A stretch of 64,000 bases of DNA from Apostichopus japonicus (lineage: Eukaryota; Echinodermata; Holothuroidea; Aspidochirotida; Stichopodidae). This document shows positions 1-64,000 of the stretch, one piece after another. The stretch spans positions 23,917,168-23,981,167 of the forward strand of contig NC_092569.1 in the NCBI RefSeq assembly GCF_037975245.1. Reading direction: 5' to 3'. The position numbers and the translations under genes are program-made. The notes under the pieces are model-generated. The model saw only the letters and a list, made by a program, of their open reading frames with translations. It was not told the DNA's origin and searched no databases. Every line of letters starts with the position of its first letter. Position 1 is the stretch's first letter.

Positions 1-1322
1 ATAGCTGCAATTCCCATCAAAATCCATCAAAGGTTGACCAATTTACAAATCTTTTCTTAATTCTAGTTTTATTTATGAATAAACATTATGTACATTGATG
101 ATGTAAACGGAGTGACTGCCTAAGTTTCTGTTATGTTTTCCCTTTGTTATCAAAACCTTCTTTTTAAGGCCACTGAATACATGCCATTTTTTGAAATATT
201 TTATTGTCTTCTTTGAAAAGTCACATTATTCGTCACATTACTCAAACGTCTCATTATTCAAATGATATATGTGGGCTTGTAATTAGGTGGATAACTTATT
301 AAGACTTCAATAAGAAATATTCATGAGCGTAGCACACCATGTCATAGTTTGCATATATTTAATGAGTTTCTCAGATTTATCAAAGCGTCAAATGTATATA
401 TCTTGGAATCGAACACATATGCGGAATTTTGATTAAGAAATTGAACTTCAGATAGCATAGAAATGACATATTTTAGGAACTTAAATAAGTATAAACAAAA
501 TATAGGGTACATGCATCGAAGCCTATTGAGGGAAGTATTGAAAAATGCATTATCGCTCTCTGTCCAGAATTCGCGGACTGTTTTGCTCCGACTGGTTTGC
601 TCGAATAACTGTATAAGCAAACGTGGAATACCTTCTCAGTAAGAAGCCGTTATTTAGATCATCCACACTGTTGTTAAAAGGGATGATGACGATGAAAGAA
701 ATATTTTGGTGTACAATTGTTATAATTTAAACTCAACCACCATTTGATTATATTTCTTTATTATGATCTAGATTAAACATTAGGTTGTTAGTGTTCTCTT
801 AATACCATGTTCGAAGCCTATATACTTAGCATAGTATACACTATTATACCATGCAGCCTTTCCTTAAGTAAAGTTCCATCCGAGTACAGATTTTCTTTGA
901 ACCTTAACTGCCAATAATATGAAATACTATTCCATATAATGTTACTATATAGGCCTATCTATTGTAACCATTTGAGGAAGTAGTGAAAAAGTGTGTAAAT
1001 GCAGATAGGCTCACTGACAGAATCATGTTATGATTTCATCCCGATATAGCATAGAAACATAACTGGGTGTAGAGGGGTATGCAAGGAACTAAATAGAGAT
1101 ATATAAATGATCTTGTTAGCTGCAAGAAGGCTGCCAAAGAAAATTTAATTTCCATACAGCGATGCAAATAGAAGGTTACAAAAGGGATTAATCTGTAGTT
1201 TTTTTTCTTAAATTCAATAAGACAGATACAGTATTTAAAATAGAAACAAAAATCATAACGTACTCTACTCCGTTTTTGTGGAACTGGATTATTTTTGGTT
1301 ATTATGAAAGAGAAATACTTAC

Positions 1323-1392
1323 TTCCGGCTTCCACCATACCGATGATGATCACTTCCAAAAAGAAAAGTTGAAACAACATCTTTCTCTTCAT
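1323..1392 (-). CDS. Signal-peptide first exon of a FReD-family gene (gene C, rest off-window)
   Basis: A 70-nt exon opens with ATG and encodes MKRKMLFQLFFLEVIIIG followed by a short MVEAG stretch. It has a basic start, a hydrophobic core and a small-residue cleavage region, as in a secretory signal peptide. It ends GCCGGAA before the donor GTAAGT, in phase 1. The same 70-nt exon, slightly diverged, occurs at 5956-6025 and 58223-58292, where a small Cys-rich exon follows. The remaining exons of this copy must lie left of the window. Being secreted is inferred from the signal. The link to fibrinogen-related proteins comes from the paralogue at 5956. Confidence 0.72.
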
Positions 1393-1470
1393 TTTTCTTA
1401 TGTTTCGCTTGTTCTACGTGTCACTGATGTTTGGCGTTGAGCTGTAATCTGTAACTTATTGGATGTTGCG

Positions 1471-1485
1471 ATATCTTAAATAGAG
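1471..1485 (-). promoter_or_regulatory. Possible TATA-like element of gene C
   Basis: On the minus strand, CTCTATTTAAGATAT lies about 80-95 bases upstream of the start codon. It is identical to 58131-58145 in front of the right-arm copy. The sequence and spacing fit a TATA-type core promoter, but conservation between two near-identical arms is weak evidence. No transcript start can be seen. Confidence 0.3.
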
Positions 1486-1819
1486 CACATGGAACTTAAC
1501 CTTGCAAATATGGGCACCAATCAAGAGCACTGGATGAAAAATTAATATGCATAAATATTAGAGAACCAATTATAAAGCGATACGGTGATCACATCGTTAA
1601 TTTCATTGGAGAACGTTTTGTGACAGAGCTCTCTAATTGGAGCTGTCTCGCTGGCCATTTCGTTCGCAGCATTATTGAATTGAATTTATTTTCCAGAATA
1701 GGAAATTCGGCTTACACAGGTCGTAAAAGAAAAGAAAAAAGCAATAGTATAAGTATCAATAGACTGCGATACACATACAGTAATAAAAACATATATACAG
1801 CAAGTCCTAAATAAGAAAC

Positions 1820-2803
1820 TTATCTTCTCACTTGTGAATTAAATATATGGATAGAATAAGGCACATATGAGTATCTGTAGCGGGCCCTAAGTGTACGTGG
1901 CGGGCATAAACGCAGTCCAGAGCAGTTGTAAATGTAGTGCTCAAAGAAAGGGTGTGTTGGGTCTTGCATGATTTGTGTCAATTTATTGCAGACCCTCTCA
2001 TGATACAAGCACTCTAACGAAGTTATCAGTGAACACCAATTAACCCGCTGAGCAACTTTCCTAGATTGCTCAAGCATCTTCACATCGATTCTTGTACCAT
2101 TGGCAAAGTAACAAATTATGTTATACATCAAAACACTTTGAATGAGGGATTTATAAAACAAGGTCATGATTGTTTTATCCACTTTGAGGTTCTTCAGTTT
2201 TCTCAAGAAATACAGCCTCTGATTTGCTTTCATATGTACAATTGTGGCATTACTACTACCAGTCAATTTTGTTACTCAGCATGGTTCCTAAGTACTTATA
2301 TTTATCTACTTGTTCTACTTGTTCCCCATGAACATAGAAGGGAGCGTGAGTTACTGGCTTGCGACGCAATCTATAATCAGCTCCTTAGTTTTTGTCACAT
2401 TAAGTTGTAACAAATGATCATCGCACCACTGGACAAACCTTGTAATCGTGGTGGCGTATGAGTCAATGTCATCTGACAGGTAACCAGTAATGACGGTATC
2501 ATCCGCATATTTGATGACGCTACAATCACTGGTCATACTCTGACAGTCGCTGGTATACACAGGGAAAAATCCTGGGGAGAGGACACAGCCCCGAGGCTCA
2601 CCTACACTTAAAATCATTTCCCCTGATTAGACATCTCCTGCCTTCCCCCTCTGAGGTCTATTTCTAAGGAAATCATGAATCCATAGGATAATTCTGGGAG
2701 ATACACAGTATGCGATTAATTTAGCAATAAGCGGGGACAATTTTGTTGAATGCACTAGAAAAGTATATAAATGTAGATCTCGCATACTGTCTACCTTTAT
2801 CAT
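1820..2803 (-). mobile_element. CR1/L2-like LINE fragment (reverse transcriptase C-terminal half)
   Basis: The translated minus strand shows the reverse-transcriptase palm: GEPRGCVLSPGFF, then VIKYADDTV with the catalytic YADD box, then a thumb or connection region (RLYFLRKLKNLKVDKTIM) ending in the family-typical QDPTHPFFEHY and SGLRL tail. Frame breaks separate the parts: one near 2351 after the YADD block, and an in-frame TGA or TAG before SGEMILSVGEPRG. The 5' part is missing, as is usual for LINEs. The C-terminal part is open here (1820-2266) but broken in the right arm. The clade call rests on the YFLRKL and tail motifs and is inference. Confidence 0.8.
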
Positions 2804-2920
2804 ATAATGTTACTATAGGCCTATCTATTGTAACCAATTGAGGAAGTAGTGAAAAAGTGTGTAAATGCAGATAGGCTCACTGACAGAATCATGTCATGAT
2901 TTCATCCGGATATAGCATAG
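2801..2920. repeat. Direct copy of 933-1054 at the inner edge of the left arm
   Basis: From CATATAATG to TATAGCATAG this segment repeats 933-1054 in the same orientation with few differences. It abuts the truncated LINE end, so it marks a rearrangement junction where the inverted arm stops. Confidence 0.75.
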
Positions 2921-3660
2921 TTTTACTACTTCCATTTTTTTTCTTGTTGAACATAGAATGACGTAACTTTTACAACATTATATTATCTGCTGACCTTTCA
3001 ATGTGATTCTTTCCATACACAAAATTATATTCCCAATCGACAATGTTACTACCAGAACTCTTATGGTAAAATCTGTTGAAATCTGTTGGTAATCAGTTGA
3101 ATTATGTACCTTATATGCTAAATGAGACTATAGTTACTGTGTACAGCAAATTGTTACATTGTTTTGTCATTGAAAAAGCATCAAGTTGCTTTTATTTTTT
3201 TCTCGTTGTATCTCCATAGAGGTCTACAAAGTATTATTAACTTAATGCAGCGATCTGAAAAAATAAGATCTCTAAAACTTTTGAAAATTCTCCATGTATA
3301 TTAAATATAGGTTAGTTTCATAAATATGTATTGTTTTGTTTAAAATTCGATTCATTATATTTTAATAAAGAAAATTCTGAAACGTAACTTGGACGTCAAA
3401 GAAGGTTATTGTGGCTTACTCCATTCCTACATGAAAGTCTTATCATATCGTGATTATTTTAACCAATTTACTGAAAGTTACTTATTGCAAAATACCCCAC
3501 AATATACCCACCGTCAAAAAAAGTAGGCATAATTTATGCAAATAGCACAAAATTTAGCATAATCAAATTAAATTTTTGAAGACTGAAAGTACAGTGCAAA
3601 CTCAAGATAGAAATATATATCCACAGTTACTGTGTTAGGTGGAACAGTCATAGTACTACT
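2921..3660. other. Intergenic, nothing recognised
   Basis: AT-rich sequence with no convincing exon, RNA or repeat structure. Short oligo-T runs only. Confidence 0.5.
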
Positions 3661-4233
3661 TTTTAACACATGTCATGTGATTTCCAAAGCCTATAACCAT
3701 GACTTGGACCAATTTGTTATTCTACATTTTGTTGGTATACTAATATTTGTTTAATAAGAATGAATTTGAAAGCTCAAAGAAATATGGTTTTTCATTAAAA
3801 AAGTGTAATTACACTTCTCAGTCAGTTTTCTTTTAACGATGTGCTTCAATTTATGTTATCATTTATATATCTGCAGTAAGGTAATTAATAACCATTGTAC
3901 TTTTCGAATCAATAAAGAGCCTTTCTAGTAACAATAGCGCGTTTGCTTTTTAACACATGTCATGTGATTTCCAAAGCCTATAACCATGTCTTGGACCAAT
4001 TTGTTATTCTACATTTTGTTGGTATACTAATATTTGTTTAATAAGAATGAATTTGAAAGCTCAAAGAAATATGGTTTTTCATTAAAAAAGTGTAATTACA
4101 CTTCTCAGTCAGTTCTCTTTTAACGATGTGCTTCAATTTATGTTATCATTTATATATCTGCAGTAAGGTAATTAATAACCATTGTACTTTTCGAATCAAT
4201 AAAGAGCCTTTCTAGTAACAATAGCGCGTTTGC
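3661..4233. repeat. Near-perfect 286-bp tandem duplication
   Basis: TTTTAACACATGTCATGTGA starts at 3661 and again at 3947. The two 286-bp copies differ at about two visible positions (CATGACTTGG versus CATGTCTTGG, and CAGTTTTC versus CAGTTCTC). The copy is recent or an assembly duplication. Confidence 0.9.
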
Positions 4234-4417
4234 TTTAGCTGGGAATAATTTAAAGGTTATCACGCAAAGCAAATAAAATTAATTAACTGAATAGAAAGGG
4301 AGACGCTATACGCCAAGCTTCATCTCTGGTAAGTATACGTTACATATTGCTGGAAGCGTTATTTATTGTCTAATTCTAATGAAGATAACCTAAGTGACAA
4401 AGCTGAGCTTCCGTCAA

Positions 4418-5755
4418 CAGGGGCGTATCCAGGATTTTCCAATAGGGGGGGGGGGGCGCCAGGCATGAATGATCGCCGTCCTGGGGGATGGGTCTAAGGG
4501 GAGGGGTGTACAATTTTTGCTTTCAAAGAAGGGCTGAAATGCAAAATGGTGTCATGTGCATGGGCGGCGATCCGTACTTCCGAGTGGGGGGGGGGGGATA
4601 TGACCTTGTTGACTATCTAAGCGTAGCGCCACCATAGGTTGGCGCGAAGCGTACAAGAAAATTTTGGGATTAACAAACCCTCTAGATGGCCGGAAACGGC
4701 ACTTCCCGAGGTTTCCAAGCGGCATATACCCAACTTTAAAATAGGGATGTCATGTCCGAAATATCTCATAATCAGGATCCAAAATACTTTTTTTTTTAAT
4801 TTCGGGTGTTATTTTGGGAAAATTGCCCCTGTCAATCTTGTTTCAGGCGCAACGTTAGAATGTTCGAGAGCTCTGTTATATTATTCGATGAAGAAAATGG
4901 CCTCATGCAGGCTATTATAGGCCTATACACATGCAATACACAATTACACATAGTTACATTCCTAGGTACCGATTGCTAGGGCATCCAGGTGAAACGTGTA
5001 TTAAGCATTACCCTGGTTACATGAGATTCTCAGCTGCTCGAGGGAACATGTACGTGTGTAGGCCTACTATAGGGCCTATATGAATACTATGAGGGTGCAT
5101 ATATGTACTATATCAATACCGTGGGCGCATAATACATTTTGTTGTTATAGGGCCAATGAAGCCTACAGTCAACTATTTTTGCTTTATAAAGACGCTTTAC
5201 TTGAAAAGATCGCACTGCGTTTATGGTAGGCGAGAAATGAAGCTAAAAAAGAGCCGTACATTAACGAAGATGCATAAATGTAGGCATGAAAATATTCTTA
5301 TCCCTGGCATTTGGTGGAGGGGGGGGATATGGTGCATTACATCCCCTCCACCCATTTTCATGGGGGGATATATCCCCCCTCCACCCAGGATCGCCGCCCA
5401 TGGCCATATGTGATCCATTTTTCGACCTTAATAATAAGCAACATTTCCAGTAAATATGGACACAAAATGCACAATTTAGTATGGCTGGCATGTCATTTAG
5501 TGTTTATAGTGATAATACAAACACAATTACCATCTATGTTTCTAAAACCATTATGCCGCCGAACTTCGCCAGAACCTTTTTTTGGCAAACAAAAAATAAA
5601 GCATACGGGAGGGGGAGGGGTTTGAGCGATCACCGACATCTCACATAAAGGTCGTCATCAATTTTTTTTTTTTTTTTTTTTGTTAAACTTTTTTTTTTTT
5701 TGGTGACGGCCAATAGGGGGGGCGCGCCTGTTGCGCCCCCCTGGATACGCCCCTG
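4418..5755. mobile_element. Non-autonomous TIR element with GTCAA target duplication
   Basis: The ends are perfect 16-bp inverted repeats, CAGGGGCGTATCCAGG, flanked on both sides by GTCAA (4413-4417 and 5756-5760). The 1338-bp interior has G and T runs and short fortuitous reading frames but no transposase. An internal block at about 4620-4720 (GGCGCGAAGCGTACAAGAAA, then GATGGCCGGAAACGGC) is shared with the element at 59558-60203. The superfamily is uncertain. Confidence 0.82.
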
Positions 5756-5955
5756 GTCAATGACGTAATTACAATATCGTACTCTGCTATTGATAATTAT
5801 TCGCTTCATCCAATCAGCTTTAAATTAAATACATGTATATATTTGTTGAGACAAAGTTACGTAGTCTATATTAAAGACATCACAGCATTTAACTCGGTCA
5901 ATCAAAGCCTAACGGAGAACATCAATGACAAAAAGAACGGTCAACTTAGAACACA

Positions 5956-6025
5956 ATGAAGAGAAAGATATTGTTTCAGTTTTTCTATTTAGCAATAATC
6001 ATCATCGATATGACGGAAGCCGGAA
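5956..6025 (+). CDS. Gene A exon 1, signal peptide
   Basis: This 70-nt exon encodes MKRKILFQFFYLAIIIID followed by MTEAG and is split after GGAA by GTAAGT. It has the same length, phase and splice border as the exons at 1323-1392 and 58223-58292. Unlike those, it has no LINE upstream; the 4418-5755 TIR element ends 200 bases before it. Confidence 0.75.
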
Positions 6026-7119
6026 GTAAGTATCTATTTTGTCATGATAATAAGAATTGTGTTTTCCATTTTGCTTTCTATTTACCATAAACAAAATAAC
6101 AATATGATTACTTTTTAAGTCTCCCGTCGGGGTTGTCAGGCTGTCTTGGTTGAGGGGTTTGGGCATACATAAAGTACATCCTGTTTTGTTCTCAATTTCG
6201 TTTCTGTTCGATTAACTATGTAGAATTCCACTTTTCTATACAACATCATTCTTAGACATACTGCAGCAGGTTTGAAGTTCTTCTAATGGATTATTTTAGT
6301 AACCTTGTGAAACAAGAGCAACGTGAGCAAGGCAACTTTTACAACATTTCGCAAATTACGAGCAAGGATTCTTCACTTTTGTGAGGCCTCGAGCTGCTTG
6401 AATATTAACATAATTACCCTTCCCTATACATATATCCGTCTAGATTACAGACAATTGATTGGAAAATGTAAAATATCGGCGGGTTATCTATCTTTTACTA
6501 ACTTCTGTATGTTTATCTAATTTTTTTTTTTGTGATATTAGAGTCACACCAGTTGATTTCTAGAAATATGCTGTGTTTACAGTTTCTAGGGCTATTGATA
6601 TATGACCACTTAAATTTCGTTTAAAAAAGTCAACCTTATGCCTTTCTTCAAACGTTTGAAGACATTTAATTACGCACGTCTTGGTTTAATTTGCGCAGTC
6701 GTTACACAGTACATTATTTGTTATGGACTGACTGATTACGGAATACGTTTCATCAGAACTTGAGTAGTCTAGTTCTAGATGTTTTTACTAGGGAAATAAT
6801 ATCACACAACTGACTAATGGATTAGTTATCTAAAGTTACACCACATAACTGGCCATCTTAACCAGAAACGTTTCCTCACTCTTAGTACAGTCAACTAGTT
6901 CAATATGCAAAGAAGCACATCTGGACTGAAATTTGCAGTACGAGAACTGCTGCCAAATGCATTATTTAATGTTTTGACGATTTCAATATTGGTACTTTAT
7001 ACCATCCGAATTAAAAATTTACTTATTTACTTCTTTTGTAAAGAATTCCATGTTCTGTTTTTTTTTGTGCTTGCACATGTAGCTGCTTTTAAATGTTTCT
7101 TCATTTTTCGTATTCATAG

Positions 7120-7185
7120 GGTTGTGTGATTTTGCTTCGAAATTTCCATGTAAAGGAAGTCACTGTTTACTTTCGCTTGATAAAA
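7120..7185 (+). CDS. Gene A exon 2, short four-Cys-type module
   Basis: The acceptor is TATTCATAG and the donor GTAAGTG. The 66-nt, phase 1-1 exon encodes LCDFASKFPCKGSHCLLSLD. The gene B counterpart at 60939-61004 is also 66 nt and has one more Cys near its end (PSPCK). It resembles a small EGF-like or disulfide loop; no family is assigned. Confidence 0.7.
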
Positions 7186-7917
7186 GTAAGTGAAAAAAGG
7201 AGAACACAGAATGTTGACAAACTATGGTTTATATTATAAGAAGTTTAACATGACACAAAGTTTATGTATTTCCGTTGCCTGTGTTGCAAGTTGTTTTCAA
7301 ACTTGACGTCTTCCTATAACTCGTTAATTTTCATTTCAACCAAAAATACTGGTACCAAATTCCATTGTTTGAGAGACAGCACTCAATATCGGTATGTATT
7401 GGTTATTATATCTTCATGATCTGCATGCATGAACTTTTCACTAGTTAAACTTTATATAACAAATTTCTATCACCAAAGACATGTCATCCTCCTCACTTCA
7501 ATTTGAAAATATTCTTTCATTTCATTATCGTTTTTTTTAAAAACAAGGTCTTGAGTTGGAAAAATAAAGTATAGGTCTAGAAGATATCGTCCCTTTAAAA
7601 CAGGTTTGTAAATGTTTACAATTTTTGCATTATTAGCAATATTCTGTCTGTAAGGACAGCCACTTCAAACATCCGCTTCTCTTCCCTTTTTGGTCTGTTA
7701 AGATAACATCATATTAATATATTTCTGTTGTTAATGATATTCTTATTTGCCACTATCTTAAACCACTTTAATATGAAAACTGAAAACTGTAGTGCAAACG
7801 AACCAGAGAGAGGGCTTAATTGAACAATATTCTCTTTCCATGTAATTGAACGCACTTTACAGCATTTATGTTAATACAAAATTGTCACTAAACATCCTTC
7901 CTATCCTTTTTTGCTAG

Positions 7918-7986
7918 GTGAGGTAATGCAAGAAGTAATGGAATCAAATACTGCAATGAACACTGAACCACAAAGCACGACTCCAG
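7918..7986 (+). CDS. Gene A exon 3, 23-residue Thr-rich spacer
   Basis: The acceptor is TTTTTGCTAG and the donor GTAAGTC. Exactly 69 nt and phase 1-1, so it can be added or removed without changing frame. It encodes EVMQEVMESNTAMNTEPQS then TTP. It is paralogous to 8408-8476 and to the two minus-strand exons at 62182-62250 and 62362-62430. Confidence 0.72.
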
Positions 7987-8407
7987 GTAAGTCCCGTAGC
8001 ATAACACGCATTGTAATAATATCATGTAACAATATAAAAAATCACTTTAATTATGCATTAGTTTGCAATTTTTATGACTTATTACTTGTTATGTATTGAG
8101 AGTTTCATGACTATAAGAAGAGATTATTAAATTATGATACAGGGACATATTATTTTATTATCTGGTTCCTGGGGAATACGTTAACAATTTAGCTGTTAAT
8201 TAATTTGTGTTGTTAATGATATTCTTATTTTCCACCATCTCATGCCACTTTCTTACGAAACAAGATAAGTCTATAATCCAAACTGTAGTGCAAACTAACC
8301 AGAAAGAGGGCTTAATTAAATACAATTCTATTTCCATTTAATTGAAGTACCCACTTTACAGCATTTATATTAATATTGTCACTAAATATCCTTCATATCC
8401 TTTCAAG

Positions 8408-8476
8408 GTAAGACAATGCAAGATACAAAGCAACCAACTACTGCAGTCAGTACTGAACCACAAAGCACTACTCTAG
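8408..8476 (+). CDS. Gene A exon 4, second 23-residue spacer
   Basis: The exon is 69 nt and phase 1-1, with donor GTAAGTA and a less typical acceptor TTTCAAG. It encodes GKTMQDTKQPTTAVSTEPQS then TTL. Introns on both sides also resemble those of exon 3 (GTTAATGATATTCTTATTT, CCTTCNTATCCTTT), so exon and intron duplicated together. Confidence 0.72.
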   Translation, partial: VRQCKIQSNQLLQSVLNHKALL

Positions 8477-8669
8477 GTAAGTAACATAGTATGTTAGTAA
8501 TAATACCATGTAATAATATAAGTGACCAGTTATGATTTAATTAACATGCTTTCTTTAAAGTTGTAATTAGCTTTCTGCCGTTTAGTTCATATAAGGATGT
8601 TACTACATGGAAATATATAAAAAAGAAATCATGAGATTTCAATGCTAAACTGCTCTTATCTCCATGCAG

Positions 8670-9102
8670 GTTCTTTGCTGTATACGTGTCCTCCGAACAA
8701 GGGCGTAGGAACCGGGGGGCTGGGGGCGTCAGCCCCCCCCCCCCCCCAGTGAAAAACATGGGGGCGGAAGTATCATTCCGCCCCGCCCCCCGCTTTGCAA
8801 GTCAGAAAACCCCTTTTTCATTTCCAAATGAGAAAAAAATCTCATTTGGAGCACCAAATTGCATCTAAGGCCAGGTGAAAATGCAATATTATTTACAAAA
8901 TGGAGTGGGTTTTGAAGTATGTTATATTGCACCAAATTGCATCTGAGGCCACCTGGAAATGCAAAAAAAAATCCAAAGGGGAGAGGGACACCCCCTCCCC
9001 TTAGACCCCTCCCCCAGGCCGGCCATCAGTCTTCAGCCTCCCCCCCCCACTCAAAAGTACCTTCCTACGCCACTGCCTCCGAACATGATCTATGGAAACT
9101 GC
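8670..9102 (+). pseudogene. Gene A TIL-domain exon, interrupted and truncated
   Basis: After the acceptor CCATGCAG the exon starts GSLLYTCPPN, is interrupted at 8698 by a hAT-like insert, and resumes at 9076 for NMIYGNC. The intact counterpart on the minus strand (61745-61959) continues with a full trypsin-inhibitor-like Cys pattern. Here the rest of the exon and the following intron are gone. Confidence 0.75.
8698..9075. mobile_element. hAT-like short element inserted in the TIL exon
   Basis: The ends are CAAGGGCGTAGGAACC and, in reverse complement, CAGTGGCGTAGGAAGG. The flanks CCTCCGAA (8690-8697 and 9076-9083) form an 8-bp target duplication, extendable to 10 by chance identity. Eight bases and CA termini fit hAT. 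The G/C-run interior has no transposase. Confidence 0.78.
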
Positions 9103-9128
9103 CAGTGGCGTAGGAAGGTACTTTTGAG
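9103..9128. mobile_element. Second end-fragment of the hAT-like element
   Basis: CAGTGGCGTAGGAAGGTACT and the next six bases are the inverted copy of 9050-9075. The fragment joins the TIL remnant directly to the EGF exon, marking a deletion scar. Confidence 0.75.
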
Positions 9129-9423
9129 AATGGAGAAACATACGTTAACGAAAACTGCACCCAGAAGTGTTCCTGTAGCAATAACCGACTGATCTGTGAA
9201 GGCTTCAGATGTGATACCAATGCTGTGTGTGATGTCCAGAATTAAGTACGACAGTGTTATTGTAATGAGGGATACGAAGGTGACGGTGAAATTTGTGAAT
9301 CCTTGTATACATACTGACAGGATGTTTATGACGCTGGACATAAGCAAGATGTCGTTTATACAATGAAGCCTACTGGATGGCCTGGTTCACCATTCAACGT
9401 AACTTGTAAAATGGAAAACGACC
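9129..9423 (+). pseudogene. Gene A EGF plus FReD-start exon with stops
   Basis: It encodes WRNGETYVNENC, an EGF-like Cys pattern (CSCSNNRLICEG, CYCNEGYEGDGE) and the start of the fibrinogen domain (DVYDAGHKQDVVYTMKPTGW). TAA interrupts it after DVQN, and TGA falls where the minus-strand copy has Cys (YTDCQ). The exon is 295 nt against 306 nt at 61310-61615. The 11 missing bases fall on the GGGWT motif at the 3' end and shift the frame. Confidence 0.78.
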
Positions 9424-9764
9424 GTAAGTCTTTATTGAACACTATGAATGTTTCAATATGTGAGGTATAATGATTTAGTCTATAGCAGACGCTAATGGAG
9501 AGTACGAGTTTCTGTTTTCGGTTTTGTTGCACTTTTATAATTCCGTACCAGGGATTGAGTATAACTTAAAAATACTTTAGTAGATGAAAAGGGTGACAAT
9601 CCTAAAAACTGCCCCCCCCCCCTAAAGAAAGAAAGCCAGACAAGTCCTACGTTCTTTATACTGAAATAATATTTGTTAAATATATATTCATTCGGTATTT
9701 CGTAAGTTAAGTTTACCTGCTAGTATGCTTCAACTGCTCGCCCATCATTAACTTTCATTATTTT

Positions 9765-10031
9765 TACCCGTGTTTCAACGTCGTACCGATGGCTCTACTA
9801 CTTTTTATCAAAACTGGACTGCGTACAAAGAAGAGTTTGGTGACAGCAGGAACTTATGGCTAGGAAATGAAAAGCTCCATTACTTGACGAACCAGAGAAA
9901 TTACAAGCTTCGCTTTGACATCACTACTTCTAGTGGATCGGCTTTATATGCTGAATTTACAGAGTTTCAAATACAGTCTGAAAGCAACAACTACACAATG
10001 AATAAACTGGGCAGTAGCATTGGAAATACAG
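9765..10031 (+). pseudogene. Gene A middle FReD exon
   Basis: This is classic fibrinogen C-terminal domain sequence: VFQRRTDGSTTFYQNWTAYK, EEFGDSRNLWLGNEKLHYLT and YKLRFDITTSSGSALYAEFT. The exon is open. However, the bases before GTGTTTCAA contain no AG acceptor, and the following donor GTTTTTTG is poor, so splicing is probably lost. Confidence 0.8.
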
Positions 10032-11130
10032 GTTTTTTGCATATTTGTTATTTGCGCCTCTCCTTGGACAATAGGTCAAGTTAGAGTTACTTGTATGTTC
10101 ACAATAAACTTCATGAGAAAATGGTCGTCACGGTTTCACCACATTTTGATGTTAAAACTTACGAACAAATTATGTACAAGTACACTTGAACAGAAACCCT
10201 TACAAAGAGGATTCGGTGAAACAACAACAACCCCCCCCCCCCTCCTCATTTCACACTTCACACTTCTCCGGTTGTATCGACGAGAAAATTATATAGTTTA
10301 TAATCCATTTCAGGGTATGTATGATAAGTGTCACGCATTAACTAGAAAGCAAAAATCGATAGAAACAGAACAAGTGAGTAATAAAAAATATAATGTTGTC
10401 GATTTGACTCTCTCTCTTTCAACCATCTCAAGTAGATGTAATTGATGTGAAGAAGCGCCTTTTTTACTTACGCCAGTTTTGATTTTATCATCTTGAAAAA
10501 GCAAAGAACGTTCTTTCGAATGGGATTTGAGCCAGTAATCTCAGGATTTCTTTACAAAAATCAATTTGCAAACAATCTCGTCCTATCTGGGCTCATTACT
10601 TTAAATAGACCGTATGATGTATATAGATATTTATCCGATCCAAATATCAATTCGATATCATTGGTATCATTGACAAAAATACTGAAGTAGTCTGACCAGC
10701 AAATGAACATGAACGTATGCAGAATTAGCAAGCATCAGTATAAGAGTAGGACATATTATGGAAGAGAAATACGACTATATATCTTCACAGAACCAGTAAA
10801 AGAGAATTAAAAATTGAAGGCGTGCAGTAAACACACACTACTAGCAGAATAATGATAAGTATAACATCTGTGAAACAATTAAATCAAAAAGAGCCATACA
10901 CCGTGATTCAAGACAAAGACCACCCGAGACATAGATAAAATAACAAATGTTAAAAAATAATAACTAAAAATAAAAACTAGTTAATGGAAAGCCCAGGATT
11001 TAGTTCTCTGTTAGGACCCAATACAATTTTTACTAATTTTATCATAATATTTAATATCAAAAGAAAACAAACTGTTGGCAAACTGCTTATTCACTAAAGA
11101 ACCTGTGTAAAAGAATGTGTAAAGGTAATA
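10032..11130. other. Intronic or intergenic, nothing recognised
   Basis: A poly-C tract lies at 10230-10243. The rest is AT-rich. Short open frames have no recognisable content. Confidence 0.45.
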
Positions 11131-11215
11131 GGGCGTGACATCTCGATCCTTCTGTTACTGTAACTTCTCATTCGGCCTCTGAGGAGGATCCTGCTAGGAT
11201 CGAAATGTCCGGCCC
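11131..11215 (+). ncRNA. Inverted-repeat structure with hammerhead-like core motifs
   Basis: GGGC, then GACATCTCGATCC (11136-11148), pairs with GGATCGAAATGTC then GCCC (11197-11215) with one mismatch. Inside are CTGAGGA (11179-11185, the CUGANGA box), a GATCCT/AGGATC hairpin and GAAA (11202-11205). After GACAUC, the GAAA-UGUC strand could form a hammerhead stem III. Stem I is not convincing and stem II has an extra G. Such motifs occur in Penelope-like retroelements; that origin is inference. Confidence 0.35.
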
Positions 11216-11552
11216 TTTTACTTTTACGCAATAATTAATATCAACAGACAATATTCTCTTGTTGGCAAGCATAGTTTGTATGTTCATATACATCAGTTTA
11301 TTTAAATCCACCTCCATTCAGAAAGAAACATTATTAAAATAAAGAACAGTAAAGAATAAATCAGCACTGACTTGAAATATAATGAATTGTGAATCTCTTT
11401 CAAGGGAATCCTCCCCTACCTCCCCCACCCCCTCCTTCTTCCTAGTATATTGCGAAACTGATTTATTAACAAAAGTGTGCAATATATCAGGATACTTACG
11501 CTTTGTTTATTGGACTAGCATTAATCACTGATGGTTCTTGCTATCTTACCTC

Positions 11553-11800
11553 ACAGTTAATTTTTCGTTGATAGCAGAGGAAAACAATTCAGCACGTATG
11601 ACGGAGACAATGACGCAGGTGGTACCTACAACTGTGCAGAGAAGCACAGAAGCGGCTGGTGGCACTCGAATACTAATTGGTGTCGGTGCTTTGTTAATGG
11701 CAATTGCGATTATTTCCAATACAGCAGCAGCTGTACGTCAGGTTGTACTTATGAAAACATCAATGGTGTCTACAATGGAGACAACGGAGAAAACATCATC
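11553..11800 (+). pseudogene. Gene A last FReD exon, 3'-truncated
   Basis: It encodes FVDSRGKQFSTYDGDNDAGG, then NCAEKHRSGWWHSNTNWCRC and YNGDNGENI. This is the calcium-site and C-terminal region of a fibrinogen domain. The acceptor is CCTCACAG. The domain is cut after NGENI, where a minus-strand LINE 3' tail begins, so the usual GI-W ending is missing. Confidence 0.78.
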
Positions 11801-12420
11801 TCTAATTTCAATTCAATTCAATTTCAATTTCTTTATTCCAGTATAAATTATAAAATTTATAAATAGGACACATAAAAATGATACATAAAAGACGTAAACA
11901 TGTACAAAAATGAAAGCATGAACAAAAACAAGAAATAAGATAGAGGATTAGAAGTTTTAAAGATTAAAAGGATTATAACATCGATTCTAAGAACCCATTT
12001 TGAATATAAATGGCTGCTCTGTAGATAAATGAGTTCTTAAAAAGCATAATTCTAAAAGATGGCAAGATAGTAGGATTACGTAGATTGTACTTGCTGGTTC
12101 TATTGCACAGAGAGATCAACTCTGAGTGAAGTGGGTGATCTTTAGAACTATGTATATTCTTAGCTAGTCTTATGAATTCACTTTTAGCAGCAGTGTTTAC
12201 TTTACCAACAAGGCTTTCATAGTCGAGATTAAATATTTTTGAGCAGTAATGGTAACTGCAACCTCCAATTCGTTGAGATGAAAATTCGACCGTCCTCTTA
12301 ACTTGATGAACAAGATGCCTGCATGTGGAACTGAGCATTTTAGGAAACATTTTTCATAATTATTCAGAAGTTCAAAAAGTCTGACCAAACGAAGCGTGGT
12401 TGGAATAGTTTTTATGAAAG
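11801..12420 (-). mobile_element. LINE 3' end fragment with A/T-rich repeat tail
   Basis: On the minus strand an open frame (11973-12350) ends in SKYNLRNPTILPSFRIMLFK then NSFIYRAAIYIQ. This is the typical C-terminal pattern of CR1/jockey-type LINE polyproteins. At its 3' side lies a TTGAAATTGAATTG-type tail (11808-11832), typical of these LINEs. It truncates gene A's last exon. Confidence 0.7.
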
Positions 12421-12566
12421 ACTTTTACTTGTGGGTAAATTTCATGTTTATTAAAGGTCATATTGGTTATAATTGAAATTGACTTCTCTAACTTTTTAAC
12501 TTAAAAGCATAAACAATATAGATTAATGGGACAATCGCTTTAGTATATAGTTTAAACATCTAGTAA

Positions 12567-12572
<6 letters not shown>

Positions 12573-12602
<30 letters not shown>
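12573..12602. repeat. (TA)n microsatellite
   Basis: About 15 uninterrupted TA dinucleotides. Confidence 0.95.
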
Positions 12603-12659
12603 CTCACTCGACCTGGATTACGTGGACATTCGTTAGTATCCCACCGCGCTATGTGGACA

Positions 12660-12784
12660 CCAACCGATTATGTGGACATTCGATGTCCACGTAACGCAAG
12701 TTGCTCTAAACAGGCTCCACCCCCCACAAAACATACGCTCCTAGTGAAATTACGAACTTTTATTTTTGTCCACATAATCGGTTG
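12660..12784. repeat. Short inverted repeat, MITE-like
   Basis: CAACCGATTATGTGGAC and its perfect complement GTCCACATAATCGGTTG bound this segment. Other GTGGACAT/ATGTCCAC pairs lie inside. No target duplication can be assigned. Confidence 0.6.
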
Positions 12785-12793
12785 AAAGTGATT

Positions 12794-12960
12794 TTAACCC
12801 TAACCCTATTTCCTAACCCTGTTTCCTAACCCTAACCCTATTTCCTAACCCTATTTCCTAAACCCTAACCCTATTTCCTAACCATATTTCCTAACCCTCT
12901 TCACGTATCTCTCTTCACGTACATCGATGGATTTAACTATATTTCCTAACCCTATTTCCT
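12794..12960. repeat. Telomere-like CCTAACCC minisatellite
   Basis: Repeats of CCTAACCCTATTT, with some pure CCCTAA steps, run to within a few bases of the transposon end at 12967. The mixed unit and internal position argue against a chromosome end. Confidence 0.85.
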
Positions 12961-12966
12961 ACTATA

Positions 12967-13440
12967 CACTGAAAAAAAAATTGACATTGTTATGAGTAGT
13001 TTCAGTCTAAAAACATAGACTGACTCACTTTCAGGGCTCATCTTACTCGTATTTCTTAATTTAAATCAAACTTGGCGTCATAGTAGAGCCGTTTTTGTTT
13101 ATATCTCCCCGTATCATAGAGTTACTCACTTTGTAATGAAATTGTACCTACGAAGCTTCTGAACTTCCTTAATGTTGTCTGTGTATACTCATTACCGTTT
13201 TCTGTTTCGTTTTGGGGGTCAATACAATCTATCTGAGTAATAGTTAAATGAGTTGAGAAACACAGTGCAACTTTGTTTATAAAGTTGATGAGTATTTTTA
13301 ATAATGGTTGCGTACACCTACGCACCGTACCGAGAACTGTCACCTCCGCTGGGTAACTGGACTCAAGCTCATAACACTCATCTGAAACGCACTCACGCAA
13401 TATCCGTTTAAGCCGTATGCACATCGTGAATGCATTCAAG
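12967..13440. promoter_or_regulatory. Left subterminal repeat zone of transposon 1
   Basis: Words such as GACTCACTTT, CTTACTCG, GTTACTCACTTTG and ATACTCATTACC recur here. Matching TTACTCA and GAGTAAT words occur at 27830-28020. They are probably protein-binding repeats. A minus-strand open frame at 13122-13439 overlaps this zone and is not called. Confidence 0.55.
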
Positions 13441-14870
13441 ACTTGATAAGAGCAGGTAGGGTATATTTTTACTTAAATGCCACAACGGTTATACTTTTAT
13501 TGCAATTCTATCGATTGATCTGGTTTAATTCGGGTGAAATTCGTGTTTTATTTCTGTTTTATAAGCCAAGTCCTGCACGTTTGTTGCTACGCGAGCAGGC
13601 AGCTAACCCACGTTAGGCTAGTATATAAGATCGGACGCTAGTAGTACTTGGTACAATAACACTAGGCTAGTCATAAGTTAGGCCTATACACAAAACTGCG
13701 AGATACCTTGAACCTGGACGTTTATGATTTATGTTAGGCCAGGCTATAGTAGTCGCATACTGTTACTGTTGATTGCAGTGTTAGGTGTGGCACGGAAAGT
13801 GAAACGTATTAGAAAGTTAACAAAACATAGAAAATGACCAAGCTGTAGGCTTTAGCTATAACTTGTATGATGGTAGGCTGTATTACCGCGATGCTAAGGG
13901 CCTTTTTCTTTCTCAAAAAACTTATGATGAAGCCGATCGTTCTGTTTCCCGACCATTATTAAGTATTAAAGTCTCCTTCATATATTTTGATCAAAATAAA
14001 GTTGATTCACAACCCTGAAGATGTCAATAAACGTCGATAAATTATCTGTCTTGACGGTCGAAGCCACAGAAAATTTCCCATACATCCGCGGATACACACG
14101 TACAAAATTTACATACTGGAATATTGCGGATGTGCTTGACAATCATGTCCTTTTGAAATATTTCATTTGATCTGCTATTACCATAGTGCAATCCGATTCA
14201 CCATACTGTGTGCTTTGTAAAGGTATCCGTACAGGTTTTAGGCCTTCAAATGACAACAAATTTACCTTTAATTATTTTACATTGAAATTACACAAAAATC
14301 ACAAGCACAAATGTATCGCAACCCAACGACACTGGAAACTTGAAAACTTGATGTATATTCAACAAAAACAGCTCAGCATACCATTTTGGTTTGCATTGTG
14401 GATACTGTAGGTTACTTCTGCTTTAGTTGAATGTGAGTGTCAATGTTATTCTTCGTGCTTTGCCTATTGAACGATTCAAATTTGCACGTGAGATACGCGG
14501 TATTACAGCATTCCATCATACTACTACTAGTAGTGGAGCTAAGAAAAGTGACATTTCCAAAGTAGGTTAGCTTAACTATGCTATGCATAATTCAAAGTCA
14601 CAAGTGTTTGGTACAGTGACAATATTTCCCAGAATGTGGAAAGTAACTTAGGCATAGTTTATATTGCTATACCTAGCTTACCGTAATTGAACTCATATGC
14701 CAGTAGGAGTAGGCTAACATTTAAATGTTACAAAGTATAACTTACTGTGAAAAAGGTGTAAGGGGAGGGGGGGGGGTCTCGGGCAAAAATATTCACTAGG
14801 GGTCAAAGGGTGGAACTTTTTGGTTTTAATGATCATGATCTTTGCAGCCATGCTGGCATGTGTAGATGTG
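13441..14870. other. Transposon 1 5' region, nothing recognised
   Basis: No convincing exons. Short open frames are unrecognised. A G-run lies at 14762-14776. Confidence 0.4.
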
Positions 14871-14879
14871 TATGTGTTT

Positions 14880-15835
14880 GGATGTATTGAGGATGTGTTT
14901 GTGATGCCTAGAGCTTGTAAACATACTAAATTAAGTGCAAGAAGCCTGTTGTATTGGCTAAAGTCTAGGGTCATTTTGGGTCAATTTTTGAAAATCTTGT
15001 AAACATGATATCTCAAGTAATGAAGCTTATACAGATCGCACATCATTCCTATGTAGGTGAACCACACTGTGCACAAGAAACCTATTGTTTATGGTGGAGG
15101 TCAAAGGCCACTCCAGGTCAACAGGGGTCAAGTCACTGAAACCTTGTAAACGTAGTATCTAAAGAAGGGAGGCGACACAAATGTAATATATCTTACATGT
15201 AGCTTTACCACCTTGAGTACTGGAAGCTTATTGACTTTGGTGTAGGTCAAATGTAAACATTTGGTATCAACAAGGGTCAATTTGTGAAAACCTTGTAAAC
15301 ATGGTATCTCAAGCAAAGAAGGGTAAGGTAGATCTCACCATTTGTATACATGTAGTGTACGGTGTACCATATTGAGTACAAGACGTTTATTGTTTTTAGT
15401 CATTTGGGGTCAACAGGGGTCAAATTGCTGAAACACTGTTTAGTACAGTATCTCAAGAAGGGAAGCTTGTACTGATATTATGTGTAGTACTGTATGTAGG
15501 CTGGTAAACATGATATCTCAAGAAGGGAACTTGGACAGATCTCGGATTTTTGCTATGTAGGTGAACCACATTGAGTACAAGAAGCCTTTTGTTTTTGATG
15601 GAGGTAAAAAGTCATTTGAGGTCAACAAGGGGCAAATTGCTGAAACCTTGTAGCCACAATAATTCAAGCAAGGTGGGGTTAGTACATATTTCATAGGTTT
15701 ACATCATTGAGTAACAGAAGCCTGTTGATTTTGATGGAGGTCAAAGGTCATGTACAGGGTTCAGTTTGTGAAAACATTTGATTTCTCAAGAAAGGAAGCT
15801 AAGACAGAATTCATCATTATAACGTTGTTGTACAA
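14880..15835. repeat. Degenerate tandem array with AGGTCA words
   Basis: Imperfect units of about 150-170 bp recur, with the words GAAGCCTRTTG, GATGGAGGTCAAAGGTCA, TCAACAGGGGTCA, AACCTTGTAAACATGGTATC and TCTCAAGAAGGGAAGCT. Related single units occur within later introns at 20010-20070 and 22980-23150. Confidence 0.75.
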
Positions 15836-16147
15836 ACAATAATGTTATGTTGATTCTTTTACAGGAAATTGTGATTGGACCCCCACTATTTGGGTTGAAA
15901 TGACTCTCCCCCAGAATCCCCAATCACCATGTGTGTTTGGCACTTGACTTTAGCCATTTCCCATGCATCAAGTTTGAATGTCATGTGTTGCATAGCTATA
16001 TAGGTAATATTTTATATATTGGAAAATATCAGTACACCAAGAAAATTTGTTGTAAGTGTAATCTGAATATTTCTTTACAGTTGATGTAATTTTATTGACA
16101 GAAGGAAGTTGTTTCTTTTTTTTATAGCCCCTTCCAGCAAAAGAAAA

Positions 16148-18646
16148 ATGGATGGTGCTTGCTCATCAGGTAATATACAACAAATATCTTGTGTAATGGC
16201 CTATCAGTGTCAACGGTGCAGAAAATATCAAACAAATAAGTTTAATTCTTTTATGCAGCATCTGAGGCTACTTCATTCACATGAGCCTGATTTCAGTGTT
16301 AGATGTGGAATTGAAAGTTGTGAAAAGGTATACAAAAAAATACCCTCATTCTTGAGTCATATTCACAGAAAACATCCACACTTTAAAGGTGGCATATCGC
16401 AGACTGAAGTTTGTAGGCAGATAGATTCTGGAATAACTTTTTCAACTGAATCAAATGAGTATAGTGTAGATGAAGCAGCTGGTCATGCACCAGTACATTC
16501 TATTAAGATGAGAGATTGTAAACAAGATCTGGCATTGATGATCCTAAAGTGGCAAGAGATGTATCAACTACCTAAAATCCATGTCAGCAATATCTTAAGT
16601 GACATTGGCTTTCTTGTCTCAGCAAGTCACAAGCAATTTTCAGAGGAAACTTGTAAAATGTTCCAAGATCACGGGTTTGAGGTGAATGACAATCCTACAC
16701 TAAAGCAGTTTTTGGACAGAAATGAATTGGCAGAGACTTGTACACATATGCAGTCAGAACATAACCAAATGCAATATTTCGAAAGCAATCTCCCACTTGT
16801 TCAATCTACAGCGATAGTCCTTGGTAGGGATGAGCATGGTAAAATTGAAACATTCCAATATGTTCCAATTCTGGAAATGTTAGAATTGATTCTTTTGAAT
16901 GATGATGTGTTTGCAGAAGTGATGAAATCCACCCACAACCAACAAACAGGGGAAGTAGCCAGTTACAATGATGGAAATTTCTTTAAAGAAAATAGTTTGT
17001 TCCAAACTTATAAGACATCTCTGCAAATTGTTTTATACAATGATGATTTTGAAGTTTCGAACCCTATTGGAACATTTACCAAGAAGCAAAAGCTAAATGG
17101 CATGTATTTTAATTTAGGTAACATTGATGCCAAATTCAAGAGCAAACTGCATGTCATTCAGTTAGTGTCACTATGTAAGAGTTCCTTGATCCAAAAGTAT
17201 GGACTATCTAAAGTCTTTGAGAGATTGATTACTGATCTTCAAACATTAGAAACAAATGGAATGAAAGTAATCAAAGATGGACAAGAATACTTGTTTTTTG
17301 GAACAGTCACAATGATAGTAGCTGACAACTTGGCTAGTCATCAGATTGGTGGGTTCATGGAATCTTTCAGGGCAAATAGAATTTGCAGGTTTTGTATGTT
17401 AAGTTATACAGAGCTTAAGTCCGGAAAGTTTGACATAGCTAGTACTATTAAAAGAACTAAAGAAGTATACTTTCGCCATGTAGAGGTTGTACAAAGAGAC
17501 CAAAGCCTAGCCACTGTTTATGGAGTGAAAACGAATTCTGTATTTAACAAGCTTGACTATTTCCATGTTACTAGGGGCTTGCCATCAGATCCAATGCACG
17601 ATTTGTTGGAGGGAGTCATTCCAAAAGTTTGGGGAGAAGTTTTAACTTGCTTTGTCCAGAGGAAGTTGGTCTCCCTGAATCAGCTGAATCATGACTTAAA
17701 ACATTTTAGGTATAAAGGTAGTGACAAATCAAAGATACCAGCTCCCCTTATTTGGACCCAGAGTCATGTATATGTAAAGCAGACAGCTTCTCAAATGTCT
17801 GGTCTAATGAAAGTTTTATTCTTCGTACTAGGAGATATAATTCCACAATATGATGACTATTGGCAGCTTCTCATACTATCTGCAGATATCTGTGACCTTG
17901 TATTTGCACCAAGGCACAATGAAGCAACAATAGTTATGCTACATGGCCTAGTTCAAGATTTCCTTGAGCTCTACCTTGACCTTTTCAAGGATGGCCTCAT
18001 ACCTAAAATGCATTTCTTAATGCATTACAGTGACCAAATTAGAAATTTTGGACCATTGTCAGCTTGCTCTACTATCAGATTTGAGGCTAAGCATAGCTAC
18101 TTTAAAGGTTTGGCACGTAAAACCAAAAACAGAAAAAATTTGTGTTTAACCTTAGCTAAACAACACCAGTTATTGCAGAGTTTGTATCACATCTCTCCAT
18201 GTTTTTTGGAAAGTGATGAGAAAGATTCAGTGGGTGGATCTCTGTGTGCTGTAGAAAATTTATTACAGGACGTCCAGCATGCTGTGAGGGATATGTTTGG
18301 ACCTATCTCTGAAGTATTCAGATGTACTGCAGTAGTGATAAATGGCAATAGATTTGATGAAAATTCAGTGGTAGTAACAGGTACAGAGAAGAATGTCCTG
18401 CAGTTCAGCATTGTCAAAGCAATTTTTCTCAGGGGCAGTCGTGTCTATTTTCTGGTTTCAGAATTGGAAAATGTTCAGTACTCTGCTCATTATCACTCTA
18501 ATATTGTCAGACCAAATTTCAGTGGCAAAACACATATTATTGAGCCAGAGGATCTTCTTGATTTTCGGCCGTTGGAGTATTATTTCTGTAATGTTGGAAT
18601 ATGTATCCCTCAAAGATACCGGTTGTTGGAGGAATTCATTTGTTAG
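16148..18646 (+). CDS. C2H2 zinc-finger, MHDLLEG-type transposase-like protein of transposon 1
   Basis: This is a single-exon gene of 832 residues from the preferred ATG. The frame is open from 16109, but a polypyrimidine acceptor (TTTTTTTATAG) lies between, so the upstream 13 codons are doubtful. Numbering from 16109: finger 1 C34-C37-H51-H56, finger 2 C66-C71-H84-H89. The central region has TMIVADNLASHQIGGFMESF then CRFCM (D406), and DPMHDLLEGV (residues 495-503). The C-terminal region has PKMHFLMHYSDQIRNFGPL and RFEAKHSYFKGLARKTKN (E659). These boxes recur in repeated, uncharacterised animal proteins and fit a DDE-type transposase; the catalytic assignment of D406, D498 and E659 is a guess. 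No stop or frameshift, so the element may be functional. No coding similarity to the next gene; it should act in the nucleus on the element ends. Confidence 0.8.
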   Translation: MDGACSSGNIQQISCVMAYQCQRCRKYQTNKFNSFMQHLRLLHSHEPDFSVRCGIESCEKVYKKIPSFLSHIHRKHPHFKGGISQTEVCRQIDSGITFSTESNEYSVDEAAGHAPVHSIKMRDCKQDLALMILKWQEMYQLPKIHVSNILSDIGFLVSASHKQFSEETCKMFQDHGFEVNDNPTLKQFLDRNELAETCTHMQSEHNQMQYFESNLPLVQSTAIVLGRDEHGKIETFQYVPILEMLELILLNDDVFAEVMKSTHNQQTGEVASYNDGNFFKENSLFQTYKTSLQIVLYNDDFEVSNPIGTFTKKQKLNGMYFNLGNIDAKFKSKLHVIQLVSLCKSSLIQKYGLSKVFERLITDLQTLETNGMKVIKDGQEYLFFGTVTMIVADNLASHQIGGFMESFRANRICRFCMLSYTELKSGKFDIASTIKRTKEVYFRHVEVVQRDQSLATVYGVKTNSVFNKLDYFHVTRGLPSDPMHDLLEGVIPKVWGEVLTCFVQRKLVSLNQLNHDLKHFRYKGSDKSKIPAPLIWTQSHVYVKQTASQMSGLMKVLFFVLGDIIPQYDDYWQLLILSADICDLVFAPRHNEATIVMLHGLVQDFLELYLDLFKDGLIPKMHFLMHYSDQIRNFGPLSACSTIRFEAKHSYFKGLARKTKNRKNLCLTLAKQHQLLQSLYHISPCFLESDEKDSVGGSLCAVENLLQDVQHAVRDMFGPISEVFRCTAVVINGNRFDENSVVVTGTEKNVLQFSIVKAIFLRGSRVYFLVSELENVQYSAHYHSNIVRPNFSGKTHIIEPEDLLDFRPLEYYFCNVGICIPQRYRLLEEFIC

Positions 18647-18659
18647 TTAATTTATGAGG

Positions 18660-19082
18660 CAGTTTTCCTTGTAGAGGGTTTAGCTCAATGAGTTAAAGCA
18701 GTGTGTTAGGTTTGATAATGCATTAACCACAGTATAATGTTCATATTTAACAACAATAACTAACACATATGCATGTGCCTATAACAGTACAATGCCGTGG
18801 TTGGATTACTTTTTTGTCAGGTGAAATACCTAAAGTGAAGAAAAGTTTGGCTGACCTGTCATTTGCACTATCATTTGCTGATCATGCTCATTTTATGTAT
18901 GCCATGGATCTTTGCGGACATGACAGACTGAATGTTACTGACTCCATCATTGGTGAAGAGCGGGCCATCATATTTTGGGATGTTGTTGGTTTTTTGGCTG
19001 TTGCAAATATTGCCTTTAGAGAAAAATGGTCTGTTCATCTTCACTTACTTAACAACACAGTCCAATTTTTCTAACAGACACA
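18660..19082. other. Spacer between the two transposon genes
   Basis: A 101-codon open frame (18769-19074) has no recognisable motif. This may be the 3' end of the transposase gene and the promoter of the next one. Confidence 0.35.
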
Positions 19083-22000
19083 ATGGACTTTCTTGTATGC
19101 TATGGAGAGGACACATTTGTCATAAAAGTGGGCAGTAGTGATGAGCTTCTCTCATCAATCAGGCAGAAATTTTCAATCTCGGAAAGTATTCAGCTTAAAC
19201 TTAAAGTCTACAACAATGACTGGAATGAGTGGGTCAACATATCCTTACATGAACTGAAAGGCAAGGAAAAGCTAAAAGTTTTCACAGACACTCTTCCTGG
19301 ACTTGATGTGTTTGAAATTCCTTGGACATCACCGGTAACAGGGTCCTCAGCTGAAAGTTCTTTTTTAGACTCTGATGTAGCTGAGGCACTTGAGGGAGGT
19401 GATGACTTGTCCTCAGAAATAAGTTCACCATCAACATCGCACCAAGAAATGGATCAGCTGTTGTCACAGCAATTGCCATCAACACCACAAGCAGCTACAC
19501 AGCAAGAAGTGGAACATCCATCATCGATAGAGAAGAATGTTTCATCTGCAGCTCTAAAACCAATGAGGTCCATTGGTTCTTCTAGCTTTACCCTCCAAAG
19601 GTAAAGTATGAACAAGTGGATCCTTAAATTAATATTTATGATTAAACTAAAGTTCCAAAGGGTCACATATTGGCTTGCACCTCTTTTATCAAATAGTCTT
19701 TTACTGGCCATGTTTGCCAATAAGTATTGATAGAGGACTCGAGTCAGAAGCCACAGTGAAAATATCTCCAAACGTGTTATGTACTGAGATGCACTCAAGC
19801 CAAAGTGACCCTTTCTCTTTGCAGAGCACTGAAACACGGGCCAATGTGACAACAGCATGACATCTACTATGTGCTGAGATACAACACAATATGGTTTTGA
19901 TGAAATCATAAACCTATACGTTCATGCTGGTGTGGGTGTGTGCGTATGTGTGTGTGTGTATGCTTGCATGTTGGTGTGTACAGTATGTGTGAGTGGTGTG
20001 AAGCCCAGCTTGTAATCACGATATCTCAAGAGAGGAAGCTTTGACAGATATACAGTATTTGGCATGTAGGTGTTTTCACTTGTACTGCTGTTTGATCAAG
20101 TTTCTTAATAACACTCACTATAATGTACAATATAACTGATTGATAAAATATTGCTCATGTTATTTCATCAAAACCACAATTCATGTGTACACTCTGGTTT
20201 ATACGTGCATTGTACAGCATATTGACACTGGCCAGTGTAACAATATAGGAATACTTGTTATGTACGTACTGACTACTGAGACACAGGCCATTATGTATCA
20301 TTACTGTACATGCTATTGGGGGAGCCATCCATAGTGACACTATCTCATGCATGCTTGAGACAAGTTGAATTAATGCATGTTATGCTCTAAGACTCAGACC
20401 AGAGTGACAATATGCCTGCTGGTTATGTACAGAGAGAGAGGCCGGTGTGATAGTAATTCGTTTCATGCCTTGTTGTCGAAGAGAAATACTTGTATTAATG
20501 TTATTCTCTATTTCATACGGTTGTTACTAAATGCACAATGATTGATTGAAGAAAACGATGTAGAGGAAGTAAAGTTGGACCTTGGATGTCCTGACCCAGA
20601 CTACAGTAGTCTCCGACTTGGCCTGTGCTGGACTCACACTTTTCTTGGACTTATACTTGGATATACTGGACTCAACAAGCAAGTGACATTTAATGTCCTA
20701 ATGATAGTGGTCAAAATGTTTGAAACACTTATTTACTGATATTTGGTAATATTGACTATCACAAGATTTGGTTGTTTTTACAGAAGAGAAATCCCTCTGA
20801 AGCCATGGCCATCGAAGTTTGAAATTCCAGTGACATCAATGTCCCATACACTACGTTGTTCACTTGAGAAGGGTATATTCCCCAATGAGAGGCTCAGAAG
20901 GCAACTAATTCAAGTTCTATATGATAAAATGACAGAGTATGAAAGGTAAATACATGTTTTGTGTCATATGCTTACACTGAAAAATAGAGTTCATTTGAGT
21001 TCTGAAAGGTTCTTTGTTCCAGTATTACAGGTCTCAGTCTTGGAAAACTGAATGCATACAGTATCATAGATTCTGTACTGATGCCAAGCAGTGAAGTGAT
21101 GTTTGTCTTTTTCCCTTTTCCATTTAATGCAATTAAATGTGGCATTTTCCTTTTTGTTTATAGTCATGAATATGAAAGAAAGTTTTTGTGGTTTAAAAGC
21201 CTAAATTATATGCAAAATATATTACTTTGACAGTTTAACACAATTTAATTGAATATAGGTACCCAACCAAACGGCAGTATGATGATGTTGCATGTGCACT
21301 TGTTGAAACCTTCCCTCATCTGGCTCACAACATCCCATGTGCTAAGCCTTACGTAAGTCCTGATTAAAATCCTCATTACTTTTCATATTAATTTCAGTAT
21401 TAAAAGAACAATTTGACACACCCATATACCTACATTGCTGCTTCAATATATGTGATGGTGATGATAATGGGTGTGTTTTTGTGTGTGATGTTTGACATCA
21501 AAGTTGCAAGAAAAAATCATTTGAATTCAAATATGGTATGTTAGTACCCCATTTTGGAAGCGTAATAAGCAAACTAAAGATTGATATAGTAGCTGTTTTT
21601 GTTGTTATTATTCTTGTCTCCCAATGCAAAAAAAGGTGCAACATAAGTGTCTTTTCCCCAAGTAAAGTTGCATACCTATGAGTACATGTGTTTCTTGGTT
21701 TGATTACACTATTGTCATACAAAAAATTGACCACCTAATGTACTCGATATCCACCTTATATATTTAACTGTGTTCAATATTTACTACGTTAATAGGATTT
21801 CTGGAAAGTGAAGCTCAGTGACAAGTTCCGTAATGAAAGGAAACACTTATTGGGGGCTGCTTTACCTGCAAGAAAGAAGATAAAGATATCTCCAAGTGGA
21901 CATACATTGATGAATGCTGATGAAACTAAAGGACTAGGAGAAGATGAAAGAAGTGTAGAGATGCACCAGAAGTGAGTGTGTTCAGGAATATGTAAAAATC

Positions 22001-25000
22001 TTCATAGGGTCTCAAGAATCCAAGGAGGAAGTCTCTCATTATCGGTTAACCCCACCCCACCTCCCTCTTTGCCACCACTTTAATTATACTACTGAAACCT
22101 ACAGGCTTTTATCTCAAATTATGCCAGGTGAATCTTTAGCTACACCATAACAGCTGAGAATAAGAAAGTCTTTTAATACAAAAAAAAAAAGAAACGAACA
22201 ATGAAAGCTCTGTATATTTCTGCAATCATTGATGTGCATGAATAAAATTGTTATCATACCTCCAGCATCAAAATAGCTCTATGCAATGTCTAAGGTAGTA
22301 ATCCTTTATAATATCTGACACTTGTTGCTGTTTGTGTCCTCTTGAATAGACAGTCTTTAGTTACAGAAGTGCAGAAAGGACAAAATTCATGATATCTTCA
22401 ACCATTGCTCTATTGCTAACAGAGGTTCTTGCTGATAATGTACAATATTGATTAATCCTTGTGATATATAATTTAGTGAACTCTTTTGTATTTGGCACAG
22501 TTTCAGAAGTATCTTTGGATTAAGAACCCAACAAGGAGGGGTCTTGTATTTATTTTGTTGGTTGATTACAATGAGCTCATGCGGGTATATATCTATTTGT
22601 GGACAGTAGTGTTATTGAAAAACATTTTTAATCTTCTTGTTTATCACTTTAAAGTATGGCTTGGTCCTATTTTGTTTACAAAAATGCAAATATATTTTCT
22701 GAATTTCATAACTTACAGATTTATGAAACAAGAACTTCTAAAGAAGAAGATAAACATGGCAAAAGTAAGGGAACTAATGGACGTAACTTTCTGGCACAGA
22801 AGGAAGAGTATAATTGAGACTAGGCTTATGGTTTCAAACTTGTTAGAGAAGTATCCAGCACTAAAGGACTATCAGGAGGTACAAAGCTACTCTTCCGTTT
22901 TAACGAATTTGCAAACCAATGTATTCATGCTGGCATATGTGTGTTTGTGTGTCTGTGACGCCCACATTGAAAAGACAATATCTGAGGAGAATCTTTGAAC
23001 AATGTCATATTTTGTAAATAGCTGTACCATTGAGTGCAAGAACCCTATTGTTTTTGGTATGGTTAAAGGTCATTTGAGGTCAACAGTGGTGGAATCGGTG
23101 AAATTTGCAAACTTGATCACTCAAGACGGGGAAGCTTGGAGAGAACAAACGTTTATTATGCTGATGTATTAAATGACAATTGAAGCCTATCAGTGGTCAT
23201 CTTAGAAAATATTGTTTGTTACATCTCAATGCTTTTACTGCATTACTTAGATCAAGCATGTTGTTCTCCCTCCCAATACAATGTGTCCAATTTAAAAACA
23301 TATTGCATCTGTTACTTCATCTAAACCAGTTTTATCCCTGCTAGCAATTAGCACTTTGCTTCATGCATCATGTTTAATGTGGTACAAATTTGATAAAAGG
23401 GAGAAACCTAGGAAACAGTTAAAAGTGCGATGCAGCTGCTGAAATTTCCACCATCAGTGTTTAAAGCTGTAACACCAAGTCTAAACTCTGCCTCAGTTCC
23501 GGATGCTGGTCCATTTTTACTGGACTCCACAATATCCCAGAATGGAAGGTTAACCAACTGGAATCAGTGTTGGCCCAGACTTCAGTTTGGTGATCAAGTG
23601 TACCCCCCTCCCCCACCCTCCCACCCCCCTGCAAAACCTTTAATTGGTTTCTATGCCAGAGTCAAAAGTCTTTGTAGTCAACTCGGCGTGTGTATGTGAG
23701 GCCTAAGCCCTAACATGAAATCTAAAGAACTGTAAGGCTGCTTTTGTTCATACTTACCACAATGTTACATCATAGCTCAAGGACGGTCCCTATTGTGTTT
23801 GTCAATGTTAACGTTTAAAACTTAAAAATGCAATTTCCCTAAACAATGTGTGATATTGATTTCATATTTGATATGAACATGTTGGTTGACCATTGCAACA
23901 TTTGTAGATCCTTTTTGATTTTGCTGATTGAATATTCATAAGGGGCAGGACCAAATCAGATTTTAACTTAAGTTATTTTGCAAACACTAAATCTGAAGAA
24001 GTGCAGGTTTGTTTGAATTGATACTTAGCACAATAATGCCCCATGGCCCAAGGATGGTAGCTATTGTTTTAGGTGCACATATCACACAAAGTAATGAGTG
24101 GGCGGGGCTTAACATGACAAATTTATAAATACAATTTCTTGCTAACCTTATGTGATATTGATTTCCTATTTGATATGAACATGTTCGTTGACAATTGCAT
24201 TATTTTTAGCTCCATTTTAATTCTGCTGTTTGAATATTCATAAGATATATGACCAAATGAAATTTTAGCCGAAATTCTCGTAAACAAGAAATCTTTGTAA
24301 GTGTAGGTTTGTTTGAGTTGATACTTATTACAATGATGCCCCATGACCCAAGGATGGTCCCTATTGTTTTAGGTGCACATATCACACATAGTAATGAGTG
24401 GGCGGGGCTTAACATGAAACACTTAAAACTGCAATTTCTCTCTAACCGTATGTGATATTGATTTCATATTTGGTATGAACATGTTACTGTAGTTGACCAT
24501 TGCAACATTTTTAGCTCCACTTTAAATAGAATAATTGAATATTCATAAGGGATGGTACCAAATGAGATTTTAGCTAAAATTCCTGTAAACTCTTAATCTG
24601 AATAAGTGTAGCTTTGTTTGAGTTGATACTTGGCACAATGATGTCCCATGGATGTTCCCTATTGGTTTAGTTGGTGATCAGATGCATATTAATGAGTGGG
24701 CAGGGCTTAACATGAAAAGCTTAATCTTCGGTTGTTTGAGTTGAGCTTGTTGGTTGACCATTGCAACATTTTCAGTGCTGTTTTCATATTGCTGACAACA
24801 TTCCTTCCTAAATCATGATGATTGTACTAATGTACAGTATGCTTGCCTGATTTTCCTTCCCAACAAATGTCCTTCAAAGTGGAATGTGAAATGTGTGTGA
24901 AATGCAAGTAGTGGCACTGTACAGTATAATGCCAAAGAAAAGCTTCATCTGATACAATTTGGAATTTTTAATAAACTACGAAAGTAACTCATAATGAAAT

Positions 25001-26767
25001 GGGGTTTTTTTTTTGCAGTTGCAAAGAGAATTCCAAAGAATCACTGCAAGTGAAACACCCATATCATCTCTTAAGACGAACATGCAGACAATGGCCAAAG
25101 ACATTAGAAGAGTAATGTTGACAAAGAAAAAAGAAAAGGTCATCCAGCTCAACTTGCAAGACATAGTTTCGTCAGATCCTGCAAGAGAGAAAGGTACACC
25201 CAAGTTACAAACCATATGTTGCAAATGTTTAGGGGTTGCCAAGGGGTTATTACTCATTGGTATGAAAATCTTTACCATGATTTTTAAATCAATGTTAGAG
25301 ACATGCTTGATATTCAGTACTATTGAACATTCAAACATTAGCAATTTGGTAGAGGGTAGTATTAATACCTTGCCAAGGGAAAGAGGAACATATTAGGACC
25401 CTAAGAAAGACCTATACCAAATATCATTTAGTAATCAGGTGAACTTATTTATAGTAAAGAGCCTTAAGGATTACTTTGGACAAAAAGTTAAACCACCTGT
25501 GGTACATTGTCCTGTGCTTAAAGTATTTGAGGATGGTTACCATATGCTGGGAAACTGTTGAAGTAACTTGGTAATATATGCTGGAGACAAACCACTATAT
25601 CTTAACTCCCAGGTACTAATTGGCAATAGAAACAGTACTTTCGTAGATAGGAGTGATATGATGACTGGCATAAAGCAAATACCTTTTATTAAAATGCATT
25701 TATGTTTCATTAATTCTCACACTTACTGTAGAACTACCACTGGTGTACAGTTAGGATCCAAACCATTCATGTACATTGACTGAAAGACGTATTCCAAATT
25801 GACTGTGATGTATGGCAGCACCTACGCCTAAACCATTTTAAAGATTTTTTTATCCCTGTTTGATATCTGACATGAAAACATTCATTAAATCTGATGCATG
25901 TCCTCCTTTTACAGATTTAGAAATTACTTCTGCAGTATTTTTACTGCCCTACCTGTTTTCCAAAAGTTCATCTCTTATCAACCATTATGAGAAAAGGAAT
26001 GACATACAGGTATGACACATTGAAGCTTTTAAATTTGAAAACACAAATATTGCCTGGTTAAAGGAATTTAAAATTTGCAAAAGTGTGCTAAATCAGGATT
26101 TTAGTTTTGATGTCACAGTTCAACTATAAATTGACCATTTACATTGTCTAAGCAGTCTACCAATTGAGTTTTCTAGTCATTAACACTGGCAATCATAAAC
26201 ATCAAAACAATGGCAACAATACTGCTTCAAAATTCTTCATCTGAAAATTCTGCTCAGACATTTCTCAAGGGTTCAGTGATATGGGTATATAGTTTAGAAA
26301 TATTGATATGTGCTACAATTGACGGAAATAGAGAAATGTTCATTGTGAATGTAACTTGGAAGGTGGCATGTCATGTTATGATGCCAATGCTAGTTTGTGA
26401 ATGCAACATAACACATCTGAAGCTTGTTTGCAATTCTTTATAAATATATTACATGTCAATGTATACAGCAGTGGATATTTTCTTCTTTTACACATTGCAG
26501 GATGCCTCCCCATGTCTCCTTTGGGAGGGAGATAGTCCTCTTGCAGCAACGAGCCTAGCAATAATGGCAGAAGGGGAAATCTTTGGAAGAAGTTCAAATG
26601 CCATGGAAGCACTAGCCACCCTCATTGCAACTTATTGGGTTTTTGACATGGCGTACCCAAAACAAGATAAAGACTTTTTTAACTTTTGTGAAGTGGCTCT
26701 ATTGAAGTTGACCTCAGTTCAACCTACAAGGCAAACAAGTAACATGTTGATCAAGTTAAGGTGTTAA
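19083..26767 (+). CDS. Multi-exon SAMD3-like protein gene of transposon 1
   Basis: Exons that I can support: 19083-19601 (start MDFLVCYGEDTFVIKVGSSD, a PB1/ubiquitin-fold-like N-terminus, then a Ser/Gln-rich linker); 20784-20945 (REIPLKPWPSKFEIP to LYDKMTEYE); 21259-21352 (RYPTKRQYDDVACALVETFP); 21796-21971 (DFWKVKLSDKFRNERKHLLG, then a KKIKIS basic patch); 22719-22878 (MDVTFWHRRKSIIETR to EKYPALKDYQE); 25019-25193 (LQREFQRITASETP); 25915-26009; 26501-26767 (WEGDSPLA to TYWVFDMAYPKQDKDFFNF). Their order and motifs resemble proteins annotated as SAMD3-like, abundant as repeats in fish and invertebrate genomes; I recognise the family but not a proven function. Copies of the same exons occur in transposon 2, so the gene travels with these elements. 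The 3' end is uncertain: a further exon near 26930-27109 is possible. Confidence 0.68.
22980..24790. repeat. Intronic repeats: one AGGTCA-type unit and a 305-bp tandem array
   Basis: At 22980-23150 there is a unit like those at 15 kb. From about 23720 to 24790, units of about 305 bp recur: GTTTGAGTTGATACTTRGCA, GATGCCCCATGRCCCAAGGA, AATGAGTGGGCGGGGCTTAA, TGATATTGATTTCATATTTG and TTTGAATATTCATAAG. There are three to four copies with small indels, all within the intron between 22878 and 25019. Confidence 0.8.
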
Positions 26768-27249
26768 GGTCTAATGTTTTGAGGGGGAAAATTTGGACTT
26801 TTAACTTTTATACACTGTTACGTTTTTAGTGAGATGAGTTACGAACTTAACGGTTTTGGCTTATTTCCTTGTTGGTTATTTAACACTCATTTAGAACTCC
26901 CTTTGATACTTTTTATGTGTCTTTAGCAGCTGGAAGCATTCTCGAGGAATATTGTTATAGACAAGACAGAGATTTCACTCTTTCATAAAGTAAAGGTCCA
27001 ACCACTACCTGATAAACAGGTTCAGTATATGCTCCTTTTATTATTTTTGCCGATAACAATCAAGTTTGTGTTTCACAGGCATTTTTTTATGTTACTAACT
27101 TAAAACAACTCTTATGTAAAATTTTGTTTTGATATCTTCAAAGTTCAAAGTGTAAATAGCATATGCGTCCAATGATTGTGGTTTAGACAGACTTGTACAT
27201 CTGTACATAACATTTGAGAGAGAAAATTGAAAACATTTCAGTTTGGATT

Positions 27250-27480
27250 ACATCAGTGGTTCCCAACCTTTCACAGATCAGCACCCTCATACCCTAATGG
27301 CATTTGGAAAATGGACCCCTCCCCTATGCTTTAAAAAACATAATGCCAGATTCTTCTGTTTATCTTGATTTCGATTTATAAAAACAAATTAGAGAGCTCA
27401 GTGGAAAGTAGACAGAATCTTTTTAACCCCAGTTTAAATTTAGTATCTCATTCTTTTCAAACACCCTTCCCCTGAAATGT
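27250..27480. mobile_element. Possible hAT-type MITE remnant
   Basis: CAGTGGTTCCCAACC at 27253-27267 is a typical hAT terminal word. The matching end and the target duplication were not found, so this is tentative. Confidence 0.35.
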
Positions 27481-28051
27481 TAAAACGCCTAACATACAGT
27501 TGATGTTCAAGGATTTCTTTTATTTATCAGTATTCAATGCTTTTATCGTTGTTATATGAAGTATTTACCTATTTTCTAGTGTCAGGTTAAGGAGTTATTG
27601 TTCATTTAACTCATCTAAAGTATCCCATACATTCATAATTGTTTCATTTTTTTTGTTTCCCTCAGTCAAGAGTTTAAATAAAGTTGCCAAAATAACCATA
27701 TCTGAAATCCAATATGTTGTGTCCTTTGTTTAAGTTTTCTATTACCCAACTGGGAGTGAAGACAATCAAGGGAGTGTAAAATAATGCAATAAGATTTAAA
27801 AATAAGAGGGAAAAGAAAATGCACTTAAGTGAGTGTATTGACACACTGAATGAGTAAACCTAAACACTCTGAGTAATATTAGTAAAACATGCTTAAAAAA
27901 TAGGATAAATTGTAAAACTCACTAACATGAGTAATCCGAACTAAACATGAATAATAAAACTCTGTCATTGTGAGTATTTTTAAACAAACAAATGCATAGA
28001 TTTTAGGACGGGATTACTCAGCTGGTATGGGTAAATTGTTTTTTCAGTGTA

Positions 28052-28410
28052 CCGCTATACCGCTTTACGCATTCAAGCGAATCATTCACGCGACGCACCT
28101 ATTCATGACTGTTATTCTATTGAACCAAGCCGGTGCGAGCACACACGTTCAACCGGATTATACAGTTGTTCTTCGGCCGATTCGAAGTAAGCTTGCACAT
28201 TCATATGGTACGGATTCTAAAGTCAGGCCAAAAATATATTGTCAGTTTGGTTGTTTTCGTAGCTTATAGTGGTACTTATCTTTCGAAAGGAAACACTGCA
28301 GCCTTCCATGTGAATGCGTTTTGTTTACTTTAGTTTGAGGAATGACAGTCCTAATAAATGTAGACTATAGACTGTGTCATGTAAACAATGTGCTAATAAA
28401 TGCACTGTTT
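28052..28410. other. Spacer between the two CACTA-like elements
   Basis: 359 bp of apparent host sequence between the two TIRs. Open plus-strand frames at 28027-28333 overlap the transposon 1 end and have no recognisable content. Confidence 0.5.
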
Positions 28411-28890
28411 CACTGTAAACATAATCTAGTCAAGATGACTAGAGTACATTAGTCCAGACAATGCTTCTATCGACCAATTAATTCTAGTCACTTGACTAAC
28501 TTTTGGTCCAGTGACCAAATAGTTCTGGTCATATGACTAAGTAAACCTGGTCACATGACCAGTTTTTACTAGTCATTCAATTATGCCTCTATCGACCAGG
28601 CTTTAGTCAAGCGACCTAAACGATTAGTCAAGATGTCAGTTGGCTAATTCAATTAGTCACATGACCAGTTTTTACTAGTCATTCAATTATGCCTCTATCG
28701 ACCAGGCTTTGGTCAAGCGACCTAAACGATTAGTCAAGATGTCAATTGACTTATTCAATTAGTCACATGACCAGTTTTTGCTAGTCTTTCAACAATGCTC
28801 TATCGACCAGGCTTTTGTCAAGCGACCTAAATGATTAGTCCAGCAGTCACTTGACTAATCCAGTTAGTCTTGCCCATGGATAAAAGTAGT
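28411..28890. repeat. Left subterminal repeats of transposon 2
   Basis: TAGTCA words occur throughout, in both orientations. A unit of about 105-110 bp (CACATGACCAGTTTTTACTAG, CCTCTATCGACCAGGCTTT, CAAGCGACCTAAACGATTAG) repeats at about 28552, 28662 and 28765. The right end (42620-42829) has the same TAGTC and GGCGACC words at lower density. Confidence 0.8.
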
Positions 28891-28915
28891 TTTTCTGTAC
28901 TAGTTTTATATGACC

Positions 28916-28983
28916 CACCACAGATTCGAACCTGCGACAACTCCCTTATAGGTACAAAGCTGTCTGTTGAGCTAACTGGTGGG
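28916..28983 (-). tRNA. tRNA-like sequence, probably pseudo or a SINE head
   Basis: On the minus strand, CCCAC and GTGGG could close an acceptor stem. CGCAG/CTGTG closes a T-arm around GTTCGAAT, which has an 8-base loop, one too many. TAGCTCAA resembles a D-arm, and the middle reads CCTATAAGG. The anticodon stem does not pair properly, so this is not a functional tRNA by eye. Confidence 0.25.
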
Positions 28984-29289
28984 AACAATTCTTGGATATA
29001 AAACCTGATTGGGCCTTAACCACTGCTAGACCATCAAGCCCTCTCACATGAAAAAAAGAAAGCAAGAATTTCTGTATTAATTTGGAATCACATTTTATAT
29101 TTTCTCTTAAACACTACATATGCTTCACCTCAATAGTAAGTACAAAAGAGTGTCTGATTTCATCAGTAATTGAAGAACCAGAAAACCCAAAGGTTTAGTG
29201 GTTCTGATGCCGATGAGAGTTTATGAAATAAGATAAGTCAGAATTTGTTATTGTTATATACCTGTATTGTACTTATTGCCAGACAACTG

Positions 29290-30870
29290 AAACCAAACTG
29301 AAGCTGATCAGACATAAAGTTGTCAGTTGCACTCATGAATATAAATGAAATTTCAGTTTCCTGTAGCACTACTGTACCAACCTACCAAGTATGAAGGTGA
29401 TCAGACATATATTTGAAAAAATATCGACATTTTAAGAATTTGATTACAAGCCCCACCCACATATTCATGTACTGGACAACAAAAACAATGAGGTCCATGT
29501 AATGATAATGTAGCATATCTACAAGTTATTCAATACATTTACAGTAATTAAATTTATTGTTTTTAAGATTATACATACACTTGCAAACATGCTAAACTGT
29601 AGATTACCTGGCCATCGTAAACAAAACCAAAAATTAATGCCTTTATTGATGTACATATAAAGTTGAAAAAAAGTGATATAGTTGACTCTAGGCATTTCAC
29701 CACCCCACACCCCCTCTCCAGACAAACACATGGGGATCATACGACACAACCCATATCCCCAACCCAGAGCGGACCCTTACCATCATACCACCTGCAGCCT
29801 CACCTACCATCCTACAACCCTGATCCCAACATCACCCTACTCATCTGACAACCCCCCCCCCCACCTGACACCCATCAGATTTTACCAGTTTCACACCTCA
29901 CTACCAACACATTAATCTACCCCACTCACATAAGATTTCCCTATACTCTATAGGTACATGTACAGTAATACCAGATTATTAAGTTCATTTACTATTTTCA
30001 CTATAGACTATCCCTTTAATTGTCTGAGCCAGCTATTTATGCAACATACATATACACACATACCCACACGCAAACTTGATCAAAACATACAAACATGCCA
30101 ACTCATCACAACATACACATATGCCAACTTAATTGCAAAGGTTACTTTTTTTCAGTCCAGTTTAATTTGTCACTGGACTACTCCTTTAATGGCCTGGCTA
30201 GCCAATTTCATGGTTTTATAAAGCAAAACAAATATAGATAAGATCAGCAAGCTCCCAGGAACCAGGAAAACATGTCAAACGTGACGAATGACAGGAGTTT
30301 AGGAATGAGGGACAACAAATGCTATATGGCCAACAAACACATGAATATTAATGAGGTTACATGTTATTTCCATATGAAAATGTAACTATTATTATCCACC
30401 ACCAATCAACAAAGTATGCAGATGATCGGTTATACCGTTGCAAAGTTATTGACATTTTAAGAATTTCACTTTAACTGCTGCCTACTCATTAATATTCATG
30501 TCATGAACAACAAAAACAATAGGGAACATCTACTAATCATGGAGCATGTACTAGTTCAAAATGACAGTAATTCAACATTTAATTTCTAAGATTTCAGGTT
30601 TACAAGCTATTTCTAGCAATTAAGGATTAAGCCCCACCTACTCATGAATATTAATTAGATGAAATTCCATTGTCATGTGACAATGAACCACTTACATCAC
30701 CATACCAAGTATGAAGCAGATCGGACATACCGTTGCGAAGATATTGACATTTTAAGAATTTTACTTTAAGTCCTACCCACTTATTAATATTCATGTGATG
30801 GAGAACAAAAACAATAGGGACCATCCACACATCACCAGTCCAATATGACATTGATCCAATGTGTCGTTGT
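29290..30870. repeat. Diverged repeats of about 200-300 bp within transposon 2
   Basis: Recurring words: CCAAGTATGAAGCAGATCGG, ACATACCGTTGCRAAG, TATTGACATTTTAAGAATTT, CCCACTTATTAATATTCATG and AACAAAAACAATAGGGACCA, at about 29390, 30410 and 30705. A C- and CA-rich stretch (29700-30120) separates copies. Confidence 0.65.
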
Positions 30871-30931
30871 TGAGATATCGTGTTTACGAGCAAGCTGTCA
30901 CATCACACACACACACACACATACATGTTTG

Positions 30932-31320
30932 TGTTTCGTTCAGACCGAGGACCCCATTGTATTTTCCATTGTTCAAATCCACGTACCGTAACATTAACAA
31001 TACCCCATACAATAGAATTCTTCCGAGGACGTGGTGATTCTTTAGAAATCACAACCGAGGACCTGAAATTCTTTTGTTCAAGTCCTCGGTCAGATAGCAA
31101 AACAAACGCATACCCACACACACATGTTTGCATTACATTCAGACTGAGGACCCTATTGTATTTTCCATTGTTCAAATCCACGTACCCTAACCTTAACAAT
31201 ACCCCATACAATAGAATTCTTCCGAGGACGTGGTGATTCTTTAGAAATCACAACCGAGGACCTGAAATTGTTTTGTTCAAGTCCTCGGTCAGATAGCAAA
31301 ACAAACGCACCTTCACACGC
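30932..31320. repeat. Two near-identical units bounded by GACCGAGGAC / GTCCTCGGTC
   Basis: The two copies start at about 30940 and 31139, 199 bp apart. Each begins CAGACCGAGGACC and ends GTCCTCGGTCAGATAGC, so each unit has inverted ends. Internally, GGTGATTCTTTAGAAATCAC is a smaller palindrome. Probably a tandemly duplicated MITE. Confidence 0.75.
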
Positions 31321-31699
31321 GCCAACTTGATCGCATAGGTTACTCGGCCTTCGGCATCGTAACCAAAAATAACAACATTTTGTAAGTCAAAACTAACACA
31401 CGCAACAGCTCAAATGATAATGAAAAAATTTTCAATGACTTATTATTTGCAAGTTAGTTACAGTTTTATAACACCTTAGCCTATTTTGACTCATATATGC
31501 TAGTGCAATTGATAGGCAGTATTCTATGTTATAAATGTGATGACAGTTTGAGCCAAAAAAACTGTACAAAAAATGGTAGGTGCCTGGAGCAGTAATTAGG
31601 CCATCAATTTTTAGCGATTTGCATGTTTAGTTTCTCCAGAATTTTATTGACTGATTTATCTGCCGGTGTAGTATCATCAACATTCAAAATGATTTTTTT

Positions 31700-31897
31700 T
31701 TAAAACTGAAGGGTTTTCTTCAGCAAAGGCTCATATGCCATATTTAGGACATAGAACACTGCCAAATAATTGCACATGGCTGCGAACAAACTTTTCAAAG
31801 TAGCTACTTGCAAGGTTTCCACTATCACAGTGTACTCTGGAACACCTTCATCCTCTGTCACCTGGATATAAACTGGCACGTCTGACAAGTCTGTAAC
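31700..31897 (-). CDS. Transposon 2 SAMD3-like exon (C-terminal)
   Basis: The acceptor is ATCTTTGCAG. It encodes VTDLSDVPVYIQVTEDEGVP, then FAAMCNYLAVFYVLNMAYEP and a stop. It aligns with the transposon 1 exon at 26501 (ALATLIATYWVFDMAYPKQD). It is the last of four surviving minus-strand exons. Confidence 0.65.
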   Translation of the reverse strand, partial: VTDLSDVPVYIQVTEDEGVPEYTVIVETLQVATLKSLFAAMCNYLAVFYVLNMAYEPLLKKTLQF

Positions 31898-32459
31898 CTG
31901 CAAAGATATTAAGGTATATGTATTCAATATACAGCGCTTTCCAGTTTCAGAAAATGGGAGGGGTGGCTGATCCACCATGATGGCCATGAGTGACCAACAA
32001 ACAAATGTACTCCACCAACGAAGGAATCAAAATAAATAATTTCTTAAATATTTTTTTCAAATCAATTTACAGTACATCGTATTCACTACAAGTAATACTA
32101 TTTTTGATGATATAAATAATAGCAGAGTATAAATGAAACAACAGAGCTACCCTGTAAATGGTGCACTGGTTCCGTGTATTTTAGAGAGAAATGAATATTT
32201 GCCATGAGTTATGACATCTTGTTACAGCTAATTACATCATGGTAGGGATTCATTCCACTAGATGATTTTAATACACTTGGGGCTGATCAGGAAATCCACA
32301 TTGGGTTATGGTTACTGCAACTACAGATTGAAATCTGTCCAACATTCTGTTCCAGTTATCACATACATACTAGTCTATTCTACCTTTGTGATGATGCCCT
32401 TACTATATTTACAGCTATGAACACTCCCAGGTCATACATGTGATATTTAGTTAGGGAAT

Positions 32460-33080
32460 AATGATCAGATGTGCGGGCCTTTGTTGCAGACAGGTTTTCA
32501 GGGCCCAAATATTTCAAGGCCCCCCAGAAATAAGGATGCCAAAAAATGCCCCCCCCAAAAAAAAAAAAAAGATGCCCCAACAAATGTTAGGGCTAAACCA
32601 ATTTTAGGGCAAATTTGTATGAAAAGTATCATTTTGAGTGATTTCATAAATTGGCCCATATGGTCTACAGGTGACTTAGGCCCCCAAATCCTAAAAACCC
32701 AAAGGAGGCACTACCTAAGTACCACTGTGAAAAATGCTCAACACTGCACCATAGAATTCATAGGAAAAGAAACATTTTGTGTGATTTCAGGCGAAGTTCA
32801 GGAGTTCAAAATGACCCATATGGCCCATACATGACCTTTGGCCTAAAATTCCAAACACCCCAAAGGAGCACTACCAAAACACTATCGTGACAATTAAACT
32901 CTAAGCATTGTGACCATACAATCTGTAGGAAAATATTAATTTTGAGTTATTTCCTGAAATAGCCCATATGGCATCAGACCTAAAATTGCTGAATACCCCA
33001 AAGGAAACACTACCAGGGCACTATCATGATGAACCCTCGACACTGTAACATACAACATCAGACCACCTCTGATGGCCTTG
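32460..33080. repeat. Diverged tandem repeat, about 130-150 bp unit
   Basis: Words such as TGGCCCATAYGGYC, GACYTWGGCC, CCCCAAAGGAGCACTACC and TAGGAAAAKAWTMATTTTG recur three to four times. A C/A-run lies at 32548-32570. Confidence 0.6.
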
Positions 33081-33128
33081 ACCCATAGTTTACATACTGT
33101 TGATTTAAATAATACATTGGGTACTTAC

Positions 33129-33217
33129 ACTATCCTCATCTGCAAATACAATCATAGCACCCAACTTCTCATTCAGTAGAGTCGGAACTGACAGAATTGC
33201 TGCATGCATTCTAGACT
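33129..33217 (-). CDS. Transposon 2 SAMD3-like exon
   Basis: The acceptor is TTTTTCTTTTAG and the donor GTAAGTA. It encodes SRMHAAILSVPTLLNEKLGA then MIVFADEDS. Position and pattern correspond to the transposon 1 exon at 25915-26009 (AVFLLPYLFSKSS). Confidence 0.55.
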
Positions 33218-33229
33218 CTAAAAGAAAAA

Positions 33230-35150
33230 TCAACAACAGAATGTTAAAGCACTCATAACATCATGACATTTCAGAAGAGTGATATTATGTCATATTTGGT
33301 AACATCGATACGACAAAAATATCACAGATTCACTCATCTGCAGTCCGGAGAGCAATACTCAATACTCGATAAATTGCTTAGGTGATAATATTAAAGTAGA
33401 GTACTAAATACATCACAGGTCTTATTTTCAGCAAAGATATTTGTATCATTCGATAAGGTCTAGGCTACTTAGCTAAGTAATATCAAGTATGAGCTCAACC
33501 CAAGCAAGCATCTTTAAGTTATGCCAATTGTTCAGTTATTTGTCGTGGGCCCCTACTGGCATGGGCCATAAAAAATGATTGCATCCATGTCATTGTTTCA
33601 GCTTGAGGGATTCAAGACAATGATAACTGATAAGGAACATTTGAAGCAAAATATAGAAACATTAATGGAAAAATATCAAATACTGAGATTGTATTGAAAG
33701 AGTTGCTCCATTTGTCAAGAATATGTATCAGTTGTCAAACTCGTATCTTGGACCCAAAGCTGATAGGTTTCATTGATACCTACAGATTCCTGAAGTCCGA
33801 GAACATGTTTTCCCTGAATTAACAACCATGTACCATATTCTGAGGTCTTCAGTAAAATGAAGATAATAGAGAGCAGACTAGCAAGCAGATTGACACATGA
33901 AAATTTGAACCTCAGGATTCAGCTGGCAACAGAGCATGAACTAGTGTGAAAGTTGAACAAGGAAGATATTATTTGAGAATATGCAGACAGTGATAAATTG
34001 AAATGTCTCTTGTTTCCAAAGTAGAGTAAGTAGACTAGATTTCCATATACTCAGCTTGTAACAATGTAACATTGCATCATATAAATGGATCAAACTGCAT
34101 ATCGTGTAGCCTATAATACATATAGGCATATAGGGGGAAGTGGGGGCAGGTTGTCACATACCACCTACTTCCACCCATGGATTTGCATATTGAACAATAT
34201 ATTTTTGGAAATTGGAATAGACATTCTATATCCATATCCATAACTTCAAACATGTTATAATAACCTTAATAATAATAAAACGTTTTTATATAGGGCATTC
34301 CGTCCAAGACCACAATGCTGCAATGCACTGCACACAGAAAAAATATAATTATACAAAACATTACCCATATTGCAAATATAAATGCTAATTCAGAGTTGAT
34401 TTTTTAAATTTTTTTTTAATAATTGAATAAATTTTGCAATAATCAAAAGTTCAATTTCCTCTCAAATGTTACCTAAATCTTCCAAAAACATCTATACCCA
34501 CCCATATCACATACGAGCAATCAGCCCAATGATTTAATTTGATTTCTGGACAATCAAGGGAAGTCAACAGTCTTGAATATAATTTCAAAATTAGGCCCTA
34601 TATCCCCTCCACTAAGGGGCCCATGATACTGTACCAATTTCCCTTTGTTGAACACAGACACTTGTTTGTACCAAATGAAGTGCTTCACAGCCATAATTTA
34701 TGCAATCTACCGTCAATACACAGCCTGTCTCGTTATCATCTGAGCACTTGATTGTGTTCATCCATGATCATATCTGGCAGTCTGGGTTATCTGTGGTACA
34801 GGGTCTTTCACAGGGTCCATCCTGATCCTTATTCTACTGAACTTAACTGAACTCTGAGGGGATTCTAGCAGGCAATTTCTAGAATTGTTCAATTTGTTTA
34901 AGCATGATAGGCCTCATGCCATACCGGTGTATGTGACAAGGATTTTTCTCCCTGAAAATACAACCCCCCCCCCCCCCCAGATTTACTGAAATTGCTTTGA
35001 TACTTGATTGAGACTCTATTTTATAAGGAACTGCTTGATTTCAGAGAATATGCTGACCACAAATTCAACTTTTCCTGCCAAGAATTAGAAAAGTGATTTA
35101 AATCAGTGATTTAAAAAAAACCACTGATTTAAATCAGCATGATTTAAAAT
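33230..35150. other. Transposon 2 intronic sequence, no gene seen
   Basis: No convincing exons. A short palindrome, GATTTAAATCAGTGATTTAA against CACTGATTTAAATC, lies at 35096-35133. A C-run lies at 34963-34978. Confidence 0.4.
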
Positions 35151-35159
35151 CACACAACC

Positions 35160-35720
35160 CTCTGCTAGTAAGTCTTAACAAGGTCCTAAATTTACATATA
35201 GATTTAGCATTTCAAACATGTGGTGGTAGTTGGTTTCAGAGTTTAGCAGCTGCTGAAAAATGAACTCTCACCGTAAGTAATGGTGCTGACATTTGTACAA
35301 TAAGTGTTGTAGCAGCATTTGACCTGAGAATATGTACCGGTTCATTGATATTGAGAAGTTTACATAGATAGTATGGAGCAAGTTTATTTAATATTTTGTA
35401 GGTCAAAAGCATTAACTTACACATGATATGCTTCTTCACTTGTAACCAGTGGAGATTTACAAGGATGGGGGTTATGTGTTCACACTTCCTAGATAAGGTA
35501 ACCAACCTGGCAGCTCGTACAACGCTGGAGCTTATTTGGCAGTCCATAAATGAGTCTGTTGCAAGAGTCAAGATGTGAAGAGACAAATGCGTGCACTAGC
35601 CTTTTGGTGCTACCACAGTCTGAGTATGTACGGATGCGCCCTATTTTCCTCAGACTGTATGATGCAAGACGACAAACGTTAATGTCTAATGAAGGTGTTT
35701 ATTTTTCACTACCATACATC
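35160..35720 (-). mobile_element. CR1-like LINE C-terminal fragment
   Basis: Minus-strand translation shows SVVRAARLVTLSRKCEHITP, then LHWLQVKKHIMCKLMLLTYK and NEPVHILRSN. This is the classic C-terminal segment of CR1/L2 LINE reverse transcriptases (ARLV, HITP-L--LHWLPV, I--K-LLLTYK). Only the 3' end is present, and it lies inside transposon 2. Confidence 0.82.
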
Positions 35721-35877
35721 TGAATGGTTATACCCCCTTACCAAGACATATTTTGCATCCACCCCTGCCTCAGACTTTGCTCGTAGTCCATTTTGAAGAC
35801 CCAGCACATACCTGGGTGATGATCACTTGAATAGTGAATTACAGATTGAATTGTTACTAATGTACCTTAACAGGCAC

Positions 35878-36028
35878 CCTCGTCCTTCTCCATGGATGTA
35901 TCTATGACAGTGGGATGCTTCATCTTCAAAGTGCAGCGGATTATGGCATCTCCATACTTGGAAAGCCCTTCACCAAGCAACTGTGCCATTGTCGTCTTTC
36001 CTTCAAGTCGCTTTAATTCAAGTAGTAT
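35878..36028 (-). CDS. Transposon 2 SAMD3-like exon
   Basis: The acceptor is TTAACCATAG and the donor GTGCCTG. It encodes ILLELKRLEGKTTMAQLLGE, then GLSKYGDAIIRCTLKMKHPT. It corresponds loosely to transposon 1 exon 25019-25193 (LQREFQRIT, MAKDIRRVML). Confidence 0.5.
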
Positions 36029-36078
36029 CTATGGTTAAATGAGATCAATTAGATATTATACAGTACATATGGTAAATT

Positions 36079-36141
36079 CACCTGAGAAGTTAAGAGATCG
36101 CTTAGGACTAACACATATTCGGGATTATGTTCAGAGACGTA
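36079..36141 (+). mobile_element. LINE fragment, left part (interrupted by the foldback element)
   Basis: Read on the plus strand, it encodes KLRDRLGLTHIRDYVQRR up to 36141. The frame resumes without loss at 40273 once one GTA is discounted. See the right part at 40273-40483. Confidence 0.7.
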
Positions 36142-36299
36142 TAGACCGGCAGCCCAGAGCACTTTGATCAAACGAACGAGGTACCAATATCTGAGTATTG
36201 GAACATTTGTGGAGAAACCCAGTATATCCAAAAGTGGACGTCTGCCGTGGTCGCTCTGCTGCATGTGGCCCATGGGGCCGGTTAAAGGGGTCCAAAAAA

Positions 36300-37040
36300 T
36301 GCATCTGATCAAACGAACGAGGTACCACTTGAAACCAATGTCAACTTAATGCATGAATGCCACATAGTACTGAATGGCCCATGACAGACAAATTTTCTGC
36401 TGCAAAGGGCCCGCCAGACGCCCCAAAAGGGCCCCTAAAAATGCATCTGATCAAACGAACGAGGTACCACTTGAAACCAATGTCAACTTAATGCATGAAT
36501 GCCACAAAGTAATGAATGGCCCATGCCATACAAATTTTCTGCTGCTAAGGGCCCGCCAGACGCCCCCAAATATGGCCCAAATGCCCATTATCGTAGCATT
36601 GACCCAGATTAAATATGCAAGGTACCACTCAAAACCGGTTTGGAATGTTCGGGTTGACCTTACAGACTATGGAAATAATCATGCCAGACAAATTTTCTGC
36701 TACAAAGGGCCCGCCAGACGCCCCAAAAGGGCCCCTTAAAATGAATTTGATCAAACGAACGAGGTACCACTTGAAACCAATGTCAACTTAATGCATGAAT
36801 GCCACAAAGTACTGAATGGCCCATGCCAGACAAATTTTCTGCTGCTAAGGGCCCTCCAGACGCCCCTAAATATGGCCCAAATGCCCATTATCGTAGCATT
36901 GACCCAGATTAAATATGCAAGGTACTACTCAAAACCGGTTTAGAATGTTCGGGTTGATCTTACAGACTATGCAAATAATCATGCCAGACAAATTTTCTGC
37001 TACAAAGGGGCCAACAAACACACTAAAAAAAAGGGCCCCC
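36300..37040. repeat. Composite A/B tandem repeats in the left foldback arm
   Basis: A units at about 36306, 36448 and 36748; B units at about 36594 and 36894. An A+B pair spans about 300 bp. Long open frames through the arm are a by-product of the repeats. Confidence 0.8.
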
Positions 37041-37920
37041 AAATGGGCTATGATCAATCATAGTTGGTACCACAAAAAAACCAATATCAAATGCAAAGGT
37101 ACTTTCCACAGATTAAAGAACTGCCAATGCAAGACAAATTTTCTTCTGCATAGGTCCCACCAGATAGAAAGAATAGGTTGCCCAATGCGGCCCTATATGG
37201 GCCTAATGGATTGTATATTGATGCAGAATATATGTGCCTTGTGACATGACATTTGTAACATTCCACAGAGTAAAGAAATGCCAATGCAATACAAATTTTC
37301 TTCTGCAAAAGGCCCTCCACATGTAAAAGAAATATGCAGTTTAAATAGTTAAGATGCCACAAGAAACCAATCTATAACAATCAAGAACATCCTGAATTAT
37401 TCAAATTCCTTCCCGCTACATAGGCCAATGGAATAATGAGATTAGTATACTAGTAGGTGTATCAATTACTGAACATTTCATTGAGCAAAACAAAAATGAC
37501 GCGAACTCAGTCTTTGAGGGAGATCCTGACAGTTATAATGCATTCTCAAATCCATTCTTGTTCCTTTTATCTATTCTTTTTCCTTTTATCCAGTCAGTAC
37601 TTTGTATCGTGAGCAGTGTTTAACTTGACAGTTACTTTGTTTCGCTGGAAACACTGGAGCAGATTAAAATCAGTTTATGTATTGTAAATAAGAAACCAAA
37701 AATCATTTTGTATCTTAAAACACTGTGTTTACGTTAGCATTGTAAATCTACAAAGTTTAAAATCTTGAGAAAGAACGCTCAAGTGTCATCTTAAGACATA
37801 CATGTAGTCGAACAAAAGAGATTGTTTTGTTTCTTAAGCTCAGACAAAGAAACAATTATCAAACAATGGTGAAAATGCTTGATAACTTGTACTTAACGAT
37901 AAAGGTTTGGGTTGAAAGTA

Positions 37921-38013
37921 ATGCTTCAATTATGTATCTTTTAAAAACCATATTGGACAGTTTCAAGTTGAAACTGTCCAATATGGTTTTTAAAAGATAC
38001 ATAATTGAAGCAT
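37921..38013. repeat. Perfect palindrome, 46-bp arms, 1-bp spacer
   Basis: ATGCTTCAATTATGTATCTT at the left is mirrored exactly by its complement at the right, centred on G37967. No mismatch was found in 46 bp, and pairing stops sharply outside. It would form a cruciform or RNA hairpin. Confidence 0.95.
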
Positions 38014-38569
38014 AGAAATGTATATGTACCTTTATGCTGGGTACACTCTTTAAAGGACTTAAAATGCTAAGATTGAACAAACAAATACTGATATCACCAC
38101 GTATGACTCCATTCCCTGATACAAAATATAAAATGAGTAATTGGCGTATATTACTCCATCTTGGTCTTTTAGAACTTCCATCATTACACTAATTCAATTC
38201 GAATAGCTTGTAACAAGTCCAACAAATAGATGTGGCATCCATTTTTCAGAAATATGAATGCTAGATGAGGGTTTTTGTTTTCATCTATGAAGGGATCTTT
38301 TACCTTTGAAGAAAGTCATCTTGCTAGTTTAAAATGTACTAAAATCATAATTGGCAAAGATAGTAACAAAAGATCATTATGTGATTACTCTGAACATGAC
38401 ACATGTTAGGTTCGAAGTATAAGAACTGAGAATTCATGTCTCTTGACAGTGATTAAACACTGGAGTGTGTGCATTGTAAAAAGACACTGCATTTGCCATT
38501 CAGACAGATCTCTAAGTTTATGAAAATTAAGTATTCCCATGAACTTGATTCTAAAAAGACAATGGAAGC

Positions 38570-38800
38570 TCAAATCAATGTTTCATTGTCGGAGTCATCA
38601 CTCCAAGATGGTTCAGTACTTGAATCATCGCCATCAAACTCGGAAGCCACGTCTGGTCGGCTACTTTGAAAATCTTCGCTCAGTTCCCCCTCTTGGAATA
38701 GATGATCTGGGAGAGCCGGTCCCTCAAACCAGTCAGGGCTGTAGCACCCATTCTTGCTCTTCCAACCGTAGTTCTGTGGATCCAAGCCAGGCAAGACTCT
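38570..38800 (-). CDS. Acidic unrecognised exon inside the foldback element
   Basis: It encodes LPGLDPQNYGWKSKNGCYSP, then DWFEGPALPDHLFQEGELSE and an acidic C-terminus (SEFDGDDSSTEPSWSDDSDN). There is no ATG; a stop lies just upstream, so if real it is an internal exon. Similar W-x-GP-LP plus acidic patterns occur in transposon-derived proteins, but I cannot name the family. Confidence 0.4.
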   Translation of the reverse strand, partial: RVLPGLDPQNYGWKSKNGCYSPDWFEGPALPDHLFQEGELSEDFQSSRPDVASEFDGDDSSTEPSWSDDSDNETLI

Positions 38801-39199
38801 TCCTCAGAGTGTTAGAATTATAATGTGGGGAACTGTAATTTTTGCCCAGGCCAGCAAATCCCAAAATATTTAGAGGCTTAGGTGAAAGTGTTATCTTTAC
38901 TTTGCTTAGAGCAGCGAATAGCTAAATAAGATAAAACACTGGTCTTGTGTACAGTAACTCCAATTTATGCTGGAAACAATATAATCATGAGCTTGAAATG
39001 TCATGTTACAAGGCACATATATCCAATTCTTTAGACCCATATATAGGGCCACATTGGGCCACCTATTCTTTCTATCTGGTGGGACCTATGCAGAAGAAAA
39101 TTTGTCTTGCATTGGCAGTTCTTTACTCTGCGGAAAGTACCTTTGCATTTAATATTGTTTTTGTGTGGATCCAAACCGGTTTTGAGTGGTATCTTGCAT

Positions 39200-40272
39200 A
39201 TTTAATCTGGGTCAATGCTACGATAATGGGCATTTTGGGCCATATTTGGGGGCGTCTGGCGGGCCCTTAGCAGTAGAAAATTTGTCTGGCATAGGCCATT
39301 CAGTACTTTGTGGCATTCATGCATTAAGTTGACATTGGTTTCAAGTGGTACCTCGTTCGTTTGATCAAATGCATTTTTATGGGCCCTTTTGGGGCGTCTG
39401 GCGGGCCCTTTGTAGCAGAAAATTTGTCTGGCATGATTATTTCCATAGTCTGTAAGATCAACCCGAACATTCCAAACCGATTTTGAGTGGTACCTTGCAT
39501 ATTTAATCTGGGTCAATGCTACGCTAATGGGCATTTGGGCCATATTTGGGGGCGTCTGGCGGGCCCTTAGCAGTAGAAAATTTGTCTGGCATGGGCCATT
39601 CAGTACTTTGTGGCATTCATGCATTAAGTTGACATTGGTTTCAAGTGGTACGGCGTTCGTTTGATCAAATTCATTTTAAGGGGCCCTTTTGGGGCGTCTG
39701 GCGGGCCCTTTGTAGCAGAAAATTTGTCTGGCATGATTATTTCCATAGTCTGTATGGTCAACCCGAACATTCCAAACCGGTTTTGAGTGGTACCTTGCAT
39801 ATTTAATCTGGGTCAATGCTACGATAATGGGCATTTGGGCCATATTTGGGGGCGTCTGGCGGGCCCTTAGCAGCAGAAAATTTGTCTGGCATGGGCCATT
39901 CATTACTTTGTGGCATTCATGCATTAAGTTGACATTGGTTTCAAGTGGTACCTCGTTCGTTTGATCAGATGCATTTTTAGGGGCCCTTTTGGGGCGTCTG
40001 GCGGGCCCTTTGCAGCAGAAAATTTGTCTGTCATGGGCCATTCAGTACTATGTGGCATTCATGCATTAAGTTGACATTGGTTTCAAGTGGTACCTCGTTC
40101 GTTTGATCAGATGCATTTTTGGCCCCCTTTAACCGGCCCCATGGGCCACATGCAGCAGAGCGACCACGGCAGACGTCCACTTTTGGATATACTGGGTTTT
40201 TCCACAAATGTTCCAATACTCAGATATTGGTACCTCGTTCGTTTGATCAAAGTGCTCTGGGCTGCCGGTCTA
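39200..40272. repeat. Composite A/B tandem repeats in the right foldback arm
   Basis: B units at about 39205, 39505 and 39805; A units at about 39340, 39640, 39950 and 40085, all inverted relative to the left arm. Confidence 0.8.
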
Positions 40273-40483
40273 GTAGATTGAGATGGTTTAGACATGTCGA
40301 AAGGGATGGAAGATGCGAATTGGTAAAGAAGTAGAGAGAGACTACTGTAGCTGGTCAATGTAGGAGCAGTAGGCTCCCCAAGTCTTGGGATGAGGACATG
40401 AGGTTTTGCGGAGTGATCTTGCTGATAAAGGTATAGATCGGGCTCTAGCTCAGAATAAAACAAAATGGTTTCTTTTTAAGGGG
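40273..40483 (+). mobile_element. LINE fragment, right part
   Basis: It encodes RLRWFRHVERDGRCELVKK, then SRRLPKSWDEDMR and, after frame shifts, DLADKGIDRALAQNKTKWFL. This is the well-known C-terminal tail of several LINE polyproteins (LRWFGHV-R, PK-TW-E, A-NR-KWR). It is the continuation of 36079-36141. Confidence 0.78.
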
Positions 40484-40733
40484 GAACATCCCCCCTACAA
40501 ATTCCCAATAGCGGTATCAGCAAAAAAAGTGTGGGAATCCTGCAATCGCGCTGCTTAGCGCAACACTGTCTTGAATTGATTTTTGAAAAACAAAGTCGTG
40601 GTTCGAACAAGTGGTGGGCATAAAGTGAATATATTCAAATGTCCATAACTTTTGAAACCACAAGATTGAATTTTACTTTTACGCAGACTACTGTATAATA
40701 AATAATATCTACAAAGACATACTCATACAGTAC

Positions 40734-40835
40734 CTCTTCATCTTCAAATAGCCAAGGATAGACTTTCTTAACCACTTCGCTAGTAGCATCCTCTTCCACA
40801 ATTAAACGACGTCTATCTGCCAATGTGATAGACAT
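40734..40835 (-). CDS. Transposon 2 SAMD3-like exon (most upstream survivor)
   Basis: It encodes MSITLADRRRLIVEEDATSE, then VVKKVYPWLFEDEE before GTACTG. A start at ATG 40835 or an acceptor at 40817 (TTGGCAG) are both possible. It resembles the transposon 1 exon at 21259 (DDVACALVETFPHL) only in pattern. Confidence 0.5.
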
Positions 40836-40999
40836 ACAACTTTTGTTATTTGTTCACATCCCTAATGTTCATGTGCATATTTTGTACAGCATGTGGGTAA
40901 ACATGTACGGTACGATACCAGTCACAATTCAACTATTTAATCACATCCCATTACTAAAATGTACAGTAGAAATGGAAGTGAAATTACTATGCAGTGATA

Positions 41000-42610
41000 C
41001 AGAAGCCTGAATGCATTTGATACCTGTATGGAAAAGAAACATGTGCAAACATTAATCAATCCGCTATGGTAGCTACATTTTCATTTGTCAAGTGTACAAT
41101 GATAACCAAATACATTTATGTTTGAAATTGTAGTATTTCCAAAAAGTTGAATGAAACACCCCGTAAAAGATGTCCAATTTTATTTCCAATGGAATTAGGG
41201 TTTGCCTAGGGGGATCAACTGCGGTTCACGGTACCACAGGTAAAGCGAGGAATATTCCATCTTGAAAAAAGCCTAGTCCAAGGCTATATGACTCCCTACA
41301 AACAGCTACAACAAATTAAACACCCACCCACCTTTGTTCTGAATCGGAACTGTTTTGTACAAACTTAAAAAATAGCAGAAAAAACTGTCGCTAGAATATA
41401 TAACAAATTTTAGCCAAAAATTCCGGACAAGTCAGTGCAATTGTCCAGAAATATTCCCCCTCTATATTACTGACAACTAGGCCTATAAATTGATATGACA
41501 CAGCTGTGGCAGCAATAGGCTGTTAGATTGCTCCAAGGTCCCCAATGTTTATTTTGGAAGGGGGAGTGTATTCTCCTGTGAATTGTTAACGGGATTGTTG
41601 GATAGGATGGTCAGTGGACAAACTGGTAATAAAAGATTGGCGTCATGTTCAGTTGATGTTTCGTATGAAACATAGGCCTAGCCTCTGTATTTTATAAAAA
41701 CTATTTACTGTAGGGCTAGGCCTGGGGGGGGGGGGCTATAGGGCCCTAGGAATAATCAGCTTATTTAGTGTAACAGTTTCGCACGCAACTACACAATCCC
41801 ATACACACTATTCTAGTTAATTCGTTATCTAAGGGTGACCCTAATTGGAGGCTAATCCTTAACTCAAACCTAATCTAGGTATAAATAATATGGCCTAGGC
41901 CTAGGACCTAAGCCTAGGCTATGTCCCCCCTGAAAGTGCAGGAGAAACACTGCTGTGAATTTATCCCCCTAAAATATTTCAAGAATAATATAGCCAAGGT
42001 CCTATCCCCCTAAGGCTAAAGTTTCTAATACAGATTATAAATATTAAGTTTAATTTAGGTTTGTTATTTTGTAAAGAAATTATCCATTGCAAACATGAGA
42101 AACGCGTGAATACCGGGGCCACCATGATACTGTAAATATACGGAGGCCTACTGTTACGATAAACTGTGCTGTACAACTACTACAACTACAAGGCAGCTTA
42201 ACGTCATTAGGTTTAACGTTAGGCAATTCGCCTATAGCTACTGCATGATAGGCCTATCCTAGGACCTAGATCTTAGCTTGTTCGTACACAAGTTGGAATA
42301 ATCGAAAATACACACTTTATGGTCTAATATACTATATACTTTTTAAGTGACTAACAAACGACACTGGCCAAAGGCCCAAAGAAAACTGGTCTAATATACT
42401 AACCTTGCAATGGTTACTGACAATATCACTGGATGATAATATTTTTTTGATTTTTCGTACCGTAACCGTCTGGCTGCTAACTCCCTGCTGTACGTTCCTT
42501 GCTCGTCGTGTACGTATGTGTACAATGTACTATAGTTCAGTGCAGTACGCTAGGCCGTACCGTGGCGCTACAATTGTTAATATTTTCCCGCGCTTTTTCA
42601 TATGACGAAT
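41000..42610. other. Transposon 2 right region, no gene seen
   Basis: The transposase should be encoded here, given the orientation, but no open frame or zinc-finger pattern is visible on either strand. A G-run lies at 41724-41735. Confidence 0.45.
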
Positions 42611-42857
42611 ATATCAACCTGATTGACTAGTGAGTTTCGTCCCAGTGCTGACATTTATTGTAGGACCAGATTAAAATAGAACTGTGACCATTATGTTCTG
42701 GTCAGGCGACCTTTTGGGTTAGTCGTGAAGGCATCTCTACCAAGATTATGGCGGGATAATCGTTGACTAACGTAAACCAGTCGATATGACTAGACTTTAG
42801 CCTCGCTTGACTAGATTGTGTTTAGAGTGTTGCCCCAAGGACTTAATGTTGTTGTGC

Positions 42858-45800
42858 CTACATGCACAAACAAGCCTTAACCATCCTCATGTTTAAAAAA
42901 AGGTTTACTAATTGGGTAAATGTTGAACATTCACTGAGATTATGTTACTATCTTTTTAAGTGGGCCTATCCTTACTCCCGGCCCTAGGTTACCCTTAGTC
43001 ATTATTCATGGACAGCTTCTCAGAGTAACAAATAGACGCCCGAAAGCTGTCATAGTTTTCATGATGGTCTTGGTGCGGTGCAAAATCATGCATAGGCTAC
43101 TCCATATTAGTTTGGCCACTAGCTGTACCCTATAAGACTTACTAGGCCTAAACCAACAACTGTTCATCTATAGATAATAAAACAGATAAGGTAGGCTACT
43201 CTTGTACGGTTTTGATTTTCTAGCCGTCCCAGATGACTGTATAAATCCTACACTGTTAATATCTCATTTTCCAGTCTCTGGGGACAATAGTTTTGTGAGT
43301 GAATCAATTGAACTTAATTTCAAGCCATGTTCGTAGCACTCTTGACTTGTACTCCTAACATTGTACTCTTGTACAGTTTCAGATTGTGTGGACAATGCTT
43401 AATGCTTACTGTGCACTCTATTTTCTACTTTTAGAAATTAATCCAGTTACATTCAGTTATTGCCAGGAACTGCAGAACATGATATAGGTTAAAGCACAAT
43501 TAATCTTAGGATTTTGTCTCAAAAATACCCACTGCAACTGTTGCTAAAGTACACACATGTTGGAATTGCGTAGAATATAGAGCCTGTACATTTTCCTAAA
43601 TATTATAGATTTTCAAGTGCTGTCAAATCTGGCATAGTAACTCCACATTTCTTACTGTGTATACCTTCTTCATTTTACACAGGTTGTGATATTGTGGACA
43701 ATTATTCATTCTATATTGCAGAATAATATCAATTATTAAATATTATAATATAATATTTGCATGTGATTCTATTTTCAATTAACCAGCTGTATCAAGGCAA
43801 TGTAGTTAATGACTTTATATATGCTTTTTCAACAGGCAATGGAAACGGCTCTTGAAGTGTTCCAACCATTTCTTTTCCTAAAGATGGATGTTAATATCAC
43901 TGGTAGGTTCACAGAGGGCAATGACTTTAAGTTAACTGTGTAATAAACAGATTAGAAGATTAATGACTGCTTCATTTACAATTGTCGTTGTGTGAGTTAC
44001 CCGATCTGAATCAGCCTTAACTTTAAACATTAATACAGTATCTCCTTTTCCAGTCTCTGGGGACAATAGTTTTGTTGTTTTGTAAGTGAATCAATTGAAG
44101 TTAATTTAAAGCACACTCAAGCCATGTTCGTAGTCACTTGTACTCCTAACACTGTACTCTTGTACAGTTTCAGATTGTGTGGACAATGCTTAATGTGTAC
44201 TTTACCTTGTAACTGGTCTAATCAAAATAGGCATGAACGAAAAAATTTAAATACTGCGACTCCTCTTTCAGTCTTTGCAGACAATATTTGTCCAAATGAA
44301 TCAATTGAACTTAAGTTCAAGCACAATCAAACCATGTTAGTATTTACCTGAGCTCCTAACATGGTACCCTTATACAGTTTCAGATTGTGTGGACGATGCT
44401 TACTGTGCACTCTATTTTGTACTTTTAGAAATTAATCCAGTTCTTACATTCAGCTAATGCCAAGAGCTGCAGATCATGAAATAAGTTAAAGCACAATTAA
44501 TCTTAGGCTTTTGTCTCAACAATACCCACTGCAACTGTTGCTAAAGTGCACACATGTTTGGATTATGTAGAATATAGAACCTGTACATTTTTCTAAATAT
44601 TATAGATTTTCTAGTGCTGTTAAATATGTCGTAGTAACTCCACATTTCTAACTGTACCTTCTTCATTGTGCACAGGTTTGTATAAAGTTGACAATATAAC
44701 CTATTCATTCTATATTGCAGATGAATATCAATTATTAATTATTATAATATAATAAAGCATGTGATTCTATTTTCCATTAACCAGCTGTATCAAGTCAATG
44801 TAGTTATTGACTTTATATATGCTTTTTCAACAGGCAATGGAAAGGGCTCTTGAAGTGTTCCAACCATTCCTTTTCCTAAAGATGGACGTTAATATCACTG
44901 GTAGGTTAATTGAGGGCAATAACTTGAAGTTAATTGTGTAACAAATAGATTAGAAGATTAATGACTGCTTCAGTTACAATTGTCGTTTTGTAAGTTACCA
45001 GATCTGAATCAGCCTTAACCTTAAACATTAATATCTCCTTTTCCAGTCTCTGGGGACAATAGTTTTGTAAGTGAATCAATTGAACTTAGGTTCAAGCACA
45101 ATCAAGCCATGTTTGTAGTCACTTGTACTCCTAACATTGTACTCTTGTACAGTTTCAGATTGTGTGGACAATGCTTAATGTGTACTTTAACTTGTAACTG
45201 GCCTAAACAAAATAGGCATGAACGAAAAAGTATAAATACTGTGACTCCTCTTTCAGTCTTTGCAGACAATATTTGTCCAAATGAACCAATTGAACTTAAG
45301 TTCAAGCACAATCAAACCATGTTAGAATTTAATTGCGCTCCTAACATTGTACTCTTATACAATTTCAAATTGTGTGGACAATGCTTACTGTTCGCCTACA
45401 TGAACAAACAAGCCTTAACCACCCTCATGTTTCAAAAAAAGTTTTACTAGTTGGGTAATTGTTGAATATTCACTGAGATTATGTTACTATCTTTTTAAGT
45501 GGGCCTATCCTTACTCCCGGCCATAGTCTACCCTTAGTCATTATTCATGGACAGCTTCTCAGGGTGGCAAATAGATGCCCGAAAGCTGTCATAGTTTTCA
45601 TGATGGTCTTGGTGCGGTACAAAATCATGCAAAGGCTACTCCCTATTAGTTGGCCACTAGCTGTACCCTATCAGACTTACTAGGCCCAAACCAACAACGG
45701 TTCCTATATAATAGATAATTAAACAGATTAAGTAGGCTACTCTTGTAAAGTTATGATTTTCTAGTCGTCTTGGACGACAGTGTAAATCCAACACTGTTAA

Positions 45801-48800
45801 TATCTCCTTTTCCATCTCTGGGGACAATAGTTTTGTGAGTGAATCAATTGAAGTTAATTTAAAGCACACTCAAGCCATGTTCGTAGTCATTTGTACTCCT
45901 AACATTGTACTCTTGTACAGTTTCAGATTGTGCGGACAATGCTTAATGTGTATTTTACCTTGTAACTGGCCTAAACAAAATAGGAATGAACAGAAAAATA
46001 TAAATAGTGTGACTCTTTTTACAGTTTTTGCAGACAATATTTGTCCAAATGAATCATGAGAACTTAGATTCAAGCACAATCAAACCTTGTTAGAATTTAC
46101 TTGAGCTCCTAACATTGTACTCAGTTTCAGATTGTGTTGACAATGCTTACTGTGCACTCTATTTTGTACTTTTAGAAATTAATCCAGTTCTTACATTCAG
46201 TTATTGCCAGGAACTGCAGAACATGATATAGGTTAAAGCACAATTAATCTTAGGTTTTCGTCTCAAAAATACCCACTGCAACTGTTGCTAAAGTGCACAC
46301 ATGTTTGGATTGTGTAAAATATAGAACCTGTACATTTTCGTAAATATGATAGATTTTCTAGTGCAGTCAGATATGGCAACTCAACATTTTTTCCTGGACC
46401 TTCATTGTACACAGGTTTGGATATTGTGGACAATATAACCTATTCATTCTATATTGCAGATGAATATCAATTATTAAATATTATAATATAATAAAGCATG
46501 TGATTCTATTTTCCATTAACCAGCTGTATCAAGGCAATGTAGTTAATGACTTTATATATGCTTTTTCAACAGGAAATGGAAAGGGCTCTTGAAGTGTTCC
46601 AACCATTCCTTTTCCTAAAGATGGAGGTTTATTTCACTGGTAGGTTACCACAGGGCAATGAAGTGAAGTTAATTGTGTAAAATACAGCTTAGAAGATTAA
46701 TGACTGCTTCATTTACGATTGCTGTTGGGTAAGTTACCCGATCTGAATCAGCCTTAACCTTAAACATTAATATCTCCTTTTCCAGTCTCTGGGGACAATA
46801 GTTTTGTAAGTGAATCAATTGAACTTAGGTTCAAGCACAATCAAGCCATGTTTGTAGTCACTTGTACCCCTATCATTGTACTCTTGTATAGTTTCAGATT
46901 GTGTGGACAATGTTTAATGTGTATTTTACCTTGTAACTGGTCTAATCAAAATAGGCATGAATGAAAAAGTATAATACTGTGACTCCTCTTTCAGTCTTTG
47001 CAGACAATATTTGTCCAAATGAATCATGTGAACTTAAGTTCAAGCACAATCAAACCATGTTAGTATTTACTTGAGCTCCTAACATGGTACCCTTATACAG
47101 TTTCAGATTGTGTGGACAATGCTTACTGTGCACTCTATTTTTTACTTTTAGAAATTAATCCAGTTCTTACATTCAGCTAATGCCAAGAGCTGCAGATCAT
47201 GAAATAAGTTAAAGCACAATTAATCTTAGGCTTTTGTCTCAACAATACCCACTGCAACTGTTGCTAAAGTGCACACATGTTTGGATTGTGTAGAATATAG
47301 AACCTGTACATATTTCTAAATATTATAGATTTTCTAGTGCTGTTAAATATGGCGTAGTAACTCCACATTTCTAACTGTACCTTCTTCATTGTGCACAGGT
47401 TTGTATAAAGTTGACAATATAACCTATTCATTCTATATTGCAGATGAATATCAATTATTAAATATTATAATATAATAAAGCATGTGATTCTATTTTCCAT
47501 TAACCAGCTGTATCAAGTCAATGTAGTTATTGACTTTATATATGCTTTTTCAACAGGCAATGGAAAGGGCTCTTGAAGTGTTCCAACCATTCCTTTTCCT
47601 AAAGATGGACGTTAATATCACTGATAGGTTAACAGAGGGCAATGACTCGAAGTTAATTGTGTAATGAACAGATTAGAAGATTAATGACTGCTTCAGTTAT
47701 GATTTTCATTGTGTAAGTTACCCGATCTGAATCAGCCTTAACCTTCAACATTAATATCTCCTTTTCCAGTCTCTGGGGGTAATAGTCTTGTAAGTGAATC
47801 AATTGAACTTAGGTTCAAGCACAATCAAGCCATTTTATGTAGTCACTTTTACTCCTAACATTGTATTCTTGTACAGTTTCAGATTGTGTGGACAATGCTT
47901 AATGTGTATTTTACCTTGTAACTGGCCTAGACAAAATAGGCATGAACATAAAAATATAAATACTTTGACTCCTCTTTCAGTCTTTGCAGACAATATTTGT
48001 CCAAATGAATCAATTGAACTTACGTTCAAGCACAATCAAGCCATGTATGTAGTCACTTGTACTCCTAACATTGTACTCTTATACAGTTTCAGATTGTGTG
48101 GACAATGCTAACTGTGCACTCTATTTTGTACTTTTAGAAAGTAATCCAGTTCTTACATTCAGCTATTGCCAGGACCTGCAGATCATGATATAGGTGAAAG
48201 CACAATTAATCTTAGGTATTTGTCTCAACAATACCCACTGCAACTGTTGCTAAAGTGCACACATGTTTGGATTGTGTAGAATATAGAACCTGTACATTTT
48301 CCTAAATATTATAGATTTTCTAGTGGAATCAAACCTGGCATAGAGTAACTCCACATTTCTTCTGTACCTTCTTCATTGTACACATGTTTGGATATTGTGG
48401 ACAATATAACCTATTCATTCTATATTGCAGATGAATATCAATTATGAAATAATGTAATATAATAAAGCAAGTGATTCTATTTTCTATTAACCAGCTGTAT
48501 CAAGGCAATGTAGTTAATGACTTTATGTATGTTTTTTCAACAGGCAATGGAAAGGGCTCTTGAAGTGTTCCAACCATTCCTTTTCCTAAAGATGGACATT
48601 AATATCACTGGTAGGTTAACTGAGGGCAATGACTTGAAGTTAATTGTGTAATGAACAGATTAGAACATTAATAACTGCTTCAGTTACGATTGTCGTTGTG
48701 TAAGTAACCCGATCTGAATCAACCTTAACCTTAACCATTAATATCTCATTTTCCAGTCTCTGGGGACAATAGTTTTTTAAGTGAATCAATTGAACTTAGG

Positions 48801-49450
48801 TTCAAGCACAATCAAGCCATGTTTGTAGTCACTTGTACTCCTAACATTGTACTCTTGTACAGTTTCAGATTGTGTGGACAATGCTTAATGTGTACTTTAC
48901 CTTGTAACTGGTCTAATCAAAATAGGCATGAACAAAAAAATTTAAACACTGTGACTCCTCTTTCAGTCTTTGAAGACAATATTTGTCCAAATGAATCAAT
49001 TGAACTTACATTCAAGCACAATCAATCCATGTTAGTATTTACTTGAGCTCCTAATATTGTACTCTTATACAATTTCAGATTGTGTGGACAATGCTTACTG
49101 TGCACTCTATTTTGTACTTTTAGAAATTAATCCAGTTCTTACATTCAGTTGTTACCAGGAACTGCAGAACATGATATAGGTTAAAGCACAATTAATCTTA
49201 GGTTTTTGTCTCAAAATACCCACTGCAACTGTTGCTAAAGTACACACATGTTTGGATTGTGTAGAATATAGAACCTGTACATTTTCCTAAATATGATTGA
49301 TTTTCTAGTGTAGTCAGATATGGCGTAGTAACTCCACATTTCTTAATGTACCTTCTTCATTGTGCACAGGTTTGGATATTGTGGACAATATAACCTTTTC
49401 ATTCTGTATTGCAGATTAATATCAATCAATTATTAAATATTATAATATAA
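42858..49450. repeat. Higher-order tandem array, about 0.98-kb units
   Basis: The word CTCTGGGGACAATAG (or close variants) recurs at about 43275, 44053, 45046, 45816, 46792, 47770 and 48758. Spacing alternates between about 770 and 980 bp, because some units lack the 3' part. A leading 400-bp block (42858-43255) recurs at 45392-45795, giving a 2.5-kb superunit. Within each unit there is an inner 210-240-bp direct repeat (GTTTCAGATTGTGTGGACAA; CAATTGAACTTARGTTCAAG). Open frames of 65-113 codons are fragments of these units. Confidence 0.9.
43835..48606 (+). other. Five copies of an exon-like segment in the array
   Basis: After a strong acceptor (CTTTTTCAACAG) each copy reads AMERALEVFQPFLFLKMDV plus NIT, and ends at a GTAGGTT donor. 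Copies start at about 43835, 44832, 46571, 47556 and 48543. Changes between copies are few and the frame is kept, while flanking sequence varies more. No partner exons with an obvious product were found. Confidence 0.45.
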
Positions 49451-49479
49451 TAAAGAAGGTGATTCTATATTTTGGGGAC

Positions 49480-50300
49480 TGAGGGTTTGAACTTAAGTCA
49501 CACAAAGGGACACCCATGGTGGGGTACTCAAAGGTGACTGGTAGTACATGACTGAGGTAGCGGTCAAAAGATGTGTATGTGTGTGTCAGTGTTAGTTTAA
49601 TCTAGGCTATAATCCAGTGTTCAATATCCATATCTTAACAAGTGTATCAATGTTCCATAAGCTCATACTAGGCAAAGTGATACATGTCTAACTCATTTTA
49701 GAAGAGATGGCTTTTGGAAGACCAGGATAGGTACAAGAGCTGTAGAAGAATATAAAAATGCATTGCTAGCATTATTTTGATGTTGCAAGTTCAAAAAGAG
49801 AAAGGCTGGTGTTAAGGTACTGAAAAGGACCAACGACTATACCTTATACCAATATGGGCTAACCAGAATGAAAACATTTCATGTTGATTTGATTAACACG
49901 GAACACTCCGAGTATATAATGATCATGAAGCAAGATCAATAATTGCCATGTGAAGTTATTGGTCATACAAACTTGTAACCTAAACAATGCAAGCCCCACA
50001 TCATGAATTCACAACATTTCATTGTTACACACATCGCTTTGTGTAGGCTACCTACCAATCACAAACTCACATTTGATGAAACTGTGATTTATGATTGTCT
50101 AGGTATTACAATTTTGACTATTTTCACATTTGACCCTGTGACCTCATTAATATTCATTATATGAACACAAAAATCAATATGGGTTATCAACTAATTATGT
50201 CTAAGCTCAAATATGTGTTTAATATTGAAAACTAGTCTTTGAATTAAAAATTTCCAACTTTGACTTCATATTTTAGACAAAAACCAAGCACACCTTACAT
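49480..50300. other. Array flank, nothing recognised
   Basis: AT-rich sequence without recognisable exons. Confidence 0.4.
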
Positions 50301-52265
50301 TATTCTTGGTATACAGTACAATGTGTATGGGAACTGATTTCATGTTGTGGTCCTGGTGTGTGATAATTTGAAGTGGCAACTCAAGTTAATGCCTATGTCT
50401 GAGCTTGAATATGTGTTTTGTATTGAAAGCAAGTCTTTGAATTAAAATTTTGCAACTAGAAAATCATATTTCAGACAAAAAACTAGCACACCTAAAATTA
50501 TTCTTAGTGAACAGTACAGTGTGTTGGGTACTATTTTATGTTGTAGTCCTGGTATATGATAGTTTTAAGTGACAACTCAAGTTAATGTCTATGTCTGAGC
50601 TTGCATATATGTGTTTTGTATTGAAAGCAAGTCTTTGAATTAAAATTTTCCAACTTTTACTTTATATTTCACACAAAAAACTAGCACACCTTACATTATT
50701 CTTAGTATATACAGTACAGGTACATACAGTTCATACAGAACCTATACAGTACAAAATAGTGTGTTGGGTACTGATTTCATGTTGTACAGTACAGTACATA
50801 CGGTGACATCCCTATGTTCCGACGTCTCTATGTTCCGACGTCTCTTTGTTCCGACTTCTCTATGTTCCAACATCTCTTTGTTCCGACAATTTGTTTGGAC
50901 TTGATCATTTTTTTTGACCAAAATTTTTACGGACCCAATTTTTTTTGGGAGACTCAATCTTTTTGGATGCTCCAAAAAAAAAAAGGGCCCAAAGTTTGTT
51001 ATGACCCAAAAAGTGCTTGTGACCGAAAATTGCTTGTGACCCGAAATTTAATTGTTTGTACTCAATTTTTTTGGGACCAAAATCACTTTGGTCAAAAAAA
51101 ATGTTGGTCCGAAAAAAGTTGGTCCAAAAAAAATATGGTCATAAAAAAATTTGGTCTAAAATAATTTTGGACCAATGAAAATTGAGTCCAAAAAATTGTC
51201 GGAACATAGAGACGTCGGAACAGAGACGTCAGAACATAGAGATGTAACCGTACATACAGTATACAGTACACTACATACAGTACAGTATGTGTGTTGGGTA
51301 CCGATTTCATGTTGTAGTCCTGGGTATGTGATAATTTGAAGTGACAACTCAAGTTAATGTCTATGTCTGAGCTTGAATATACATGTGTTTTGTATTGAAA
51401 GCAAGTCTTTGAATTAAAATTTCCCAATTTTACTTCATATTTTACACAAAAAATAGCACACCTTACATAAGGCCTATTCTTGGTATATACAGTACAGTAC
51501 ATACAGTACAGTATATAGTATAGTGTGTTGGGGTACTGATTTCATTATGAAGTCCTGGTATGTGATAATTTGAAGGGACAACTCAAGTTAATGTCTTTGT
51601 CTGAGCTTAAATATACATGTGTTTTGTATTGAAAGCAAGTCTTTGAATTAAAATTTTCCAATTTTTACTTCATATTTCACAGAAAAAAATAGCAGACCTT
51701 ATATTAGGCCTATTCTTAGTATATACAGTACAATACATACAGTACAGTATATAGTATAGTGTGTTTGGTACTGATTTCATTTTGAAGTCCTGGTATGTGA
51801 TAATTTGAACTGACAACTCAAGTTAATGTCTGTGTCTGAGCTTAAATATACATGTGTTTTGTATTGAAAGCAAGTCTTTGAATTAAAATTTTCCAATTTT
51901 TACTTCATATTTCACACAAAAATTTGGCACACCTGACATTAGGCCTATTCTTAGTATATACAGTACAATACATACAGTACAGTATATAGTATAGTGTGTT
52001 GGGTACTGATTTCATTTTGAAGTCATGGTATGTGATAATTTGAACTGACAACTCAAGTTAATGTATATGTCTGGGCTTAAATGTGTTTTGTATTGAAAGC
52101 AAGTCTTTGAATTAAAATTTTCTATTTTTTTGTTTCATATTTCACAAAAAACTAGCAGACCTTACATAAGGCCTATTCTGAGTATATACAGTACAGTACA
52201 TACAGTACAGTGTATAGTATAGTGTGTTGGGTACCGATTTCATGTTGTAGTCCTGGTATGTGACA
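50300..52265. repeat. Tandem array, about 235-bp unit
   Basis: GTGTGTTGGGTACTGATTTC recurs at about 50758, 51290, 51527, 51759, 51997 and 52226, with earlier diverged copies near 50330 and 50525. Units include GTCTTTGAATTAAAATTTTC and a CAGTACATACAGTACAGTAT tract. One unit is split by the insert at 50802. Confidence 0.88.
50802..51249. mobile_element. Short TIR element with 8-bp duplication
   Basis: The left end GGTGACATCCCTATGTTCCG and reverse-complemented right end GGTTACATCTCTATGTTCTG are inverted repeats, extended by repeated TCCGACGTCTC words. GTACATAC flanks both ends (50794-50801, 51250-51257), though this word is common in the host array. The interior is made of GGTCC/GGACC and homopolymer runs. 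Confidence 0.7.
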
Positions 52266-52704
52266 ATCATGTAGACCTTCAGTCTTGCTGCCCTTCGGTC
52301 TCATGGCCTGTAACGGCTATTTGGTAGCATGTAGATGTCCTGTTCCAATAATTCTATCACACTTTTGGGAAGGCGTTTCCCAGGAACCAAATAGACAAAT
52401 GTATTAAACTTAGGTAAATCATACTTCATTGGTTTTTTTTAATATTCCCATTCAAATTACTTTTTGTCTAGTAATTATATTTTTCTGTACATTGTGTTCT
52501 GTTCTTGACCACTATGCTAGCAACAAGGTAACAATTGCTATTGAGCCTATTGTTTGTTTATATAAAAAGTAGCCCAGACTTGAAACTGTTTATACAGTAT
52601 ATAGCTCATCCCTACACTGCAGGTAGCTGTACTGTACATACAATACCTGTGTACAAATGTAGCGCATGTACATTCAACCAGGGAGTTGTTATGGAACAAC
52701 GGGT

Positions 52705-52995
52705 ACACGTTTTCAGTCCGACACGTTTTCAGTCCGAAAATAAAATACACGTTTTTAGTCCGAAAAAACGAGTTTTCAGTCCGACACGTTTTCAGTCCGA
52801 AAATAAAATCTACGTTCTCAGTCCGAAAAAACGAGTTTTCAGTCCGACACGTTTTCAGTCTGAAAATAAAATACACGTTTTCAGTCCGAAAATAAAATAC
52901 ACGTTTTCAGTCCGAAAAAAAACGAGTTTTCAGTCCGACACGTTCTCAGTCCGAAAATAAAATCCACGTTCTCATAAAATCCACGTTCTCAGTCG
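52705..52995. repeat. Minisatellite, TTTTCAGTCCGAAAA units
   Basis: About ten units of 16-29 bp built from CACGTTTTCAGTCCGAAAAT and AAAATA/ACGAG spacers. Reading frames stay open through it on both strands because of the unit length, not because of coding. Confidence 0.93.
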
Positions 52996-53039
52996 GAGCT
53001 TAAATATATTCTGTTCATTATATATATAGGCCTATATAT

Positions 53040-53053
53040 TATTAAATTAAATT

Positions 53054-53138
<85 letters not shown>

Positions 53139-53150
53139 ATATTTATATGT
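53040..53150. repeat. AT-rich microsatellite
   Basis: ATTAA steps followed by long (TA)n with a few G and T interruptions. Confidence 0.95.
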
Positions 53151-53159
53151 TGTTTCGGA

Positions 53160-54560
53160 TAGAATAAGCTGAGGAAAAGGTGAAGAAAGTGTTTTCCCTC
53201 AAGGCAGTATGCTGTTTGCTAATTAATTTTTATACTCATATCCAGGTCTCGCATAAACCCCATGGGAGTCCGTGCACGGAGGGGGGGGCGGGGGTAACCG
53301 TTCCCTACATGCGCATGTATACGTTACGTTCGATTTATATCTGTAAATCTGTAAATGTTTACCTGCATCTCATAAAATTTGATACGCTGTTCTTTTTATG
53401 TAGGTAACATTGAAAACGATATAATTAACATAAATGTTCAGTGACGGGGTACAATATTGAAAATAAATCTTTATTTGTACATAATAAATTATGTTCGTTA
53501 CAAGTATATGAGGACGCGATAACTTTTAATAATATTTTAATATCTACTTCTTTCTTTTTCTTTCTGGAATACACACGTCTACGCGGAAATATTATATTAA
53601 AAACTGAACTAATTAGTCATATGATACAAACCATTTAGACACTTTCAAAATTAATCATCAAAAAAGATGATATGTTTCTAAAAGATCTCTCTACATTTTC
53701 CTTCAAAATTGGCTTTGTATACCGTATATAGCCTAGGCCATACTGAACCTTGCTCATTTTTATTAATAATAGGCATATATGCAAAGCAGTGATAAAGCCA
53801 TATGACGATAAAAAATATCAATATGGAAACTTTATAAGAAAATTCTAAGAATAGATATATTTACATCAAAGTATATTTACAATGCTTGTGGTGATAATAA
53901 TAATAATAATAAAAAAATTGTAACAATCTAAAGAGACAGCAGAAAACCTCCCCGTTTATACCGCGTATTATGTTGAGTTTATATATTGCCTGTTGAATCA
54001 CTTGAATGGCCAATATATATGAACATTTCTGTCTCAATAGATACATCTTACTGAGAGTACAAAGGCCGCACACATGAGTTTGAAATCGATTATCTCTAAA
54101 CGCCATAAAAGACAATTAAAATGAACAACAAAGGGTTTCTTATCGTCATGTGTTTCTTTAAACTGATCATTGTGTACAAATTATCAATCTTGATAGAAGC
54201 AACCACGGCTTCAAAATTCTACATTATTAAAAAAAAAAAAAAAGTCGCTCGCTTCAAGATTATTACTACCTCATAAAAAAATCATAGCCCGAGTTTAATT
54301 CATTTTGTGCGATTACTGATTTTTAATTGTTCCTCTTGTAAACATATAAGACGAAATGAACCATAATCCTCGGCTCCTCGGTCGAAGAGTCTTGTCAAGT
54401 CAAACTTAACGTTACGTTAATAAATTAATCAATTATTGCTTGCCAGTGTTTAACGACAAGGCTTTCTTAAAGCCTTTTCTGAATTGCATACAAGATGACG
54501 GTTGTATTATTGCTTATACATATTGTAGAAGATGTAGAAAGAAAAGTATCGTATATGAAC
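53160..54560. other. No gene recognised
   Basis: A G-run lies at 53280-53293, AATAAT repeats at 53893-53912 and an A-run at 54229-54243. No supported exon. Confidence 0.45.
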
Positions 54561-54569
54561 AAGATTATC

Positions 54570-54680
54570 GAGTTCGAGGGCGAGGGCGAGGGGGATATAA
54601 GAGGGTGAGAAGGGGGTGAGGGGTGTAAGAGGGGAGAAGGGGGTGAGGGGGTGCACGAGGCCGAGAAGGGGTGAGGGAGT
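54570..54680. repeat. GA/GGG-rich low-complexity tract
   Basis: Repeats of GAGGGCGAGG, GGGTGAGAAG and GGGTGAGG. (ATA)n follows at 54779-54811. Confidence 0.85.
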
Positions 54681-54777
54681 GTCCAAAGTTACATCAGTTA
54701 AATGTTTGCTTTATAATCATTGCATTTAGAGGTCTTTATGATCACATTTTCAAACGGTCACGCCCCACCCTCCACCG

Positions 54778-54778
<1 letters not shown>

Positions 54779-54811
<33 letters not shown>
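54779..54811. repeat. (AAT)n microsatellite
   Basis: About ten AAT/ATA triplets. Confidence 0.95.
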
Positions 54812-55123
54812 TCCCTGCTCCTAGTATCCCTGCTCCTAGTAGAATGTGTCCAATTGTAAAAATAACAATTTACCTAGTTTGACGTCAGGTCTACGAGTCT
54901 GTGTGTGAGTCTGAAGGTTCAGTTTATGGATGGGGGGGGGTAACTTCCAAGGGCAGTGGTACACTTAACTTTGGTATGAAGGGGAAAACCACAAAATCAC
55001 CTAAAACTGCCCCAACAAAGTGGACCTTCTGTGCATTTTGTACTACATATTCAAGTATTTGAATGTTGTTTTATTAAATCGCAAAAATTGCACAAAAAAA
55101 AATATATATATATATATATATAA

Positions 55124-55175
55124 ACAAATCCGCACTCTTAGTTGAAAACCTCAATAACATATAGCTGTCCCTAAC

Positions 55176-55225
<50 letters not shown>

Positions 55226-55226
55226 C

Positions 55227-55322
<96 letters not shown>

Positions 55323-55374
55323 GTTAGGGACAGCTATATGTTATTGAGGTTTTCAACTAAGAGTGCGGATTTGT
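55124..55374. repeat. Long inverted repeat around (TA)n
   Basis: About 57 bp beginning AACAAATCCGCACTCTTAGT is repeated as a perfect complement at about 55316-55374, with about 140 bp of TA-rich sequence between. It could be a (TA)n-cored MITE or a cruciform; such sequence often assembles poorly. Confidence 0.88.
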
Positions 55375-55389
55375 TTTTTGTTTTGATTT

Positions 55390-56470
55390 ATATATATAAA
55401 TGAATATATATTGCTGATTGAATGTATTGGTCTATTTTTGACTTGCTAAACCTTTCATTTTTCGAGGGTGGACATCACAATACGTGGTCTGCATTGATGT
55501 CATGATGGCAAATGTTTTCGAGAACTTTGCTTTTTCTATAACAATCTCCCGTTTGATGTATCCATAAACCTGATAGGCCTACAGTCTGAATATTTGCTTA
55601 GTGGTCAACGTTCTCAGTACTTACAATTTCATCAAAATGAAACTTTTCTTTTTGTGGAAATTTTACTCTTCCCTATGCATATGCAAGTAAAATATTATGA
55701 GGGAAAACAAAAACATTTTTTCAGTTCAATTGCCGTGATAACATCATTCACTTTGCTGTAGTCAGATTCACAAATAACACAAAATTTGCAAACCTAATAT
55801 GTGTACCAAACGAAATATTATGAGGATTTTGTTTTGTCCTCAGGATTTAAAAAAAAATCCAGCATTTATATTTAGCAAGCAACTCCAGCAGTCGGATATC
55901 CCTTTAATACATACAATGATAGGCGTGTACCGATGATTATGATTAATATCTATATCTCCATGATTTTACTATCATATTCCATATTTAATGGTAATATACT
56001 TACCCTATTTCTTGTAAGCACTATAAAAGCTTTCGTACTAATTGAAAGTAACTCGACCGGATTTATTTGAATATCATAGCGCTTGTTTTCATAGAATATG
56101 GTCCATTTTTTACATAATGATGATACAAACAAAAGAGTGTCGTATGGTTTACATGTCCTTGCAATATTATTGCATCGATAATAGATGCCTGTCAAACATT
56201 GAAACTAATGCATATAATAACTTGGCAGAAACTCTTTTGCTGTTGATTAATTGTCAGACGACGTGATAAAAGATTTAATGACCTTTTTTTAATTAAAAAT
56301 TTAATTTGACAGATGAATACAGGTGGCATAAAGAGTATAAATTATATCCAAAAATATCACGCAGACGTGGTATATGTTTTGATAATGATAATGATTGCCA
56401 AAGCTCATGTCATACATGATTCCATCGTAATCTCACGCTTAGTATCGATCTGTATATATGGATATCTGTA
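55390..56470. other. No gene recognised
   Basis: AT-rich. Short open frames on both strands near 55950-56266 have no recognisable motif. Confidence 0.4.
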
Positions 56471-56481
56471 TACACACACAG

Positions 56482-56560
<79 letters not shown>
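56471..56560. repeat. (CA)n followed by (TA)n microsatellite
   Basis: ACACAC repeats then TATATA repeats, close to the LINE start. Confidence 0.95.
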
Positions 56561-56562
<2 letters not shown>

Positions 56563-56689
56563 TAAATTATCTCGTGATGTGAGTATCTTATTGGGATTTT
56601 TTTCACTGCGTTATACGCTACTTACCCCCACCACACCACCCCGCCCCCCCCCATCACTTGGGAAGGCTGGAGCCAGCACTGTTTAATTT

Positions 56690-57796
56690 ACGTTATCCTT
56701 ACGTTATCCTCACGATGAGAGTACTCTCACACATAATGATCGCATCTTGTACATCGCAGGTACGTCACATAATTGACGATGCGGTGTTGACATATCTGCA
56801 CAAAGTGTACTCTCATTTAGATAAAGGTAGACAGTCTGCGAGATCTACTTTTATATACTTTTAGACTAGTGCATTCAACAAAATTGTCCCCGCTTACGGC
56901 TAAATTAATCGCATACTGTGTATCTCCCCGAATTACCCTATGGATTCATGATTTCCTTAGAAATATACCTCAGAGGGGGAAGGCAGGCGATGTCTAATCA
57001 GGGGAAATGATTTTAAGTGTAGGTGCGCCTCGGGGCTGTGTCCTCTCTCCAGGATTTTTCCCTGTATACCAGCGACTGTCAGAGTATGACCAGTGATTGT
57101 AGCGTCATCAAATATGCGGATGATACTGTCAGTACTGGTTACCTGTCAGATGACATTGACTCATACGCCACCACGATTGCAAGGTTTGTCCAGTGGTGCG
57201 ATGATCATTTGTTACAACTTAATGTGACAAAAACTAAGAAGCTGATTATAGATTTCCGTCGCAAGCCAGTAACTCACGCTCCCATCTATGTTCATGGGGA
57301 ACAAGTAGAACAAGTAGATAAATATAAGTACTTAGGAACCACGCTGAGGAACAAAACTGACTGGTAGTAGTAATGCCACAATTGTACATAAGAAAGCAAA
57401 TCAGAGGCTGTATTTCTTGAGAAAACTGAAGAACCTCAAAGTGGATAAAACAATCATGACCTTGTTTTATAAATTCCTCATTCAAAGTGTTTTGATGTAT
57501 AACATAATTTGTTACTTTGCCAATGGTACAAGAATCGATGTGAAGATGCTAGAGCAATCCAGGAAAGTTGCTCAGCGGGTTAATTGGTGTTCACTGATAA
57601 CTTCGTTGGAGTGCTTGTATCATGAGAGGGTCTGCAATAAGGTGAAACAAATCATGCAAGACCAAACACACCCTTTGTTTGAGTACTATAATTACAACCG
57701 CTCTGGATGCGTTTATGTCCATCGCGTACACTTAGGGCCCGCTACAGATACTCATATGTGCCTTATTCTATCCATATATTTAATTCACAAGTGAGA
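56690..57796 (+). mobile_element. CR1/L2-like LINE fragment (right arm copy)
   Basis: It starts within the RT N-terminal region (DDAVLTYLHKVYSHLDKGRQ), passes SVGAPRGCVLSPGF and VIKYADDTVSTGYLSDD, and ends in RKLKNLKVDKTIM and QDQTHPLFEYY. There are stops after IYF and DWTGDV-type segments and a frame break near 57368, so it is dead. It extends further 5' than the left-arm copy. Confidence 0.8.
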
Positions 57797-58130
57797 AGAT
57801 AAGTTTCTTATTTGTAGGATATTGCTGTATATATGTTTGTATTACTGTATGTGTATCGCAGTGCATTGATACTTATACTATTGTTTCTTTTACGACCTGT
57901 GTAAGCCGAATTTCCTATTCTGGAAAATAAATTCAATTGAATAATGCTGCGAACGAAATGGCCAGCGAGACAGCTCCAATTAGAGAGCTCTGTCACAAAA
58001 CTTTCTCCAATGAAATTAACGATGTGATCACCGTATCGCTTTATAATTGGTTCTCTAATATTTATGCATATTAATTTTTCATCCAGTGCTCTTGATTGGT
58101 GCCCATATTTGCAAGATTAAGTTCCATGTG

Positions 58131-58145
58131 CTCTATTTAAGATAT
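58131..58145 (+). promoter_or_regulatory. Possible TATA-like element of gene B
   Basis: CTCTATTTAAGATAT lies about 80-90 bases before the ATG at 58223, matching the left-arm copy. The promoter region is bounded upstream by the LINE 3' end. Confidence 0.3.
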
Positions 58146-58222
58146 CGCAACATCCAATAAGTTACAGATTACAGCTCAACGCCAAACATCAGTGACACGT
58201 AGAACGGTTAAACATAAGAAAG

Positions 58223-58292
58223 ATGAAGAGAAAGATGTTGTTTCAACTTTTCTTTTTGGAAGTGATCATCATCGGTACGGTGCAAGCCGGAA
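58223..58292 (+). CDS. Gene B exon 1, signal peptide of a FReD-family gene
   Basis: This 70-nt exon encodes MKRKMLFQLFFLEVIIIG then TVQAG. The ATG follows ACATAAGAAAG, and the donor GTAAGT leaves phase 1. It joins in frame to the 66-nt exon at 60939. The 2.6-kb intron carries the TIR element at 59558. Confidence 0.75.
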
Positions 58293-59557
58293 GTAAGTAT
58301 TTCTCTTTCGTAATAACCAAAAATAATCCAGTTCCACAAAAACGGAGTAGAGTACGTTATGATGTTTTTTTTTATTTTAAATGTAAATAGGATTAATAGG
58401 GTAAATAGGATACTGTATCTGTCTTATTGAATTTAAGAAGAAAAAAACTACAGATTAATCCCTGTTGTAACCTTCTATTTGCATCGCTGTATGGAAATTA
58501 AATTTTCTTTGGCAGCCTTCTTGCAGCTAACAAGATCATTTATATATCCCTATTTAGTTCCTTGCATAACCCTCTACACCCAGTTATGTTTCTATGCTAT
58601 ATCGGGATGAAATCATGACATGATTCTGTCAGTGAGCCTATCTGCATTTACACACTTTTTCACTACTTCCTCAATTGGTTACAATAGATAGGCCTATAGT
58701 AACATTACATGGAATAGTATTTCATATTATTGGCAGTTAAGGTTCAAAGAATATCTGTACTTGGATGGAACTTTACTTAAGGAAAGGCTGCATGGTATAA
58801 TAGTGTATACTATGCTAAGTATATAGGCTTCGAACATGGTATTAAGAGAACACTAACAACCTAACGTTTAATCTAGAGCATAATAAAGAAACATAATCAA
58901 ATGGTGGTTGAGTTTAAATAATAACAATTGTACACCAAAATATTTCTTTCATCGTCATCATCCCTTTTAACAACAGTGTGGATGATCTACATAACGGCTT
59001 CTTACTGAGAAGGTATTCCACGTTTGCTTATACAGTTATTCGAGCAAACCAGTCGGAGCAAAACAGTCCGCGAATTCTGGACTGAGAGCGATAATGCATT
59101 TTTCAATACTTCCCTCAATTGGCTTCGATGCATGTACCCTATATTTTGTTTATAGTCTTATTTAAGTTCCTAAAATATGTCATTTCTATGCTATCTGAAG
59201 TTCAATTTCTAAATCAAAATTGCCGCATATGTGTTCGATTCCAAGATATACACATTTGACGCTTTGATAAATCTGAGAAACTCATTAAATATATGCAAAC
59301 TATGACATGGTGTGCTACGCTCATGAATATTTCTTATTGAAGTCTTAATAAGTTATCCACCTAATTAAAAGCCCACAAATATCATTTGAATAATGAAACG
59401 TTTGAGTAATGTGACGAATAATGTGACTTTTCAAAGAAGACAATAAAATATTTCAAAAATGGCATGTATTCAGTGGCCTTAAAAAGAAGGTTTTGATAAT
59501 AAAGGGAAAACATAACAGAAACTTAGGCAGTCACTCCGTTTACATCATCAATGTACA

Positions 59558-60203
59558 CAAGGGCGGCGGAAGCACTTTTAATCTGGGGGGGCACCGACAT
59601 CAAAGGGCACTTTGCAGAAATTCGATTGGACTGATGCAGCCTTATATTTAGTACCCTTTATAACTCTTATTGTATTATCTTATTTGCGTATACACATCAC
59701 TCCATCAACCCCCCCTCCCCCACTCAAGGAAAATATGCATACTAGCACTGTAATATCCAATGTGCAAATTGGGAAACAAGGAACAAGTTTTCTTTTGAGA
59801 CAAAATGAGGTGAAATCATGCTAGTTGCTAAAGTAGGAATCTTCCGAATTAGAGTTAATTTCTTGTTAATATCTTAACAATTTTTTTTATTCGAAATAGC
59901 TTTGAGTTTCAGCCACAGAAATTCATTAAAAGTCAGGGGCGTAGCCAGGATTTGCAAAGTTGTATGCACGACTATCTGAGCGGAGCGCCACCATCGGTTG
60001 GCGCGGAGCGTACAAGAAATTTTTTAGTTTTACAAACCCCTCAGATGGCCGGAAACGGCCCTTCCCGAGTGTTCATTCTGGTTCCGTGGCCTCTTGCTAA
60101 CTTGAGACACCTCAATTTTTATGTAGAAAAAGGGCACATTTTTAACCTGAGGAAAAGTGGGGGGGCACGTGCCCCCTGTGCCCCCCCGGTTCCGCCGCCC
60201 TTG
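59558..60203. mobile_element. 646-bp TIR element absent from the left arm
   Basis: The ends CAAGGGCGGCGGAA are perfect 14-bp inverted repeats with CA on both flanks. The left arm shows the empty site TGTACATAATG. Inside, a second terminal word (AGGGGCGTAGCCAGGATTT at 59936) starts a block shared with 4418-5755, so the element may be composite or nested. Confidence 0.85.
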
Positions 60204-60938
60204 CATAATGTTTATTCATAAATAAAACTAGAATTAAGAAAAGATTTGTAAATTGGTCAACCTTTGATGGATTTTGATGGGAATTACAGCTATTGTCATG
60301 GTTTCAAACGATTTTAAAAGTGATGAGGACAATGTTGTTCATAGGTGTTGGTAGACCTTTAAGGACGGTTAGCGCGCCGATGTACCGCTGGTGACGTCAG
60401 TCAATTCGAGTCCTGTCGTACCGTCTGTGTCCATTGAATAACATAATCATTTCATTGTTGAAGCGACGAAATTAATGATCATATTGGATTTTTTTCTGAT
60501 TTTTTTTTTGCAATATTTCAGCTAAGTAAACAGTCTATGGTCCATAAATTTTAGTCGTGCTTGAAAATAAAACATTTGAAATTATGTGTAAGGTCTAAAA
60601 GGAGGTTAAGGTTTACACACTAAATTCACCTGGATCCGCGCCTGACGTCACTGTGATTCGTTCATTTATTTATTTTTGTTTTTTTCACAAAATTCACAAC
60701 TTTCAACAATATTATCAACATGGTCATGACAAAGTTTATAAGTAAATGATAGCTATCACTGTGTTTGTTATTTCATGACAAGCTGGACGACTGTAAAACA
60801 ATGTTCGCATTCGTTGTCTTGTCTTGTCTTATCTTGTTTTGTTTTTATAATAACTTGATTTTGTGGCTGAGGATCTTTTTACAGATTGTACGTGTAGCTG
60901 TTTCTGAGGTTTTTTTCTGCTTGTTTTCTTACTCATAG

Positions 60939-61004
60939 AGTTGTGTGATTTTGCTGAGAAATTTCCATGTAAAGGAAGCCACTGTTTACCTTCACCTTGT
61001 AAAG
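60939..61004 (+). CDS. Gene B exon 2, short Cys module
   Basis: The 66-nt, phase 1-1 exon encodes LCDFAEKFPCKGSHCLPSPC then K, between ACTCATAG and GTAAGTA. The following intron matches gene A's intron 2 up to about 61230 (CATTGTTTGAGAGGCAGCA), then switches abruptly to inverted sequence. Confidence 0.75.
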
Positions 61005-61309
61005 GTAAGTAAAAAGTAAACAGAACACAGAATGTTGTCAAATTATTATTTATATATTATAAGAAGTTTAACATGCCACAAAATGATGTTTTTGTTGTGC
61101 CTGTGGATTAGGTGGTTTTCAAACTTGACGTCTTCCTAACTCGTTTAATTTTTCATTTAAACCAAAACTACTAATACAAAATACCATTGTTTGAGAGGCA
61201 GCATTTTATATCGGTATGTGTTGGTTCGTTATAAAAATTGACAGTATTAGTCAACAAAAACTCACAAAAGCATACTTGAAATATTCATACTGTTTCAATC
61301 AAGACTTAC

Positions 61310-61615
61310 GGTCCATCCTCAACCGTTTTCCATTTTGCAAGATTCGCTGAATGGTAAACCAGGCCATCCAGTTGGCATGATTGTATAAACGCCATCTTGT
61401 GTATGTCCAGCGTCATAAACTTCCTGACAGTCTGTATACAATGACTCGCAAGTTTCACCGTCACCTTCGTATCCATCATTACAATAACACTGTCGTACTC
61501 CATTCTCGACATCACACACAGCATTGGTATCACATCTGAAGCCTTCACAGATCAGTCGGTTATTGCTACAGGAACACTTCTGGGTGCAGTTATCGTTAAC
61601 GTATGTTTTTCCATT
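61310..61615 (-). CDS. EGF plus FReD-start exon, minus strand
   Basis: The acceptor is ATCTGTGCTAG and the donor GTAAGTC; 306 nt. It encodes NGKTYVNDNCTQKCSCSNNR, CDVENGVRQCYCNDGYEGDG, then the fibrinogen start CQEVYDAGHTQDGVYTIMPT and GWPGLPF. One codon of the expected GGGWT motif is TGA (ENG-stop-GWT), so the copy may be a pseudogene or a nonsense allele. It is oriented opposite to the flanking gene B exons. Confidence 0.75.
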
Positions 61616-61744
61616 CTAGCACAGATCAAATGTAAAATTTTAAGTTTGAAGAACAAAAATGTTGTCAGATAAAATTTTAATTCTGTGATCAAATATCCAT
61701 TAGAAATGTCATCTGACATTTAAATAGATGTCACAAAAACTCAC

Positions 61745-61959
61745 CGATATAACCATGTTTGCCTCTGTAACGAAACAGCTGCATCTACTCGCACTGATAC
61801 AGTAACTTCCATTTAGCATTAACCCAGCTTTGCAGATACAACCCGTGCTACCTAAACAGGTACTGTTACAAGCAGACTCTCCTTTGGGAGTTTCACATGT
61901 TGCTTCACAAGTGCAGTTTCCATAGATCATGTTCGGAGGACACGTATATATCGAAGAAC
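61745..61959 (-). CDS. TIL-domain exon, minus strand
   Basis: 215 nt, with acceptor CTCCAG and donor GTGAGTT. It encodes YTCPPNMIYGNCTCEATCET, then ACNSTCLGSTGCICKAGLML and SYCISASRCSC. Spacing of the Cys residues matches trypsin-inhibitor-like (TIL) domains found in secreted modular proteins. It is intact, unlike gene A's copy, and runs in phase into the EGF exon. Confidence 0.78.
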
Positions 61960-62181
61960 CTGGAGATAAGAGCAGTTTAGCTTTGAAATGTTGTGATTAT
62001 TATGTTTTGTTTCTTTTTTCCATGTAGTAACATCCTGATATGAACTTAACGACGGAAAGCTGATTGAGACTTTAAAGAAAGCATGTAAATTAAATCATAA
62101 TGCACATTAATGCTAAATTAATGTGATTTATTCTATTATCACATGATATCAGTATTGCGCTTGATATGCTACGGGACTTAC

Positions 62182-62250
62182 CTAGAGTCGTGCCTTGTGG
62201 TTCAGCAGTGACTGCAGCAGATGGTTCCTCTGATTCTTGCACTGTCTTAC
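62182..62250 (-). CDS. 69-nt spacer exon, minus strand (second)
   Basis: It encodes GKTVQESEEPSAAVTAEPQG then TTL, phase 1-1. Flanking intron sequence (GGACTTAC, CTAAACAAGGATAG) is almost identical to that of the next one. Confidence 0.72.
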   Translation of the reverse strand, partial: VRQCKNQRNHLLQSLLNHKARL

Positions 62251-62361
62251 CTAAACAAGGATAGAAAGCATGCTTATGAACAATTGAATAATGCATCATT
62301 AATGTGATTTCTTCTATTACCAAATGATATGATAGTGCGCTTGATATGCTACGAGACTTAC

Positions 62362-62430
62362 CTAGAGTCGTGCCTTGTGGTTCAGTAGTGACTGCAGTAG
62401 TTGGTCCCTTTGATTCTTGCACTGTCTTAC
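62362..62430 (-). CDS. 69-nt spacer exon, minus strand (first)
   Basis: It encodes GKTVQESKGPTTAVTTEPQG then TTL, phase 1-1. Together with the three exons below it, it forms the normal order spacer, spacer, TIL, EGF/FReD of this family. No signal exon or Cys module is seen further upstream on this strand before the window ends. Confidence 0.72.
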   Translation of the reverse strand, partial: VRQCKNQRDQLLQSLLNHKARL

Positions 62431-62479
62431 CTAAACAAGGATAGGAAAGATGTTTATGAACAATTTAATAATGCATAAT

Positions 62480-63700
62480 TAAAGCAAAATAACATAAATA
62501 TATCATAGGAAATGAGCCGAACTTAATAAAGTTAAGGTTCAACGCAATATAAGGCTTCCCGGAATTCTATGAATATCAGCATTTCATATATAAATGTAAT
62601 GCGCCTATACCTTTAGCAATCACAATAGGCTCTATATAATGTTCTATCCAACCGGACACTGACCCAGAAATAAAGCAGATATACCTAATGAAATGCCTTT
62701 AAATTCGACTCAATCCATTTAAATCTCTAGTATTAATGTAATTTAGCCACTACATTTTCAAAGTTTCTTTGTACATATGATGTTCCGTTCATTATACAAC
62801 AATGAAACTATTTTGTTTTGCGAAATTGTTGAGACAAAGTGCAGTGATGCATCTCAATAGATATGTCTCCATGCAAACAGTGTCACATAAGGTTATCTTG
62901 ATTTTATCTAAAGTTAGTATTGGGCATTCCGATTCCAATAAAGTCAGATCCATGCCAATAATCTGTCAACAGACATTTTAATTTCCATATCGAACATATT
63001 TACCACTAGTGCAGTGATTTATTTATCGAAGGACTCAGTAGTAGGTGCAGTTCCTATTAACTTCCTTTCAGTTTGTGTTAAATTGTCGTTTTACTCTCTT
63101 TAACTTCTAACAATTCTTGTGTTCATTCACAATTGTCCTTCAAATATTGTTTGCTTCCTGACGTACAAGTTTTTAAACTTTTCAAACAAACATCATTGAA
63201 TGAACAAATTAAATATATTAAGCTAGGGTAAACTGAAATACTATTTTTGGTAACCAATGCGATGGTAGATCTACTGTGAATGAAACATGCGTATATATAA
63301 AAAGATGATGCCAGAAAAGCTAAAATTTGTAACTCATGCAAACGTATTTCCAAAATGATTCTTACCGAAAATATTTGATAACATTTCTTGCATCCGGTTG
63401 CGCGTCATAAACTAATTTTACTTAATTACATTTTCAAGTGAAATCATAGCAAAGATTCTGAGGATGGGAGCTGAGTGGGATGTACTCCGATAAACATAAG
63501 TTCAGCCAAATATCAATTAAAAAGGGAACAAAGTACAAATGTGCAGGTTTATCTAAAGAACGCTCATTTCTTATTGACCCAAATTATTCTTAAAAAGCTC
63601 TTGATAGAAATATATAGTTATATAACAGTCTACTTGACAACGGTCAAATAAGGTACTAACCAAATGATATCAAACTTAGATCATATATTTGTCCTCAAAA
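62480..63700. other. Intronic, no exon recognised
   Basis: AT-rich. The right breakpoint of the inverted segment should lie here but cannot be placed. A minus-strand open frame at 63123-63353 has no recognisable motif. Confidence 0.4.
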
Positions 63701-63710
63701 CATTCTTCAG

Positions 63711-63818
63711 GCAAAGGAATTTCGACAACTACTGAGGATATCTTGACCTCTTCTACTGTACAAACATCAGATGATATACTATCCACAGAAGCTGTTGGTA
63801 GCACTAATAATCCACCAG
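63711..63818 (+). CDS. Gene B Thr/Ser-rich spacer exon
   Basis: 108 nt, phase 1-1, between CATTCTTCAG and GTGGTTA. It encodes GKGISTTTEDILTSSTVQTS then DDILSTEAVGSTNNPP. It is mucin-like, likely O-glycosylated, and plays the part of the 69-nt spacers in gene A. Confidence 0.6.
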
Positions 63819-63883
63819 GTGGTTATACGTACTTTTACATATTAAGAGGTTATCTGTTGTAACCATGCATGCATACATATACC

Positions 63884-64000
63884 ATCTACAGAAACTGTTG
63901 GTAGCACTACTGAGGATATCTTGACCTCTTCAACTGCACAAACATCAGAGGATATGCCATCTACAGAAGCTGTTGGCAGCACAAACAATCCACCAGGTGG
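63884..64000 (+). CDS. Gene B second Thr/Ser-rich spacer, cut by the window edge
   Basis: It repeats the previous exon: STTEDILTSSTAQTSEDMPS then TEAVGSTNNPPG, preceded by PSTETVG. The start is unclear; an acceptor CCATCTACAG lies near 63892. It continues beyond the window. Confidence 0.5.

Follow-up and report, generated by a model that had tools for sequence, protein, structure and literature searches.

The 64,000 nt of Apostichopus japonicus DNA analysed here (GCF_037975245.1, NC_092569.1, positions 23,917,168 to 23,981,167, forward strand; this whole stretch is called the window) very probably contain one structurally complete two-gene DNA transposon of the CACTA-like type (CMC clade), in which the second gene, referred to as gene 2, is a long-standing component of the lineage. 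That the transposase and gene 2 belong together as a two-gene unit is close to certain. The best reading is a two-component CACTA transposon with a second protein that would be a helper similar to TNPA. A literature search returned no account of this pairing; Repbase and most subscription papers were outside its scope, and an earlier description is possible.

The element extends from 12967 to 28049 (15,083 bp) and is flanked by a TA target site duplication (12965-12966 and 28050-28051). In the window, 1,629 pairs of CACTG and CAGTG lie 1-25 kb apart. Only this pair has at least three GAGTAA/TTACTC motifs in the outer 300 bp at both ends, with three motifs on the left (12967-13266) and four on the right (27750-28049), the highest density in the window. 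It also shows the top terminal match of all 1,629 pairs (13/14), in addition to the TA duplication. The left terminal inverted repeat (12967-12986, + strand), which begins with CACTGAAAAAA and starts as in family A, agrees with the right one (28030-28049, - strand) in 17 of 20 bases. Seven motifs are found in the outer 600 bp of the element versus three in the inner 14.5 kb, and this layout is that of the related elements A, B and C, whose ends are defined by copies. A DNA search with the last 400 bp found no second match in the genome; thus the ends of the window element rest on motif and terminal repeat evidence.

The same terminal organization recurs in other families of the genome. All termini are of the form CAC...GTG with a short inverted repeat: CACTG in the window element and in families A and J, CACAC in B and CACAG in C. 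The window element and families A, B and C have 6-9 GAGTAA/TTACTC motifs in the outer 600 bp versus 0.10-0.21 per 600 bp inside, so that this subterminal motif is common to elements with three different terminal inverted repeats. In family J the GAGTAA cluster is absent and a different end motif, TAAACGTT, is present; the J element is 10,480 bp long, has a perfect terminal inverted repeat (18/18) and a TA duplication, and carries gene 2 inside. A 2-bp duplication, TA or CA, flanks the eight elements with ends (the window element, A1, A2, B1, B2, C1, C2 and J2), its presence having been a search condition for the ends of J2. For family D, no element ends were found within the 16 kb searched.

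The transposase is an open frame of 832 aa on the + strand (16148-18646, start codon assumed), as already noticed in an earlier note on this DNA, which had described an intact protein with C2H2 fingers and an MHDLLEG motif. The two C2H2 fingers (16208-16276 and 16304-16375) gave weak profile matches to the zinc fingers of TFIIIA, GLI, REF6 and YY1 (E 0.036-0.9). The candidates for the first and second catalytic Asp, D299 (17042-17044) and D393 (17324-17326), and the C(2)C motif CRFC (17384-17395) are kept in all seven aligned members. The MHDLLEG motif (17594-17614) is exact in four of them, with variants in the remaining three. The H(3)H motif HFLMH (18011-18025) and E646 (18083-18085), the candidate last catalytic Glu, are kept in 6/6 rows extending that far. 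The window protein has the complete D-D-C2C-H3H-E signature; in the definition of PMC12730594, the second D and the E enclose a C(2)C and an H(3-4)H motif. It did not itself match Pfam Transposase_21 (PF02992), which was matched by two of the seven aligned members (best E 6.6e-4). A search of viral contigs with the transposase alignment found no relative. Gene 1 is the DDE transposase of the two-gene element.

Downstream of the transposase and on the same strand, as the earlier note had also seen, lies a multi-exon gene, which was called SAMD3-like there. Gene 2 is predicted to have eight exons encoding 548 aa (19083-26767, +). Exon 1 (19083-19600) encodes an N-terminal domain, possibly ubiquitin-like (its profile weakly matched chains of USP15, E 0.04-0.05), and a linker. 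It is followed by exon 2 (20784-20945), exon 3 (21259-21352) with a conserved YPT core, exon 4 (21796-21971) with a conserved KLSDKFRNERK core, exon 5 (22719-22878), exons 6 (25019-25193) and 7 (25915-26009), and exon 8 with the stop codon (26501-26767). Each of the seven introns has GT-AG borders, and no stop interrupts the joined frame. A ninth exon (22501-22584) was rejected: the frame stays intact when it is omitted, and relatives align in spliced form without it. The protein is composed of the N-terminal domain, a low-complexity linker, a basic core and a conserved C-terminal part. With exon 8 as the query, one relative was matched.

Gene 2 had no significant match to any Pfam model, the SAM domain included, nor to a known enzymatic or chromatin domain. 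The SAM model also failed to match any of six gene-2 proteins, some of which are partial. A PDB sequence search with gene 2 gave no match. The sole match of the core profile was a designed four-helix bundle (E 2.8e-4), which we read as helix-likeness and not as kinship. With gene 2 of family J as the query, no relative was found.

The earlier note had placed two transposons in the window, the second of which was supposed to retain gene 2 only. Exons 6 and 7 are presumably what the note assigned to that second transposon. A derivative with gene 2 alone does exist elsewhere in the A.japonicus genome, and at 20975 there is a CACTG that agrees with the right end in 11 of 14 positions and is accompanied by TA. 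However, the exons ascribed to the second transposon are the last exons of one eight-exon gene; exons 1-8 form one continuous frame, which matches the family A gene inside a single copy-defined element. The candidate element 20975-28049 was rejected, as its left end lies in an intron of gene 2 and has no subterminal motif. Two different transposons are therefore hardly credible, and the window is described by the single element 12967-28049.

To what extent the two genes go together is seen across the genome. Families A, B and C are each represented by two copies, which are ~99% identical inside and share no match of at least 200 bp outside. From these near-identical copies with different flanks we infer that the three families are mobile. 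In all six copies both genes are located inside the exact copy-defined ends. The genome search found gene 2 within 5 kb of 44 of the 66 listed transposases versus 0.33 expected by chance, the 44 pairs not being independent because about 20 are copies of one family. Without exception, the paired gene 2 is downstream of the transposase and on the same strand, at 0.2-4.7 kb. The two-gene mobile unit proposed in the earlier note is borne out by these pairings and by the ends of families A, B and C.

When 13 further transposases were examined by spliced alignment, 12 proved to be followed by gene 2, two of these with a weak match; the controls (reverse strand and flank), run for part of the alignments, reached a maximum of 55.5. 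For 22 of the 66 transposases, the genome search gave no gene-2 match. Five of these were read: gene 2 was clear in two (both copies of C), weak in two (E and G), and not present within 5 kb of transposase M. The other 17 include eight similar transposases that match J at 31%. Of the two contigs from other genomes, one (L031) ends directly after the transposase. The other (L032) has a spliced score of 63.5, slightly over the control maximum, and no tblastn match at E<=1; we count it as lacking a clear gene 2.

The occurrence of the same gene pair in many related A.japonicus elements suggests that gene 2 is part of the jumping gene and not of the host. Since 67 of the 111 gene-2 loci are without a partner in the list of 66 transposases, the statement that these are not host genes does not extend to every locus. 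The single one of the 67 that was read is an element with the transposase deleted.

CACTA elements can pick up genes of their host, and gene 2 could be such a captured fragment, a passenger acquired by transduplication that has no function for the element. The weak constraint on gene 2 between recent copies would fit. We counted 17 nonsynonymous versus six synonymous differences in gene 2, a ratio of about 0.74, with one pair of copies contributing 13 of the 17, and 11 versus nine in the transposase (ratio 0.31); between recent copies, constraint is weaker for gene 2 than for the transposase. A passenger is nonetheless very unlikely, as the same gene is found at the same place and on the same strand even where the transposase of the family has only 30-49% identity to that of the window. 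In addition, the introns are largely common to the families. Those after residues 226, 258, 370 and 428 agree in position and phase in all four compared families (A, B, C and D), the intron following residue 316 in three of the four, and those after residues 172 and 460 are shared with B only; the core of gene 2 in family J has no introns. Finally, the distances of transposase and gene 2 are correlated (r=0.91, reached in 3/720 permutations), and judged from these distances the two genes are shown to co-diverge. Support in the gene-2 tree is weak, and its branching order is a different one.

As for its function, it seems rather likely that the gene 2 protein helps transposition in the way TNPA does for maize En/Spm. 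It might bind the subterminal DNA, bridge the ends together with the transposase, or counter silencing. Direct binding of gene 2 to the subterminal motif is doubtful, because the transposase has C2H2 fingers of its own. The same point bears on a strict TNPA/TNPD division of labour, where gene 2 alone would bind the ends and the fingers of the transposase would act otherwise. The subterminal repeats, which are as in plant CACTA elements, and the conserved basic core of gene 2 speak for such a division. Yet the two fingers could themselves bind GAGTAA and the end motif of family J is a different one, so that we consider this arrangement rather improbable. Alternatively, gene 2 could serve the transposon outside the cut-and-paste machinery, in anti-silencing or demethylation. 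In several lineages of DNA transposons, accessory genes are present that supposedly serve to escape silencing, for example fungal TET/JBP (PMC12730594), and in maize a methylated promoter is reactivated by TNPA itself (PMC1636069). The lack of a significant match to a known enzymatic or chromatin domain argues against this role, which we regard as possible though on the unlikely side.

Inverted termini of the CAC type and repeated subterminal motifs are typical of plant CACTA elements. Like the A.japonicus elements, En/Spm of maize (TNPD and TNPA) combines these with a transposase of the tnp2 type and two proteins. In maize, both proteins arise from one transcription unit by splicing (PMC1636069), whereas here the second protein apparently has a separate downstream gene with exons of its own. 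A further difference from plant CACTA is that gene 2 has no significant Pfam match. SmTRC1 of Schistosoma and its relatives are likewise animal elements with 2-bp duplications and a proposed TNPA analogue, and their enzyme is of the Transposase_21 type, which two of the seven members aligned here resemble; the ends found there start with CCC and not with CACTG, CACAC or CACAG (PMC1636069). The fungal CMCT clade with TET/JBP shares the D-D-E triad, including the C(2)C and H(3-4)H motifs, and has an accessory gene aboard; this gene is a different one, and the fungal EnSpm elements described make 3-bp duplications (PMC12730594). According to the same paper, Plavaka termini are TGT..ACA or CATCA..TGATG, and membership in Plavaka was rejected since the ends here are CAC..GTG. 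The features of CACTA/EnSpm (CMC clade) are present: CAC...GTG termini, a 2-bp duplication within the 2-3 bp expected of the clade, D-D-E with C(2)C/H(3)H and clustered subterminal repeats.

The part of vertebrate SAMD3 that follows its SAM domain may resemble the conserved core of gene 2; SAMD3 has the SAM domain, whereas none was found in gene 2. It is conceivable, albeit at present more doubtful than the helper role itself, that SAMD3-like genes across animals are the helper of an ancient two-gene animal CACTA lineage and that vertebrate SAMD3 arose when a copy of this helper was domesticated and joined to a SAM domain. Gene 2 offers a testable origin for SAMD3. If this is true, SAMD3 would parallel RAG1, with its origin in a related group of transposons, and a set of uncharacterised genes could be reclassified as genes of mobile elements. 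For the animal CACTA elements reported in 2006, no relatives of the second proteins, those of Schistosoma, could be detected in other elements (PMC1636069), whereas gene 2 is conserved across the families of one genome. It is thereby a concrete helper candidate for the CACTA elements of animals.

The MHDLLEG frame of the transposase, which the earlier note had read as open, is uninterrupted (16148-18646, plus strand; start codon assumed). The second gene proposed there (gene 2) is likewise multi-exon and on the same strand, but had to be corrected to one gene, predicted with 8 exons at 19083-26767 on the plus strand and 548 aa; its seven introns are all GT-AG and the joined frame contains no stop. 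An additional exon initially proposed at 22501-22584 was discarded. Within the fifth intron a 300-bp unit is repeated in tandem about 2.8 times (23817-24650), and by eye similar text occurs in inverted sense near 29300-30900.

The ends of the element carrying both genes were sought among all CACTG/CAGTG pairs with 1-25 kb spacing in the window (n = 1,629). Only one pair, 12967/28049 (15,083 bp), had at least three GAGTAA/TTACTC motifs in the terminal 300 bp on both sides. This pair also had the best terminal match (13 of 14 bases) and shows a TA duplication; seven of the motifs lie in its outer 600 bp versus three in the other 14.5 kb. The right 400 bp have no other match in the genome, and thus no second copy there confirms the ends of this element.

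Other features of the window include inverted repeat arms at 86-2920 and 56866-59560, about 54 kb apart, with pieces 96-99% alike; by eye, an ORF in the left arm resembles part of a LINE reverse transcriptase. A large inverted repeat at 36142-40275 has 142/300-bp tandem units in each arm. The region 43247-49435 contains six or seven tandem units, each about 760-1,000 bp long, with exon-like stretches beginning after a CAG; this may be an array of tandem exons.

Within the host genome (671.6 Mb), 54 transposase relatives were scored from 519 first-look candidates, among the matches listed. For three families, A, B and C, two copies each were read to define the ends; the copies of a pair are about 99% identical inside, and their flanks share no match of at least 200 bp. 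Family A elements are 12.1-12.4 kb long with CACTG termini and a TA duplication in both copies (A1, A2), family B elements 12.6 kb with CACAC termini (TA in B1, CA in B2) and family C elements 11.3-12.1 kb with CACAG termini (TA in C1, CA in C2). The B1 stretch includes 5,000 N; both element ends, with letters flanking them, could nevertheless be read. Gene 2 exons are within the element in all six copies, and GAGTAA end clusters are common to the three families (6-9 per outer 600 bp versus 0.10-0.21 per 600 bp inside). The two-gene mobile unit proposed in the earlier note is thereby borne out: both genes lie inside the copy-defined ends of A, B and C, in a unit with specific end motifs. A further element, J (10,480 bp), has perfect 18-bp termini, a TA duplication and the end motif TAAACGTT, unlike GAGTAA. 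The first 413 codons of its gene 2 form one open frame, without the introns seen in other families.

A purpose-written spliced aligner was applied to the window and to the downstream stretch of 13 other transposases (A, B, C, D, J; E, F, K, L; G, H, I, M), and gene 2 was detected behind 12 of the 13. For E and G only its N-terminal domain was found (scores 97.5 and 86.5), the remaining 10 scored at least 220, and M had no gene 2 within 5 kb (52.5 versus 54 on the reverse strand). The controls, reverse strands for the E-I, K, L and M runs and host flank for E, F, K and L, reached a maximum of 55.5. Grouped by identity, a grouping of our own that places H with family D and I with family F, the window and the 13 others represent 12 families; gene 2 is present in 11 of these, and clearly so in nine.

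Homology searches used two queries for gene 2 (79 and 102 matches) and two for the transposase (54 and 57); among the matches listed, they gave at least 111 gene 2 loci and at least 66 transposases in the genome. Gene 2 lies near 44 of the 66 listed transposases, always on the same strand and 0.2-4.7 kb downstream, versus a chance expectation of 0.33 pairs; these pairs are not independent, since about 20 of them are family D copies, judged from spacing and identity. Five of the 22 listed transposases without a gene 2 match were read: both C copies clearly have gene 2, E and G weakly, and M has none in 5 kb. The other 17 are known from the homology search alone, and eight of these, all matching J at 31%, form a group without a listed gene 2 match nearby (host contigs C1:13349611, C2:5916538, C11:14443716, C1:1538391, C17:30796628, C22:8691615, C9:29267674 and C11:22061601).

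Among the matches listed, 67 gene 2 loci are unpaired with any transposase; since the counts of both genes refer to these matches, the loci cannot be called solitary. One of them, a J-type element on host contig C6 read without its right end (positions 1847-5000 of stretch L041), carries the left terminus of J with TA, then the J 5' part and a clean deletion spanning the entire transposase gene; gene 2 beyond it has frame breaks. By homology search, pieces similar to J gene 2 (93-96% alike) occur at several further unpaired loci. At least eight places besides L041 have closely similar gene 2 pieces and no transposase among those listed. A separate group of gene 2 relatives with 392-codon open frames (C9:16460089, C15:13494408, C17:6202761, C17:8723577, C8:15327613 and C12:29159525) also has no listed transposase; its members could be elements that have diverged further or free-standing genes.

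Transposase and gene 2 distances across six families correlate with r = 0.91, a value matched by 3 of 720 label permutations; every gene 2 model in this comparison was found starting from the window protein. The gene 2 tree is weakly supported, with a branching order unlike that of the transposase. Of the seven introns, four have the same position and phase in A, B, C and D, one more is common to A, B and C, and two occur in B only. Recent copies differ by 11 nonsynonymous and 9 synonymous changes in the transposase (ratio 0.31) and by 17 and 6 in gene 2 (ratio 0.74), where 13 of the 17 come from family C.

The transposase bears the CMC signature as defined in PMC12730594, with D299, D393 and E646 as candidate catalytic residues from the alignment and the motifs C413-x2-C416 and H622-x3-H626 between D393 and E646; two C2H2 fingers lie at its N terminus. 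Two of seven aligned members matched Transposase_21 (best E 6.6e-4) and one DUF4218 (0.012); the window protein matched neither. Gene 2 gave no significant Pfam family and no PDB entry over its full length. Its N-terminal domain weakly matched USP15 chains (E 0.04), which contain a ubiquitin-like domain; a ubiquitin-like fold in gene 2 is only a guess. The sole match of the core profile, a designed four-helix bundle (E 2.8e-4), may be a sign of helices.

The pairing is established for the present genome only. Two contigs from other genome records do not extend it: L031 terminates immediately after the transposase, and L032 has no clear gene 2 across about 5 kb. Both bear animal-type CACTA transposases under bacterial titles (Aquifex MAG and Cycloclasticus MAG, respectively), most likely contamination. 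We infer that the transposase cuts at the CAC ends with the help of gene 2, which would bind the ends, bridge them or work against silencing, similar to TNPA, the second protein of En/Spm in maize (PMC1636069). The same paper reports that the second proteins of a Schistosoma element lacked relatives among other elements of animals or fungi, whereas gene 2 is present in 11 families of one genome, in nine clearly. A literature search, with Repbase outside its scope, found no description of the pairing.
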